From Haloplasmatales bacterium 4B (lineage in GTDB: Bacteria; Bacillota_I; Bacilli_A; Haloplasmatales; Haloplasmataceae): 44,464 bases of DNA. The notes below the pieces were generated by a model. It did no database searches and had not been told where the DNA came from. It worked only from the letters and a program-made list of their open reading frames with translations. The position numbers were made by a program, and so were the translations under genes. The stretch lies in NCBI GenBank assembly GCA_003586005.1, contig NSKI01000018.1, positions 1 through 44,464 on the forward strand. The letters are read 5' to 3'. Positions 1-44,464 of the stretch are shown here, in pieces (positions within the stretch are counted from its first letter, which is position 1; the number at the start of each line of letters is the position of its first letter).

Positions 1-44
1 TCTTTCCAGATTTATTATCTAGAATTTAGTTCCTTTTTTATATT

Positions 45-77
45 AGGGGCAATTTATTTTTTTACAGCCCCTTTTTT
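45..77 (+). terminator. Rho-independent terminator of a gene left of the window
   Basis: A 6-bp stem (45-50 with 67-72, AGGGGC/GCCCCT) is followed directly by a T run (72-77) on the plus strand. The T run is on the wrong side to serve the minus-strand transposase-like gene that ends at 76, so it most likely ends a plus-strand transcript entering from before base 1. The loop is long (16 nt), which lowers confidence. Confidence 0.5.
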
Positions 78-1536
78 ACTTCTTTTTAAATCTTACTTTA
101 ACTCTATTATCCTTTGTTATATTTATTTGAACTAGTTTTTCTAACTCATCTATGTTTTTGTTATCAATTTTTTGTGTAACGATAAATTTATTGTTATCAT
201 TATTTAGTTCAACTATGTTTAATTGACTCAACAATTCATTTACGCCCTTAAAGTCAATTTTTAACTCTCTCTCTCTAATCTTTTCATCAATAATTTTAAC
301 TATAGATAATGCGATAAAGGCAATGACATAATGTCCCTTAGTACTATTTTCTGAAAGATATTGTGATTTTTGAAAAATTGTTTTTACATCCAGAAGTTTA
401 TGAAATTGATTAATTGTTTCTAAATCTTCAAGCTTTGAACTAGAACAGATAACTCTATAACCGTCGAGAAGTGACTCTTTTTCTAAAAGTTTTTCAGATT
501 CAGTAAAATGATGAGGAATTGACAAGCGAGTTTTATTATATAATTTTTCTCTTTGTTTACTATAGGTGTAGATAGTTTTTTCAACCACAGATGCCTTTTC
601 AATTATAACTTTTTTTATTTTTTCAATAATTTTTGTTTTTTCTTTAACTTTATATTTGTAAAAATCTTTTTTATTACTTGGATTAGTAATTTTTGTATAA
701 CCTGTTTCATTGAGTAATATATTTTTAATAGTTGATAAATGACTCACTGAAACGATATAATTATCATTATTCCTTAAATAATCATAAATTTCATTGTTAT
801 AATACATTACATCATCACTAATTATTGTGACTTTATCAAATCGGTATTTTTGATTAAGATAAGCAAATTCTTTAGATAAGTCTTTAATATCAAATGAAGA
901 ACTGTCAAAAATTTTATAACAAACTGGAGTCCCGTTCTCTTTTATAACTAAACCTAAAATAACTTCAGTATTATTCTCCGATTGCTTAAAAGTTAATTTT
1001 GTCAAATAATAATATACCATACTAGGTCTACTAAATTTAAAAATTAAAGAATATAAATGTTTTTCAATTGCCTCTTGGTGATTGGCTAGAAATGCTAACG
1101 TTACTTCTAATTGGTCATTACAATAGTCAATCATTTGATAATATTTATCTTTCTTGGAATACTCTGGGTTTAAAGAGAATAAGCAATTTATAACTAATTT
1201 TAAAGTAGTATCTATTATGTCAAAGTTCATCTGAGAATTTAGTTCCGGGTCTTTATATAAAATTTTATCGAGAGATAATTTTTCAAAAATCTTTTTGTAT
1301 AAATAGTAACCATAATTAGTAATATTTGCTTCACCATTAATAGCATAAGAAGGTTTTTCTCCAATGATATACTGAAGATTTGAAATGAGGTCCTTGATGT
1401 TCTCTTTTCTATTAGATATTTTGTCACTCCTTCCAAGATTGAGAACAACTTCATGTTTGACCTTGTCACCTTTACGGATAGAATTAACAATTTGAATATA
1501 TTCAATTCCTTTTGATTTCGTTTTTTTAATCCACAT
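76..1536 (-). CDS. IS1634-type (IS4 superfamily) transposase homologue, catalytic triad degenerate
   Basis: A 486-aa protein whose first 40 residues (KxKSKGxxYxQIVxSxRxGxKVK, then NLGRSD) match the N-terminus of IS1634/IS4-superfamily transposases. The RNase H-like core is recognisable: the GLVIKENGTPVCYKIF strand (195-210), then IISDDVM (238-244), which holds the second Asp (D241), and GHYVIAFIALSI (398-409) near the C-terminus. The first catalytic Asp, expected in a VYYDxTT motif, is Tyr177. The family Glu, expected near 382-383 in a (I/V)EExFR motif, is Lys-Thr. The segment after the first Asp is also shortened, and family members are usually over 500 aa. Transposition activity is therefore unlikely. 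No terminal inverted repeats were found by eye. No Shine-Dalgarno precedes the ATG; a TATAAT (1544-1549, minus) lies only 8 bases upstream, so the mRNA may be leaderless. Confidence 0.75.
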   Translation of the reverse strand: MWIKKTKSKGIEYIQIVNSIRKGDKVKHEVVLNLGRSDKISNRKENIKDLISNLQYIIGEKPSYAINGEANITNYGYYLYKKIFEKLSLDKILYKDPELNSQMNFDIIDTTLKLVINCLFSLNPEYSKKDKYYQMIDYCNDQLEVTLAFLANHQEAIEKHLYSLIFKFSRPSMVYYYLTKLTFKQSENNTEVILGLVIKENGTPVCYKIFDSSSFDIKDLSKEFAYLNQKYRFDKVTIISDDVMYYNNEIYDYLRNNDNYIVSVSHLSTIKNILLNETGYTKITNPSNKKDFYKYKVKEKTKIIEKIKKVIIEKASVVEKTIYTYSKQREKLYNKTRLSIPHHFTESEKLLEKESLLDGYRVICSSSKLEDLETINQFHKLLDVKTIFQKSQYLSENSTKGHYVIAFIALSIVKIIDEKIRERELKIDFKGVNELLSQLNIVELNNDNNKFIVTQKIDNKNIDELEKLVQINITKDNRVKVRFKKK

Positions 1537-1543
1537 ATTACAT

Positions 1544-1572
1544 ATTATAACAAAATTTAAAAAAATTGTAAT
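1544..1572 (-). promoter_or_regulatory. Putative promoter of the transposase-like gene, near-leaderless
   Basis: On the minus strand, a TATAAT (1549 down to 1544) lies 17 bases from an ATTACA (-35 like, 4 of 6 matches, 1572 down to 1567). Transcription would start almost at the ATG at 1536, leaving no room for a ribosome binding site. Confidence 0.35.
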
Positions 1573-1629
1573 ACCATATATTTAATTATTTAAAAATATA
1601 TAACCTGATATTTTTGTGCATGTTGCCAC

Positions 1630-1660
1630 TACAAATAAAAAAAACCGTAATGCACGGTTT
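1630..1660 (-). terminator. Rho-independent terminator of the ubiD-ubiA-ubiX operon
   Basis: A 7-bp stem (1642-1648 with 1654-1660, AAACCGT/ACGGTTT) with a 5-nt loop overlaps the ubiX stop codon. On the minus strand it is followed by a T-rich tract (complement of the A run at 1634-1644). Confidence 0.7.
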
Positions 1661-2231
1661 AATTTCCATTCCAATTTTTAGTTAAATTAGAGTCAATGTC
1701 TAAATAATTTAAAATTCTTCCAATGACTTGACTTATAATGTCATCAATTGATTTAGGGAATAAGTAAAATGCTGGCACTGTGGGATAGATTATTGCTCCT
1801 GCATTTGCTAATGTAAGCATATTGTTAAGGTGAATTCCTGAAAGAGGAGCTTCGCGAAAAGCTATAATTAATTTTCGTTTTTCTTTTAATTGAACATCAC
1901 CTGATCTGATTAACAAATTATCACTTGTTCCACTAGCAATTCTCCCAATTGTACCCATACTACTTGGTAAGATAACCATACCATCAATGAAAAAAGAACC
2001 GCTTGCTATTTTATTAAACATATCATTTATGTCACATAGGTGGAGATGCTCATAATTTAATGATTGAATATAAGAGTTAAAATTTTGTTTGATTTCAAAT
2101 TCAAAAACTTTTTCACCATTACTAGTTGCTATAACATATATTTCTTGTTCATTAATTACTAATTCCTCGATCAATTTTTTAAAAAATATTGAACCACTTG
2201 CACCTGTCAATCCTACTATTATTTTTTTCAT
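1659..2231 (-). CDS. ubiX: UbiX-type flavin prenyltransferase
   Basis: A 190-aa UbiX/Pad1 family protein. These enzymes join dimethylallyl phosphate to FMN to make prenyl-FMN, the cofactor of the UbiD decarboxylase encoded two genes upstream. The N-terminal GLTGASGSI flavin-binding loop, the PSSMGTIGRIASGTSDNL segment and the AFREAPLS and YPTVPAFY segments are all family hallmarks. The ATG at 2231 is chosen because GAGGTG (2239-2244) lies at ideal spacing and the protein then begins MKKIIVGLTG; an upstream TTG at 2264 would overlap the end of ubiA and add 11 residues that the family lacks. Third gene of the minus-strand ubiD-ubiA-ubiX operon, 13 bases after ubiA, and ending in a terminator. 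Confidence 0.93.
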   Translation of the reverse strand: MKKIIVGLTGASGSIFFKKLIEELVINEQEIYVIATSNGEKVFEFEIKQNFNSYIQSLNYEHLHLCDINDMFNKIASGSFFIDGMVILPSSMGTIGRIASGTSDNLLIRSGDVQLKEKRKLIIAFREAPLSGIHLNNMLTLANAGAIIYPTVPAFYLFPKSIDDIISQVIGRILNYLDIDSNLTKNWNGN

Positions 2232-2244
2232 TTTTTTCACCTCG

Positions 2245-3162
2245 TTATATAAAGAAAATGTCAATGCATGTAAAAAGAAAGATCGTTATACTTATTAATT
2301 GATTCAATTTGTAAGATGCAATCTTCATTAAAACAGGGTTACTGGGTTTGACAATTTTATGTTCAAAGAGCAAAAATACAGTACTTAATATTATACCTAC
2401 AATGTAAATTGTGGATAACTCATCAACCCAAAAGATTAGTGATAACAATAATATAACCATTAGTAAATGAAAAATTTTGGCAATAATAAGACCACCTTTT
2501 AACCCGAATCTAGCTGGAATCGAAAAAATGTGATTTGTTTGATCAAATTCTATATCCTGTGTACCGTAAATTGTGTCAAACCCTGCATTCCATAAGGCAA
2601 CAGCGATAAATAAAATAATGGGGATAATATTCATTTTAAATAATATCATATTTTGATTAAAAGATAGGTAAAATAATTCATCTTTTACAGCCATCCATGC
2701 TCCTAATACTGCGAATGCACATGAAACACCTAAGATAAGATGGCAAAAATAAGTAAATCTTTTGGTGTATGGATAAACAGTAAAAAATAATATTGGAATA
2801 AAGGATGAGTAAAAACACAATAAGTTTATATTATAAGCTGCATAAAAGTATACGATATAAGCTAGTATTGTTATTAATAGGGCTTCAATACTTTTAAGTT
2901 TGCCACTAGGTATATGCCTATTTTTGGTTCTTGGGTTATTAGAATCAATAAATCTATCAGCGTAGCGGTTAAAAGCATTAGCTCCAGTTCTTGCGGCAAC
3001 TAGGGCTATTAATCCATAAATTATAATTTCTCTACGTGGCATACCATTCGCGGCAATGAACATAGTTATTAGGGCAAACGGAAGGGAAAATAAGGTATGA
3101 CTAAACATAACCAATTCTCCATATGATATTATTCTTTTAAGCAATTTCTTCATCAAAACCAT
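2245..3162 (-). CDS. ubiA: UbiA-family aromatic prenyltransferase (MqnP-like)
   Basis: A 305-aa integral membrane prenyltransferase with about eight to nine hydrophobic helices. The first metal-binding motif is N65-x3-D69-x3-D73, followed by NPRTKNR; the second is QDIEFD (202-207) with D203 and D207. The sequence IYGTQDIEFDQ resembles the putative 4-hydroxybenzoate prenyltransferase subfamily that includes MqnP of the futalosine menaquinone route, so the substrate is more likely a naphthoate than 4-hydroxybenzoate; this is inference. It starts 26 bases inside the 3' end of ubiD, an overlap that suggests translational coupling, with a weak AAGTGG site ahead of the ATG at 3162. An internal ATG at 3153 is an alternative start. 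Confidence 0.9.
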   Translation of the reverse strand: MVLMKKLLKRIISYGELVMFSHTLFSLPFALITMFIAANGMPRREIIIYGLIALVAARTGANAFNRYADRFIDSNNPRTKNRHIPSGKLKSIEALLITILAYIVYFYAAYNINLLCFYSSFIPILFFTVYPYTKRFTYFCHLILGVSCAFAVLGAWMAVKDELFYLSFNQNMILFKMNIIPIILFIAVALWNAGFDTIYGTQDIEFDQTNHIFSIPARFGLKGGLIIAKIFHLLMVILLLSLIFWVDELSTIYIVGIILSTVFLLFEHKIVKPSNPVLMKIASYKLNQLISITIFLFTCIDIFFI

Positions 3163-5002
3163 ATTTTAACCACTTTTCATCTACTAATTTTCTTATGTCT
3201 TCATCCATAACAATATCGTTTGGCCAATTCCTATTGCCATTTTCTATCGGCAGTTTTTTTGTAGCATCAACTGTAACAACGGTAAATCGAAAATTGTTGT
3301 TAAAGACATCTGAGAAATACAAATCTCTTTTGGCATCAATGTTGTTAAAGAATCTCCAAAAAAGTTGCCAGTCTTTTGTTATATCCGTGAATTGATCATT
3401 GATAGTAATCCATTTAATAAATTTTAAAGAATTATGTTTACGCAAAAAATCATTTAAATTTATAATATCATCTTTTGTAGTTTTAATTATTTTTATAATT
3501 AATAATTTATTATAAATATCATCTTGTGGAAGTCTAATATCAGCAACAAAACTAAAATGTGTTTGTAGTTCATTTAATATAGATTCTTTTTTTAGATTTT
3601 CAGGAAATAGATATTCTTTTTCTAAAGAGAAATTATAATTTGATTCTTCATGTAACTTCTTTGTAGCATCAATTCCTAATTTAGAACCAAAGTAAGCTTT
3701 TTTTGACGAGTGATCTAGAGCATCAAGTGGACCTTCATTAATTACAATATCTTCATATAGATTCACATTATTAATAATTGTCCAAAAAATATCTTGGTAG
3801 TTTCGAATATCCTTATTTTCATCAACTGCACAAATCAACTTTTGATTCATCATTTGACCAGTTCCCCAAAAAGAGTTCATAATCTTATGAGCATGTTTAG
3901 GGAAATGTTTTTTTATTGATGTAATAGCACAATTATGAAAAACACCCTCAAAAGGCATATGTAAATCAACAATTTCAGGTACAGTCATTTGTAATAGTGG
4001 TAAAAATATTACCTCGCTAGCTAGTGCTAAATAACAGTCTTCCATAGGAGGAATTCCAACAATTGTTGCATGAAAAACAGGCTTTTTCTTGCGAGTAATT
4101 TTTTCTATATGAAAGGTTGGATACATATCAGGTAGTGAATAATAACCGGTATGATCGCCAAATGGACCTTCTAGTCTTAAATCTTCGTCGATATCAACAT
4201 AACCTTCAAATATGAATTCAGCATTAGCAGGAACGTATAAATCATTAGTAATACATTTAACAATTGGTAATGAGCGTTTACGTAAAAAAGATGCAAACAT
4301 CATCTCATCTATCATTTTTGGAAGTGGTGCTGTGGCAGCATATACAGTTGCTGGGTCAGCACCAACAACGACACTTACAGGCATCTTGGTTATTCCCAGT
4401 TTCCGATATTTATCATATATTTCTCTTCCATCCTTATGCCAGTGCCAATGCATTCCAGTTGTTTTGTTATTGTAGACCTGCATCCGATACATCCCCATGT
4501 TTTGTTGTTTTGTTTCAGGGTCTTTAGTAATTACTAAAGGTAATGTAAAGAAACGACCACCATCTTCTGGCCAGCATTTTAGTATCGGAATTAAATCTAA
4601 ATTAGGTTCCTCAATGACCTCTTGACATGCGCCCTTATTTTTTTTGCGTGGAAAAGAAAAATAAAGTCTAGATAATTTTGGTAAAGCTTTAATTTGTTTA
4701 GAAAGAGTTTTGTAATTTGATAAATCCATAAATGCTTTAATATCTCTAGAAATATGTTTAAGATTATCTACCTCTAGTGCTAATGACATTCTTTCTAAAG
4801 ACCCAAAAGCATTAATAAGTAAAGGATATGGTGAGTCTTTTACATGATTGAATAGCAAGGCCATATTTTGGTGATTTGATTTCATAATTCGATTAGCGAT
4901 TTCGGTAATTTCTAAGTCTTTATTTACTTCTTCCTCGATTTCAATTAATAGATTATTGGATTTAAGTTTATGAATAAATTCTTGTAAATCTTTATAAGCC
5001 AT
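3137..5002 (-). CDS. ubiD: UbiD-family prenyl-FMN-dependent decarboxylase (menaquinone type, MqnL-like)
   Basis: A 621-aa UbiD family decarboxylase, longer than classical UbiD (about 490 aa) and nearer the menaquinone-type decarboxylases. MGMYRMQV (169-176) with R173 and EGPFGDHTGYYS (278-289) are the prenyl-FMN and active-site segments. HWHWHKDG (185-192) is also typical. It would remove the ring carboxylate after or before prenylation by the downstream UbiA, using the cofactor made by UbiX. The ATG at 5002 has a strong GAGGAGG site (5008-5014). First gene of the minus-strand operon; its promoter region is shared with the divergent ABC importer starting at 5109. No mqnA-D or men genes are in the window, so the rest of the quinone pathway is not visible here. 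Confidence 0.92.
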   Translation of the reverse strand: MAYKDLQEFIHKLKSNNLLIEIEEEVNKDLEITEIANRIMKSNHQNMALLFNHVKDSPYPLLINAFGSLERMSLALEVDNLKHISRDIKAFMDLSNYKTLSKQIKALPKLSRLYFSFPRKKNKGACQEVIEEPNLDLIPILKCWPEDGGRFFTLPLVITKDPETKQQNMGMYRMQVYNNKTTGMHWHWHKDGREIYDKYRKLGITKMPVSVVVGADPATVYAATAPLPKMIDEMMFASFLRKRSLPIVKCITNDLYVPANAEFIFEGYVDIDEDLRLEGPFGDHTGYYSLPDMYPTFHIEKITRKKKPVFHATIVGIPPMEDCYLALASEVIFLPLLQMTVPEIVDLHMPFEGVFHNCAITSIKKHFPKHAHKIMNSFWGTGQMMNQKLICAVDENKDIRNYQDIFWTIINNVNLYEDIVINEGPLDALDHSSKKAYFGSKLGIDATKKLHEESNYNFSLEKEYLFPENLKKESILNELQTHFSFVADIRLPQDDIYNKLLIIKIIKTTKDDIINLNDFLRKHNSLKFIKWITINDQFTDITKDWQLFWRFFNNIDAKRDLYFSDVFNNNFRFTVVTVDATKKLPIENGNRNWPNDIVMDEDIRKLVDEKWLKYGFDEEIA

Positions 5003-5026
5003 GTATATCCTCCTCTATATAATGTG

Positions 5027-5056
5027 ATTATAACATAAAAAATATTTTGTTATAAA
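5027..5056 (-). promoter_or_regulatory. Putative promoter of ubiD-ubiA-ubiX
   Basis: Minus-strand TATAAT at 5032-5027, with a weak TTTATA -35 at 5056-5051 (18-bp spacer). It lies within the inverted repeat 5028-5055. Confidence 0.45.
5028..5055. repeat. Inverted repeat between divergent ubiD and ABC importer promoters
   Basis: TTATAACA (5028-5035) and TGTTATAA (5048-5055) are perfect 8-bp inverted arms with a 12-bp gap. They cover the minus-strand -10 and reach the -35 area of the plus-strand promoter, so a bound regulator could control both units. The arms are AT-rich, so chance occurrence is possible. Confidence 0.4.
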
Positions 5057-5081
5057 CATTTTTAGTAGTTTGTGATATAAT
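5053..5081 (+). promoter_or_regulatory. Putative promoter of the ABC importer operon
   Basis: TATAAT at 5076-5081 with a 4-of-6 -35 match (TAAACA, 5053-5058; 17-bp spacer), 28 bases before the ATG at 5109. Confidence 0.45.
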
Positions 5082-5108
5082 TCAAAATGAAAGAAAGGGA
5101 GTGGTAAA

Positions 5109-6053
5109 ATGAAAAAAGTTACTATATTACTAATTATGACAAGCATTTTAATCGTTTTAACAGGTTGTAAAAAAGAATGCGTTAGCAATAATAATAAAAT
5201 TAGAATAGGATTAATAAAAGGGTTATTATCAGTACCCTATTACTTTGCAGAGGATGAAAAAATTTTTGAAAAATTTGGTATTGAAGTTCAATTAGAATTA
5301 TATAATAGTGCAAATGACCGGGATTCAGCATTTAAAGGAAATAAAATTGATGCGGTAAGTACAGATTTAGTAGCAGCATTATTATATATGAATGATAAAA
5401 AAGATATCGTTATTACTTCTCAGACTGAAGAAGAATTCCGACTAGTTCAAAATAAAAATCTTTTGTACAATTCTCTCTCAGAAATCAAACATCATCCAGA
5501 AAAGGTCAACATTGGTGTTTCTGAAAATACAGTAATAGAATATTTAGCAGATACAATAATGAAAAAAAATGAAATCTCAAATTATAATAAAACCTTTATT
5601 CCTAAAGTTCCTGATAGATATGACATACTTAGAAAAGGTGATATTGATATGGCCATAATGCCAGAACCATTTCCATCATTGATAGTTGATAACGGTGGAA
5701 AAGAACTATGGAAAAGTTCAGATGAGAATTTGTATGCAACTTGCTTTGTTGTAGAAAAACAATTTGCTGAGTCTAATTATAAAGTAATAAAAAATCTAAA
5801 TTTATCAATTAATGAAGCAATTGAAAAAATGATGAGCCTAGAATTTGCTCTTTATCAAGACATAGTAATTGAACATGATTTGTTAAACAAAGAAGATTTA
5901 GAAGTAGTAAGTGAGCAAATATTTCATCCTTTAGTTCTTCCGAATAAAGAAACTTTTACCGATGTTTTAGATTGGACTAAAGAAAAAGGGTTAATTAACA
6001 ATGATTATGACTTGAATGACTTATTATTTCCATATATGCTAGAAAATTTATAG
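5109..6053 (+). CDS. ABC importer substrate-binding lipoprotein (NMT1/SsuA-like)
   Basis: A 314-aa lipoprotein with a signal peptide of about 19 residues ending in the lipobox LTGC (lipidated Cys20). The mature part begins with KIRIGLIKGLLSVPYYFA, followed by a segment on an ageing FGIEVQLELY pattern and GNKIDAVSTDLVAAL, the layout of NMT1/SsuA/ThiY periplasmic-binding proteins for sulfonates, nitrate or thiamine-type pyrimidines. MPEPFPSLI (around 184-192) is the hinge segment common in this family. It starts a plus-strand operon with an ATPase (11 bases downstream) and a permease, and is divergent from ubiD. A strong GGGAGTGG site precedes the ATG. The ligand cannot be read from the sequence; the neighbouring quinone genes suggest an aromatic precursor, but a pyrimidine or sulfonate is equally possible. 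Confidence 0.82.
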   Translation: MKKVTILLIMTSILIVLTGCKKECVSNNNKIRIGLIKGLLSVPYYFAEDEKIFEKFGIEVQLELYNSANDRDSAFKGNKIDAVSTDLVAALLYMNDKKDIVITSQTEEEFRLVQNKNLLYNSLSEIKHHPEKVNIGVSENTVIEYLADTIMKKNEISNYNKTFIPKVPDRYDILRKGDIDMAIMPEPFPSLIVDNGGKELWKSSDENLYATCFVVEKQFAESNYKVIKNLNLSINEAIEKMMSLEFALYQDIVIEHDLLNKEDLEVVSEQIFHPLVLPNKETFTDVLDWTKEKGLINNDYDLNDLLFPYMLENL

Positions 6054-6064
6054 GTGTTGATTAA

Positions 6065-6790
6065 ATGATTGAGATAAAAAATTTATCTTTTGGTTATAAA
6101 TCTAATGAATTGTTATTGAAAAACCTTAACCTAATTATTTCTAAAGAACAAAAAATAAGCATAATTGGCAGGTCTGGATGTGGAAAAACAACTTTGCTGA
6201 TGCTTTTAGCAGGAATAATAAGTGATTATGAAGGCCGAATAATTATCAATAATGAGAATTTAACTGAAATGAGAAGCGAAACTGGGGTTGTTTTTCAAAA
6301 TGGTGGTTTATTTCCATGGAAGACTGTTTATGGAAATTTAGCGCTGGGATTAAAAGCTAAAAAAGTAGATAGAATAGAAATTGATAGAAAAATAAGTAGG
6401 GTTTTAAAAGATCTAGGTATTGATAATTTGAAAAATAAATATCTAAAAGAGCTGAGTGGTGGTCAAAAACAAAGAGTCGCAATTGCGCGTACTTTAGTTC
6501 TTGACTCTGATATATTACTTTTGGATGAACCATCAGCATCACTTGACGCCTTCACAAAAGATAATTTTCAAAATATATTATTAAAGATTTATAACAAATA
6601 TCAGCTTTGTTCAGTTTTGGTAACACATGATATTGAGGAAGCGGTTTTGTTGGGGCAAAATATTGTTGTAATGAAGGATGGCAAGTTAGAAAAAATAATT
6701 GATAATGAGGAATTGTTTGGGAAAAAAGATATAAAAAACCAAATTTCATTTTATGAAAGATGTATTAATCTTAGAAAGACTTTGGAGTAG
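6065..6790 (+). CDS. ABC importer ATP-binding protein
   Basis: A 241-aa nucleotide-binding subunit of the SsuB/TauB/ThiZ type. Walker A GRSGCGKTT (35-43), Q-loop VFQ (76-78), signature LSGGQKQR (130-137), Walker B LLLDEP (151-156) and switch His188 in VTHDIEEA are all intact, so it should hydrolyse ATP. The phrase GLFPWKT after the Q-loop is typical of nitrate/sulfonate/taurine importers. It sits between the lipoprotein and permease genes; the next gene begins 5 bases after its stop, so the three are almost certainly one transporter. Confidence 0.93.
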   Translation: MIEIKNLSFGYKSNELLLKNLNLIISKEQKISIIGRSGCGKTTLLMLLAGIISDYEGRIIINNENLTEMRSETGVVFQNGGLFPWKTVYGNLALGLKAKKVDRIEIDRKISRVLKDLGIDNLKNKYLKELSGGQKQRVAIARTLVLDSDILLLDEPSASLDAFTKDNFQNILLKIYNKYQLCSVLVTHDIEEAVLLGQNIVVMKDGKLEKIIDNEELFGKKDIKNQISFYERCINLRKTLE

Positions 6791-6795
6791 AGAAT

Positions 6796-7509
6796 ATGAA
6801 ACATGTACTTGGAATATCAATTGTATTAATTATGTGGATTTTATTTGCATATCTATTTCAAAACACTATTCCCTTACCGAATGAAGTCTTTTTAAATTTT
6901 GTAAAGATTTTTGGTAAGCAATTATTTACTCCGACTCTTCAATCGATATCACTGTTATTTTCTGGTTTGTTTTTTTCAATTATTATTGGGGTACATTTGG
7001 GAATATATATGGGATTATCTAAAAGAGGAAATAAGTTATTAGATTCAGTTATATATTCAATTTATCCAATACCTAAATCTGCTCTTTTACAAGTATTAAT
7101 AATCATTTTTACATCAATGTTTTGGATGAAATCAACATTAATTTTTATAATCGTAGTTTTTCCTGTAATTATAACAGTCAAAGATGCAATTAGGGTAATA
7201 CCCAAAGAAGTTTTCTATCACGCTAAAAGCCTTTCATTGAACAAAAAGCAAATGTATAAAGATTTAATTATCCCAGCTATTTTACCTAATCTATTTACAA
7301 CATTAAGAATTAGCATCGGAAATTCTATTGCTGTGTTATATTTAAGTGAAACTAGAGGTATTGGGAGTGGTTTAGGATATTTTATTGATAGTAGTGTTGT
7401 TTCAAATAATTTGAACATGTTTACTGGAATTTTTGTATTAAGTTTAATAGGCTATATTCTATTTATACTTATTGACTTAATCGAGTATAAATTTTGTAAA
7501 TGGGTTTAA
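6796..7509 (+). CDS. ABC importer permease (BPD_transp_1 fold)
   Basis: A 237-aa permease with about six hydrophobic segments. The cytoplasmic EAA-type loop is seen around VFYHAKSLSLNKKQMYKDLIIPAILP (near 136-161), which docks the ATPase. Length and layout fit SsuC/TauC/ThiX permeases, expected to act as a homodimer with two copies of the preceding ATPase. Its ribosome site (GGAG, 6784-6787) lies within the end of the ATPase gene. Last gene of the operon; no strong terminator follows. Confidence 0.88.
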   Translation: MKHVLGISIVLIMWILFAYLFQNTIPLPNEVFLNFVKIFGKQLFTPTLQSISLLFSGLFFSIIIGVHLGIYMGLSKRGNKLLDSVIYSIYPIPKSALLQVLIIIFTSMFWMKSTLIFIIVVFPVIITVKDAIRVIPKEVFYHAKSLSLNKKQMYKDLIIPAILPNLFTTLRISIGNSIAVLYLSETRGIGSGLGYFIDSSVVSNNLNMFTGIFVLSLIGYILFILIDLIEYKFCKWV

Positions 7510-7558
7510 AACTATTTAATTATAATATATAATAAAGAAAGAAAAGGAAGGTGATTAT

Positions 7559-8278
7559 GTGCTTAAAATTAATAATTTGAGTAAAAGTTATGGACTGAAA
7601 AAAGCAGTTAATAAAATTAGTTTTGAAGTAAATCAAGGCGAAATTTTTGGATTTTTGGGACCAAATGGGGCAGGAAAAACTACAACAATTAAGATGATAG
7701 TTGGGCTACTTAAGCCTGATGAAGGGAAAATTTTAATTAATGGATTTGACAATCAAATTAACATTTTAGATGCTAAAGGCCAGTTTTGTTATGTTCCTGA
7801 TAATCCTGAGGTATTTGAAAAAATAACAGGTTACGATTATCTTCAATTTATATGTGATGTTTTCAAGATACCAAATAAAGAAAGAGAAGAACGAATAAAT
7901 TATTACCTAGAAAAATTATTATTAAAAAATGATATCAATAGCTATATTTCTGGTTACTCTCATGGAATGAAACAAAAAATAGTGTTAATTGGTTCATTGA
8001 TTGTAAATCCTAAAATATTAATTTTTGATGAACCTATGGTAGGGCTTGACCCAAAGGCGCAACATACAGTTAAGGAATTACTTGCACAACATTGTAGTAA
8101 AGGAAACAGCGTCTTTTTTTCTACCCATGTACTAGAAGTAGCTGAAAAGGTCTGTGATCGAGTAGCAATAATAAATAATGGTGAAATAATAGCTCTTGGA
8201 ACACTTGATGAAATTCGAAAAAGTATTGGCAAAGATGAATCACTTGAAAATATCTTTTTGGAGTTGACAGAAAAATGA
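7559..8278 (+). CDS. ABC-2 type exporter ATP-binding protein
   Basis: A 239-aa ATPase of the CcmA/YxlF-like multidrug or YtrB type: Walker A GPNGAGKTT (34-42), a signature variant YSHGMKQK (133-140) in place of LSGGQ, Walker B IFDEP (155-159), and STHVLE with the switch His. The YSxGMKQ form is normal for this exporter group. The GTG at 7559 is the start because AAGGAAGG (7544-7551) is 7 bases before it; an ATG at 7557 overlaps it but is out of frame. The gene overlaps the next by 4 bases (ATGA), so the ATPase and the membrane protein are translationally coupled. Confidence 0.9.
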   Translation: MLKINNLSKSYGLKKAVNKISFEVNQGEIFGFLGPNGAGKTTTIKMIVGLLKPDEGKILINGFDNQINILDAKGQFCYVPDNPEVFEKITGYDYLQFICDVFKIPNKEREERINYYLEKLLLKNDINSYISGYSHGMKQKIVLIGSLIVNPKILIFDEPMVGLDPKAQHTVKELLAQHCSKGNSVFFSTHVLEVAEKVCDRVAIINNGEIIALGTLDEIRKSIGKDESLENIFLELTEK

Positions 8279-9975
8279 CAGATTTTTTAACAACTTTTAG
8301 ATTTCTATTAAAACAGAACCTATCATTTCATTATTTTTTTAACCGTTTGAAAAACGACAAAAAATATCGAAATATGTCAATCATAATAATTTTAGTTTTT
8401 TTATTTTGTATTCCTAGTTATGCTGTATTTATAGGGCTATTTAGAGAATTATTCATTAGTTTTCAAACTGCACACTTAGGATCACTATATTTGGTAATGG
8501 CTATAATATTGTCGGTATTCCTAATCATCTTTTTTAGTTTTTTCCAAATTATATCATACTTTTACTTTTCGGATGATGTAAAGATACTTACACCGATGCC
8601 AATAAAACCAAGCCACTATTTACTCAGTAAATTTTTTGTAATTTATATCTGGGAACTTTTAATTAGTATGTTTACAGTATTACCATTTTTTATTATATAT
8701 GCAGTATATGAAAACATATATTTCTATCAATGGATAATGATGATTATTAGTTTTGTATTACTACCAATAATACCACTTGTGGTAATTGCGATAATAACTG
8801 TCGTATTGATGAGCTTAACAAATATTTTTAAGAGTAAAGATGCATTAAGGATGGCTTCCTACATATTATTATTTGTATCATTAGTGTTTTTTCAGTATAA
8901 AATATATGACGTTTTATTAACTATGCCTGAAGATCCAGAAAAACAATTGGAATTCGGGCAAAATTTAGTTAATAATAGCACTTTCTTCTTAGAAAAATTC
9001 TCTGCATATTATCCAATTACAAAATTTATTGAATTTGCAGTTTCAGGAAGTTTTTTTGAATCATTATTGAGTACATCTATTTTTATATTACTTTGCATTG
9101 GTTTTGTATACTTATTATCGATTGTATTACAATCAATATTTATGAAGAGTTATTTAAAGGAACAAAACAATAGAACAACGAAAAAGAAGAAAATAAGAAC
9201 AAACAAAAAAACTGGTGTGGGAAATGTAGGACTTTCAATAGCTAAAATTGATTTTTTAACTTTACTTAGGGTTCCTATTTACGCATTTAATACGTTGTCG
9301 GTAGTAATCTTGATACCGGTTTTATTAATTGTATTTTCAAATTTAATGTCTGGTGGCAATGGAGAGATTGAAGAATTGCTTAATTTATACAAAAACAATA
9401 GAGATATTTTCTGGTTATCAGTAGCTTTAATCCTTACGATATTTTCTATTATGAACCCGATTGCATCAACTACATTTTCTCGAGAAGGAAAAACAAATTG
9501 GATAATGAGATCTTTACCTATAAGCGCCAAAGATCACATCTGGGGAAGACTACTTACTCCATTAATTACGCAAGTTGTTTTTATGATCGTAATGTTAATT
9601 ATAATAATCTTTACTTTAGCTCAAAAGGGTAGTAATATTTCTACTGACATAGTTTATGGGATAATCACCTTTTTGTTAGCATTTATATCCTCATTACCAT
9701 TATTGTTTATTTCAATTATTATAGATTTAAAAAGACCGATGTTGAAATGGGAAAACCCACAGCAACCAGTTAAACAAAATATGAATGTCTTAATTGCAAT
9801 TGTGGTAGGAATAATATATGGGACACTAATGTATCTATTGTATACTTTGCTTAAGCAATTCCTTGAAATCGATTTAATAATAATAATATTTTTTATAGTA
9901 AATATTAGTTTAGCATACTTTGCTTATAATATCTTGTACAGTAAATTTGAAAAGAGTTTAGTTGTAATGGATTAA
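8275..9975 (+). CDS. ABC-2 type exporter membrane protein, large double-size permease
   Basis: A 566-aa protein with roughly twelve hydrophobic helices in two halves, split by a basic, Lys-rich stretch at about 300-314. This is the size of duplicated ABC-2 permeases that pair with one ATPase gene, here the overlapping gene at 7559-8278. The segment FSREGKTNWIMRSLPISAKDHIWGRLL (about 401-427) is typical of this group. The substrate is unknown. ATG start at 8275 inside the ATGA overlap. Confidence 0.82.
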   Translation: MTDFLTTFRFLLKQNLSFHYFFNRLKNDKKYRNMSIIIILVFLFCIPSYAVFIGLFRELFISFQTAHLGSLYLVMAIILSVFLIIFFSFFQIISYFYFSDDVKILTPMPIKPSHYLLSKFFVIYIWELLISMFTVLPFFIIYAVYENIYFYQWIMMIISFVLLPIIPLVVIAIITVVLMSLTNIFKSKDALRMASYILLFVSLVFFQYKIYDVLLTMPEDPEKQLEFGQNLVNNSTFFLEKFSAYYPITKFIEFAVSGSFFESLLSTSIFILLCIGFVYLLSIVLQSIFMKSYLKEQNNRTTKKKKIRTNKKTGVGNVGLSIAKIDFLTLLRVPIYAFNTLSVVILIPVLLIVFSNLMSGGNGEIEELLNLYKNNRDIFWLSVALILTIFSIMNPIASTTFSREGKTNWIMRSLPISAKDHIWGRLLTPLITQVVFMIVMLIIIIFTLAQKGSNISTDIVYGIITFLLAFISSLPLLFISIIIDLKRPMLKWENPQQPVKQNMNVLIAIVVGIIYGTLMYLLYTLLKQFLEIDLIIIIFFIVNISLAYFAYNILYSKFEKSLVVMD

Positions 9976-9999
9976 CAAAAAAAATTAGAGGTGAATTTT

Positions 10000-11436
10000 A
10001 TGATATCGTTAATTAATGACGTAAATTTTAAAGATGAAGTTAGAACAATTTTTGTCGGAGTGGAAGAAAATAATAATCCCATGGAATTGGAGAAAATAAT
10101 TAATCAAGTAAAAGCGAAAAAAGATATATTTAAATTTGGAGAAATTACAACTGTTTACCCTCTTGAAGATTTTAAGTCTAACCGTATAGTATTTGTTGGA
10201 TTAGGAAAAAAAGAGAATTATAATTTATTAGAAATTGAAACTCTTTTTTCTAAAATAGGGAAAGATATTCAAGAGGAATCTATTATTTATCTTGACTCAT
10301 TTAGTATTTTACATCAAGATATTCATTATTTATGTGAAAAATTGATAGAAACAATTAAATTAGTTAAATACCAATTTAATAATTATAAAAAAGATAAAAA
10401 TGATGTTAAGGAAATGGATATTACTGTATTTAGTAAATTTGATGTTGCAAAAGATATTGAATTTGGTGCTATAAATGCTGAAGGTACTAATAATGCTAGA
10501 AGCTTGGTCAATGAACCAAGAAATAAAATGACGCCATCTATTTTAGCACAGTATGCTAAAACCTTGGCTGAAGAATTTAAACTAGATTATAAAATATATA
10601 ATAAAAGTGAAATCGAAACTTTGGGTATGGGAGCATTTCTAGCTGTTAATCAAGGATCAATTGAAGAAGCAAAATTAATTCATATTAAATATCGAAATGC
10701 TAAACATGAGAATGTAACAGCACTAGTTGGAAAAGGGTTAACTTATGATTCAGGTGGCTATTCAATAAAACCTAAAAATGGTATGGCAGGAATGAAAGGC
10801 GATATGGGTGGAGCAGCTTCTGTTTTAGGAGCATTTGAAATTATTTGTCGTAAAGCCTTAAAAGTTAATGTAGATGTTATTATTGCTGCTACAGAGAACT
10901 TAATTAATGCTGAAGCTATCGTACCAGATGATGTTGTTGTTACAATGAATGGTAAAACTATCGAAATATTAAATACAGATGCAGAAGGTCGATTAACTTT
11001 AGTTGATGCTGTAACATTTGCTAAGCGGAATCATGCAGCGGAAATAATAGATGTTGCAACATTAACAGGTGGGGTAGTAACAGCCCTTGGAAAAGAAATT
11101 ACCGGAGCATTTACAAATAATAGATCTTTGATAGAAAAAATAAAAGCCTCAGCTGAGAAAACTGGAGAAATGATATGGGAACTGCCTGTTGACCAATTTA
11201 GAAAACGTTGTAAAAAAAGTAACGTAGCAGACTACAATAACTCACCTGGTCGTGATGGACATGCATCGTTCGCTGCAGCACTTATCGCAGAATTTGTGGA
11301 AGATACTCCATGGGTTCATCTAGATATCGCAGGAACATCCGCAAAAGAATCAGCATATTTATTGGGACCAGCTGGTGGTACTGGAGTAATGGTTAGAACT
11401 TTAGCTAATTATTTTGAAAAACAAAATAAAAAATGA
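10000..11436 (+). CDS. pepA: Leucyl aminopeptidase (M17)
   Basis: A 478-aa cytosolic M17 metallo-aminopeptidase that removes N-terminal residues, mainly Leu, from peptides. The two-metal site is complete: K245 and D250 (VGKGLTYDSGG), D268 (MKGDMGGAA), D327 and E329 in the family signature NTDAEGRL (326-333), with catalytic R331. The N-terminal domain (about 1-150) is divergent, as usual. The ATG at 10000 is chosen since GAGGTG (9988-9993) is its ribosome site; a GTG at 9991 lies inside that site. The gene follows the ABC exporter by 24 bases and ends in a terminator shared with the convergent HIT gene. Confidence 0.95.
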   Translation: MISLINDVNFKDEVRTIFVGVEENNNPMELEKIINQVKAKKDIFKFGEITTVYPLEDFKSNRIVFVGLGKKENYNLLEIETLFSKIGKDIQEESIIYLDSFSILHQDIHYLCEKLIETIKLVKYQFNNYKKDKNDVKEMDITVFSKFDVAKDIEFGAINAEGTNNARSLVNEPRNKMTPSILAQYAKTLAEEFKLDYKIYNKSEIETLGMGAFLAVNQGSIEEAKLIHIKYRNAKHENVTALVGKGLTYDSGGYSIKPKNGMAGMKGDMGGAASVLGAFEIICRKALKVNVDVIIAATENLINAEAIVPDDVVVTMNGKTIEILNTDAEGRLTLVDAVTFAKRNHAAEIIDVATLTGGVVTALGKEITGAFTNNRSLIEKIKASAEKTGEMIWELPVDQFRKRCKKSNVADYNNSPGRDGHASFAAALIAEFVEDTPWVHLDIAGTSAKESAYLLGPAGGTGVMVRTLANYFEKQNKK

Positions 11437-11452
11437 CCTAGGTCATTTTTTT
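11430..11452. terminator. Bidirectional terminator between pepA and the HIT gene
   Basis: A perfect inverted repeat, AAAATGAC/GTCATTTT (11430-11437 with 11442-11449) with a 4-nt loop, overlaps the pepA stop codon and is flanked by A and T runs on both sides. It suits termination from both converging genes. Confidence 0.75.
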
Positions 11453-11453
11453 C

Positions 11454-11873
11454 TTAAATATTATTTTTGATTTCATTTGCGATAAATTCAAGGTCTTCCT
11501 TAGAATATTTATCCATGTGATTTGTGTAGATTACCCTTAATCCATCGTCTTCATTATACCTCGGTATTAAGTGGACATGATAATGAAACACTGTTTGCCC
11601 AGCAGTTTCTCCGTTGTTATTAATAATATTCATACCTTTGGCATTAAAAGCCTTCATAATCGCCCTTGCTACTTTAGGAATATGTTTATAAATATTTGTA
11701 ATTGTTTCGGGAGTTAAATCAAAAATATTTTCAAAATGTTCTTTAGGTATAACGAGTGTGTGGCCTTTTGTAGTTTGAGAAATATCTAGAAAAACTAAAA
11801 TGTCATCATCTTCATATAGTTTTACACAAGGTATATCACCATTACTAATTTTACAAAATAGACAATTCTTCAT
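11454..11873 (-). CDS. HIT family nucleotide-binding protein (Hit/HinT type)
   Basis: A 139-aa histidine-triad protein. The triad H97-Y-H99-V-H101-L is intact, and C4/C7 in CLFCKI form half of the zinc site typical of the Hit/HinT branch. These enzymes hydrolyse nucleoside phosphoramidates or dinucleoside polyphosphates; the exact substrate is not set by sequence. A strong AGGAGG site is just upstream of the ATG. Monocistronic on the minus strand, with its promoter facing that of the Gx transporter gene. Confidence 0.93.
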   Translation of the reverse strand: MKNCLFCKISNGDIPCVKLYEDDDILVFLDISQTTKGHTLVIPKEHFENIFDLTPETITNIYKHIPKVARAIMKAFNAKGMNIINNNGETAGQTVFHYHVHLIPRYNEDDGLRVIYTNHMDKYSKEDLEFIANEIKNNI

Positions 11874-11936
11874 TATATCCTCCTATAAAATGGAATTTCA
11901 TCTATTATTATAACAAATATTATTTTTAATTTAAAT

Positions 11937-11946
11937 ATGCTATAAT
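11937..11946 (+). promoter_or_regulatory. Extended -10 promoter for the Gx transporter/ung unit
   Basis: TGC-TATAAT (extended -10; TATAAT at 11941-11946) lies 34 bases before the ATG at 11980. No good -35 is seen, as is usual with extended -10 sites. Confidence 0.5.
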
Positions 11947-11979
11947 AAATTTGGAACTAAATGAGAAAGGATGGGAGCT

Positions 11980-12549
11980 ATGGGTAGTCGTAAAAAGACA
12001 GAAAAATTAGTGTTTATAGCTCTTTTAGTAGCTTTAAGTGTTGTTTTAGGTATAATTGATAATTTGTTATCATCATTCGCCCCAGCACAAGGTGTTAGAA
12101 TTGGTTTAGCTAATATAGTAATATTAACTGGTCTTTATTATTTGAAATTTAAGGAATCATTATTATTAATTATTTTAAAATCTATATTAACTGGTATTAT
12201 TATAGGACAAGTAGTAGCTTTTTCTATTGGCTTCTTAGGAACTATCCTTAGTTTTATAACTATGTACTTATTATTGAGATATACTAAAAAATTCGTTAGC
12301 TTATCTGGTATAAGTGTAGCCGGAAGTATCGCCCATAATATTGGGCAAGTTATAATGTTGATTATATATTACGGAATAACTGTTGCGTTTAATCTATTCT
12401 GGCTAATTCCAGTCGGTGTTATTGCAGGATTTTTTGTAGGGTATGTAGTTTCTGTTTTAAGAGTTTATTTAGATAAAGGCCAAGTTTTTAAATCAATAAC
12501 TACTAAAGATGAGCCCTATATAATTAATCAAATTATAAATGAAAAGTGA
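11980..12549 (+). CDS. Gx transporter / heptaprenyl diphosphate synthase component I-like membrane protein
   Basis: A 189-aa, five-to-six-helix membrane protein of the Hpre_diP_synt_I (Gx transporter) family. The conserved APAQGVRIGLANIV segment, ILKSILTGIIIG, and GSIAHNIGQV are visible. Members were first annotated as component I of heptaprenyl diphosphate synthase, but they look like ECF-type S components, so a transport role is more likely. The ATG at 11980 is preferred, with AAAGGA eight bases upstream; an ATG three codons earlier abuts that site. The stop codon overlaps the start of ung, which couples the two genes. Confidence 0.8.
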   Translation: MGSRKKTEKLVFIALLVALSVVLGIIDNLLSSFAPAQGVRIGLANIVILTGLYYLKFKESLLLIILKSILTGIIIGQVVAFSIGFLGTILSFITMYLLLRYTKKFVSLSGISVAGSIAHNIGQVIMLIIYYGITVAFNLFWLIPVGVIAGFFVGYVVSVLRVYLDKGQVFKSITTKDEPYIINQIINEK

Positions 12550-13217
12550 TGATTTATATGTTTAGTAATGATTGGAATGATTTACTACAAACTGAGGTGA
12601 AAAAACAATATTTTATTCAATTAATGGAAAAATTGCATCAAGAATATTTAAAATATCAAATCTATCCTGATTTTAAAAATATCTTTAATGCAATGAAATT
12701 AACATCATTTAGAGATGTATTAGTGGTAATTATTGGCCAAGATCCTTATCATCAAGTAAATCAATCACACGGCCTTTGTTTTTCTGTCGAAAAAGAACAA
12801 AAAATCCCTAAATCACTACATAATATATTTACAGAATTGGTGGCCGATATTGGTATAAATTATCCTAAACATGGTAATTTAACACATTGGGCTAACCAAG
12901 GTGTATTATTACTTAATACTGTATTATCAGTACGAGATAGTGAACCTGGTTCTCACCGTAATATAGGATGGGAAATTTTTACAGATCAAATTATAAATTT
13001 GCTAAATAGTAAAAAAACACCTATAGTATATTTGTTGTGGGGTAATGATGCAAAAAAGAAGGAAAAACTAATAACCAATAAAAAACATTTAATACTAAAG
13101 TCAGTGCATCCATCACCTTTATCAGCTCATAGAGGTTTTTTTGGATGTAAGCATTTTTCAAAAGCAAATACTTTTTTATATGAAAATAATTTAAAAGCAA
13201 TTGAATGGCAAATTTGA
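12549..13217 (+). CDS. ung: Uracil-DNA glycosylase, family 1
   Basis: A 222-aa family 1 uracil-DNA glycosylase that removes uracil from DNA as the first step of base excision repair. The water-activating loop GQDPYH (63-68, catalytic D65) and the HPSPLSAHRGFFG minor-groove loop (His187) are intact, as is GLCFSV for uracil stacking. The ATG at 12549 overlaps the upstream stop (TGATG); an ATG at 12558 is an alternative, and neither has a strong ribosome site. Ends in a clear terminator. Confidence 0.95.
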   Translation: MIYMFSNDWNDLLQTEVKKQYFIQLMEKLHQEYLKYQIYPDFKNIFNAMKLTSFRDVLVVIIGQDPYHQVNQSHGLCFSVEKEQKIPKSLHNIFTELVADIGINYPKHGNLTHWANQGVLLLNTVLSVRDSEPGSHRNIGWEIFTDQIINLLNSKKTPIVYLLWGNDAKKKEKLITNKKHLILKSVHPSPLSAHRGFFGCKHFSKANTFLYENNLKAIEWQI

Positions 13218-13226
13218 TATAAATAA

Positions 13227-13258
13227 AAGTAGGCAATATGTATGCCTACTTATTTTTT
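13227..13258 (+). terminator. Rho-independent terminator of ung
   Basis: A 9-bp stem AAGTAGGCA/TGCCTACTT (13227-13235 with 13243-13251), a 7-nt loop, then a T run on the plus strand. The A-rich left flank may also let it end the converging gerQ transcript. Confidence 0.85.
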
Positions 13259-13775
13259 ACTTATTTTGTTCTGGTTTATTCTCTTTTTTACGTAATTGCG
13301 TATTTGGGGTTATTGGTGGAACTATACCGGTTAAACTAGAATTATTAAATGGATATTCATAGCTAATTTCTTCGTCAAATGTAATATAATTTAAATAGAT
13401 TGATAATAATAGGTATCTCATATCTGTTGCAGGATCTCTTAAAATTATGTGGTCTTTACCAGCAGCTTCAATTATACCTTTAAACACTTTGCTTCCCCAT
13501 TGAGAGTTTTCAAAATTCATGTAAACTGTTGCCATTTTCCCTTTATTTAATCTTAAAATATTTTCAATATAAGATTCTTCAAACCGGACTAATCCTGGTT
13601 GTACGCCTGGAAAACCAGTTGGAATTGTAGGAGTTTGTGGAAACGCAGGTGTTTGATATCCTTGTTGTGGATAAGCTGGTACTTGGTATCCTTGCTGCGG
13701 GTAACCAAAACTTGAAGTAGGTGTCATTTGTGGATTTTCCATAGATGGAAAGGTTGGAGTCGTATAAGAACTCAT
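13257..13775 (-). CDS. gerQ: Spore coat protein GerQ
   Basis: A 172-aa protein. The N-terminal third is low-complexity, rich in Pro, Gln and Tyr, with two copies of a YPQQGYQxPA(Y/F) repeat near 25-44. The C-terminal domain (about 60-150: SYIENILRLNKGK, YMNFENSQWGSKVFKGIIEAAGKDHIILRDP) is the GerQ domain. In B. subtilis, GerQ is an inner coat protein cross-linked by transglutaminase Tgl and needed to place the cortex hydrolase CwlJ. Here cwlJ is directly upstream, 18 bases away, in the same minus-strand unit, as in Bacillus. The start has a strong AAGGAGG site. Confidence 0.92.
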   Translation of the reverse strand: MSSYTTPTFPSMENPQMTPTSSFGYPQQGYQVPAYPQQGYQTPAFPQTPTIPTGFPGVQPGLVRFEESYIENILRLNKGKMATVYMNFENSQWGSKVFKGIIEAAGKDHIILRDPATDMRYLLLSIYLNYITFDEEISYEYPFNNSSLTGIVPPITPNTQLRKKENKPEQNK

Positions 13776-13793
13776 AAATTCCTCCTTAATTAT

Positions 13794-14213
13794 TTAATAA
13801 CAATTCTCTGATGGTAAGGGTTGATAGAAACAGTGGCTTTTATATCTACCTATGTTCCATTGCCCAAACCATTGTGCTCTACAACTTTGACCAAATGGAT
13901 TGTAGAACCATAGCGAAGTTGTTGCCGGAACAAATCTCTCGCCTTTGATAACTCGTCTTGCTAAACGTCTTTCGATTTCTCTTGCTGGCTGATAAAAATA
14001 TGATTTTTGTGTTGCTTCAAATCCTCCAGGAGATTGATAAACCATATCAGATACACTTCGTATATCTTTAAAATCTAGACAATTAGCTCTAACTCGATTT
14101 ACACCGACATTTCCAACTAATAACATGCCTAACTGACCATCACTTTCTGCTTCTGCTCGCAACAGTCTAGCTAGTAAATCTATATCTTTTGTTGTATGTG
14201 GGATAACAGCCAA
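13794..14213 (-). CDS. cwlJ: Spore cortex-lytic enzyme CwlJ
   Basis: A 139-aa SleB/CwlJ family hydrolase without signal peptide or peptidoglycan-binding domain, the CwlJ layout. LLARLLRAEAESDG (14-27 or so) holds the expected catalytic Glu (E21), followed by GMLLVGNVGVNRVRANC, YQSPGGFEA and the C-terminal RYKSHCFYQP. CwlJ degrades spore cortex peptidoglycan in germination and depends on GerQ, encoded next. The TTG at 14213 is chosen: GAGGTG (14220-14225) lies six bases before it, and the product then begins MAVI, as in Bacillus CwlJ. A GTG at 14222 lies inside the ribosome site and is rejected. Confidence 0.92.
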   Translation of the reverse strand: MAVIPHTTKDIDLLARLLRAEAESDGQLGMLLVGNVGVNRVRANCLDFKDIRSVSDMVYQSPGGFEATQKSYFYQPAREIERRLARRVIKGERFVPATTSLWFYNPFGQSCRAQWFGQWNIGRYKSHCFYQPLPSENCY

Positions 14214-14297
14214 AAACCTCACCTCATATAAAATATATGAAAATTATAATAAAAGTTTCTTTATTAACTTAAAAAAGACTTAAAAACATGGAAAATT

Positions 14298-14325
14298 TTG
14301 ACATTAAAGCATATTTATTTATAAT
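14298..14325 (+). promoter_or_regulatory. Sigma-A-type promoter of the HD phosphohydrolase gene
   Basis: Perfect TTGACA (14298-14303) and TATAAT (14320-14325) with a 16-bp spacer, about 80 bases before the ATG at 14412. It is the best sigma-A consensus match in the window. Confidence 0.75.
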
Positions 14326-14411
14326 AGAGTTTAGATTTCGTTAATAATAGATATTAAAACTAACTAAATTTTGGTAAAATAATAATAGGAGAAAAAGGAA
14401 GTTGGCTTGAG

Positions 14412-15713
14412 ATGAAAGAAATTAAAGTATTTCGTGATCCATTATATGGATATGTAAAGGTTGAAGAGGAGCTAATCTGGAAATTAATCCAAACAAAAGA
14501 ACTTCAAAGATTAAGAAGAATTCACCAACTTGGAGGCTCTTTTGTTGTTTATCATACTGCGGAACACTCGCGCTTTTCTCATTCATTAGGTGTATATGAA
14601 GTTGCTAGAAGAATCCTCTATGAGGTTGAAGCAATTCGGGTTACTCTAACTAAAGAAGAAAGGCTTATTACTGAATGTGCAGCATTACTTCACGATATAG
14701 GGCATGGACCATATTCTCATTCTTTTGAAATTGCATTTGAAACTAATCACGAATTAAACTCTATTAAAATTATACTAGACAAAAATACAGAAGTTCATCA
14801 AATACTTGAAAAATATAAGCCAGGTTTTTCAGAAAAGGTTGCTAATGTGATTAATAAGAAATGTTATAAAGATGTTTGTGAAAGTGATTTATGTAATCAT
14901 CACATAATGAATAGTATTATAAGTAGTCAATTAGATGCAGATAGATTAGATTATTTGCAAAGGGATGCATATAACTCGGGTGTTAGTTATGGTGAAATTG
15001 ATTTAGAAAGATTACTTAGAAGTTTTTTAATTGTTAATAATAAAATTGCCTTTAAGTTTACATCGATGCATGCTATAGAAGATTATTTATTGAGTAGATA
15101 CCATATGTATTGGCAAGTTTATTATCATCCAGTTGGTATTAGTTATGAAATTATTTTATTAAATATTTTTAAGCGGATAAAAGAATTAATTAATAACCAG
15201 TTTAAATTTAAAAGCGATGTCTCTATATTTCAAAAAATAATAAAAAATAATATTAGTATAAATTTGTATTTGGACTTAGATGAGCCATTCATAATATCCA
15301 AAATAAAAGAGTGGCGTAATGAAGAAGATATTATTTTAGTTGATTTATGCAATCGATATATTAATCGTCATTTATTTAAATATTTAAGCTGCTATTCAAA
15401 TGAAATGTTGGACCAAAAATTTCAGGATTTAAATAGTATATTTAAAAAATATAATATAAACACAAATTTTTATTTGCATAAAGACACAATAGTAAAAGAA
15501 GCCTATAACTATTATAATGACGAAACTATTACAAATGGACCTATTCTTCTTTATATCGATAATGAATTAGTAGAAATTACTGAAGTATCACATATTGTAA
15601 AAGGTATAATGGGTGTAGGTGCAAAAACCGATTATAAAATATATTATCCTGAAGAATTCATAAAAAAGATGAATAAAGAAGATCAAAAAATAATAGCTAA
15701 AATATTGAATTAA
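14412..15713 (+). CDS. HD-domain phosphohydrolase (YwfO/dGTPase-like)
   Basis: A 433-aa HD-superfamily protein resembling B. subtilis YwfO and the SAMHD1/dGTPase group. The N-terminus VFRDPLYGYVKV, metal-binding H57 (SRFSHSLG), H94-D95 (LLHDIGHGPYSH) and D175 (SSQLDADRLDYL) complete the H...HD...D site. A role as a dNTP triphosphohydrolase is plausible but not shown by sequence alone. Length equals that of YwfO. The ATG has only a weak TTGAG site next to it; stronger purine-rich stretches lie a little farther upstream. Probably read with rnmV, 50 bases downstream. Confidence 0.85.
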   Translation: MKEIKVFRDPLYGYVKVEEELIWKLIQTKELQRLRRIHQLGGSFVVYHTAEHSRFSHSLGVYEVARRILYEVEAIRVTLTKEERLITECAALLHDIGHGPYSHSFEIAFETNHELNSIKIILDKNTEVHQILEKYKPGFSEKVANVINKKCYKDVCESDLCNHHIMNSIISSQLDADRLDYLQRDAYNSGVSYGEIDLERLLRSFLIVNNKIAFKFTSMHAIEDYLLSRYHMYWQVYYHPVGISYEIILLNIFKRIKELINNQFKFKSDVSIFQKIIKNNISINLYLDLDEPFIISKIKEWRNEEDIILVDLCNRYINRHLFKYLSCYSNEMLDQKFQDLNSIFKKYNINTNFYLHKDTIVKEAYNYYNDETITNGPILLYIDNELVEITEVSHIVKGIMGVGAKTDYKIYYPEEFIKKMNKEDQKIIAKILN

Positions 15714-15763
15714 TTAGAAAAAAAAGTCTGAAGATTGTGGTAAAATAAAAAAAGGTGATTAAA

Positions 15764-16324
15764 GTGAGAATTAAAGAAATAATTGTTGTAGAAGGTAAAG
15801 CAGATACAAGAAGGTTAAAAGAAGTTTTTAATAATATTGATACTATAGAAACAAGAGGAAGTGCTATTAACAAAAGGACTTTAGAGTTAATAGCAGAAGC
15901 ACAAAAAAAACGTGGTGTAATTATTTTTACTGACCCTGATTACCAAGGGAAAAGAATAAGAAATATTATTAATGATGCAGTACCTGATTGTAAAAATGCA
16001 TATATCATGAAAGAAAAAGCTATTGATTATAAATTGCATAAAGTAGGTGTTGAACATTGTACACGTGAAGATTTGATAGAATCTTTATCAAATATTACAG
16101 AGGTAAGCGATAGTGAATCGAAAATAACATTTTTAGACTTATATAATTTAAAACTTATTGGATGTAAAAATAGCAATGAAATTAGAGATTTTATAAGTGA
16201 GAAGTTGCATTTAGGAAATAATAATGCTAAACAATTTATAAAAAAAATAAAAATGTTTAATATATCTTTAGAAACAATAAAACAATTAAGTGAAGAATAT
16301 GAAAAAAAACAAGTGGTGAAGTAA
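15764..16324 (+). CDS. rnmV: Ribonuclease M5
   Basis: A 186-aa Toprim-domain nuclease that matures the 5S rRNA ends in Bacilli. The Toprim Glu is E10 in VVEGKAD, and the Asp motif is FTDPDYQGKR (about 56-65). The GSAINKRT segment is also characteristic. The GTG at 15764 is the start: AAAGGTGAT lies just before it and the product length equals the Bacillus enzyme; a GTG at 15755 falls inside that ribosome site. Its stop overlaps the ATG of ksgA by one base. The rnmV-ksgA order is conserved across Bacillota. Confidence 0.93.
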   Translation: MRIKEIIVVEGKADTRRLKEVFNNIDTIETRGSAINKRTLELIAEAQKKRGVIIFTDPDYQGKRIRNIINDAVPDCKNAYIMKEKAIDYKLHKVGVEHCTREDLIESLSNITEVSDSESKITFLDLYNLKLIGCKNSNEIRDFISEKLHLGNNNAKQFIKKIKMFNISLETIKQLSEEYEKKQVVK

Positions 16325-17196
16325 TGGATAAAAAGGATATAGCTACAGTCTCTAAAACAGTAGAGATCTTAAAGAAATATGATTTTCACATTAAGAAAGC
16401 TTACGGGCAGAATTTTCTAATAGATGTTAACATCTTAAATAAAATTGTTGATCATAGTGACATTGATATCAATACCGGAGTGATTGAAATTGGTCCAGGA
16501 ATTGGTTCCTTAACAGAGCAATTAGCTAAAAGAGCTAAGAAAGTAATAGCTTATGAAATTGATAAATCACTTATTCCCATTTTAGCTGAAACTCTACAAG
16601 ATTATAAAAATGTTAAGATAATTAATGAAGATATTTTACAAGCAGACGTTAAAAGCATGATTAATGAAGAATTACAAGCATGTTGTGACATTGCGGTAGT
16701 AGCTAATTTACCTTATTATATTACTACCCCAATAATAATGAATCTTTTAGAACAGAGGTTACCTATAAATAGGTATTGTGTAATGATGCAAAAAGAGGTA
16801 GCACAAAGATTATGCGGTGGTCCTAGTACAAAAGCATATAACTCTTTAACAATCGCAGTTCAATACTATACTATTCCTAAAATAGTTATGAATGTACCAA
16901 ACAGTGTTTTTATTCCAAGACCTGCTGTTGATAGTGCTGTAATTAAACTTTTGTCTAGAGATGAACCAATAATTAATGTATTAGATGAGCAATTCTTTTT
17001 CAAGGTTGTACGTGGAAGTTTCATTCAAAGAAGAAAAACTATTTATAATAATCTGAAACAATCTTTACATGAAATTAATCATGAAGATATTTTAATGGCC
17101 CTTAAAAAAGTTAATATCCCTCCTGTAACTAGAGGAGAGGCTTTAACAATACAACAGTTTGCAATGCTTAGTGATGAATTAATTAAACATACTTAA
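16324..17196 (+). CDS. rsmA: 16S rRNA (adenine1518-N6/adenine1519-N6)-dimethyltransferase
   Basis: A 290-aa KsgA/RsmA methyltransferase that dimethylates two adjacent adenines near the 3' end of 16S rRNA during small-subunit assembly. The GQNFL substrate loop (28-32), the SAM-binding EIGPGIGSLT (55-64) and motif IV NLPYYITTP (128-136) are intact. PRPAVDSAVIKL is the usual C-terminal domain entry. Overlaps rnmV by one base. Confidence 0.96.
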   Translation: MDKKDIATVSKTVEILKKYDFHIKKAYGQNFLIDVNILNKIVDHSDIDINTGVIEIGPGIGSLTEQLAKRAKKVIAYEIDKSLIPILAETLQDYKNVKIINEDILQADVKSMINEELQACCDIAVVANLPYYITTPIIMNLLEQRLPINRYCVMMQKEVAQRLCGGPSTKAYNSLTIAVQYYTIPKIVMNVPNSVFIPRPAVDSAVIKLLSRDEPIINVLDEQFFFKVVRGSFIQRRKTIYNNLKQSLHEINHEDILMALKKVNIPPVTRGEALTIQQFAMLSDELIKHT

Positions 17197-17232
17197 GTTA
17201 ATGCAAATCATTATTACTTAAAAAATATTTGT

Positions 17233-17260
17233 ACATATTAAGTCTAGTTCACATAGTATA
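17233..17260 (+). promoter_or_regulatory. Sigma-K-like promoter of yabG
   Basis: CATAGTATA (17252-17260) fits the sigma-K -10 consensus CATAnnnTA, and AC (17233-17234) lies 17 bases upstream as the short -35. In B. subtilis yabG is transcribed by sigma-K in the mother cell. The start of transcription would lie near 17266, right at the ribosome site, giving a very short leader. Confidence 0.5.
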
Positions 17261-17275
17261 TTATTAGGTGATAAT

Positions 17276-18055
17276 ATGATAAAAATAGGTGACATGGTAG
17301 GGAGAAAATCGTACGATTGTGATATTATTTTTGAGGTTATTGGAATTGATAATGAAACAGCAATACTTACTGGAAAAACTGTAAGGTTAATTGCTGATGC
17401 ATTAATAGATGACTTAGAATTGATGAATGATGAGAGACTAGTTCGTGAAGAAGAAAATGAAGATAAAGTAATAGAAACGATTACTAATCAATCGGTAAAA
17501 AAAAACAGAAAAAGATATCTGACGGGTAAAATTCTTCACATTGATGGTGATGGGAAATATATGCAAAAGTGCTTAGATTTATACAAAAAAGTAGGATTGT
17601 ATGCGGTAGGTATTGAAATTAGTGAAAAAGAAATTCCTAAAAAAATCTTAAAATACGTAAAATATTTAAATCCTGATATTGTAATAATTACTGGTCATGA
17701 TTCTTTTAATAAAAGAGAGTTGGAGGATGTAAGTAATTACCGTAATAGCGTTTATTTTGTTGAGGCAATACAGTTGATTAGGCAAAATTTTCCAGTAATA
17801 AATCAACCAATTATAATTGCGGGTGCGTGCCAATCACATTTTGAGGCATTGGTCGCTGCAGGTGCAAATTTTGCTAGTTCACCAAATAGAGTAAATATAA
17901 AATCTCTAGATCCGGCAATTATTGCTGTAAAATGTAGTTCTACAAGTATAACTGAGCCAGTAAGGGTTAATGAAGCTATAGAGAAGACTAGTAATAAAAA
18001 TGAAGGAATTGGTGGAATTGTAACATTTGGAACTATGAAAACTTTATATTATTAG
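17276..18055 (+). CDS. yabG: Sporulation-specific cysteine protease YabG
   Basis: A 259-aa YabG family protease; the Bacillus protein has about 290 residues. In B. subtilis YabG cleaves coat proteins such as SafA and SpoIVA late in sporulation. The expected catalytic pair is visible: His141 in IITGHDSFNKR and Cys185 in IAGACQSHFEAL. The N-terminal domain starts with IGDMVGRKSYxCDIxF. An AGGTGAT site precedes the ATG. It lies between ksgA and ispE, as in Bacillus, but veg and the sspF gene, which separate them there, are absent. Confidence 0.94.
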   Translation: MIKIGDMVGRKSYDCDIIFEVIGIDNETAILTGKTVRLIADALIDDLELMNDERLVREEENEDKVIETITNQSVKKNRKRYLTGKILHIDGDGKYMQKCLDLYKKVGLYAVGIEISEKEIPKKILKYVKYLNPDIVIITGHDSFNKRELEDVSNYRNSVYFVEAIQLIRQNFPVINQPIIIAGACQSHFEALVAAGANFASSPNRVNIKSLDPAIIAVKCSSTSITEPVRVNEAIEKTSNKNEGIGGIVTFGTMKTLYY

Positions 18056-18075
18056 TCTTTATTTTGGAGGAAAAA

Positions 18076-18924
18076 ATGATAATAGAGAAAGCGCCAGCTA
18101 AAATTAATTTAGCACTTGATGTAATAAATAAACGAGATGATGGCTATCATAACTTGAAGATGGTGATGACCACTATTGATTTATATGACCGTATTACATT
18201 TGAAAAGATAGATGAAAATAAAATTATTTTAAATTCAAATAAACATTATCTTCCAAACGATGATAAAAATTTAGCATACAAGGCAGCAAAATTAATAAAA
18301 GAAAATTATAAAATAGATAAAGGCATAAAAATATATATTGATAAAAATATTCCTGTTGCTGCTGGGCTTGCAGGTGGTAGTAGTGATGCAGCAGCTACAA
18401 TTAGGGCATTAAATAAAATGTTTAAATTAGAAATGAATTTAAGTGATATGATAAATATTGGTGAAAAAATAGGATCTGATGTACCCTTTTGCATTTATAA
18501 TAAAACAGCTATAGCAGAAGGTAGAGGAGAAATACTGACCCCAATCCGCAAAGTGCCTAAATGTTGGGTAGTTCTTGTGAAACCAAAATTTGGAGTATCC
18601 ACTAAGGAAATATTTGGTAATGTTAATTATCTAGATATTTTCCATCCAAATGTTGAACAGGTTATTTCATCTTTAAATAATCAAGATTATTATCAGTTAT
18701 GTAGCATGATAGGTAATTCATTAGAAAATGTAACTTTTAAATTATATCCAGAAGTTCAAGAGATAAAAAAGAAATTGTTACTTTTAGGGGTTGATGCAGC
18801 ATTAATGAGTGGAAGTGGTCCAACTGTTTTTGGGTTTGTAAAAAAAGAAAAAAAAGCAAAAAAGATTTTAAATAGTATTGATACAAATAAGTATAAAGTA
18901 TATGCTGTAAGAATTTTGGGTTAA
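18076..18924 (+). CDS. ispE: 4-diphosphocytidyl-2-C-methyl-D-erythritol kinase
   Basis: A 282-aa GHMP kinase that phosphorylates CDP-methylerythritol in the MEP isoprenoid pathway. The substrate motif APAKINLALDV is at the N-terminus, the ATP loop PVAAGLAGGSSDAA lies at 93-106, and SGSGPTVFG is near the C-terminus. The ATG at 18076 follows a perfect TTGGAGG site; the TTG at 18064 that would add four residues lies in that site. This implies that isoprenoids, including the quinone tail handled by ubiA, come from the MEP route. Confidence 0.95.
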   Translation: MIIEKAPAKINLALDVINKRDDGYHNLKMVMTTIDLYDRITFEKIDENKIILNSNKHYLPNDDKNLAYKAAKLIKENYKIDKGIKIYIDKNIPVAAGLAGGSSDAAATIRALNKMFKLEMNLSDMINIGEKIGSDVPFCIYNKTAIAEGRGEILTPIRKVPKCWVVLVKPKFGVSTKEIFGNVNYLDIFHPNVEQVISSLNNQDYYQLCSMIGNSLENVTFKLYPEVQEIKKKLLLLGVDAALMSGSGPTVFGFVKKEKKAKKILNSIDTNKYKVYAVRILG

Positions 18925-18948
18925 TTTGTAATAATTTGTTGTTTTTTG

Positions 18949-18976
18949 TTGAAAACCCTTACATTTATGATATAAT
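18949..18976 (+). promoter_or_regulatory. Promoter of spoVG
   Basis: TTGAAA (18949-18954) and TATAAT (18971-18976) with a 16-bp spacer form a good sigma-A promoter 46 bases before the spoVG ATG. In B. subtilis spoVG uses sigma-H; a clear sigma-H match was not seen here. Confidence 0.65.
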
Positions 18977-19022
18977 TAAGTTGTGTAATACACAAATATT
19001 GGCAATAAGTGAGGGATTTACA

Positions 19023-19277
19023 ATGAAAGTTACAAATGTTAGGGTAAAAAAAATTGAAAACAAAAATCGATTAAAAGCTGTAGCAACCATTACTTTTAAT
19101 GAATGTTTTGTGATTCATGAACTTAGACTAATTGAGGGGAAAAATGGATTGTTTGTAGCTATGCCGAGTAAAAAAAATACTCAAGGTGAATTTAGGGATG
19201 TTTGCCATCCGATTACTAAAGAACTAAGAGAGCAGATTGAAGAAGCAGTAATAAAAACTTATGATGAAACAGAATAA
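19023..19277 (+). CDS. spoVG: SpoVG RNA/DNA-binding regulator
   Basis: An 84-aa SpoVG protein, a small nucleic-acid-binding regulator of septation in early sporulation and a global regulator in other Gram-positives. Starts MKVTNVRVKK; the VIHELRLIEGKNGLFVAMPS and RDVCHPI segments are diagnostic. The ATG at 19023 has a GAGGG site; a reading frame open upstream to 18936 would add 29 residues through the promoter and is not real. It has its own promoter and terminator, and is followed by glmU as in Bacillus. Confidence 0.96.
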   Translation: MKVTNVRVKKIENKNRLKAVATITFNECFVIHELRLIEGKNGLFVAMPSKKNTQGEFRDVCHPITKELREQIEEAVIKTYDETE

Positions 19278-19284
19278 ATTTAAC

Positions 19285-19322
19285 AAACAACCTCTAATTA
19301 GAGGTTGTTTTCTTTTTTTTCC
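19285..19322 (+). terminator. Rho-independent terminator of spoVG
   Basis: An 11-bp perfect stem (19285-19295 with 19300-19310, AAACAACCTCT/AGAGGTTGTTT) with a 4-nt loop and a long T run. Very strong. Confidence 0.93.
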
Positions 19323-19331
19323 TTTCTTTTA

Positions 19332-19360
19332 TTTTCATTTTACTTATTTTTGTTTATAAT
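19332..19360 (+). promoter_or_regulatory. Putative promoter of glmU
   Basis: TATAAT at 19355-19360 with a weak TTTTCA -35 (19332-19337, 17-bp spacer), right after the spoVG terminator, so glmU needs its own promoter. Confidence 0.5.
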
Positions 19361-19393
19361 AGTAAGAGTAAAACTATGATAGGAAGTGTAAAT

Positions 19394-20758
19394 ATGAAGA
19401 TTAATGCTATTATTTTAGCTGCTGGGAGAGGCACTAGAATGAAATCCAAATTATATAAAGTGCTACACCCTGTGTTAGGAAAGCCGATGATAAATCACCT
19501 TATTGACCATATAAAGGAAACCGAAATAAAGAGAAAGATTATCGTGATTGCCAAAAATTCTGATCAGGTAAAAGAAGCAGTTAAAGAAAATGTAGAATTT
19601 GTTGTGCAAGAAGAACAACTTGGCACAGGTCATGCTGTTATGATGGTAGAACCATTATTAAAAGATGAAGAAGGAATTACCCTTGTTATATGTGGGGATA
19701 CACCACTTATTTCATCAGATACAATTAATAGACTTATTAATTTTCATAGTGAAAATCATGCTGATATAACTGTTTTATCAACAATGCTGGAAGACCCTAC
19801 CAATTATGGAAGAATTATTAGAGATAATAATAATTCAGTACTTAAAATAGTAGAACATAAGGACGCTAACGAAGAAGAAAAACAAGTTAGAGAAATAAAT
19901 ACAGCAACTTATTGTTTTGATAATAAAAAGTTGTTTAAAAGTTTAAAAAAAATTAGAAATCAAAATTCTCAAAATGAATTCTATTTAACTGATATTATTG
20001 AAATTATAAAAAATGAAGATGGTAAGGTATATGCATACATTACTGATAATAATGATGAAGTAATGGGAATTAATGATAAAATCTCATTATCATTAGCTAA
20101 TTCGATACTCAAAAGAACAATTAATGATAAAATGATGCGGAACGGAGTGACTATTGTTGATCCAAATAATACTTATATATCAGCCGATACATTAATTGGT
20201 AAGGATACCATTATATATCCAGGTACAATTTTGTATGGAGAAAATGTAATTGGTGAAGATTGTAAAATTGGACCAAATACAGAGTTTCTTAATGTTAAAG
20301 TAGGTAATAATGTAAATGTTAAACACTCAGTTCTGGCTAATAGTGTGATTGGTAATAATACTAATGTTGGTCCATTTGCTCACTTTAGAAATAATGCAGT
20401 TATTGGTAATAATGTACGAATCGGGAATTTTGTTGAAATAAAGAATTCTCAATTTGGAGATAGCAGCAATGCTGCACATTTGTCATATATTGGCGATTCC
20501 GAAGTGGGAAGTAAGGTTAATATGGGGTGCGGTACAATTACAGTTAACTACGATGGTAATAAGAAAAGTAAAACTATAATTAAAGATAACGCATTTGTTG
20601 GGTGCAATTCTAATCTTATTGCTCCAGTAACTATTGGGGAAAATGCTTATGTGGCAGCAGGGTCAACGATAAATAAGGATGTTCCTAAGGGCGCCTTAGC
20701 AATTGCAAGACAAAAACAAGAAAACAAAGATGGTTATTCAAAAAAGCTGCGTAAATAA
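19394..20758 (+). CDS. glmU: Bifunctional GlcNAc-1-P uridyltransferase / GlcN-1-P acetyltransferase
   Basis: A 454-aa bifunctional enzyme making UDP-GlcNAc for peptidoglycan. The N-terminal uridyltransferase has LAAGRGTRMKS (8-18) and QLGTGHAV; the C-terminal half is a left-handed beta helix of hexapeptide repeats (about 250-440, many I/V-GNN-V repeats) with the acetyltransferase segments VEIKNS, HLSYIGD and GCGTITVNYDG. The ATG at 19394 follows AGGAAGTG; an ATG at 19376 would add six residues before that site. The order spoVG-glmU-prs is conserved. Confidence 0.96.
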   Translation: MKINAIILAAGRGTRMKSKLYKVLHPVLGKPMINHLIDHIKETEIKRKIIVIAKNSDQVKEAVKENVEFVVQEEQLGTGHAVMMVEPLLKDEEGITLVICGDTPLISSDTINRLINFHSENHADITVLSTMLEDPTNYGRIIRDNNNSVLKIVEHKDANEEEKQVREINTATYCFDNKKLFKSLKKIRNQNSQNEFYLTDIIEIIKNEDGKVYAYITDNNDEVMGINDKISLSLANSILKRTINDKMMRNGVTIVDPNNTYISADTLIGKDTIIYPGTILYGENVIGEDCKIGPNTEFLNVKVGNNVNVKHSVLANSVIGNNTNVGPFAHFRNNAVIGNNVRIGNFVEIKNSQFGDSSNAAHLSYIGDSEVGSKVNMGCGTITVNYDGNKKSKTIIKDNAFVGCNSNLIAPVTIGENAYVAAGSTINKDVPKGALAIARQKQENKDGYSKKLRK

Positions 20759-20770
20759 CACGAACATTGT

Positions 20771-20798
20771 TTGCATTATCTGTTTTATATAGTAAAAT
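20771..20798 (+). promoter_or_regulatory. Putative promoter of prs
   Basis: TTGCAT (20771-20776) and TAAAAT (20793-20798) with a 16-bp spacer, 34 bases before the prs ATG. Confidence 0.4.
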
Positions 20799-20831
20799 AG
20801 AAATGGAAAAAAAATAATCGGAGGTTCGTCT

Positions 20832-21785
20832 ATGTATATTGGCCAAAAGAAAGTAAAACTATTTTCATTGTCTTCAAATCCGAAACTAGCTGAAGAAATA
20901 TCAAAAAATGCAGGAATCCCATTGTCAAAACTTGAAGTAAATAGATTTGCTGATGGTGAAGTAAGTATCGATATAACAGAAACAGTAAGAGGACATGATG
21001 TGTTTCTAATTCAATCAACATCAAGCCCTGTTAATGAAAATTTAATGGAAGTATTAATTATGATTGATGCATTGAAACGGGCATCAGCTAAAACTATTAA
21101 TTTAGTAATGCCTTATTATGGATATTCACGTCAAGATAGAAAAGCTCGATCAAGACAACCTATATCGGCAAAACTAGTTGCGGATTTACTTCAAGCAGCT
21201 GGTGCTACAAGAGTATTAGCAATGGATTTACATGCTGCCCAGATACAAGGATTTTTTAATATTCCAATTGATAATTTTGTAGCAATGCCAATTATATCTC
21301 AATATATAAAAGAAAAAAATTTTACTGAAGAATTGGTAGTTGTTTCTCCTGATCATGGAGGAACTACTAGAGCAAGACAATTAGCTGATTCTTTAAATTG
21401 TCCTATTGCAATAATTGATAAAAGACGTCCCAAACCTAATGTGAGTGAGGTTATGAATGTTATTGGCGATGTTGAAGGTAAAATAGCGATTATTATTGAT
21501 GACATGATAGATACAGCGGGAAGCATTGTAAATGCTGCAGATGCTATTAAAGATCATGGTGCAATTGAGGTATATGCTGCATGTACTCATGCAATATTCA
21601 CTTATCCTGCAAATGAAAGAATTGAAGAATCTATAATCAAAGAATGCATAGTAACAGATACAATCTGCTTACCTAAAGAAAAATTTACTCCTAAAATTAT
21701 TCAGCTTTCAGTTGGAGCATTAGTTGGACAAGGTATTGTAAATATTATTCACGATGAATCAATAAGTAATTTATTTAGCTTATAA
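20832..21785 (+). CDS. prs: Ribose-phosphate pyrophosphokinase
   Basis: A 317-aa PRPP synthase, supplying PRPP for nucleotides, His, Trp and [13 protein letters not shown] (ATP side), the flexible-loop region [17 protein letters not shown], and the PRPP loop [13 protein letters not shown] are all intact. The TAATCGGAGG site is ideal. In Bacillus the next gene is ctc (ribosomal protein bL25); here it is absent and pth follows after 93 bases. Confidence 0.97.
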
Positions 21786-21810
21786 TATGGATAGTCTTCT
21801 TGGAAGTCAT

Positions 21811-21848
21811 AAAAATCAATATGCCATGTGATATATTGATTTTTATTT
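21811..21848 (+). terminator. Hairpin after prs, probable weak terminator
   Basis: A 12-bp inverted repeat (21811-21822 with 21833-21844, AAAAATCAATAT/ATATTGATTTTT) with a 10-nt loop. The stem is AT-rich and the following T run is interrupted, so it may be a partial terminator or attenuator between prs and pth. Confidence 0.45.
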
Positions 21849-21878
21849 GAATCCAAATTGAAATTAGTTGGTGAAAAT

Positions 21879-22436
21879 ATGAAATTAATTGTAGGTCTAG
21901 GGAATCCTGGACGTGTATATGAAAAGACAAGACATAATATTGGATTTATGATTGTCAACGAAATAGCAAAAACTGAAAATCAAACCTTTACTTATAAACC
22001 TAAGTTTAAAGGTAGTATTATGCATTTAAAGTTAAATGATGATTCCGTAATTTTCTTAAAACCTAAAACATTTATGAATTTATCAGGTGAATCAGTAGCT
22101 TTAGTAAAAAAATTTTACAATATAGATATTAAAGATATTTTAGTTATTTATGATGATCTAGATTTACCTTGTGGAAAACTAAGATTTAGAAGACAGGGGA
22201 GTTCTGGTGGGCACAATGGTTTGAAATCAATAATAAATTGTATAGAGTCACAAGAATTTAATAGGTTAAAGATAGGAATTGAAAGAGATCAAGTAATACC
22301 AGTAGTTGATTATGTTTTAGGTAAATTTTCAAAAGAACAACTAGGTTGTATTAAAGAATCTATTGGGATAGGTATAAATGTTATTTATGATTGGTTAAAC
22401 TTTGATGATCAATATGTTATGAATAAATATAACTAG
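21879..22436 (+). CDS. pth: Peptidyl-tRNA hydrolase
   Basis: A 185-aa Pth (SpoVC in Bacillus) that recycles peptidyl-tRNA released from ribosomes. VGLGNPGRVYEKTRHNIGF carries the catalytic His of the family, PKTFMNLSGESV and DDLDLPCGKLR are also diagnostic, as is GSSGGHNGLKSI. The ATG at 21879 is preferred; an ATG at 21858 adds seven residues ahead of the conserved MKLIVGLGNPG start. Followed 13 bases later by mfd; the small gene fin, found between them in Bacillus, is missing. Confidence 0.96.
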   Translation: MKLIVGLGNPGRVYEKTRHNIGFMIVNEIAKTENQTFTYKPKFKGSIMHLKLNDDSVIFLKPKTFMNLSGESVALVKKFYNIDIKDILVIYDDLDLPCGKLRFRRQGSSGGHNGLKSIINCIESQEFNRLKIGIERDQVIPVVDYVLGKFSKEQLGCIKESIGIGINVIYDWLNFDDQYVMNKYN

Positions 22437-22449
22437 TTAGGAGTCATTT

Positions 22450-25400
22450 ATGGATACAATCATTTCATATATTAACAACTTGAAATTAATCAAAGAAATT
22501 AATAAAAATCTTGAAAATAAGAATCGTAAGTTGTTAATAAGTAGCGTTAACGAAAATTTAGCTTCAGTCTTAGTATCTAACGCATACATAGAGGTAAATG
22601 ACAATGTGTTGGTTGTAACTTCAAACTTGTTTCAAGCTCAAAAAGTATATGATAAATTAATGCAATTGCTAGGTGAAGAGCATGTGCATTTTTTTCCAAT
22701 GGATGAATTTATATCAACCGAAATGTTAACAGCAAGTAATGAATTTCGACAAGAAAGAATTGATTCGCTTGTCGATATTATTGAAGATAAAAAAGGAATA
22801 ATTGTTACTCATACAATTGGAGCTATTCGTAAATTACCTCCTAAAAAAGTTATTATAGAAAGTATTAAAAAAATTAAAATAAATGATATAATTGATTTTG
22901 ATGATTTAATAAAGCATTGTATTACAATAGGTTATAAAAGACAGAATATTGTTGAAAATCAAGGAGAAATTGCAATACGTGGAGGAATAATTGATGTTTT
23001 TCCTTTTACTTCACCTCATCCAAGTCGTATCGAGTTCTTTGACAATGAAATAGATTCAATTCGATTATTTGATGAAAAAACGCAAAGAACAATAAAAATG
23101 TTAGATGAAATAAAGATAACTCCAATTTATGAATTTGTATACTCAGAAGAAATAAAAAATAACGCAATTAAAAAATTAAAAAAAGAATTCGTAGACAAAA
23201 CGAAAAAATATAAATCACAAACTCTAGAAAAATTAAATAAATATTTTTATCAAGATATTAATGATATTGAAAACTATAATAATTTAAGTAAAAATCACCG
23301 TTATATAAGTTATTTTTATGAAGACTGTGCTTCTATATTTGACTATTTAAATAATGGGTTATTAATCTTGATAGATTTTAATAATGTACAAAGTAGTTAT
23401 GATAATTTTAATTTAGAATATAATCAGTTTTACACAGATTTGCTAGAAGAATATAAAACGGTGTTTATCCCTAATCATTATTTTACAATTAATTGCTTTT
23501 TAGATAATGGGAATAATCAAGTTTATTTGCAAAATGTAACTACTTTTAACAAAAACATAGTTTTTACAAATCATATTAATTTTAATAGTCGTTCAATCGA
23601 AAAATATTATGGTATATTAGAAGATTTATATCAAGAAATTAAAAGGAATATAGATTGTAAAACTTATGTAATTTGTTTTAGTAATAAAAATCAAATAAGC
23701 CATTTCAGTGAAAATCTAGAAACACAAGAAATAAGTCATGTGATTATAGGTGAAAAAGATCAAATAATAAAAAATTCTGTAAATTTGGTTATAAGCAGGC
23801 TACTTGATGGATTCGAAATAATAAGTGAAAACATCAAATTTATTACATCTAATGAGTTGTATAAGAAAGTCAATAAAGTTGTTAAATATCGTAGTACTAT
23901 TAAAGATGCAAATAAAATTAAAAATGTTGATGAGTTAAAAATTGGCGACTACGTTGTCCATTATGAACATGGTATAGGGCAATATTTAGGAATCCAAACA
24001 TTAGTTACAAATGGAGTGCATAAAGATTTTTTACAAATTGCCTATAAAGGTGAAGATAAATTATATGTGCCCGTAGAAAAAATAAATTTAATCCAAAAAT
24101 ATCTTGGAAACGAAGGAGCTAAACCAAAATTATATAAAATTGGTGGTTCTGAGTGGGCTAAAACGAAACATAAAGTTACGAAATCTATAAAAGATATAGC
24201 TGATAAGTTAATTCATATTTATTCATTAAGGGAACAAACTCCAGGGTTTGCTTTTTCAAAGGATTTTAATGAACAAAAGCAATTTGAAGAAAATTTTATA
24301 TATGTGGAAACTCCAGACCAATTGCAAGCTATAGAAGAGGTTAAACAAGATATGGAAAATAGTACGCCAATGGATCGTCTATTATGTGGTGATGTTGGTT
24401 ATGGGAAAACGGAAGTTGCAATGCGAGCAGCATTTAAAGCGATTATGGATAATAAACAAGTAGCATATTTAGCACCTACAACTATTTTAACACAACAGCA
24501 TTATGATAATTTTATTGATCGTTTTCAAGAGTTTCCTATCAATATAGCGTTACTTAATCGATTTGTTACCAAAAAAGCGCAAACAGACATAATTAACAAG
24601 TTAAAAAAGGGCCAAATTGATATTGTAATTGGTACACATAGAATATTGTCTCGAGATGTTAAGTTTCTAGATTTAGGTTTATTAATCGTTGACGAAGAAC
24701 AACGATTTGGTGTTGAACACAAAGAAAAAATTAAAGAATTAAAAATAAATGTCGATGTTTTAACGCTAACTGCTACACCAATACCTAGAACTTTACAAAT
24801 GTCACTAATTGGTGTTAGGTCATTATCATTATTAGAAACACCTCCAGAAAATAGATATCCTGTGCAAACTTATGTCCTTGAGGAAAACGACACAATAATA
24901 AAAGAAGCAATAGAACGTGAGTTAGCCCGAGGTGGTCAAGTTTTTTTCTTATACAATCATGTTGAGGATATTGAAAGAAGAAGTAACCGCCTAAGGGAGT
25001 TAATTCCGGATGCAAAAATAACATTTGCACATGGACAAATGTCTAAAGAACGCCTAGAGAGGACAATGTTTGAATTCTTGAATAAGGAATTTGATGTTTT
25101 AGTTTGCACTACTATAATTGAAACAGGAATAGATATTGCTAATGCTAATACACTAATAATAGCAGATTCAGATAGATTAGGGTTATCACAACTTTATCAA
25201 TTACGTGGTCGAGTTGGAAGAAGTAATCGAATTGCCTATGCTTATTTAATGTATCCTAAAAGAAAAGTATTAAGTGAAATCGCAAATAAGCGGTTAATGG
25301 CTATTAAAGAATTTACTGAATTAGGTTCTGGTTATAAAATAGCAAAACAAGATCTTTCAATACGTGGATCTGGTGATATACTTGGTGCGCGACAATATGG

Positions 25401-25968
25401 ATTTATTGACTCAATTGGTTTTGAACTTTATACAAAATTATTAAAACAAGCTATTGCAGAAGGAAGAAATGAAACATCTACCGAGATTCTAGAAAAACAT
25501 GACGAAAAAGAAATTGAAATTAAAATTTTACAAGATGCTTATATTCCATCTGATTATATTAGTGATGAATCAATTAAGATTGAGATGTATAAAAAAATAA
25601 AACAAATTAATACTGAAGAAGAATTAATTGAGTTAGAAAGTGAGTTTATTGATCGATTTTCTGATTTTCCAAAACCTGTACAAAATCTATTGAATTTAGC
25701 TTTTATTAAAAGCAGTTGCCAAGATTTGGGTATTATAAAAATATTGGAAACAAAAACAAATGTTGAGTATAAATTTAGTCCCGAGGCTTCTTTAGAGGTT
25801 AACGGAGAAGAATTATTTTTAATAGCGAATGATATATCAAATAATATTAATTTTCAATTTTTAAATCGACAAATAGTAATTATTATTGATAAACCCCGGC
25901 TTAAAACTGACTACTTAGCACTGTCAAGAAAATTGTTTGCTAAAATTATCCACAGTCGAATAATGTAA
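22450..25968 (+). CDS. mfd: Transcription-repair coupling factor
   Basis: A 1172-aa Mfd ATPase that pushes stalled RNA polymerase off DNA and recruits UvrA. Domain order: UvrB-homology region (about 1-330), RNA polymerase-interaction domain (about 490-570, starting near VDELKIGDYVVHYEHGIGQY), RecG-like translocase with Walker A GDVGYGKTE (about 646-654) and DEEQ box (about 747-750), the TRG motif region (GRVGRSNRIAYAYL, then RxLMAIKEFTELGSGYKIA), and the C-terminal UvrA-binding domain (about 1010-1172). All helicase motifs look intact. AGGAG site just before the ATG. Confidence 0.97.
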   Translation: MDTIISYINNLKLIKEINKNLENKNRKLLISSVNENLASVLVSNAYIEVNDNVLVVTSNLFQAQKVYDKLMQLLGEEHVHFFPMDEFISTEMLTASNEFRQERIDSLVDIIEDKKGIIVTHTIGAIRKLPPKKVIIESIKKIKINDIIDFDDLIKHCITIGYKRQNIVENQGEIAIRGGIIDVFPFTSPHPSRIEFFDNEIDSIRLFDEKTQRTIKMLDEIKITPIYEFVYSEEIKNNAIKKLKKEFVDKTKKYKSQTLEKLNKYFYQDINDIENYNNLSKNHRYISYFYEDCASIFDYLNNGLLILIDFNNVQSSYDNFNLEYNQFYTDLLEEYKTVFIPNHYFTINCFLDNGNNQVYLQNVTTFNKNIVFTNHINFNSRSIEKYYGILEDLYQEIKRNIDCKTYVICFSNKNQISHFSENLETQEISHVIIGEKDQIIKNSVNLVISRLLDGFEIISENIKFITSNELYKKVNKVVKYRSTIKDANKIKNVDELKIGDYVVHYEHGIGQYLGIQTLVTNGVHKDFLQIAYKGEDKLYVPVEKINLIQKYLGNEGAKPKLYKIGGSEWAKTKHKVTKSIKDIADKLIHIYSLREQTPGFAFSKDFNEQKQFEENFIYVETPDQLQAIEEVKQDMENSTPMDRLLCGDVGYGKTEVAMRAAFKAIMDNKQVAYLAPTTILTQQHYDNFIDRFQEFPINIALLNRFVTKKAQTDIINKLKKGQIDIVIGTHRILSRDVKFLDLGLLIVDEEQRFGVEHKEKIKELKINVDVLTLTATPIPRTLQMSLIGVRSLSLLETPPENRYPVQTYVLEENDTIIKEAIERELARGGQVFFLYNHVEDIERRSNRLRELIPDAKITFAHGQMSKERLERTMFEFLNKEFDVLVCTTIIETGIDIANANTLIIADSDRLGLSQLYQLRGRVGRSNRIAYAYLMYPKRKVLSEIANKRLMAIKEFTELGSGYKIAKQDLSIRGSGDILGARQYGFIDSIGFELYTKLLKQAIAEGRNETSTEILEKHDEKEIEIKILQDAYIPSDYISDESIKIEMYKKIKQINTEEELIELESEFIDRFSDFPKPVQNLLNLAFIKSSCQDLGIIKILETKTNVEYKFSPEASLEVNGEELFLIANDISNNINFQFLNRQIVIIIDKPRLKTDYLALSRKLFAKIIHSRIM

Positions 25969-26038
25969 AAATATGAATAATTATGAAAATATAGAAAAAA
26001 ATATATTTAGCAAGACATTATGAAAGCGAGGTTTGAAA

Positions 26039-26578
26039 ATGAAAGCTACAGGTGTTGTTCGTAGAATTGACGATTTAGGTAGAGTTGTTATTCCTAAAGA
26101 AATTCGTAGAAACTTGCGTATTAGGGAAGGTGATTCGCTTGAAATATATGTTGATAATGCTGGTGATGTAATATTAAAAAAATATTCACCAGTTGAAGAT
26201 TTAAGTGAATTTTCTCAACAATATGCCGATGCCCTATATATGGCTATTCAAAAAGATATAATTATTTGTGACCGTGACTTAATTGTTGCAGCAACTGCTA
26301 ATTTCAAGAAAAAATATGTACAAAAAAAGATTAGTGATCAGCTTGAAAAATTTATGAATAATAGAACTTCTAAAGTTGAAAGAGATAATGTAGAACTTGA
26401 AATATCTGAAGATAAAAAAGAACATCATAATTATGTTGTTCAACCTATATTAAGCAATGGTGACTGTGTTGGTGCAGTTATTGTAATAGGGAATGATAAC
26501 AACAAAGAAATTAATGATATCGACATAACAAGTGCAAAAACCGCAGCATCATTTATAGGTAAATATTTAGAAGGATAA
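26039..26578 (+). CDS. spoVT: Stage V sporulation regulator SpoVT
   Basis: A 179-aa transcription factor with an N-terminal AbrB-type swapped-hairpin DNA-binding domain (MKATGVVRRIDDLGRVVIPKE, 1-50) and a C-terminal GAF-like domain (about 55-175). In B. subtilis it tunes sigma-G genes in the forespore. The ATG at 26039 is used, with GCGAGG eight bases before it; the TTG two codons earlier is not needed. The order mfd-spoVT-yabM is conserved. A CATTATG (26016-26022) could be a sigma-G -10, but its -35 is poor. Confidence 0.95.
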   Translation: MKATGVVRRIDDLGRVVIPKEIRRNLRIREGDSLEIYVDNAGDVILKKYSPVEDLSEFSQQYADALYMAIQKDIIICDRDLIVAATANFKKKYVQKKISDQLEKFMNNRTSKVERDNVELEISEDKKEHHNYVVQPILSNGDCVGAVIVIGNDNNKEINDIDITSAKTAASFIGKYLEG

Positions 26579-26582
26579 AGTG

Positions 26583-26615
26583 AAATGCCCATAACAATGG
26601 GCATTTTATATTTAC
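26583..26615 (+). terminator. Rho-independent terminator of spoVT
   Basis: A 9-bp stem AAATGCCCA/TGGGCATTT (26583-26591 with 26598-26606) with a 6-nt loop and a T-rich tail. Confidence 0.88.
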
Positions 26616-26670
26616 ATTAATATTTAGATAAAGTATAATTATAAATATTATGTTTTGGGAGTTGAGTAAA

Positions 26671-27453
26671 GTGGTAAAACATGTTTTTTGTGACTTAGAT
26701 GGGACCTTATTAAAAAATTTTCGTGCTATAGAAGAAGAAGATATTAAGGCCTTACAGGTAGCACAAGAAAAAGGAATAAAAATTTCAATCGCTACTGGTC
26801 GACTAGATTATGAAATTAATATGGTTATGGGAAGATTAAAATTAAACGGATATAGAATATCCCAAAATGGGGCATTAGTATTTAGTGAAGATAACAAATT
26901 AGTTTATGAAAAAGCTCTTAATATTGAAGATGTTCATACAATATTAGCTGCTTTAAAGGGTGAAAATACTATTATAGTGTTCCAAACAGCTAATGATTAT
27001 ATTGTAGAAAATAAAAATTCAATAATAATAGACATTGAAAAGTCTCAACCATATATGCGATATATAGAGAACAAAAACATACTTAACGAACTAGGGAAAT
27101 ATCAGTTTGTGACTATTTCATTATTGACAGAAATGGGTTATAATATTGATTTGAAAAAGCAACTTGATAATATTTTGCCCAAAAATATTGTGAGTTATAT
27201 CTCTAGCAAATACACACTTGATATAACATGTATAGAAAATTCAAAAGGTAATGGAATAAAAAATTTATGTTCAAAAAACAAAATAAATTTAAATGAGATT
27301 GCAGTAATAGGTGATTCACAAAATGATATATCAATGTTTGAGATTACTGAAAATAGTTTTGTTATGCGTGAGGCTGATTTAGAGGTTAAAAAATATGCTA
27401 AGCATGAAGTTGAATCTGTTAAGAACGCTATTCATTTGATATTGAATAGGTGA
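26671..27453 (+). CDS. Cof-type HAD family phosphatase
   Basis: A 260-aa HAD hydrolase of the Cof/IIB type. Motif I is FCDLDGTLL (with both Asp), motif II lies in SIATGR, and motif IV is GDSQNDISMF near 218-227; a C2B cap occupies the middle. Such enzymes act on sugar phosphates, FMN or pyridoxal phosphate; the substrate cannot be told. The GTG at 26671 is chosen because GGGAG (26657-26661) is nine bases upstream; an ATG at 26650 would place that site inside the gene. It has inserted between spoVT and yabM relative to Bacillus, and ends four bases before the flippase gene. Confidence 0.9.
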   Translation: MVKHVFCDLDGTLLKNFRAIEEEDIKALQVAQEKGIKISIATGRLDYEINMVMGRLKLNGYRISQNGALVFSEDNKLVYEKALNIEDVHTILAALKGENTIIVFQTANDYIVENKNSIIIDIEKSQPYMRYIENKNILNELGKYQFVTISLLTEMGYNIDLKKQLDNILPKNIVSYISSKYTLDITCIENSKGNGIKNLCSKNKINLNEIAVIGDSQNDISMFEITENSFVMREADLEVKKYAKHEVESVKNAIHLILNR

Positions 27454-27457
27454 TATT

Positions 27458-28885
27458 ATGAAAAACAAATTAGTTAAGGGAGCAATTTTTGTTACTATTG
27501 CCACTTTTTTAGTTAAAGTCTTATCAATTGCTTATAAAGTACCTTATCAAAATATAACAGGTGATAAAGGTTTTTACATTTATCAACAGATGTATCCCAT
27601 TTATGGATTATTAGTTTTATCAGGAAGTTATGCTTTTCCATTAGCTCTTAGTGAAAAGCTAAAAAAGGGGAATAAAAATAAGATTATCGCTTCAACATTT
27701 TACATGCTATTGATGATTGGAATTATATTTTCGATAATTATCCTTATTTATAAATCGCCCTTAGCAAAGATATTGAATGATTTGAATTTAGCAAGTTTAT
27801 TTATTCCGATAATACCATTATTACTCCTCTTACCATTAATTTCAGTAATTAGGGGTTATCTCTATGCTGATATAGATAAAATTGACAAAGTAGGAGTATC
27901 AATTGTTGTTGAGCAAATTATTCGTGTGGTATTTATAATATATATCTTGTATCTTTTCAAAAATAACTACATATCAGATGTTTACACTGTAGGTGAATAT
28001 AGTTTTTGGGGATTTTCGATAGGGATATTTATAACGATAATATACCTCATGAATAGATTTGATTTTAAGCAAATTAAAATTATTGATTATGATAAATCTA
28101 TAGGAATATTAATTATAAAACGGGCATTTTTTCTGTTATTAAGCTCTGCTGTTTTATTGTTTTTTCAATTAATTGATAGCTTAACTATTATAAAACAATT
28201 AACAATGTTAAAAGATATAGACGAGGCGATGATAATTAAAGGAGTCTATGATAGAGGATTACCAATAATTCAAACAGCAGTATTTTTTGTTTCGCCTTTA
28301 CTAGCAAGTTTTATACCTCATATTAATAGGAGAGAAGATAACTCTAAATTGTTTATGTTAGTGTTATATATATCTATGCCAGCAACATTAGGATTAATAT
28401 TGGTTTTAGAAGATGTTAATCAATTATTTTTTTTAGATAATCAGTACACATTTATTTTAAGAATTAGTGCTTCAGTCGTTTTATTATATTCAATTTTTCT
28501 TACTTTTTCTGCAATCACAACAGCTAATAATAAAATATTTTGGACTATTACTTCTGGAATCTTTTTGAAAGGACTCGGCAATATATTTTTAATTAGAAGT
28601 TTTGGAATAATTGGTGCTTCACTAAGTTCAGTAATTAGTTTAATTTTTATGATTATGATTATAATTAGTATTAATTACACAAAAATAAAATTGCCTAAAT
28701 TATTATTAACTAAAATTTTAATAAGTAATTTAATAATGGTTATATGTATAGAGTTTTTGAGTTCAATTCATACAATTTTTAATAAACTGTTTTTCAAAAT
28801 TTTAATTGGAATAATTGTTTATTTAATTACTTCTTTACTTCTCAAAATAAAAAAAGAGCAATTATTAATAGATAATATTAAATAA
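27458..28885 (+). CDS. MurJ/MOP-superfamily flippase, SpoVB/YabM-like
   Basis: A 475-aa membrane protein with about 13-14 helices, of the polysaccharide-biosynthesis (MOP) family. It begins with KGAIFVTIATFLVKVLSIAYKVPYQNITGDKGFYIYQQMYPIY, which is diagnostic for SpoVB/YabM-type proteins thought to flip lipid-linked cell-wall precursors, in part for spore cortex. Position after spoVT matches yabM. An AGGTGAT site precedes the ATG, four bases after the HAD gene. Ends in a terminator; beyond it the conserved Bacillus gene order breaks off until 43.6 kb. Confidence 0.88.
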   Translation: MKNKLVKGAIFVTIATFLVKVLSIAYKVPYQNITGDKGFYIYQQMYPIYGLLVLSGSYAFPLALSEKLKKGNKNKIIASTFYMLLMIGIIFSIIILIYKSPLAKILNDLNLASLFIPIIPLLLLLPLISVIRGYLYADIDKIDKVGVSIVVEQIIRVVFIIYILYLFKNNYISDVYTVGEYSFWGFSIGIFITIIYLMNRFDFKQIKIIDYDKSIGILIIKRAFFLLLSSAVLLFFQLIDSLTIIKQLTMLKDIDEAMIIKGVYDRGLPIIQTAVFFVSPLLASFIPHINRREDNSKLFMLVLYISMPATLGLILVLEDVNQLFFLDNQYTFILRISASVVLLYSIFLTFSAITTANNKIFWTITSGIFLKGLGNIFLIRSFGIIGASLSSVISLIFMIMIIISINYTKIKLPKLLLTKILISNLIMVICIEFLSSIHTIFNKLFFKILIGIIVYLITSLLLKIKKEQLLIDNIK

Positions 28886-28935
28886 GCATAAACTAAAAGC
28901 AAGTTATTGTTTTATTAATAAATTATATAAAAAAC

Positions 28936-28976
28936 AAAAATCATTTAATGCAATAGCTTTAGATGATTTTTTTTTA
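28936..28976 (+). terminator. Rho-independent terminator of the flippase gene
   Basis: A 9-bp stem AAAAATCAT/ATGATTTTT (28936-28944 with 28963-28971), extendable by a G-U and a T-A pair, and a T run to 28975. Confidence 0.75.
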
Positions 28977-29002
28977 TAAATACATAAAGATGGGAAGAAA
29001 AA

Positions 29003-29959
29003 ATGAGTATAACATTAGCTATTTTCTATTTAGCTTTAGGTTTTGTTGTATTAATCAAATCTGCAACATATTTAATCGATTCTATTAATTTTGTTGCCAA
29101 AGTATCTAGGGTACCAAAGTTTATTATTGGTGCGACATTGGTTAGCTTAATAACTACTACCCCAGAATTATTTATCTCTATTTCCTCAACAATTAGAGAT
29201 GAAAATGAATTTGCGATTGCTAATGCAATAGGTACAGTAATATTTAATACTGGAATTATATTGTCATTAGTTGCCATATTCAGGAACAGTAAAATTGATA
29301 GAGTCAATATATTTGAAAAAACAGCCATTATGGTTTTATCTATAATTACTTTAACAGTGTTTTCTCGAGACTATTACATAGAATGGTATGAGGGAATGAT
29401 TCAGTTTATTTTGGTATTTATTTATGCTTATTTAAATTCAATCTCAATTATAAAAGGGAACTCGTTAAATAAACAAAATAAATTCAATAACAGGCAAAAA
29501 AAAATTACTAGGCAAATTTTAATAATTATTTTTTGTGCGCTATTAATTTTCTTAATTTCGGCGATTAATATATTGAGCATAAGAGAAATTATTAATCAAA
29601 TTAAACCATCGGAAGTTATAATAAATTTTATGTTAATAATAATTACCTCATTACCAGAATTGTCTATAGCTATTGTAGCTCTATTAAGAAAACATCAAAG
29701 CATAGTAATTGGGAATGTCCTAGGCGCTAATATAATAAATTTAACTTTTATATGTGGTTTTTCGGGTATCATTAGTCATATTGGTTTAAAAATTATGTCA
29801 ATTACCTATATTAACGATTTGTTAATTTTCTTTCTCTTATTATTAATACTTCTGTTACCAATGATCCTAAATGGTAAAATCAAAAAAAAGCAAGGCTATA
29901 TAGGAATTTCTATATATATTTTATATATAATATATACATTGTTTTTTGTTGTGGAATAA
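29003..29959 (+). CDS. Sodium/calcium exchanger family membrane protein (CaCA)
   Basis: A 318-aa protein with about ten hydrophobic helices and two inverted CaCA repeats. The first ion-binding motif is IIGATLVSLITTTPELFISI (41-60, E55); the second is IITSLPELSIAI (213-224, E219) followed by IGNVLGANIINL. Both Glu are kept, although the first repeat reads TTTPE rather than the usual GTSLPE. It most likely exchanges Ca2+ for Na+ or H+. GGGAAG precedes the ATG. First gene of the block that separates yabM from rqcP. Confidence 0.85.
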   Translation: MSITLAIFYLALGFVVLIKSATYLIDSINFVAKVSRVPKFIIGATLVSLITTTPELFISISSTIRDENEFAIANAIGTVIFNTGIILSLVAIFRNSKIDRVNIFEKTAIMVLSIITLTVFSRDYYIEWYEGMIQFILVFIYAYLNSISIIKGNSLNKQNKFNNRQKKITRQILIIIFCALLIFLISAINILSIREIINQIKPSEVIINFMLIIITSLPELSIAIVALLRKHQSIVIGNVLGANIINLTFICGFSGIISHIGLKIMSITYINDLLIFFLLLLILLLPMILNGKIKKKQGYIGISIYILYIIYTLFFVVE

Positions 29960-30017
29960 ATGAAATTTTTAAAATTTTCCCATAATAATATTAAATAATT
30001 TCTAGGAGGAAAATTAA

Positions 30018-30947
30018 ATGAATAGTACTGAGAATGAAATTTGTTTTCCACAACTTAATAATAATATATATACTGATGTACTTATTATTGGCGGAGGAAT
30101 TGCAGGAGCTATTAGTGCATATATACTTAATGAAAAAAATATTAAAACTACGATAATAAAACGAGATAATTTTTTTAGTGATATAAACTCTAGTGTTGAT
30201 CATAATTTAATTGATATAGGAAAATATAGTAGTAATTATGATAAATTAAGTTTGTTCAGGTCTAGTCTTGATGCAATTTACAAATTAGAGGAAATTATAA
30301 TAAAACATGATTTTAAATGCGATTATTTTAGAAGGCCTAAACTTAATTATAAATATAAAGAAAGCATTATTACTGACTACTTTATATATCCATTTTTTTC
30401 AAAAAATTTATTGTATAGTTTTGGTGCAGAATTAAATTTAAATAAATTTATTAAAGAGTTATATAGATATAATTTTTATAGTGATATTCATATATATCAA
30501 AATACCGGGGCATTTGAAATAAGTTTTTTAGGAGATTCAATTTTAGTAACAACAAAAAACAAACAAAAAATTATTTGTAAAAGTATATTTATAGTTGATT
30601 ATAGTGAAAGTCAATTATTTTTCGATAAACCTACTATATATAAGAATACCTTTAATAATAAATCAATAGTTAATATAAATTTATTGAACAATAATTTAAA
30701 TTATTCTAATAATGAATTTGTAGAACCTTCTACCGTAATTGAGAAAAATTCTAAAATAATAAGCATAGAAAATAAAGGGATTGAGTGCTTATTTTATGAT
30801 TATTCTAGTAAAAGAGACAATTATTTTCCTTATATATGTAGAAGTGATGAATATCCTCAAGTTTATTTTAACCTAAGTTATAATAGTGTATTATATTCGT
30901 TAATAGGAGCTATGAGCTTGTCAGAAGAATATTTGGGTTTTGAATAA
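30018..30947 (+). CDS. Divergent, shortened FAD-dependent oxidoreductase (DAO/glycine oxidase-like)
   Basis: A 309-aa protein. YTDVLIIGGGIAGAISAYIL (18-37; G25-G30) is an intact Rossmann FAD-binding motif, followed by the IIKR turn. The far C-terminus (V282-A298, VYFNLSYNSVLYSLIGA) aligns with the FAD-contacting end of D-amino-acid oxidase-like proteins, where a GxNGI(T/A) run is normal; here the glycines are gone. The middle is about 60-100 residues shorter than family members and rich in Asn, Ile and Tyr. It may bind FAD but be inactive, or act on an unusual substrate. The frame is undisturbed and has a perfect AGGAGGA site, so it is not an obvious pseudogene. Alternative: a decaying paralogue. 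Confidence 0.6.
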   Translation: MNSTENEICFPQLNNNIYTDVLIIGGGIAGAISAYILNEKNIKTTIIKRDNFFSDINSSVDHNLIDIGKYSSNYDKLSLFRSSLDAIYKLEEIIIKHDFKCDYFRRPKLNYKYKESIITDYFIYPFFSKNLLYSFGAELNLNKFIKELYRYNFYSDIHIYQNTGAFEISFLGDSILVTTKNKQKIICKSIFIVDYSESQLFFDKPTIYKNTFNNKSIVNINLLNNNLNYSNNEFVEPSTVIEKNSKIISIENKGIECLFYDYSSKRDNYFPYICRSDEYPQVYFNLSYNSVLYSLIGAMSLSEEYLGFE

Positions 30948-30981
30948 AGCATTTTAACTAAGAAAATTAACAGTAGTTTTT

Positions 30982-31010
30982 TTGTAATTAATAATTTTAT
31001 ATGATAAAAT
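30982..31010 (+). promoter_or_regulatory. Promoter of the ferritin-like/VIT1 gene
   Basis: TTGTAA (30982-30987) and TGA-TAAAAT (-10 at 31005-31010) with a 17-bp spacer, 34 bases before the ATG. Confidence 0.5.
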
Positions 31011-31044
31011 ATGAAGATAAATGGACTAGCGGAGATGAGATATT

Positions 31045-31908
31045 ATGATTGATAAAAACACAATGAAAAAATTATTGATATTGCAAGAAGGCGAAATTAC
31101 TGATTATGTGATTTATAGTAAATTGGCTTCAAAACAAAAATTATTACATAATAAGGATATACTAAAGAAAATTGCTGAAGATGAATTAAAGCATTATCAT
31201 TTTTTAGAAAAACATACACATAATACTGTTAGTCCAAATAAATTTAAAGTTGTCTTTTTCTTTTTAATAGCTAGACTATTAGGATTAACATTTGGTATCA
31301 AGTTAATGGAAAAAGGAGAAGATAAAACACAAAAAATCTACAATAAAGTTAAAGATAAAATTGATGGTATACAAAATTTAATAGATGATGAGGAAGAACA
31401 TGAAAAAACTTTAATAGAGGCTTTAGATGAAGAAAAATTAAAGTATGTTGGATCTATTGTGTTAGGACTTAATGATGCATTAGTTGAGTTAACAGGTACA
31501 CTAGCCGGATTAACATTAGCATTTGCAAATACTCGTACTGTAGGGATTGCTGGATTGATTACTGGAATAGCTGCTTCCTTATCAATGGCGAGTAGTGAGT
31601 ATTTATCTACAAAGCAAGAGGGTAGTCATCGATTTGCTTTGAAGTCTTCATTATATACCGGCGTTTCCTATGTTTTTGCAGTAGCATTCTTGATTGCTCC
31701 TTATATGTTAATAAATAATAAGTTTATAGCATTGGGAATAACTATAGCTATTGTTGTTATGATAATTTTTATCTTTAATTATTATATATCTGTAGCTAAA
31801 GATTTAAACTTTAAGAAAAGATTTATCGAAATGGTAACTATAAGTTTGGGAGTTGCAACACTATCATTTTTTATAGGTTATATAGTAAATCAATTTTTAG
31901 AAATATAA
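31045..31908 (+). CDS. Ferritin-like plus VIT1/CCC1 iron or manganese transporter fusion
   Basis: A 287-aa protein in two parts. Residues 1-125 form a ferritin/rubrerythrin-like four-helix domain with carboxylates near E15/E17 and two ExxH motifs (E47-H50 and E116-H119) for a di-metal site. Residues 130-287 form a VIT1/CCC1 membrane domain with five helices; SIVLGLNDALVELTGTLAGL and MASSEYLSTKQEG are diagnostic. Related fusions (MbfA type) export or detoxify iron. Has its own promoter and a purine-rich site before the ATG. Confidence 0.88.
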   Translation: MIDKNTMKKLLILQEGEITDYVIYSKLASKQKLLHNKDILKKIAEDELKHYHFLEKHTHNTVSPNKFKVVFFFLIARLLGLTFGIKLMEKGEDKTQKIYNKVKDKIDGIQNLIDDEEEHEKTLIEALDEEKLKYVGSIVLGLNDALVELTGTLAGLTLAFANTRTVGIAGLITGIAASLSMASSEYLSTKQEGSHRFALKSSLYTGVSYVFAVAFLIAPYMLINNKFIALGITIAIVVMIIFIFNYYISVAKDLNFKKRFIEMVTISLGVATLSFFIGYIVNQFLEI

Positions 31909-31926
31909 AGAAGTGGATTAATAGTT

Positions 31927-34260
31927 ATGAAAAAAGTGGAATTATTAGCTCCAGCGGGAAATTTTGAAGCTTTGAAAGCAGCAATTGCAGCTGGAGCTGA
32001 TGCGGTATATCTTGGTGGAAGTGGCTTTGGAGCGAGAGCATATGCTAAAAACTTTAATGACGATGAGTTAGTAGAAGCTATAAAATTAGCTCATCTTTAT
32101 AATGTAAAGGTTTATGTTACTTTAAATACATTAATATATGATTACGAGTTTTCTAACGTTATAAACTATATTGAATTTTTATATTTAAATGATGCAGATG
32201 CTATTATTGTTCAAGACTTAGGATTAATGCAAGTTATCAAAAAACAATTTCCGGATATCGATTTACATGCAAGTACTCAAATGACAATTTATAACGCTGA
32301 AGGAGCGAAATTATTACGAGAAAACGGCGTAAACCGGGTTGTTTTAGCTCGAGAAAATACAATAAAGGAAATTTCGCAAATAAATAAAAAAGTTGATATT
32401 GAAACTGAGGTTTTTATACATGGCGCACTATGCGTATGTTATTCTGGTCAATGTTTAATGAGTAGTTTAATTGGAGGAAGAAGTGGGAATCGAGGAAGAT
32501 GTGCTCAACCTTGCAGGAAATTATATGATTTAGTTTTAAATCATGATATAATTCAAGAAAATAAATACTTTTTAAGTCCTAAAGATCTGAATACAATTGA
32601 AAATATCGATAAAGTGCTTGAATCAGGTGTTAATTCCTTAAAAATAGAAGGTCGCATGAAAAGTCCGCTTTATGTAGCGATTGTAGTTTCCATTTATAGA
32701 AAAGTTATTGATAATTATTATAATAATGGAGAAGCAACAATATCTAGAGCTGAAATGGATGATTTAACTCAGATTTTTAATCGTCAATTTACTAAAGGGT
32801 TTATGTTTGAAGAAAAAGGAAATTCTTTCATTAACTTAAGGAAAAATAATAATACCGGTCTCTTATGTGGAAAAGTGATTTCATTTAATAAAAATAAAGT
32901 GAATATCAGGTGTTTAAAACCTATCAATATAAAAGATGGAATATATTTTCATAATACTGACATTGGATTAACTATTTTAAAAATGTTTATTAATAATAAA
33001 GAAGTTACTCATGCAAATGTTAATGACATTATCACATTAGTTGTTAACAAAAGCATAAAAGAAGGTAGCGAAGTATACAAAACTACTGATATTCTTCTAG
33101 AAGAAAAGGCCAAGAATATTTTTAGGAATTTAAATCAAAAAATACCTATATATGGGAAAGTCGAATTGTTAATAAATTGTAAACCCAAAATAAAAATCTG
33201 GGATGACTTAGGAAATATGGCCGAGTGTGAAATGGATTTTTTAATTGAAAAAAGCATGGGAAATCCTACTACAAAGTTTAGAATAGAAGACCAATTAAAT
33301 AAGTTGGGTAATACACCTTTTTATTTTCAAGATTTAACTATTGAAAAAGACGAATCAATATTTATTGTTATAAGTGTGCTGAATCAACTTCGAAGGGAAG
33401 TAATTGAAAGACTAATACATATAAGAGAAAAACATTATAAGAGAAAACGTATAATGTCATACAAGTACGAAAATCGAACGCCAGATAGAGTCTATGATGA
33501 TTCACTTATTTTATCTGTATATTGTCATGATTTAGAGCAAATTGAAGCAGCAGTTGAATGCAATATAAAAAAGATATATGTTAATGAAGAAATGTATAAA
33601 AAATTAGACAACAAATCTTTGGTTTGTGCAAAGAATCGGATAAACACACTGCCATTACTTTCGGAAGCAAATGATGTATTGATATCTGACTTAGGTAGTA
33701 TCTATTTAGCGAATAAAAGTTATAAAGTAATTACCACTAATTTTAACTTAAATGTTACTAATTCTGAGACAATTAATTTTTTATTAGATAATAATGTGTC
33801 AACAATTACATTATCATATGAATTAAATGCTACTGAATACAAAAGACTAATGCATAAATTTAAAACAAATTTAGAAGTAATTATTTTTGGGTATCAAGAA
33901 GTAATGGTTACGAAACACTGTATTTTTAGTCAAGATTGTAAGAAACAATGCTTACAAAAAAATTATTACCTTGTTGACGGTAAAAAAGAGAAGTTTTTAG
34001 TGAATATGGATAATAATTGTCATATGCATATATATAATAGTAAAAAATTAATATTGAAAGATGAATTACTTAAATTATTAAAGTATGGTTATAATCAATT
34101 TCGATTACAGATGACTAATGAAAACAAAGCAGAAACAATTAAGATAATTAAAGCATATAAATCCATGCTAATACAAAAAGATGATACTTTACTAGGTGAG
34201 TTATTGGATTCAGATAAGCATAATTTTACAAAAGGTTATTTTAATAAAGAAATATTTTAG
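31927..34260 (+). CDS. U32 peptidase-family protein, RlhA/DUF3656-like
   Basis: A 777-aa protein. The N-terminus KKVELLAPAGNFEALKAAI and DAVYLGG...FGARAYAKNF are hallmarks of family U32. Five Cys at 169, 171, 176, 192 and 196 (CVCYSGQC and RCAQPC) supply the conserved iron-sulfur-like cluster site. The long C-terminal part (about 390-777) matches the extra domain layout of U32 proteins with DUF3656, and a second Cys group lies near 660-700. RlhA of E. coli and TrhP enzymes hydroxylate rRNA or tRNA, so RNA hydroxylation is more likely than proteolysis. The ribosome site is weak. Ends 140 bases before a terminator. Confidence 0.88.
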   Translation: MKKVELLAPAGNFEALKAAIAAGADAVYLGGSGFGARAYAKNFNDDELVEAIKLAHLYNVKVYVTLNTLIYDYEFSNVINYIEFLYLNDADAIIVQDLGLMQVIKKQFPDIDLHASTQMTIYNAEGAKLLRENGVNRVVLARENTIKEISQINKKVDIETEVFIHGALCVCYSGQCLMSSLIGGRSGNRGRCAQPCRKLYDLVLNHDIIQENKYFLSPKDLNTIENIDKVLESGVNSLKIEGRMKSPLYVAIVVSIYRKVIDNYYNNGEATISRAEMDDLTQIFNRQFTKGFMFEEKGNSFINLRKNNNTGLLCGKVISFNKNKVNIRCLKPINIKDGIYFHNTDIGLTILKMFINNKEVTHANVNDIITLVVNKSIKEGSEVYKTTDILLEEKAKNIFRNLNQKIPIYGKVELLINCKPKIKIWDDLGNMAECEMDFLIEKSMGNPTTKFRIEDQLNKLGNTPFYFQDLTIEKDESIFIVISVLNQLRREVIERLIHIREKHYKRKRIMSYKYENRTPDRVYDDSLILSVYCHDLEQIEAAVECNIKKIYVNEEMYKKLDNKSLVCAKNRINTLPLLSEANDVLISDLGSIYLANKSYKVITTNFNLNVTNSETINFLLDNNVSTITLSYELNATEYKRLMHKFKTNLEVIIFGYQEVMVTKHCIFSQDCKKQCLQKNYYLVDGKKEKFLVNMDNNCHMHIYNSKKLILKDELLKLLKYGYNQFRLQMTNENKAETIKIIKAYKSMLIQKDDTLLGELLDSDKHNFTKGYFNKEIF

Positions 34261-34399
34261 ACATCAACTATTAGTTTTCACTACTATAAAGCAGTAAAGT
34301 ATATATATAAAATGATAATCAAAGAAATATTTTACTACATAAAATTAAATATATTTTTAATTAAATAATAATGAACTTAAAATATTGATAAATAATTTA

Positions 34400-34428
34400 A
34401 TGCTGAGGGGAGACCTCAGCATATTTTT
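34400..34428 (+). terminator. Rho-independent terminator after the U32 gene
   Basis: A 9-bp stem ATGCTGAGG/CCTCAGCAT (34400-34408 with 34414-34422), a 5-nt loop, then A and five T. The 140 bases between the U32 stop and this hairpin hold no gene; they are AT-rich. Confidence 0.88.
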
Positions 34429-34481
34429 ATACATATATATAATATAATTAAAAAAAATAAAGATACTTTCATTAAGTAATA

Positions 34482-34490
34482 TGATATAAT
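34482..34490 (+). promoter_or_regulatory. Extended -10 promoter of the GGDEF-EAL gene
   Basis: TGA-TATAAT (TATAAT at 34485-34490), 32 bases before the ATG at 34523; no good -35 is seen. Confidence 0.5.
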
Positions 34491-34522
34491 TTAGTAGAGT
34501 TTGAAGTATAGGATGAGTAATT

Positions 34523-36397
34523 ATGAATTATATAAATATTATAGGCAATAATTGGCTAATATTTACCACATTAATAATTTTATTTTTTATCCTTGTTTTA
34601 ATATTTATAACCATGAGGAGTTATATCTTGAAAAAGTGCGAAAATAATTTTAAAATGGCTATAGATTCATTAAATTTATTAATTGTTAAGATTGATAAAT
34701 TTGGGAAAATTTTAAGTTTCAATAAAAATTTTTCTGAATTATTTAAATTTGCACATCATAATTATCTACATGATATTGTAGGTAATTTTGGGAAAATGAA
34801 ATTACTTGAGTTGTTAACTATGATAGAGAATGGCGAAGCAATTAGAAATTTTGAAATTATTTTAACTAATAAAGCAAAAAAAGTTTATCATATTTTGTTT
34901 ACAGCTACAAAAAACGATACGGACAATGTTGATTTTATTGAACTTATTGGGTTTGATATAACAGAACGTATAAATCTCGAAAAAAAATTAACAAGATATA
35001 ACATGGATTTAAACACTTATAAAATAAATTTAAAACATAAAAATTTAATGCTTAAACAAACTCAAAAGAAACTATTGGAAAATGAAAAACAAATTTGGAG
35101 TTTAGCATATACAGATCATTTTACTAATATTTATAATAAAACATATTTTATCAAAGAGGTTTCAGTAATTGTAAAACAATATCATAGTATGTTTGCTTTA
35201 GTTTTGATTAATATTGATAATATAGAGAGATGCAATAATGTCTTTGGACCTAATAGAACTGATGAAATTATATATGATATTGGTACAAGAATATTTAAGA
35301 TGACAAGAAGAGATAATCTTGTTGCCAAATTAGGGACTGATGAATTTGCAGTTGTTTTATTAAATATGAACTATGATGAAATAATAGAATATATCGAGGG
35401 ATTAATTGAGCTAAATATCTTAAATGTTAAGCATGAAGGAATAACTATGCAAGTATCTGTAAGTGCAGGAATCTCCATTTATCCAAATAATGGGAGTAAT
35501 TATAACACATTAATGAAAACTGCTAGCATTGCTTTAAAACATGCAAAAGATAATGGAAAGGCTCAGTATTTTTTATTTGATGAAATAATGGAGAATGAAT
35601 TACTAAAGAAAATGAATATGGAATCCTCAATTCGCGATGGCTTATATAAAGATAGATTTTACCTAGTATATCAACCTCAATATAGCATGACTACAGGTAA
35701 TATCAATGGATTTGAAGCTTTATTAAGATTGAAGGATTCAGATGGAACAATAATACCTCCAGGACAATTTATTTATATTGCAGAAGAGTCAAATTTAATT
35801 ATACCTTTAGGTTATTGGGTTATTCACCAAACTTGTAAGTTTATTTTAAGGTTACATAATAGAGGTATTACACATTTAACAGTCTCAGTTAATGTTTCGG
35901 TTAGGCAATTTTTACAAGAAGACTTTGTTGAAAATATTAAAAGTATATTAGATAAATATCATATTGAACCAAAGTATTTAGAAATTGAAATTACTGAAAC
36001 TAGTTTAATGAACTTAGATCAACAAAATTTGTCTAAAATTAATGAATTAAGACTATACGGAATTAATATTGCTATAGATGATTTTGGTACAGGATATTCA
36101 TCTTTATTATATTTTAAAAAGACTAGTAATATTTCAGTATTAAAAATTGATAGAGAATTTGTAAAGGATATAACATTGGATAATAATATTGATATTGTAA
36201 ATACAATTGTTTTTTTGTCTCATAAATTTAACTTGAAGGTTGTAGCAGAAGGGGTAGAGACAGTAGGTCAGTATAAAATTTTATCAAAAATAGGTTGCGA
36301 TATTATGCAGGGTTATTTAGGAAGTAAACCAATAGATGAACACTTAATTTATAAAAATTATAACAATCTTGTAAATATTAATAATAAAATAATTTAA
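34523..36397 (+). CDS. Membrane-anchored GGDEF-EAL protein, probable c-di-GMP phosphodiesterase
   Basis: A 624-aa protein: one membrane helix (about 9-31), a PAS-like sensor domain (about 40-155, ending GFDITERINLEKKL), a short coiled coil (about 155-190), a GGDEF domain (about 195-360) and an EAL domain (about 370-615). The GGDEF signature is GTDEF (271-275), with the second Gly changed to Thr, so cyclase activity is doubtful. The EAL domain is complete: E398-A-L (GFEALLR), NVSVRQF, EIEITET, DDFGTGYSS (519-527), LKIDREF, AEGVET (575-580) and QGYLGSKP. It should hydrolyse c-di-GMP, with GGDEF as a possible GTP-sensing module. Confidence 0.92.
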   Translation: MNYINIIGNNWLIFTTLIILFFILVLIFITMRSYILKKCENNFKMAIDSLNLLIVKIDKFGKILSFNKNFSELFKFAHHNYLHDIVGNFGKMKLLELLTMIENGEAIRNFEIILTNKAKKVYHILFTATKNDTDNVDFIELIGFDITERINLEKKLTRYNMDLNTYKINLKHKNLMLKQTQKKLLENEKQIWSLAYTDHFTNIYNKTYFIKEVSVIVKQYHSMFALVLINIDNIERCNNVFGPNRTDEIIYDIGTRIFKMTRRDNLVAKLGTDEFAVVLLNMNYDEIIEYIEGLIELNILNVKHEGITMQVSVSAGISIYPNNGSNYNTLMKTASIALKHAKDNGKAQYFLFDEIMENELLKKMNMESSIRDGLYKDRFYLVYQPQYSMTTGNINGFEALLRLKDSDGTIIPPGQFIYIAEESNLIIPLGYWVIHQTCKFILRLHNRGITHLTVSVNVSVRQFLQEDFVENIKSILDKYHIEPKYLEIEITETSLMNLDQQNLSKINELRLYGINIAIDDFGTGYSSLLYFKKTSNISVLKIDREFVKDITLDNNIDIVNTIVFLSHKFNLKVVAEGVETVGQYKILSKIGCDIMQGYLGSKPIDEHLIYKNYNNLVNINNKII

Positions 36398-36412
36398 AAA
36401 GGGGAGAGTCAA

Positions 36413-37582
36413 TTGAAATTAGTTAAAAATGCCTTAAAAGTATTTACCATGGGAAAGAATGGAGTATTAGAAAATGTTGATATTTTAATTGAAAATAATA
36501 AGATAGTTAAAGTTGAAAAGAATATCCAAATCTCACAAGATATTGAAATAATTGATGCTACAGATAAATGGGTATTTCCTGGATTTATTGATGCTCATTG
36601 CCATATCGGTTTATTTGAAGAATCTATTGGTTTTGAAGGGGAAGACGGGAATGAGAAATCTAATCCTATTACACCTGAGCTAAGAGCAATTGATGCAATT
36701 AATCCAATGGATGTAGCCTTTAAAGAAGCATTAGCAGGAGGTGTAACAACTGTTTCAACAGGTCCTGGTTCTGCAAATGTTGTAGGTGGGCAGTTCACCA
36801 TTATTAAATTAGCTGGTGTTTGTGTTGATGATATGGTCGTAAAAGCTTATTCAGCCATGAAGTGTGCTTTTGGGGAAAATCCAAAACGAGTTTATCGAGG
36901 CAAAGGACCAGAAACAAGAATGTCTACAGCTGCTAAATTACGGGATACATTATTTAAAGCAAAGGAATATTTATATAAAAAAGAAAAATTTAAAGATGAT
37001 GAATCAAAACAACCAGACTTTAATATTCAATTTGAAGCATTAATCCCTGTGTTAAAACGCTATGTTCCACTGAAAGCTCACGCGCATCGCGCTGACGATA
37101 TATTCACAGCGATTAGAATCGCTAAAGAATTTAATATCCTACTTACATTAGATCATTGTACAGAAGGACACTTAATTGTTGATTATTTAATGAAGGAAAA
37201 TTTTCCTGCTATAGTCGGACCAAGTTTTGGATCTCGTTCAAAATTTGAATTGAAAGAAAAATCTTTCATTACACCCAAGGTTTTACAAAATGCTGGTGTT
37301 AAAGTAGCAATTATGACAGACTCACCTGTTATCCCTTTGCATCACTTAAACATGTGTGCATCATATGCTGTGAGCGCAGGTATGGACTATTATGAAGCAA
37401 TAAAAGCAATCACAATTAATCCAGCTGAGATTCTTAATATTGAAGATAGACTTGGGTCTATTGAGTCTGGAAAAGATGCTGATATAGTTATATGGAGTGG
37501 TGACCCATTAAATATACAAACTAATGTAGAACGAACGCTTGTAAACGGAGAAACTGTCTATAAAACTGATTTAGATAAATAA
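36413..37582 (+). CDS. Amidohydrolase family protein (imidazolonepropionase-like)
   Basis: A 389-aa metal-dependent amidohydrolase. FPGFIDAHCHIG holds the HxH metal pair (H62, H64), KAHAHRADDI gives H223 and H225, LTLDHCTEGH gives H248, and MTDSPVIP gives D303: a full set of metal ligands. The ADIVIWSGDPL end is typical of imidazolonepropionase/dipeptidase-like members. The substrate is unknown. The start is a TTG at 36413 with a strong GGGGAGA site (36401-36407) and a 5-base gap; no ATG is nearby. Its last bases overlap the convergent mntP gene by 12. Confidence 0.88.
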   Translation: MKLVKNALKVFTMGKNGVLENVDILIENNKIVKVEKNIQISQDIEIIDATDKWVFPGFIDAHCHIGLFEESIGFEGEDGNEKSNPITPELRAIDAINPMDVAFKEALAGGVTTVSTGPGSANVVGGQFTIIKLAGVCVDDMVVKAYSAMKCAFGENPKRVYRGKGPETRMSTAAKLRDTLFKAKEYLYKKEKFKDDESKQPDFNIQFEALIPVLKRYVPLKAHAHRADDIFTAIRIAKEFNILLTLDHCTEGHLIVDYLMKENFPAIVGPSFGSRSKFELKEKSFITPKVLQNAGVKVAIMTDSPVIPLHHLNMCASYAVSAGMDYYEAIKAITINPAEILNIEDRLGSIESGKDADIVIWSGDPLNIQTNVERTLVNGETVYKTDLDK

Positions 37583-38140
37583 TGAGATTACAGCAAGTAT
37601 TATCATAATTATTCCTGCATAGTAATCAAGATTAGCGTTTAATAATGTTCTGGCACCTTTTTTCCCAATGGTAAGAGCCAAATATGTTAAGCTGCAACTA
37701 ACAAGAGCAAACAAGAAAGCTGCTATTACTATATTGATATGATTAATAGTATTGAAAGCTATACCTGTTAAAAAACTATCAATACTAACCGAAAATGCAA
37801 ATAAACTTTTATTAATTAAACTATTAATATTGAAAGTTTCATCAGAATTTTTTTTGAGTAACATCATTAATCCTAGTATGATTAAAATAATAAAAGCGAT
37901 ATATTTAATTTTTCCATCTAGGTAAATAAATAAATTTATTTTTTTAAAAAAGTAAAATGCTAATATATAACCAAGTATTGGCATAATAAAGTGGAAAAAT
38001 CCTACGAGGAAACTAGTTATTATTGATTCTAATTTTCGTTTGAAGGTAGAACCATAAATTAGGCTTAGCATAAACGCATCAACACTTAAAGCAATTCCGA
38101 TGGATAATCCATATAAAATTGTGATCATAAAATTTACCAT
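37571..38140 (-). CDS. MntP/YtaF-type manganese efflux membrane protein
   Basis: A 189-aa, six-helix protein of the MntP (DUF204) family, with paired ALSVDAF (D21) and SVSIDSF (D121) motifs, one per half, where MntP has its functional Asp. YtaF, a sporulation membrane protein of Bacillus, is in the same family, so either manganese efflux or a sporulation role is possible. A GAGGAAA site precedes the ATG. No yybP-ykoY Mn riboswitch fits in the 45-base gap upstream. Transcribed against its neighbours; its 3' end overlaps the amidohydrolase. Confidence 0.85.
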   Translation of the reverse strand: MVNFMITILYGLSIGIALSVDAFMLSLIYGSTFKRKLESIITSFLVGFFHFIMPILGYILAFYFFKKINLFIYLDGKIKYIAFIILIILGLMMLLKKNSDETFNINSLINKSLFAFSVSIDSFLTGIAFNTINHINIVIAAFLFALVSCSLTYLALTIGKKGARTLLNANLDYYAGIIMIILAVISLFI

Positions 38141-38185
38141 AAGTTTCCTCTATTCTAGTTAATATTGTATAATAAGGGTGATATT

Positions 38186-39409
38186 ATGAAAAGATTATCT
38201 GAAGAAGAAAAAAGACAATTGGGATATCTTATCCATCACTATAGAAATTTATATTTCCATAGTAATGCGACTAATGCAAATGAATTTAAGCAAACATTAT
38301 TTTGTAAGAATATTTGCTCTCAAACACAGTTATCAAGATTAGAAAACGGTGATGTTTTAAAGGATCAGGATATATACTTTCAGTTCTTAAATAAGTTAAA
38401 ATTAAATCTAGAAAAAATCCCTGTAAAAGATCAAGCTATATTTAATACTTATTTTGAAAACATTATAACTTACCAAAATGATGATTCTTTAGTTATAAAC
38501 TATAATGATTATGTTTTGCAAATTAATAGTTTTCAGAATATCTTTAAAAAAAACATTATATATACCCATTACAATTATGCGTTAGAATTTATTCTGGGAA
38601 TATTGAATGATGATTTAGATGAAGTTTCTAATTTAATTGAAGATGTAGAAAGTAATCTTGATATTTTACCTACAAAGTACTTAGTGGTTACATTACATTA
38701 TCTTGGAAACTATTATTATTTAATAAATAATTATTTAAAGGCTAATAAATTTTATTTGCTTTCTATAGAACATATGCATAAAAATAGTATTAATAATTCA
38801 ATTATTTATTTAGATACTGCTATTAATTATATTAAAATGAATAAAAGCATATACGTTCTTGATTATTTACACAAAGCTTTAGATGTATTTACTGGTACAC
38901 ATAATTATGAAATTTTAGCTAAAATTTATTATTTTTATGGATTAGTTAATTTAAAAAATAAATATATTGATGATGGTATAAATCATTTATATAAATCTAT
39001 TAAGTTTAGTAAAAAAGTTAATAAATATGAATTGTTGAATAGTACTTATAACTTAATATCAATAGGATATTATTTAAATGGTAATTTTAATAAAGCTTTT
39101 CATTTTATTAAAGACGTAAATTTAATAGAATCAACTGAAGAAACTAGTTTAATAAAATTAATATTACACGTAAAAAACGGTTTAAAAATAGATAATAAAG
39201 AGTTTAGTGGTGAAGCCTTAAACTTAATAAAGAATTTATTTATGACAAAAGATGACAAGGAAACATATTTTGAAAAAAATATTGAACATCATCTAAATGA
39301 TTATTCTGATACTATTAAGCTATTGATTATAAATGAGATGTACTATTTGTATAAAGAAAATAAGAAATATAAAAAAGCACTTGACCATATAGAGAAATAT
39401 ATACTTTAA
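38186..39409 (+). CDS. XRE-family HTH regulator with TPR-like helical repeats
   Basis: A 407-aa protein with an N-terminal helix-turn-helix (about 5-65; CSQTQLSRLENGDV is the recognition region) followed by about 300 residues of helical repeats rich in Tyr, Leu and Asn (KALDVF, YYFYGLVNL, NKAFHFIKDV), the layout of Rgg/PlcR-like or other TPR-linked regulators. Its ligand and targets are unknown. The ATG at 38186 follows AAGGGTGAT; a reading frame open to 38165 lacks a site. It diverges from mntP, 45 bases away. Confidence 0.8.
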   Translation: MKRLSEEEKRQLGYLIHHYRNLYFHSNATNANEFKQTLFCKNICSQTQLSRLENGDVLKDQDIYFQFLNKLKLNLEKIPVKDQAIFNTYFENIITYQNDDSLVINYNDYVLQINSFQNIFKKNIIYTHYNYALEFILGILNDDLDEVSNLIEDVESNLDILPTKYLVVTLHYLGNYYYLINNYLKANKFYLLSIEHMHKNSINNSIIYLDTAINYIKMNKSIYVLDYLHKALDVFTGTHNYEILAKIYYFYGLVNLKNKYIDDGINHLYKSIKFSKKVNKYELLNSTYNLISIGYYLNGNFNKAFHFIKDVNLIESTEETSLIKLILHVKNGLKIDNKEFSGEALNLIKNLFMTKDDKETYFEKNIEHHLNDYSDTIKLLIINEMYYLYKENKKYKKALDHIEKYIL

Positions 39410-39471
39410 AAATGAATATTTATTAATAAATTCGATATTATTCAATTTAAATTTGTAAATATTCAATAATG

Positions 39472-39499
39472 TTGTTTTTTTATATCTAGATTATATAAT
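39472..39499 (+). promoter_or_regulatory. Promoter of the nfeD-SPFH operon
   Basis: TTGTTT (39472-39477) and TATAAT (39494-39499) with a 16-bp spacer, 34 bases before the ATG at 39533. Confidence 0.55.
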
Positions 39500-39532
39500 G
39501 AAAATATAATAATTAAAGGAAGAGGTGATAAT

Positions 39533-40000
39533 ATGGAACCTTGGATGGTACCGCTAATATGGTTGTTCATAGCTGTATTATTTATTATTATTGAGTCAAT
39601 GACCTTTGTATTAGTTTCCACTTGGTTTGCTTTAGGAGCAATTGTAGCTATGTTTGTCGCATTCTTATTTCCTGAAGTTTATCTACTACAGGCAATAACT
39701 TTTATTGTTGTATCTGTTGTTTCTCTAATATATATAAGAAATTATGCAGTTGTGAGGTTGAAATCTAAAACCATTAAAACAAATGTTAATTCATTAATTG
39801 GTAAGAAGGCTGTAGTGACTAAACAAATTGAACTTTATAAATATGGAGAAGTAAAAATAGATGGTAATTATTGGACTGCTAAACCAGTAAATGACGAGAC
39901 TATATTAGAAAATGATATTGTTGAAGTTGTAGAAGTTACTGGTGTAAAACTAGTTGTTAAGAAAATATTGCATAATATAAATAATAAAGATAATTATTAA
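39533..40000 (+). CDS. NfeD-like membrane protein
   Basis: A 155-aa short NfeD protein: two or three membrane helices (about 6-70), then a soluble OB-fold domain (about 82-150; SLIGKKAVVTKQIELYKYGEVKIDGNYWTAKP). NfeD proteins work with the SPFH protein usually encoded beside them; here that gene follows 10 bases later. The AGAGGTGAT site is strong. Confidence 0.92.
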   Translation: MEPWMVPLIWLFIAVLFIIIESMTFVLVSTWFALGAIVAMFVAFLFPEVYLLQAITFIVVSVVSLIYIRNYAVVRLKSKTIKTNVNSLIGKKAVVTKQIELYKYGEVKIDGNYWTAKPVNDETILENDIVEVVEVTGVKLVVKKILHNINNKDNY

Positions 40001-40010
40001 GGAGGACTTT

Positions 40011-40913
40011 ATGGAATTTTGGTACATTTTGATTAGTTTAGTAGTATTATTATTGGTTCTAGTAATTTCGGGATTTAGAATTGTCCCTCAGTCAGCTGCG
40101 TGGGTAATAGAACGTTTGGGTTCTTATCGTATTACTTGGAATGATGGGTTGCACTGGAGAGCACCATTTTTTGATCGAATAGCTCAAAGAATTTTATTGA
40201 AAGAGCAGGTTATTGATTTTAAACCTCAGCCAGTTATTACTCGTGATAATGTTACAATGCAAATTGATACTGTAGTATATTTTCAAATAACAGACCCGAA
40301 ATTATATGCTTATGGTGTTAATTCACCAATGTTGGCAATTGAAAATTTAACTGCAACAACATTACGTAATATTATCGGTGAATTGGAATTAGACCAAACA
40401 TTGACTTCACGTGATTTGATTAATACTAAAATGCGAGTAATTTTAGATGAGGCAACTGACCCTTGGGGAATTAAAATTAATCGTGTAGAAGTAAAAAATA
40501 TTTTGCCTCCACGTGATATCCAAGAAGCAATGGAAAAACAAATGCGTGCTGAACGTGAACGCCGTGCCGTAATCTTGAATGCTGATGGACAAAAAGAAGC
40601 AGCTATTAGAATTGCGGAAGGTGAAAAACAATCACAAATTTTAAGAGCAGAAGCCGACAGAGAAGCTCAAATCCGTAGAGCTGAAGGTGAAGCTGAAGCA
40701 ATTCTTAAGGTCCAGGATGCAACAGCCGAAGGTCTTAAAAAGTTGAATGCAGCAAATACTACTGAACAAGTTTTAAGATTAAAAGCATATGACGCCTTTA
40801 TTCAAGCTGCTAATGGTAAAGCAACAAAAATTATTGTTCCATCTGAAATACAAAATTTAGCAGGATTAGTTACAAGTATATCTGAAATTGCTAAAAAAGA
40901 TAATGTAGAATAG
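40011..40913 (+). CDS. SPFH/band 7 family protein (QmcA/stomatin-like)
   Basis: A 300-aa SPFH protein: one N-terminal membrane helix (about 4-24), the band 7 domain (about 25-190; VIERLGSYRITWNDGLHW, then DNVTMQIDTVVYFQITDP), a long Glu/Ala/Arg-rich coiled coil (about 180-245), and a C-terminal hydrophobic stretch. Such proteins form large membrane rings that scaffold microdomains, and the short NfeD next door is the expected partner. TAAGGAGG site 6 bases before the ATG. Ends in a strong terminator. Confidence 0.94.
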   Translation: MEFWYILISLVVLLLVLVISGFRIVPQSAAWVIERLGSYRITWNDGLHWRAPFFDRIAQRILLKEQVIDFKPQPVITRDNVTMQIDTVVYFQITDPKLYAYGVNSPMLAIENLTATTLRNIIGELELDQTLTSRDLINTKMRVILDEATDPWGIKINRVEVKNILPPRDIQEAMEKQMRAERERRAVILNADGQKEAAIRIAEGEKQSQILRAEADREAQIRRAEGEAEAILKVQDATAEGLKKLNAANTTEQVLRLKAYDAFIQAANGKATKIIVPSEIQNLAGLVTSISEIAKKDNVE

Positions 40914-40932
40914 TAATATATTAAAAATACTG

Positions 40933-40962
40933 AAAAGAGACCGATTTCGGTCTCTTTTATAT
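40933..40962 (+). terminator. Rho-independent terminator of the nfeD-SPFH operon
   Basis: An 11-bp stem AAAAGAGACCG/CGGTCTCTTTT (40933-40943 with 40948-40958) with a 4-nt ATTT loop. The flanking A and T runs may serve the converging folT gene as well. Confidence 0.9.
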
Positions 40963-40973
40963 ATATGCAAAAT

Positions 40974-41510
40974 TTAATCAATACATATGTGAATAGATTG
41001 TTGTAATAAATTACGGTATATTTGATAAATAATAATAGCAAAGAAACTTTGAATAGGTAACATCAATAATGCAGTAATAATTCGAGTTGGTAAATTTGCT
41101 ATTAGTGAACCAGGACCATGCCATAAGTAAAGTTGTAATGTATTAATTCCAAAACAAATAATTGATGTTACTGAAATTGTAATAACAACTACTAAACCCC
41201 AAATAGATTTATTTTTAAGATATTTCTTAAATAAAAAAATAAATCCAGGTAAAGCTCCCCATAACATAGTTGATATAGTCATTAGTGAAGGGGTATAACC
41301 TTTAACAATCATATAAGTTATATCTGTTATTAATCCAGCTATTCCTCCAAAGAATGGACCAATTGTCAATCCGGTAATTATTAAAGGGATTTCAAAGAAC
41401 GACAATCGGTAATATGGTGTTTCAAAACTAAAAATTTTTAGCACACTAGCTAAACTAGCTAATATAGATGCTAATGCAATTTGAAAGATTACTAAGCGAT
41501 ATTTTGACAT
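40974..41510 (-). CDS. folT: Folate ECF transporter S component (FolT family)
   Basis: A 178-aa, six-helix S component of an energy-coupling factor transporter. After the start (MSKYRLV) come ALASILASLASVLKIFSF, YYRLSFFEIPLIITGLTIGPFFGGIAGLITDITYMIVKG and a PTRIITALLMLPIQ segment, the pattern of FolT-type vitamin carriers. The tetrahydrofolate riboswitch directly upstream supports folate as the substrate. The shared EcfAAT module is not in the window. The ATG at 41510 follows GGAGGTC (41518-41524); a GTG at 41549 upstream would place that site inside the gene and is rejected. Confidence 0.9.
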   Translation of the reverse strand: MSKYRLVIFQIALASILASLASVLKIFSFETPYYRLSFFEIPLIITGLTIGPFFGGIAGLITDITYMIVKGYTPSLMTISTMLWGALPGFIFLFKKYLKNKSIWGLVVVITISVTSIICFGINTLQLYLWHGPGSLIANLPTRIITALLMLPIQSFFAIIIYQIYRNLLQQSIHICID

Positions 41511-41580
41511 AATAAAAGACCTCCGTATAAATTCTTTACAGAAGCCCACAACAAAAACATACTTTTATAAATACATTTTA

Positions 41581-41675
41581 TCAGCGGACGCAATAAAACA
41601 CCGTAGGATTTAATCCTTTCGTCTATAGGCGACATCCCATCCTATAGCACTTGACGCGTTTTACTTACTCTGTCA
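41581..41675 (-). ncRNA. Tetrahydrofolate (THF) riboswitch
   Basis: On the minus strand, the leader of folT holds the conserved THF-riboswitch elements in order: CAGAGTAAGTAAAACGCGTC (5' half), AAGTG, a pairing arm CTATAGG, the invariant GATGGGATGTCG, the closing arm CCTATAG, ACGAAAGGATT, then CGGTG and TTGCGTCCGCTG (3' half, P1/P2 closing strands AAAAC/GTTTT). It ends 57 bases before the ribosome site of folT. No terminator hairpin follows; UCCG in the 3' half could pair with CGGA that overlaps the ribosome site, so translation control is likely. Known THF riboswitches turn down folate transport and synthesis genes when reduced folate is plentiful. Confidence 0.93.
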
Positions 41676-41680
41676 TGTTT

Positions 41681-41709
41681 ATTATACCATGAAAATGCTT
41701 TCATGGTAA
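41681..41709 (-). promoter_or_regulatory. Promoter of folT
   Basis: Minus-strand TATAAT (41686-41681) and TTACCA -35 (41709-41704) with a 17-bp spacer; transcription would start close to base 41674, at the first nucleotides of the riboswitch. Confidence 0.65.
41685..41708. repeat. Perfect inverted repeat across the folT promoter spacer
   Basis: TACCATGAAA (41685-41694) and TTTCATGGTA (41699-41708) are perfect 10-bp arms with a 4-bp centre (ATGC). The element fills the space between -35 and -10 of the folT promoter, the place for a repressor operator, and contains G and C positions that make chance less likely than for pure AT palindromes. Confidence 0.7.
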
Positions 41710-41747
41710 TAAAAAGCTATCATTTTAAAAAAAATGTAGAAAAATAG

Positions 41748-41765
41748 ATTTTAATATATTAAAAT
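41748..41765. repeat. AT-only perfect palindrome before the DUF554 gene
   Basis: An 18-bp perfect palindrome, ATTTTAATATATTAAAAT, lies 32 bases before the DUF554 start. It could be an operator, but it is made only of A and T in a very AT-rich genome. Confidence 0.35.
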
Positions 41766-41797
41766 ATCTATTAGTGGGATTTAGAAAGGACTTAGTA

Positions 41798-42505
41798 ATG
41801 ATAGGTTTTGGGACGGTTATTAACGTAATTTCCATTATTTTTGGTGGTTCAATAGGATTGTTACTAAAGCATAATTTAAAAAACAAATATAAACAAGTTA
41901 TGATTCAAGGTGTTGGATTAACTACGATTGTGGTTGGGATGAGTGGCTCAATTCAAGGTTTGACTGAAAGTAATGATAAATTCATTTTTTTAGTAATAAT
42001 TTTAAGTATTGTAATTGGTGGAATTTTAGGTGTTTTTATAAAAATTGAGGAAAGATTAAATAAATTCGGGGATAACTTACAGAGTAAATTAATCCATTTA
42101 GGTGATTTTTCAAAAGGTTTTGTTACAGCATCAATAATTTTTTGTGTTGGAGCTATGGCAATCATGGGTTCTATGAATGATGGAATGACAGGAGATTATT
42201 CGATTTTAACTACAAAGGCAATTATTGATGCAATTACAGCTATGATTTTAGCATCCACTTTTGGAGTAGGTGTAGTATTTTCGTTTATACCGGTATTATT
42301 ATATCAAGGTTTAATAACAGTTACAGCTCATTATATAGGCGAATTTGTCATTGATTCAGTTAAAAATCAAATGACTATTATTGGAAATATATTAATTATT
42401 GGAATTGGTCTAGATCTACTTGAAATCAAAAAAATAAAAATTGTTGATATGTTACCAGCAGTTTGTATACCAATTATTTATTATCTGTTTATGAATTTAT
42501 TTTAA
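41798..42505 (+). CDS. DUF554 family membrane protein (YdfK/YqgA-like)
   Basis: A 235-aa protein with about six to seven hydrophobic helices. MIGFGTVINVISIIFGGSIGLLL at the start, GASIxxCxGAMAIMGSxxDG-like AIIFCVGAMAIMGSMNDGMTGDYSIL (about 112-136) and IDAITAMILASTFGVGVVFS are family signatures. The function is unknown; an ion or nutrient transport role is often assumed. The ATG at 41798 follows AGAAAGGA (41783-41790); a GTG at 41774 lies before that site. Confidence 0.85.
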   Translation: MIGFGTVINVISIIFGGSIGLLLKHNLKNKYKQVMIQGVGLTTIVVGMSGSIQGLTESNDKFIFLVIILSIVIGGILGVFIKIEERLNKFGDNLQSKLIHLGDFSKGFVTASIIFCVGAMAIMGSMNDGMTGDYSILTTKAIIDAITAMILASTFGVGVVFSFIPVLLYQGLITVTAHYIGEFVIDSVKNQMTIIGNILIIGIGLDLLEIKKIKIVDMLPAVCIPIIYYLFMNLF

Positions 42506-42546
42506 ATGGAACAGGCTATAATAGAAATATAAAAGTTGGTGAATAA

Positions 42547-43074
42547 ATGAAAAAGATTTTAGTTCTTGGTGGAAGTGGTGCTGGCAAAAGTACTTTAGCA
42601 AAAACACTTCATAAATTATTATTTATCCCAATATTACATCTAGACAATATTTTTTGGGAAAAAGATTGGATAAGACGAGATGATAGTTTATTTATTAAAG
42701 ACTTAAATGAATTTATGAAACAAGAGTCATACATTTTAGATGGTAATCATATAGTTGGTGACACTTTACAATTACGGATAGAAGAAGCTGATACGATTTT
42801 TTTTCTAAATTTTAATCGATTTATTTGCTTATATGGTGCGTTTAAAAGGTATCTTAAGTATAAAAGTGTGACCAGAGATAGTATGGCAGATGGATGTAAT
42901 GAAAAACTTGATTTTGGATTTGTTAAATGGATTTTATGGGATTATCCTAAGAGAAAGAGAAAAATTATTATACCAATAATAAAAAAGGAATTTAAAGGGA
43001 ATCTTTATATATTCAATACACGTAGAAGATTAATTGATTTTCTTCAAGAGTTAGGAGCTAAAAAAAATGATTAG
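42547..43074 (+). CDS. P-loop nucleotide kinase-like protein (DNA topology modulation/FlaR type)
   Basis: A 175-aa P-loop protein with Walker A GGSGAGKST (8-16), LHLDNIFWEKDW (36-47), and a DGNH step (73-76). This is the layout of the adenylate-kinase-like family annotated as DNA topology modulation protein FlaR. The biochemical role is not known. Overlaps the GNAT gene by 8 bases, so the two are likely co-translated. Confidence 0.82.
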   Translation: MKKILVLGGSGAGKSTLAKTLHKLLFIPILHLDNIFWEKDWIRRDDSLFIKDLNEFMKQESYILDGNHIVGDTLQLRIEEADTIFFLNFNRFICLYGAFKRYLKYKSVTRDSMADGCNEKLDFGFVKWILWDYPKRKRKIIIPIIKKEFKGNLYIFNTRRRLIDFLQELGAKKND

Positions 43075-43582
43075 AATAGCACGATATGATGACCTAGACC
43101 AAATTCTTATTATTGTAAAAGAGACTATCAAGGATTTGCAAAGTCAAGGAAATTTTCAATGGAGTGAAGAATATCCAACAAAAGCAAATTTTGAAAACGA
43201 TATAAAACAAGCAAATCTTTATATATATGAAATTAATAATGATGTCACAGGGTTTATATGTATAAATAAACAAGAAGATATTGCCTATAAACCTTTATCA
43301 TGGAATAAATTAGGTGAAGCGATTGTAATTCATCGCTTTGCGATTAAAAGAAGTTATCAAAGACAAAAGATTGCAACCAAATTAATTGAATATGCTGAAC
43401 GCTTCGCTGAAAATAAAGGTATTAATTATATTAAAGTAGATACAAATTCAAAAAATACAAGAATGAATGCCCTATTTAAAAATCTAAAGTTCCAATTTAT
43501 TGGTCAAATTTATTTAAGGGATTTAAAAGTACCATTTAATTGTTATGACAAAATTATAGGAGGAGAAAATGAGATTAGATAA
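43067..43582 (+). CDS. GNAT family N-acetyltransferase
   Basis: A 171-aa GNAT acetyltransferase. The acetyl-CoA-binding motif A is VIHRFAIKRSYQRQKIATKLI (about 87-107), with the Q/RxxxIG-type loop as RQKIA, and the C-terminal motif B spans YIKVDTNSKNTRMNALFKNLKF. The acceptor is unknown. It overlaps the preceding kinase by 8 bases and the following rqcP by 14 bases, forming a tight unit that brings rqcP under the promoter of unrelated genes. Confidence 0.88.
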   Translation: MIRIARYDDLDQILIIVKETIKDLQSQGNFQWSEEYPTKANFENDIKQANLYIYEINNDVTGFICINKQEDIAYKPLSWNKLGEAIVIHRFAIKRSYQRQKIATKLIEYAERFAENKGINYIKVDTNSKNTRMNALFKNLKFQFIGQIYLRDLKVPFNCYDKIIGGENEIR

Positions 43583-43823
43583 ATTTTTAAAGGTTTCACG
43601 TTTAATTAAACGGCGGACAATAGCTAAAGAAGTGGCGGAAAATGAACGAATTGAAATAAACAACAAACCAGCAAAACCTAGTAGTTTAGTTAAAGTCGGT
43701 GATTTAATTAAAATTAGTTTTGGTAATAAATTAGTCACAGTAAAGGTAACTAAAATACAAGAATTGAGTAAAAAACAAGACGCTGAAAATATGTATGAAA
43801 TAATTAGTGAAGAAAAAATTTAA
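43569..43823 (+). CDS. rqcP: S4-domain RNA-binding protein RqcP (YabO)
   Basis: An 84-aa S4-domain protein: MRLDKFLKVSRLIKRRTIAKEV, ending in a short tail. RqcP/YabO works with RqcH in ribosome-associated quality control, helping add C-terminal Ala tails to stalled chains. The order rqcP-yabP-yabQ matches Bacillus yabO-yabP-yabQ; yabN (MazG-like), which precedes it there, is absent. AGGAG site 4-5 bases before the ATG, inside the end of the GNAT gene. Confidence 0.94.
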   Translation: MRLDKFLKVSRLIKRRTIAKEVAENERIEINNKPAKPSSLVKVGDLIKISFGNKLVTVKVTKIQELSKKQDAENMYEIISEEKI

Positions 43824-43916
43824 TTTTTGGCAGGAAAATATCTTCTTTTATATCATAACAGTCATAAAATATTAATATATTTTAATGGTAGTTAAATATA
43901 AAGGAGGATTTTTTAT

Positions 43917-44231
43917 ATGAATCAAAATGAAATATTAAATAAAAATTTAAATCAGCTAAATAATAATAAAAGCCATCAAATGTTGGTTCGTGACCGTAAA
44001 TCACTAGAGATAACTGGCGTAAAAAAGATTGAAAGTTTAAATAGTGAAGAATTTGTTTTAGAAACAATATTAGGTTATATGACAATTGGTGGGCAAGACT
44101 TAGAAATGATAAATTTAAGCATTGATAAAGGTGAAATATTAATTTCCGGATATGTTACAAAAGTTGAATACTATGATCATCAAGATTCAATTGAAGCCCC
44201 TAAAGGTTTCTTTAGTAAATTATTTAAATAA
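43917..44231 (+). CDS. yabP: Sporulation protein YabP
   Basis: A 104-aa YabP family protein: LVRDRKSLEITGVKKIESLNSEEFVLETILGYMTIGGQDL (about 24-63) then LSIDKGEILISGYV. In B. subtilis yabP and yabQ are sigma-E genes; YabP is a small coat/spore morphogenesis protein. The AAAGGAGG site is strong. Its stop overlaps the yabQ ATG by one base. The 93 bases before it carry CATAAAAT (43863-43870), a fair sigma-E -10, but no -35 at the right distance. Confidence 0.93.
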   Translation: MNQNEILNKNLNQLNNNKSHQMLVRDRKSLEITGVKKIESLNSEEFVLETILGYMTIGGQDLEMINLSIDKGEILISGYVTKVEYYDHQDSIEAPKGFFSKLFK

Positions 44232-44464
44232 TGGATTTAAAAACACAATTTGAATTATTAGTTTATTCAATTTTTATTGGCATTTACTTAGGGGTAACAT
44301 ACGATTTGTTTTATTACTTTATACTTATGCATATCAAAAAAAAACTAAAAATTTTTATTGATATTTTCTTTTTTGTTTGTCAAGGATTCATAATATTTAA
44401 TGTAATCTATAATATTAATAATGGAATAATACCAATATATTGTTATCTATTAATTGGTATAGGT
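44231..44464 (+). CDS. yabQ: Sporulation protein YabQ, cut off by the window end
   Basis: The first 78 codons of YabQ, open to the last base of the window. The N-terminus MDLKTQFELLVYSIFIGIYL then GVTYDLFYYF matches YabQ, a membrane protein needed for spore cortex formation; hydrophobic helices lie at about 8-32, 42-60 and 65-78. The ATG overlaps the yabP stop codon. In Bacillus the next gene would be divIC. Confidence 0.9.
   Translation, partial: MDLKTQFELLVYSIFIGIYLGVTYDLFYYFILMHIKKKLKIFIDIFFFVCQGFIIFNVIYNINNGIIPIYCYLLIGIG

Follow-up and report, generated by a model that had tools for sequence, protein, structure and literature searches.

Why should a bacterium keep the genes for the last steps of a quinone pathway back to back with an ABC importer? 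The question is raised by the Haloplasmataceae genome of Haloplasmatales bacterium 4B (a draft of 77 contigs), in a 44,464-nucleotide stretch of contig NSKI01000018.1 that we refer to as the window. At positions 1659-7509, as the preliminary description had it, all six genes are present: ubiD, ubiA and ubiX on the minus strand, and genes for a substrate-binding lipoprotein, an ATPase and a permease facing away from them on the plus strand. Judged from the genes and their distribution, the locus is probably a quinone-precursor salvage module, which would import 1,4-dihydroxy-6-naphthoate and finish it to a quinone.

The UbiD-family decarboxylase (3137..5002, minus strand; MqnL role) is of the menaquinone kind. 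The protein passes the model of the menaquinone decarboxylase MqnL, TIGR03701, by more than 100 bits (604.7, cutoff 495.9), whereas it scores 348 on the 4-hydroxy-3-polyprenylbenzoate model, far under the cutoff of 788. The UbiX-family flavin prenyltransferase (1659..2264, minus strand; MqnM role) passes both NF004685 (193.7 bits, cutoff 188) and TIGR00421 (179.2, cutoff 108.9); its listed start is a TTG at 2264, and homologues start at an internal ATG near 2231. The UbiA-family polyprenyltransferase (2245..3162, minus strand; MqnP role) passes the general ubiA_other model (TIGR01475, 278 bits, cutoff 180.8) and falls under the cutoff of all three MqnP models, which are of the exception type (MqnP_DT, 236.3 against 430; MqnP_Cj_Hp, 197.3 against 375; MqnP_SCO4491, 188.5 against 420). 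A syntenic neighbour at 11971..12549 on the plus strand belongs to PF07456, the family of heptaprenyl diphosphate synthase component I; a link to prenyl supply is possible, and our main reading is independent of this protein.

The preliminary description had seen no mqn or men genes nearby, and none was recognised among the ORFs of the window, which were read by eye and, for some, compared with models; nor did any Rfam family reach its gathering threshold in positions 1-20000. The whole-genome search that it had called for covered MqnA/D, MqnE, MenD and MenB. In this genome there was no match to MqnA/MqnD (PF02621), MqnE (TIGR03700) or MenD (TIGR00173), and the best match to MenB (TIGR01929) reached 154.1 bits against a cutoff of 342.7. 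By these markers, the genome has neither a complete futalosine pathway (MqnA/MqnD with MqnE) nor a complete Men pathway (MenD with MenB). The MenB-like match proved to be an enoyl-CoA-hydratase-type protein, encoded in a cluster that we read by eye as lysine fermentation.

Our data best fit a model where the lipoprotein captures a soluble naphthoate that other microbes have made. This would most likely be 1,4-dihydroxy-6-naphthoate, which the ATPase-permease pair would carry into the cell. From their family membership, UbiA would then add the polyprenyl tail, UbiX would supply prenyl-FMN to UbiD, and UbiD would take off the carboxylate. Because no MenG/UbiE passes its cutoff in any of 17 genomes, the product is probably demethylmenaquinone, made without a recognisable methyltransferase. 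The original proposal is supported in part: two of the three checks that it named, the genome search and the co-occurrence, favour salvage, whilst menaquinone as the end product gives way to demethylmenaquinone as the likelier compound. As for the user of such a quinone, the FMN_bind domains found in the same genome were confined to a small lipoprotein and an Rnf-like cluster, in its G subunit, and pointed to no quinone-using enzyme; in a second family that carries the module, large FMN/FAD reductases were found.

Further evidence comes from the co-occurrence of importer and finishing genes across genomes. MqnL-type UbiD is present in 8 of the 395 genomes of the class that we sampled. None of these eight has a true MqnA/D or the other early genes tested, and all eight encode a binding lipoprotein of the window subfamily, an outcome in favour of salvage in the proposed check for co-occurrence. 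The profile for that subfamily was itself built from seven of the eight positive genomes, and leaving those out reduces the count to 1/1 against 5/387. Weak PF02621 matches in G017 (27.1 bits, cutoff 26) and G050 (25.1) turned out to be ABC lipoproteins. Within the Haloplasmataceae, the linkage of importer and ubiDAX belongs to a larger conserved block in which flanking genes are kept too, and may be mere synteny. In G028 and G050, both of the second family, the ubiDAX operon itself contains the lipoprotein, ATPase and permease genes, with ubiX on one side of them and a PAC_bac gene on the other, and no further flanking gene is shared with the Haloplasmataceae locus. In G058, the lipoproteins are not next to ubiD. 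G039, which has no MenB, shows another arrangement: the genes for the importer and for a MenA-like prenyltransferase are transcribed away from each other. The scan of named genomes yielded three loci, a number too small for statistics.

The importer itself has the composition of a type I ABC system, with a lipoprotein (5109..6053, lipobox LTGC at residues 17-20), an ATPase (6065..6790) and a permease (6796..7509) in one plus-strand operon, the latter two assigned by family matches. The lipoprotein, our candidate naphthoate binder, has an NMT1/SsuA-like fold, and a Pfam scan returned NMT1_2 only. Two of its residues, Arg71 and Arg170, are invariant and could serve to anchor a carboxylate. It scores 49.8 bits on SsuA_fam (cutoff 163.5), which places it outside the SsuA sulfonate binders, and as a single sequence it has no match in the PDB. 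Neither of the two observations named beforehand as weighing jointly against salvage, a full pathway elsewhere in the genome and close homology to a pyrimidine or sulfonate binder, was made. The kinship to MqnA and MqnD that had been suggested holds for the fold and fails for the sequence family: in a comparison of the structural model (mean pLDDT 70.9) with the PDB by VIA-align 2, MqnA (2nxo) gave a Z of 14.9 and MqnD (2czl) 14.5, and higher scores (Z 18-21) went to SsuA, NrtA, Thi5 and PqqT entries. The periplasmic-binding-protein fold is common to it and the two enzymes; as a lipoprotein encoded together with ABC partners, and without a PF02621 match, the window protein was nevertheless rejected as an MqnA/D-like enzyme. 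It and its relatives form a subfamily of their own: HMMs trained on either family alone score the other family's lipoproteins at 116-191 bits, whereas the taurine-like binding protein encoded in the 4B genome gets 24.5 and 44.8 bits. No match to the window lipoprotein was found in a plasmid collection. For the G050 lipoprotein, the best E-value in that collection (8e-19, 25% identity) belonged to a Prevotella replicon, where a lone binding-protein gene lies about 4.6 kb past a cluster read as Na+-NQR, and no menA was recognised in 24.7 kb; this match was left out of the evidence.

The 106-base gap between the divergent operons (5003-5108) was described correctly, and so was the inverted repeat within it (TTATAACA, a 12-base spacer and TGTTATAA), which is no sign of special regulation. 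Of 500 sequences made by mononucleotide shuffling of the gap, 73 contain an arm as long, and the repeat does not recur in G005, G006 or G007. Two divergent extended -10 elements, on the other hand, are kept in 4/4 genomes, and the -35 boxes of the window promoters (5056-5027 on the minus strand and 5053-5081 on the plus strand) overlap. The repeat is a piece of two overlapping promoters; as a sequence neither rare nor conserved, it is ruled out as an operator.

The strongest competing explanation, which we regard as unlikely, is that ubiDAX serves quinone synthesis and the importer takes up something unrelated (a pyrimidine, purine, sulfonate, flavin or other compound), the two being linked in the Haloplasmataceae by inherited synteny. 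Conservation of the flanking genes fits this explanation, as do the many ligands bound by the fold neighbours of the lipoprotein and the presence of its subfamily in genomes without MqnL-type UbiD (G002, G004, G039, G344, G047 and G525), with the G004 gene downstream of purine-hydroxylase-type genes (xanthine-dehydrogenase-like and deaminase). Against it stand the importer genes inside the ubiDAX operon of G028 and G050, where there is no common synteny, the retention of the lipoprotein in 8/8 UbiD genomes, and the MenA-like gene that the G039 importer faces. Flavin import in particular would leave G039 unexplained, because UbiX needs FMN and a MenA-type enzyme presumably does not.

It is markedly less probable that the naphthoate is made in the cell by an unrecognised early pathway or strongly diverged enzymes, with an importer that is incidental or exchanges intermediates. 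In its favour, quinone pathways are predicted in PMC4746308 to include non-orthologous replacements, the assembly is still in draft form, and the search for early futalosine genes was confined to MqnA/D and MqnE; yet none of MqnA/D, MqnE, MenB and MenD passes in these genomes, which span two families, and a completeness of 98-100% is listed for six of the eight. Slightly less credible still is an operon that prenylates and decarboxylates another imported aromatic acid, such as 4-hydroxybenzoate, to another prenylated product, since, although the UbiA and UbiD families also use hydroxybenzoates and this UbiA falls in the general model, the UbiD scores described above speak against it and the MenA-like gene of G039 points to naphthoates.

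Under our preferred reading, salvage of a naphthoate, the locus differs from each of the systems that it resembles. As in the late futalosine set MqnP, MqnL and MqnM, predicted in PMC4746308, UbiA, UbiD and UbiX family genes share one operon; that paper reports the set to be restricted to genomes that have the Mqn pathway, whereas here it occurs without MqnA/D and MqnE and is paired with an importer. The lipoprotein, ATPase and permease resemble SsuA/NMT1-type importers (for sulfonate, nitrate, HMP or PQQ) in families and fold, but the lipoprotein belongs to a separate subfamily. There is also a parallel with auxotrophs that finish a neighbour's precursor without early genes, L. plantarum (PMC10746273) and gut isolates (PMC5738691). 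According to those papers, these cross-feeders use 1,4-dihydroxy-2-naphthoate and MenA-type enzymes, with transporters unknown to the authors; the finishing genes of the window locus, in contrast, are of the futalosine type and come with a transporter candidate.

A wider proposal, which we offer tentatively and rate a little below even, is that the importers form a family for quinone head-group precursors, taking 1,4-dihydroxy-6-naphthoate where MqnP/L/M-type genes are present and 1,4-dihydroxy-2-naphthoate where a MenA-like enzyme is. In relatives such as G082, demethylmenaquinone might feed flavin-based extracellular electron transfer, because the module there adjoins HepT-like, PF07456, FMN-binding-lipoprotein and NDH-2-like genes.

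Many fermenting bacteria lack the early quinone genes and rely on their neighbours. Importers of menaquinone precursors were yet to be predicted and validated according to PMC4746308 (2016), and transporters were undescribed to date according to PMC5738691 (2017). We found no quinone-precursor importer described in the literature searched, which covered little of the subscription journals. The locus represents a concrete, cheaply testable candidate for such a transporter, and provides a gene signature for genomes that retain only the late futalosine steps. If our reading is true, 1,4-dihydroxy-6-naphthoate would be exchanged among microbes, besides 1,4-dihydroxy-2-naphthoate.

All six genes of the arrangement proposed in the preliminary description were located in the window: ubiD (3137-5002), ubiA (2245-3162) and ubiX (1659-2264) on the minus strand, facing genes for a substrate-binding lipoprotein (SBP, 5109-6053), an ATPase (6065-6790) and a permease (6796-7509) on the plus strand. 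An IS1634-type transposase ORF (76-1536; 86.4 bits, cutoff 100) lies directly downstream of ubiX. The host genome belongs to the family Haloplasmataceae, whose members G005 and G007 carry the same locus. UbiD exceeded the cutoff of the menaquinone decarboxylase model TIGR03701 (604.7 bits, cutoff 495.9) and remained below that of the 4-hydroxy-3-polyprenylbenzoate decarboxylase model (348 bits, cutoff 788), while UbiA passed the cutoff of the general ubiA_other model and stayed below those of the MqnP models. Most of each UbiD, UbiA and UbiX domain is covered by similarity to solved proteins.

Among matches at E 1e-120 or stronger, TIGR03701 was over its cutoff in eight of 395 genomes of the class, comprising four Haloplasmataceae (our genome, G005, G006 and G007) and four members of a second family, f11 (G028, G050, G058 and G082). 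The suggested co-occurrence of the importer with ubiD was borne out, as an SBP profile built from seven of these eight genomes found an SBP in all eight (E < 1e-70). The same profile matched five of the 387 other genomes at E < 1e-45 (G002, G004, G039, G344 and G047) and two more at E ~1e-16 (G066 and G311). Fisher's p for the association was 9e-14 with a profile made from the positives themselves, and 0.015 (1/1 versus 5/387) once the seven source genomes were removed. One further SBP genome (G525) came from another 392 genomes sampled from the phylum, some of them shared with the first sample.

The genome-wide search for early steps of menaquinone synthesis covered PF02621 (MqnA/MqnD), MqnE, MenD and MenB. 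Our genome (2.26 Mb in 77 contigs, completeness listed as 100%) gave no match to PF02621, MqnE or MenD, and its best MenB match (154.1 bits, cutoff 342.7) sits in a cluster that, by eye, resembles lysine fermentation. More widely, no match exceeded the cutoff for PF02621 in the eight UbiD genomes, for MqnE or MenD in 12 genomes each, or for MenB in 15. A weak PF02621 hit in G050 turned out to be an ABC lipoprotein.

The divergent layout is identical in all four Haloplasmataceae UbiD genomes. A flanking ABC exporter gene is conserved too, and the flanks in G005 and G006 additionally keep an aminopeptidase, a HIT protein and a PF07456 protein; the linkage in this family, taken alone, could therefore be inherited synteny. 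Independent support comes from outside the family. In G028 and G050 the order ubiD-ubiA-ubiX-SBP-ATPase-permease-PAC_bac runs along a single strand, with no further gene in common with positions 1-22000 of the window. Another annotation given to PAC_bac proteins is prenyl-flavin chaperone. In G082, ubiX, ubiA, ubiD and the SBP gene lie within 8.3 kb; murJ separates the last two, and the 19.9 kb read contains neither an ATPase nor a permease gene of the importer. Beyond these genes, the loci read from this genome (L033:4830-19263 and L105:966-8317) encode a HepT-like synthase, a protein of family PF07456, a lipoprotein that binds FMN and is weakly similar to PplA, an oxidoreductase judged NDH-2-like by eye (Pfam PF07992) and a flavocytochrome-type FMN/FAD reductase; the genome holds 11 FMN_bind matches. 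We take this gene set to resemble flavin-based extracellular electron transfer loci. In G058, ubiD adjoins ubiX and its two SBPs lie elsewhere.

Two related arrangements were observed. G017, of the same genus as G028 and G050 yet without their UbiD, has a MenA-like UbiA-family gene and, 9 bases after it, one for an SBP-like protein (L112:13269-15053); this protein, of 281 aa, lacks a lipobox and weakly matches the Haloplasmataceae SBP HMM (38.2 bits). G050 carries a second MenA-like gene, its first aspartate motif apparently degenerate by eye, divergent from another SBP-permease pair (L111:7583-10335).

An HMM from three f11 SBPs alone scored the four ubi-linked Haloplasmataceae SBPs at 144 to 176 bits, and one from those four scored the three f11 SBPs at 116 to 191 bits; the taurine-like SBP of our genome reached 24.5 and 44.8 bits with these two HMMs. 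SBPs from genomes without this UbiD scored equally high with the f11 HMM (G525, 176.6; G344, 151 and 164; G002, 159.1; G039, 158.2 bits), so the subfamily, as judged by these scores, is wider than its ubi-linked members. In a tree of 17 SBPs, all six Haloplasmataceae sequences formed one clade (100/100), G039 and G525 paired (98/98), and the unlinked G002 and G004 grouped with ubi-linked G007 (94/93). Either G002 and G004 have therefore lost ubiDAX while retaining the importer, or the importer serves an additional purpose.

In G039, which gave no TIGR03701 match at E 1e-120 or stronger and no MenB over cutoff, the importer diverges from the gene of a UbiA-family protein that fits models of 1,4-dihydroxy-2-naphthoate polyprenyltransferases best, yet below their cutoffs (best 112.1 of 277). 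No quinone gene lies within the 19.9 kb read around the G002 SBP operon or within 11 kb in G525, and the G047 SBP contig measures only 3.3 kb. G344 has two tandem SBPs (51% mutual identity) with one common ATPase-permease pair (L055:8510-11872), just upstream of ATP synthase genes. The G004 SBP, at a contig end (L012:4985-14867), directly follows genes that by eye are xanthine-dehydrogenase-like and deaminase-like, and is possibly a purine-linked member. These last five genomes (G002, G525, G047, G344 and G004) weigh against one ligand for the whole subfamily.

The modelled SBP structure (mean pLDDT 70.9, alignment of three sequences) has a binding-protein fold. The kinship to MqnA/MqnD previously suggested holds at the level of fold (Z 14.9 and 14.5), but other solved proteins are closer (Z 18-21), among them a Staphylococcus aureus ligand-binding component, CmpBCD, Thi5, NrtA, SsuA and PqqT. 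The ligand cannot be read from this predicted fold. A lone SBP of Prevotella sp. oral taxon 299 (L110:11899-12810; 114 bits with the f11 HMM) lies ~4.6 kb after a cluster reading as Na+-NQR; a link is worth checking here because Prevotella melaninogenica requires menadione, according to a passage of PMC5738691.

Within the 106-base gap between the operons, two extended -10 promoters point in opposite directions and their -35 boxes overlap; both -10 elements can be seen when the four Haloplasmataceae gaps are aligned. The inverted repeat described earlier is present, but it is not conserved in the other three gaps and is not rare, an arm as long arising in 73 of 500 mononucleotide shuffles; in this genome it is a product of the two promoter elements. 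The two operons may plausibly be expressed together.

We consider it probable that the importer takes up a naphthoate, most likely 1,4-dihydroxy-6-naphthoate, which ubiDAX finishes to a quinone. The lipoprotein would capture the soluble naphthoate, ATP would drive its import through the ABC importer, UbiA would, by its family, prenylate it, and UbiX would make the prenyl-FMN that UbiD uses for decarboxylation. Demethylmenaquinone in the membrane is the expected product because MenG/UbiE stayed below cutoff in all 17 genomes examined (our genome's best, 43.5 bits; cutoff 158.35). The Rnf-like cluster present in our genome is no evidence of quinone use.

PMC4746308 predicted MqnP, MqnL and MqnM and reports mqnPLM only in Mqn-pathway genomes, whereas ours has no MqnA/D or MqnE match. 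The same paper names precursor importers as missing knowledge; PMC5738691 states that transporters of this kind had not been described by then, and for L. plantarum PMC10746273 anticipates routes of uptake that were still to be identified. Our literature search, with most subscription journals outside its reach, found no described importer. The enzyme families and the importer class are known; what would be new is their joining in a salvage module with late steps only.
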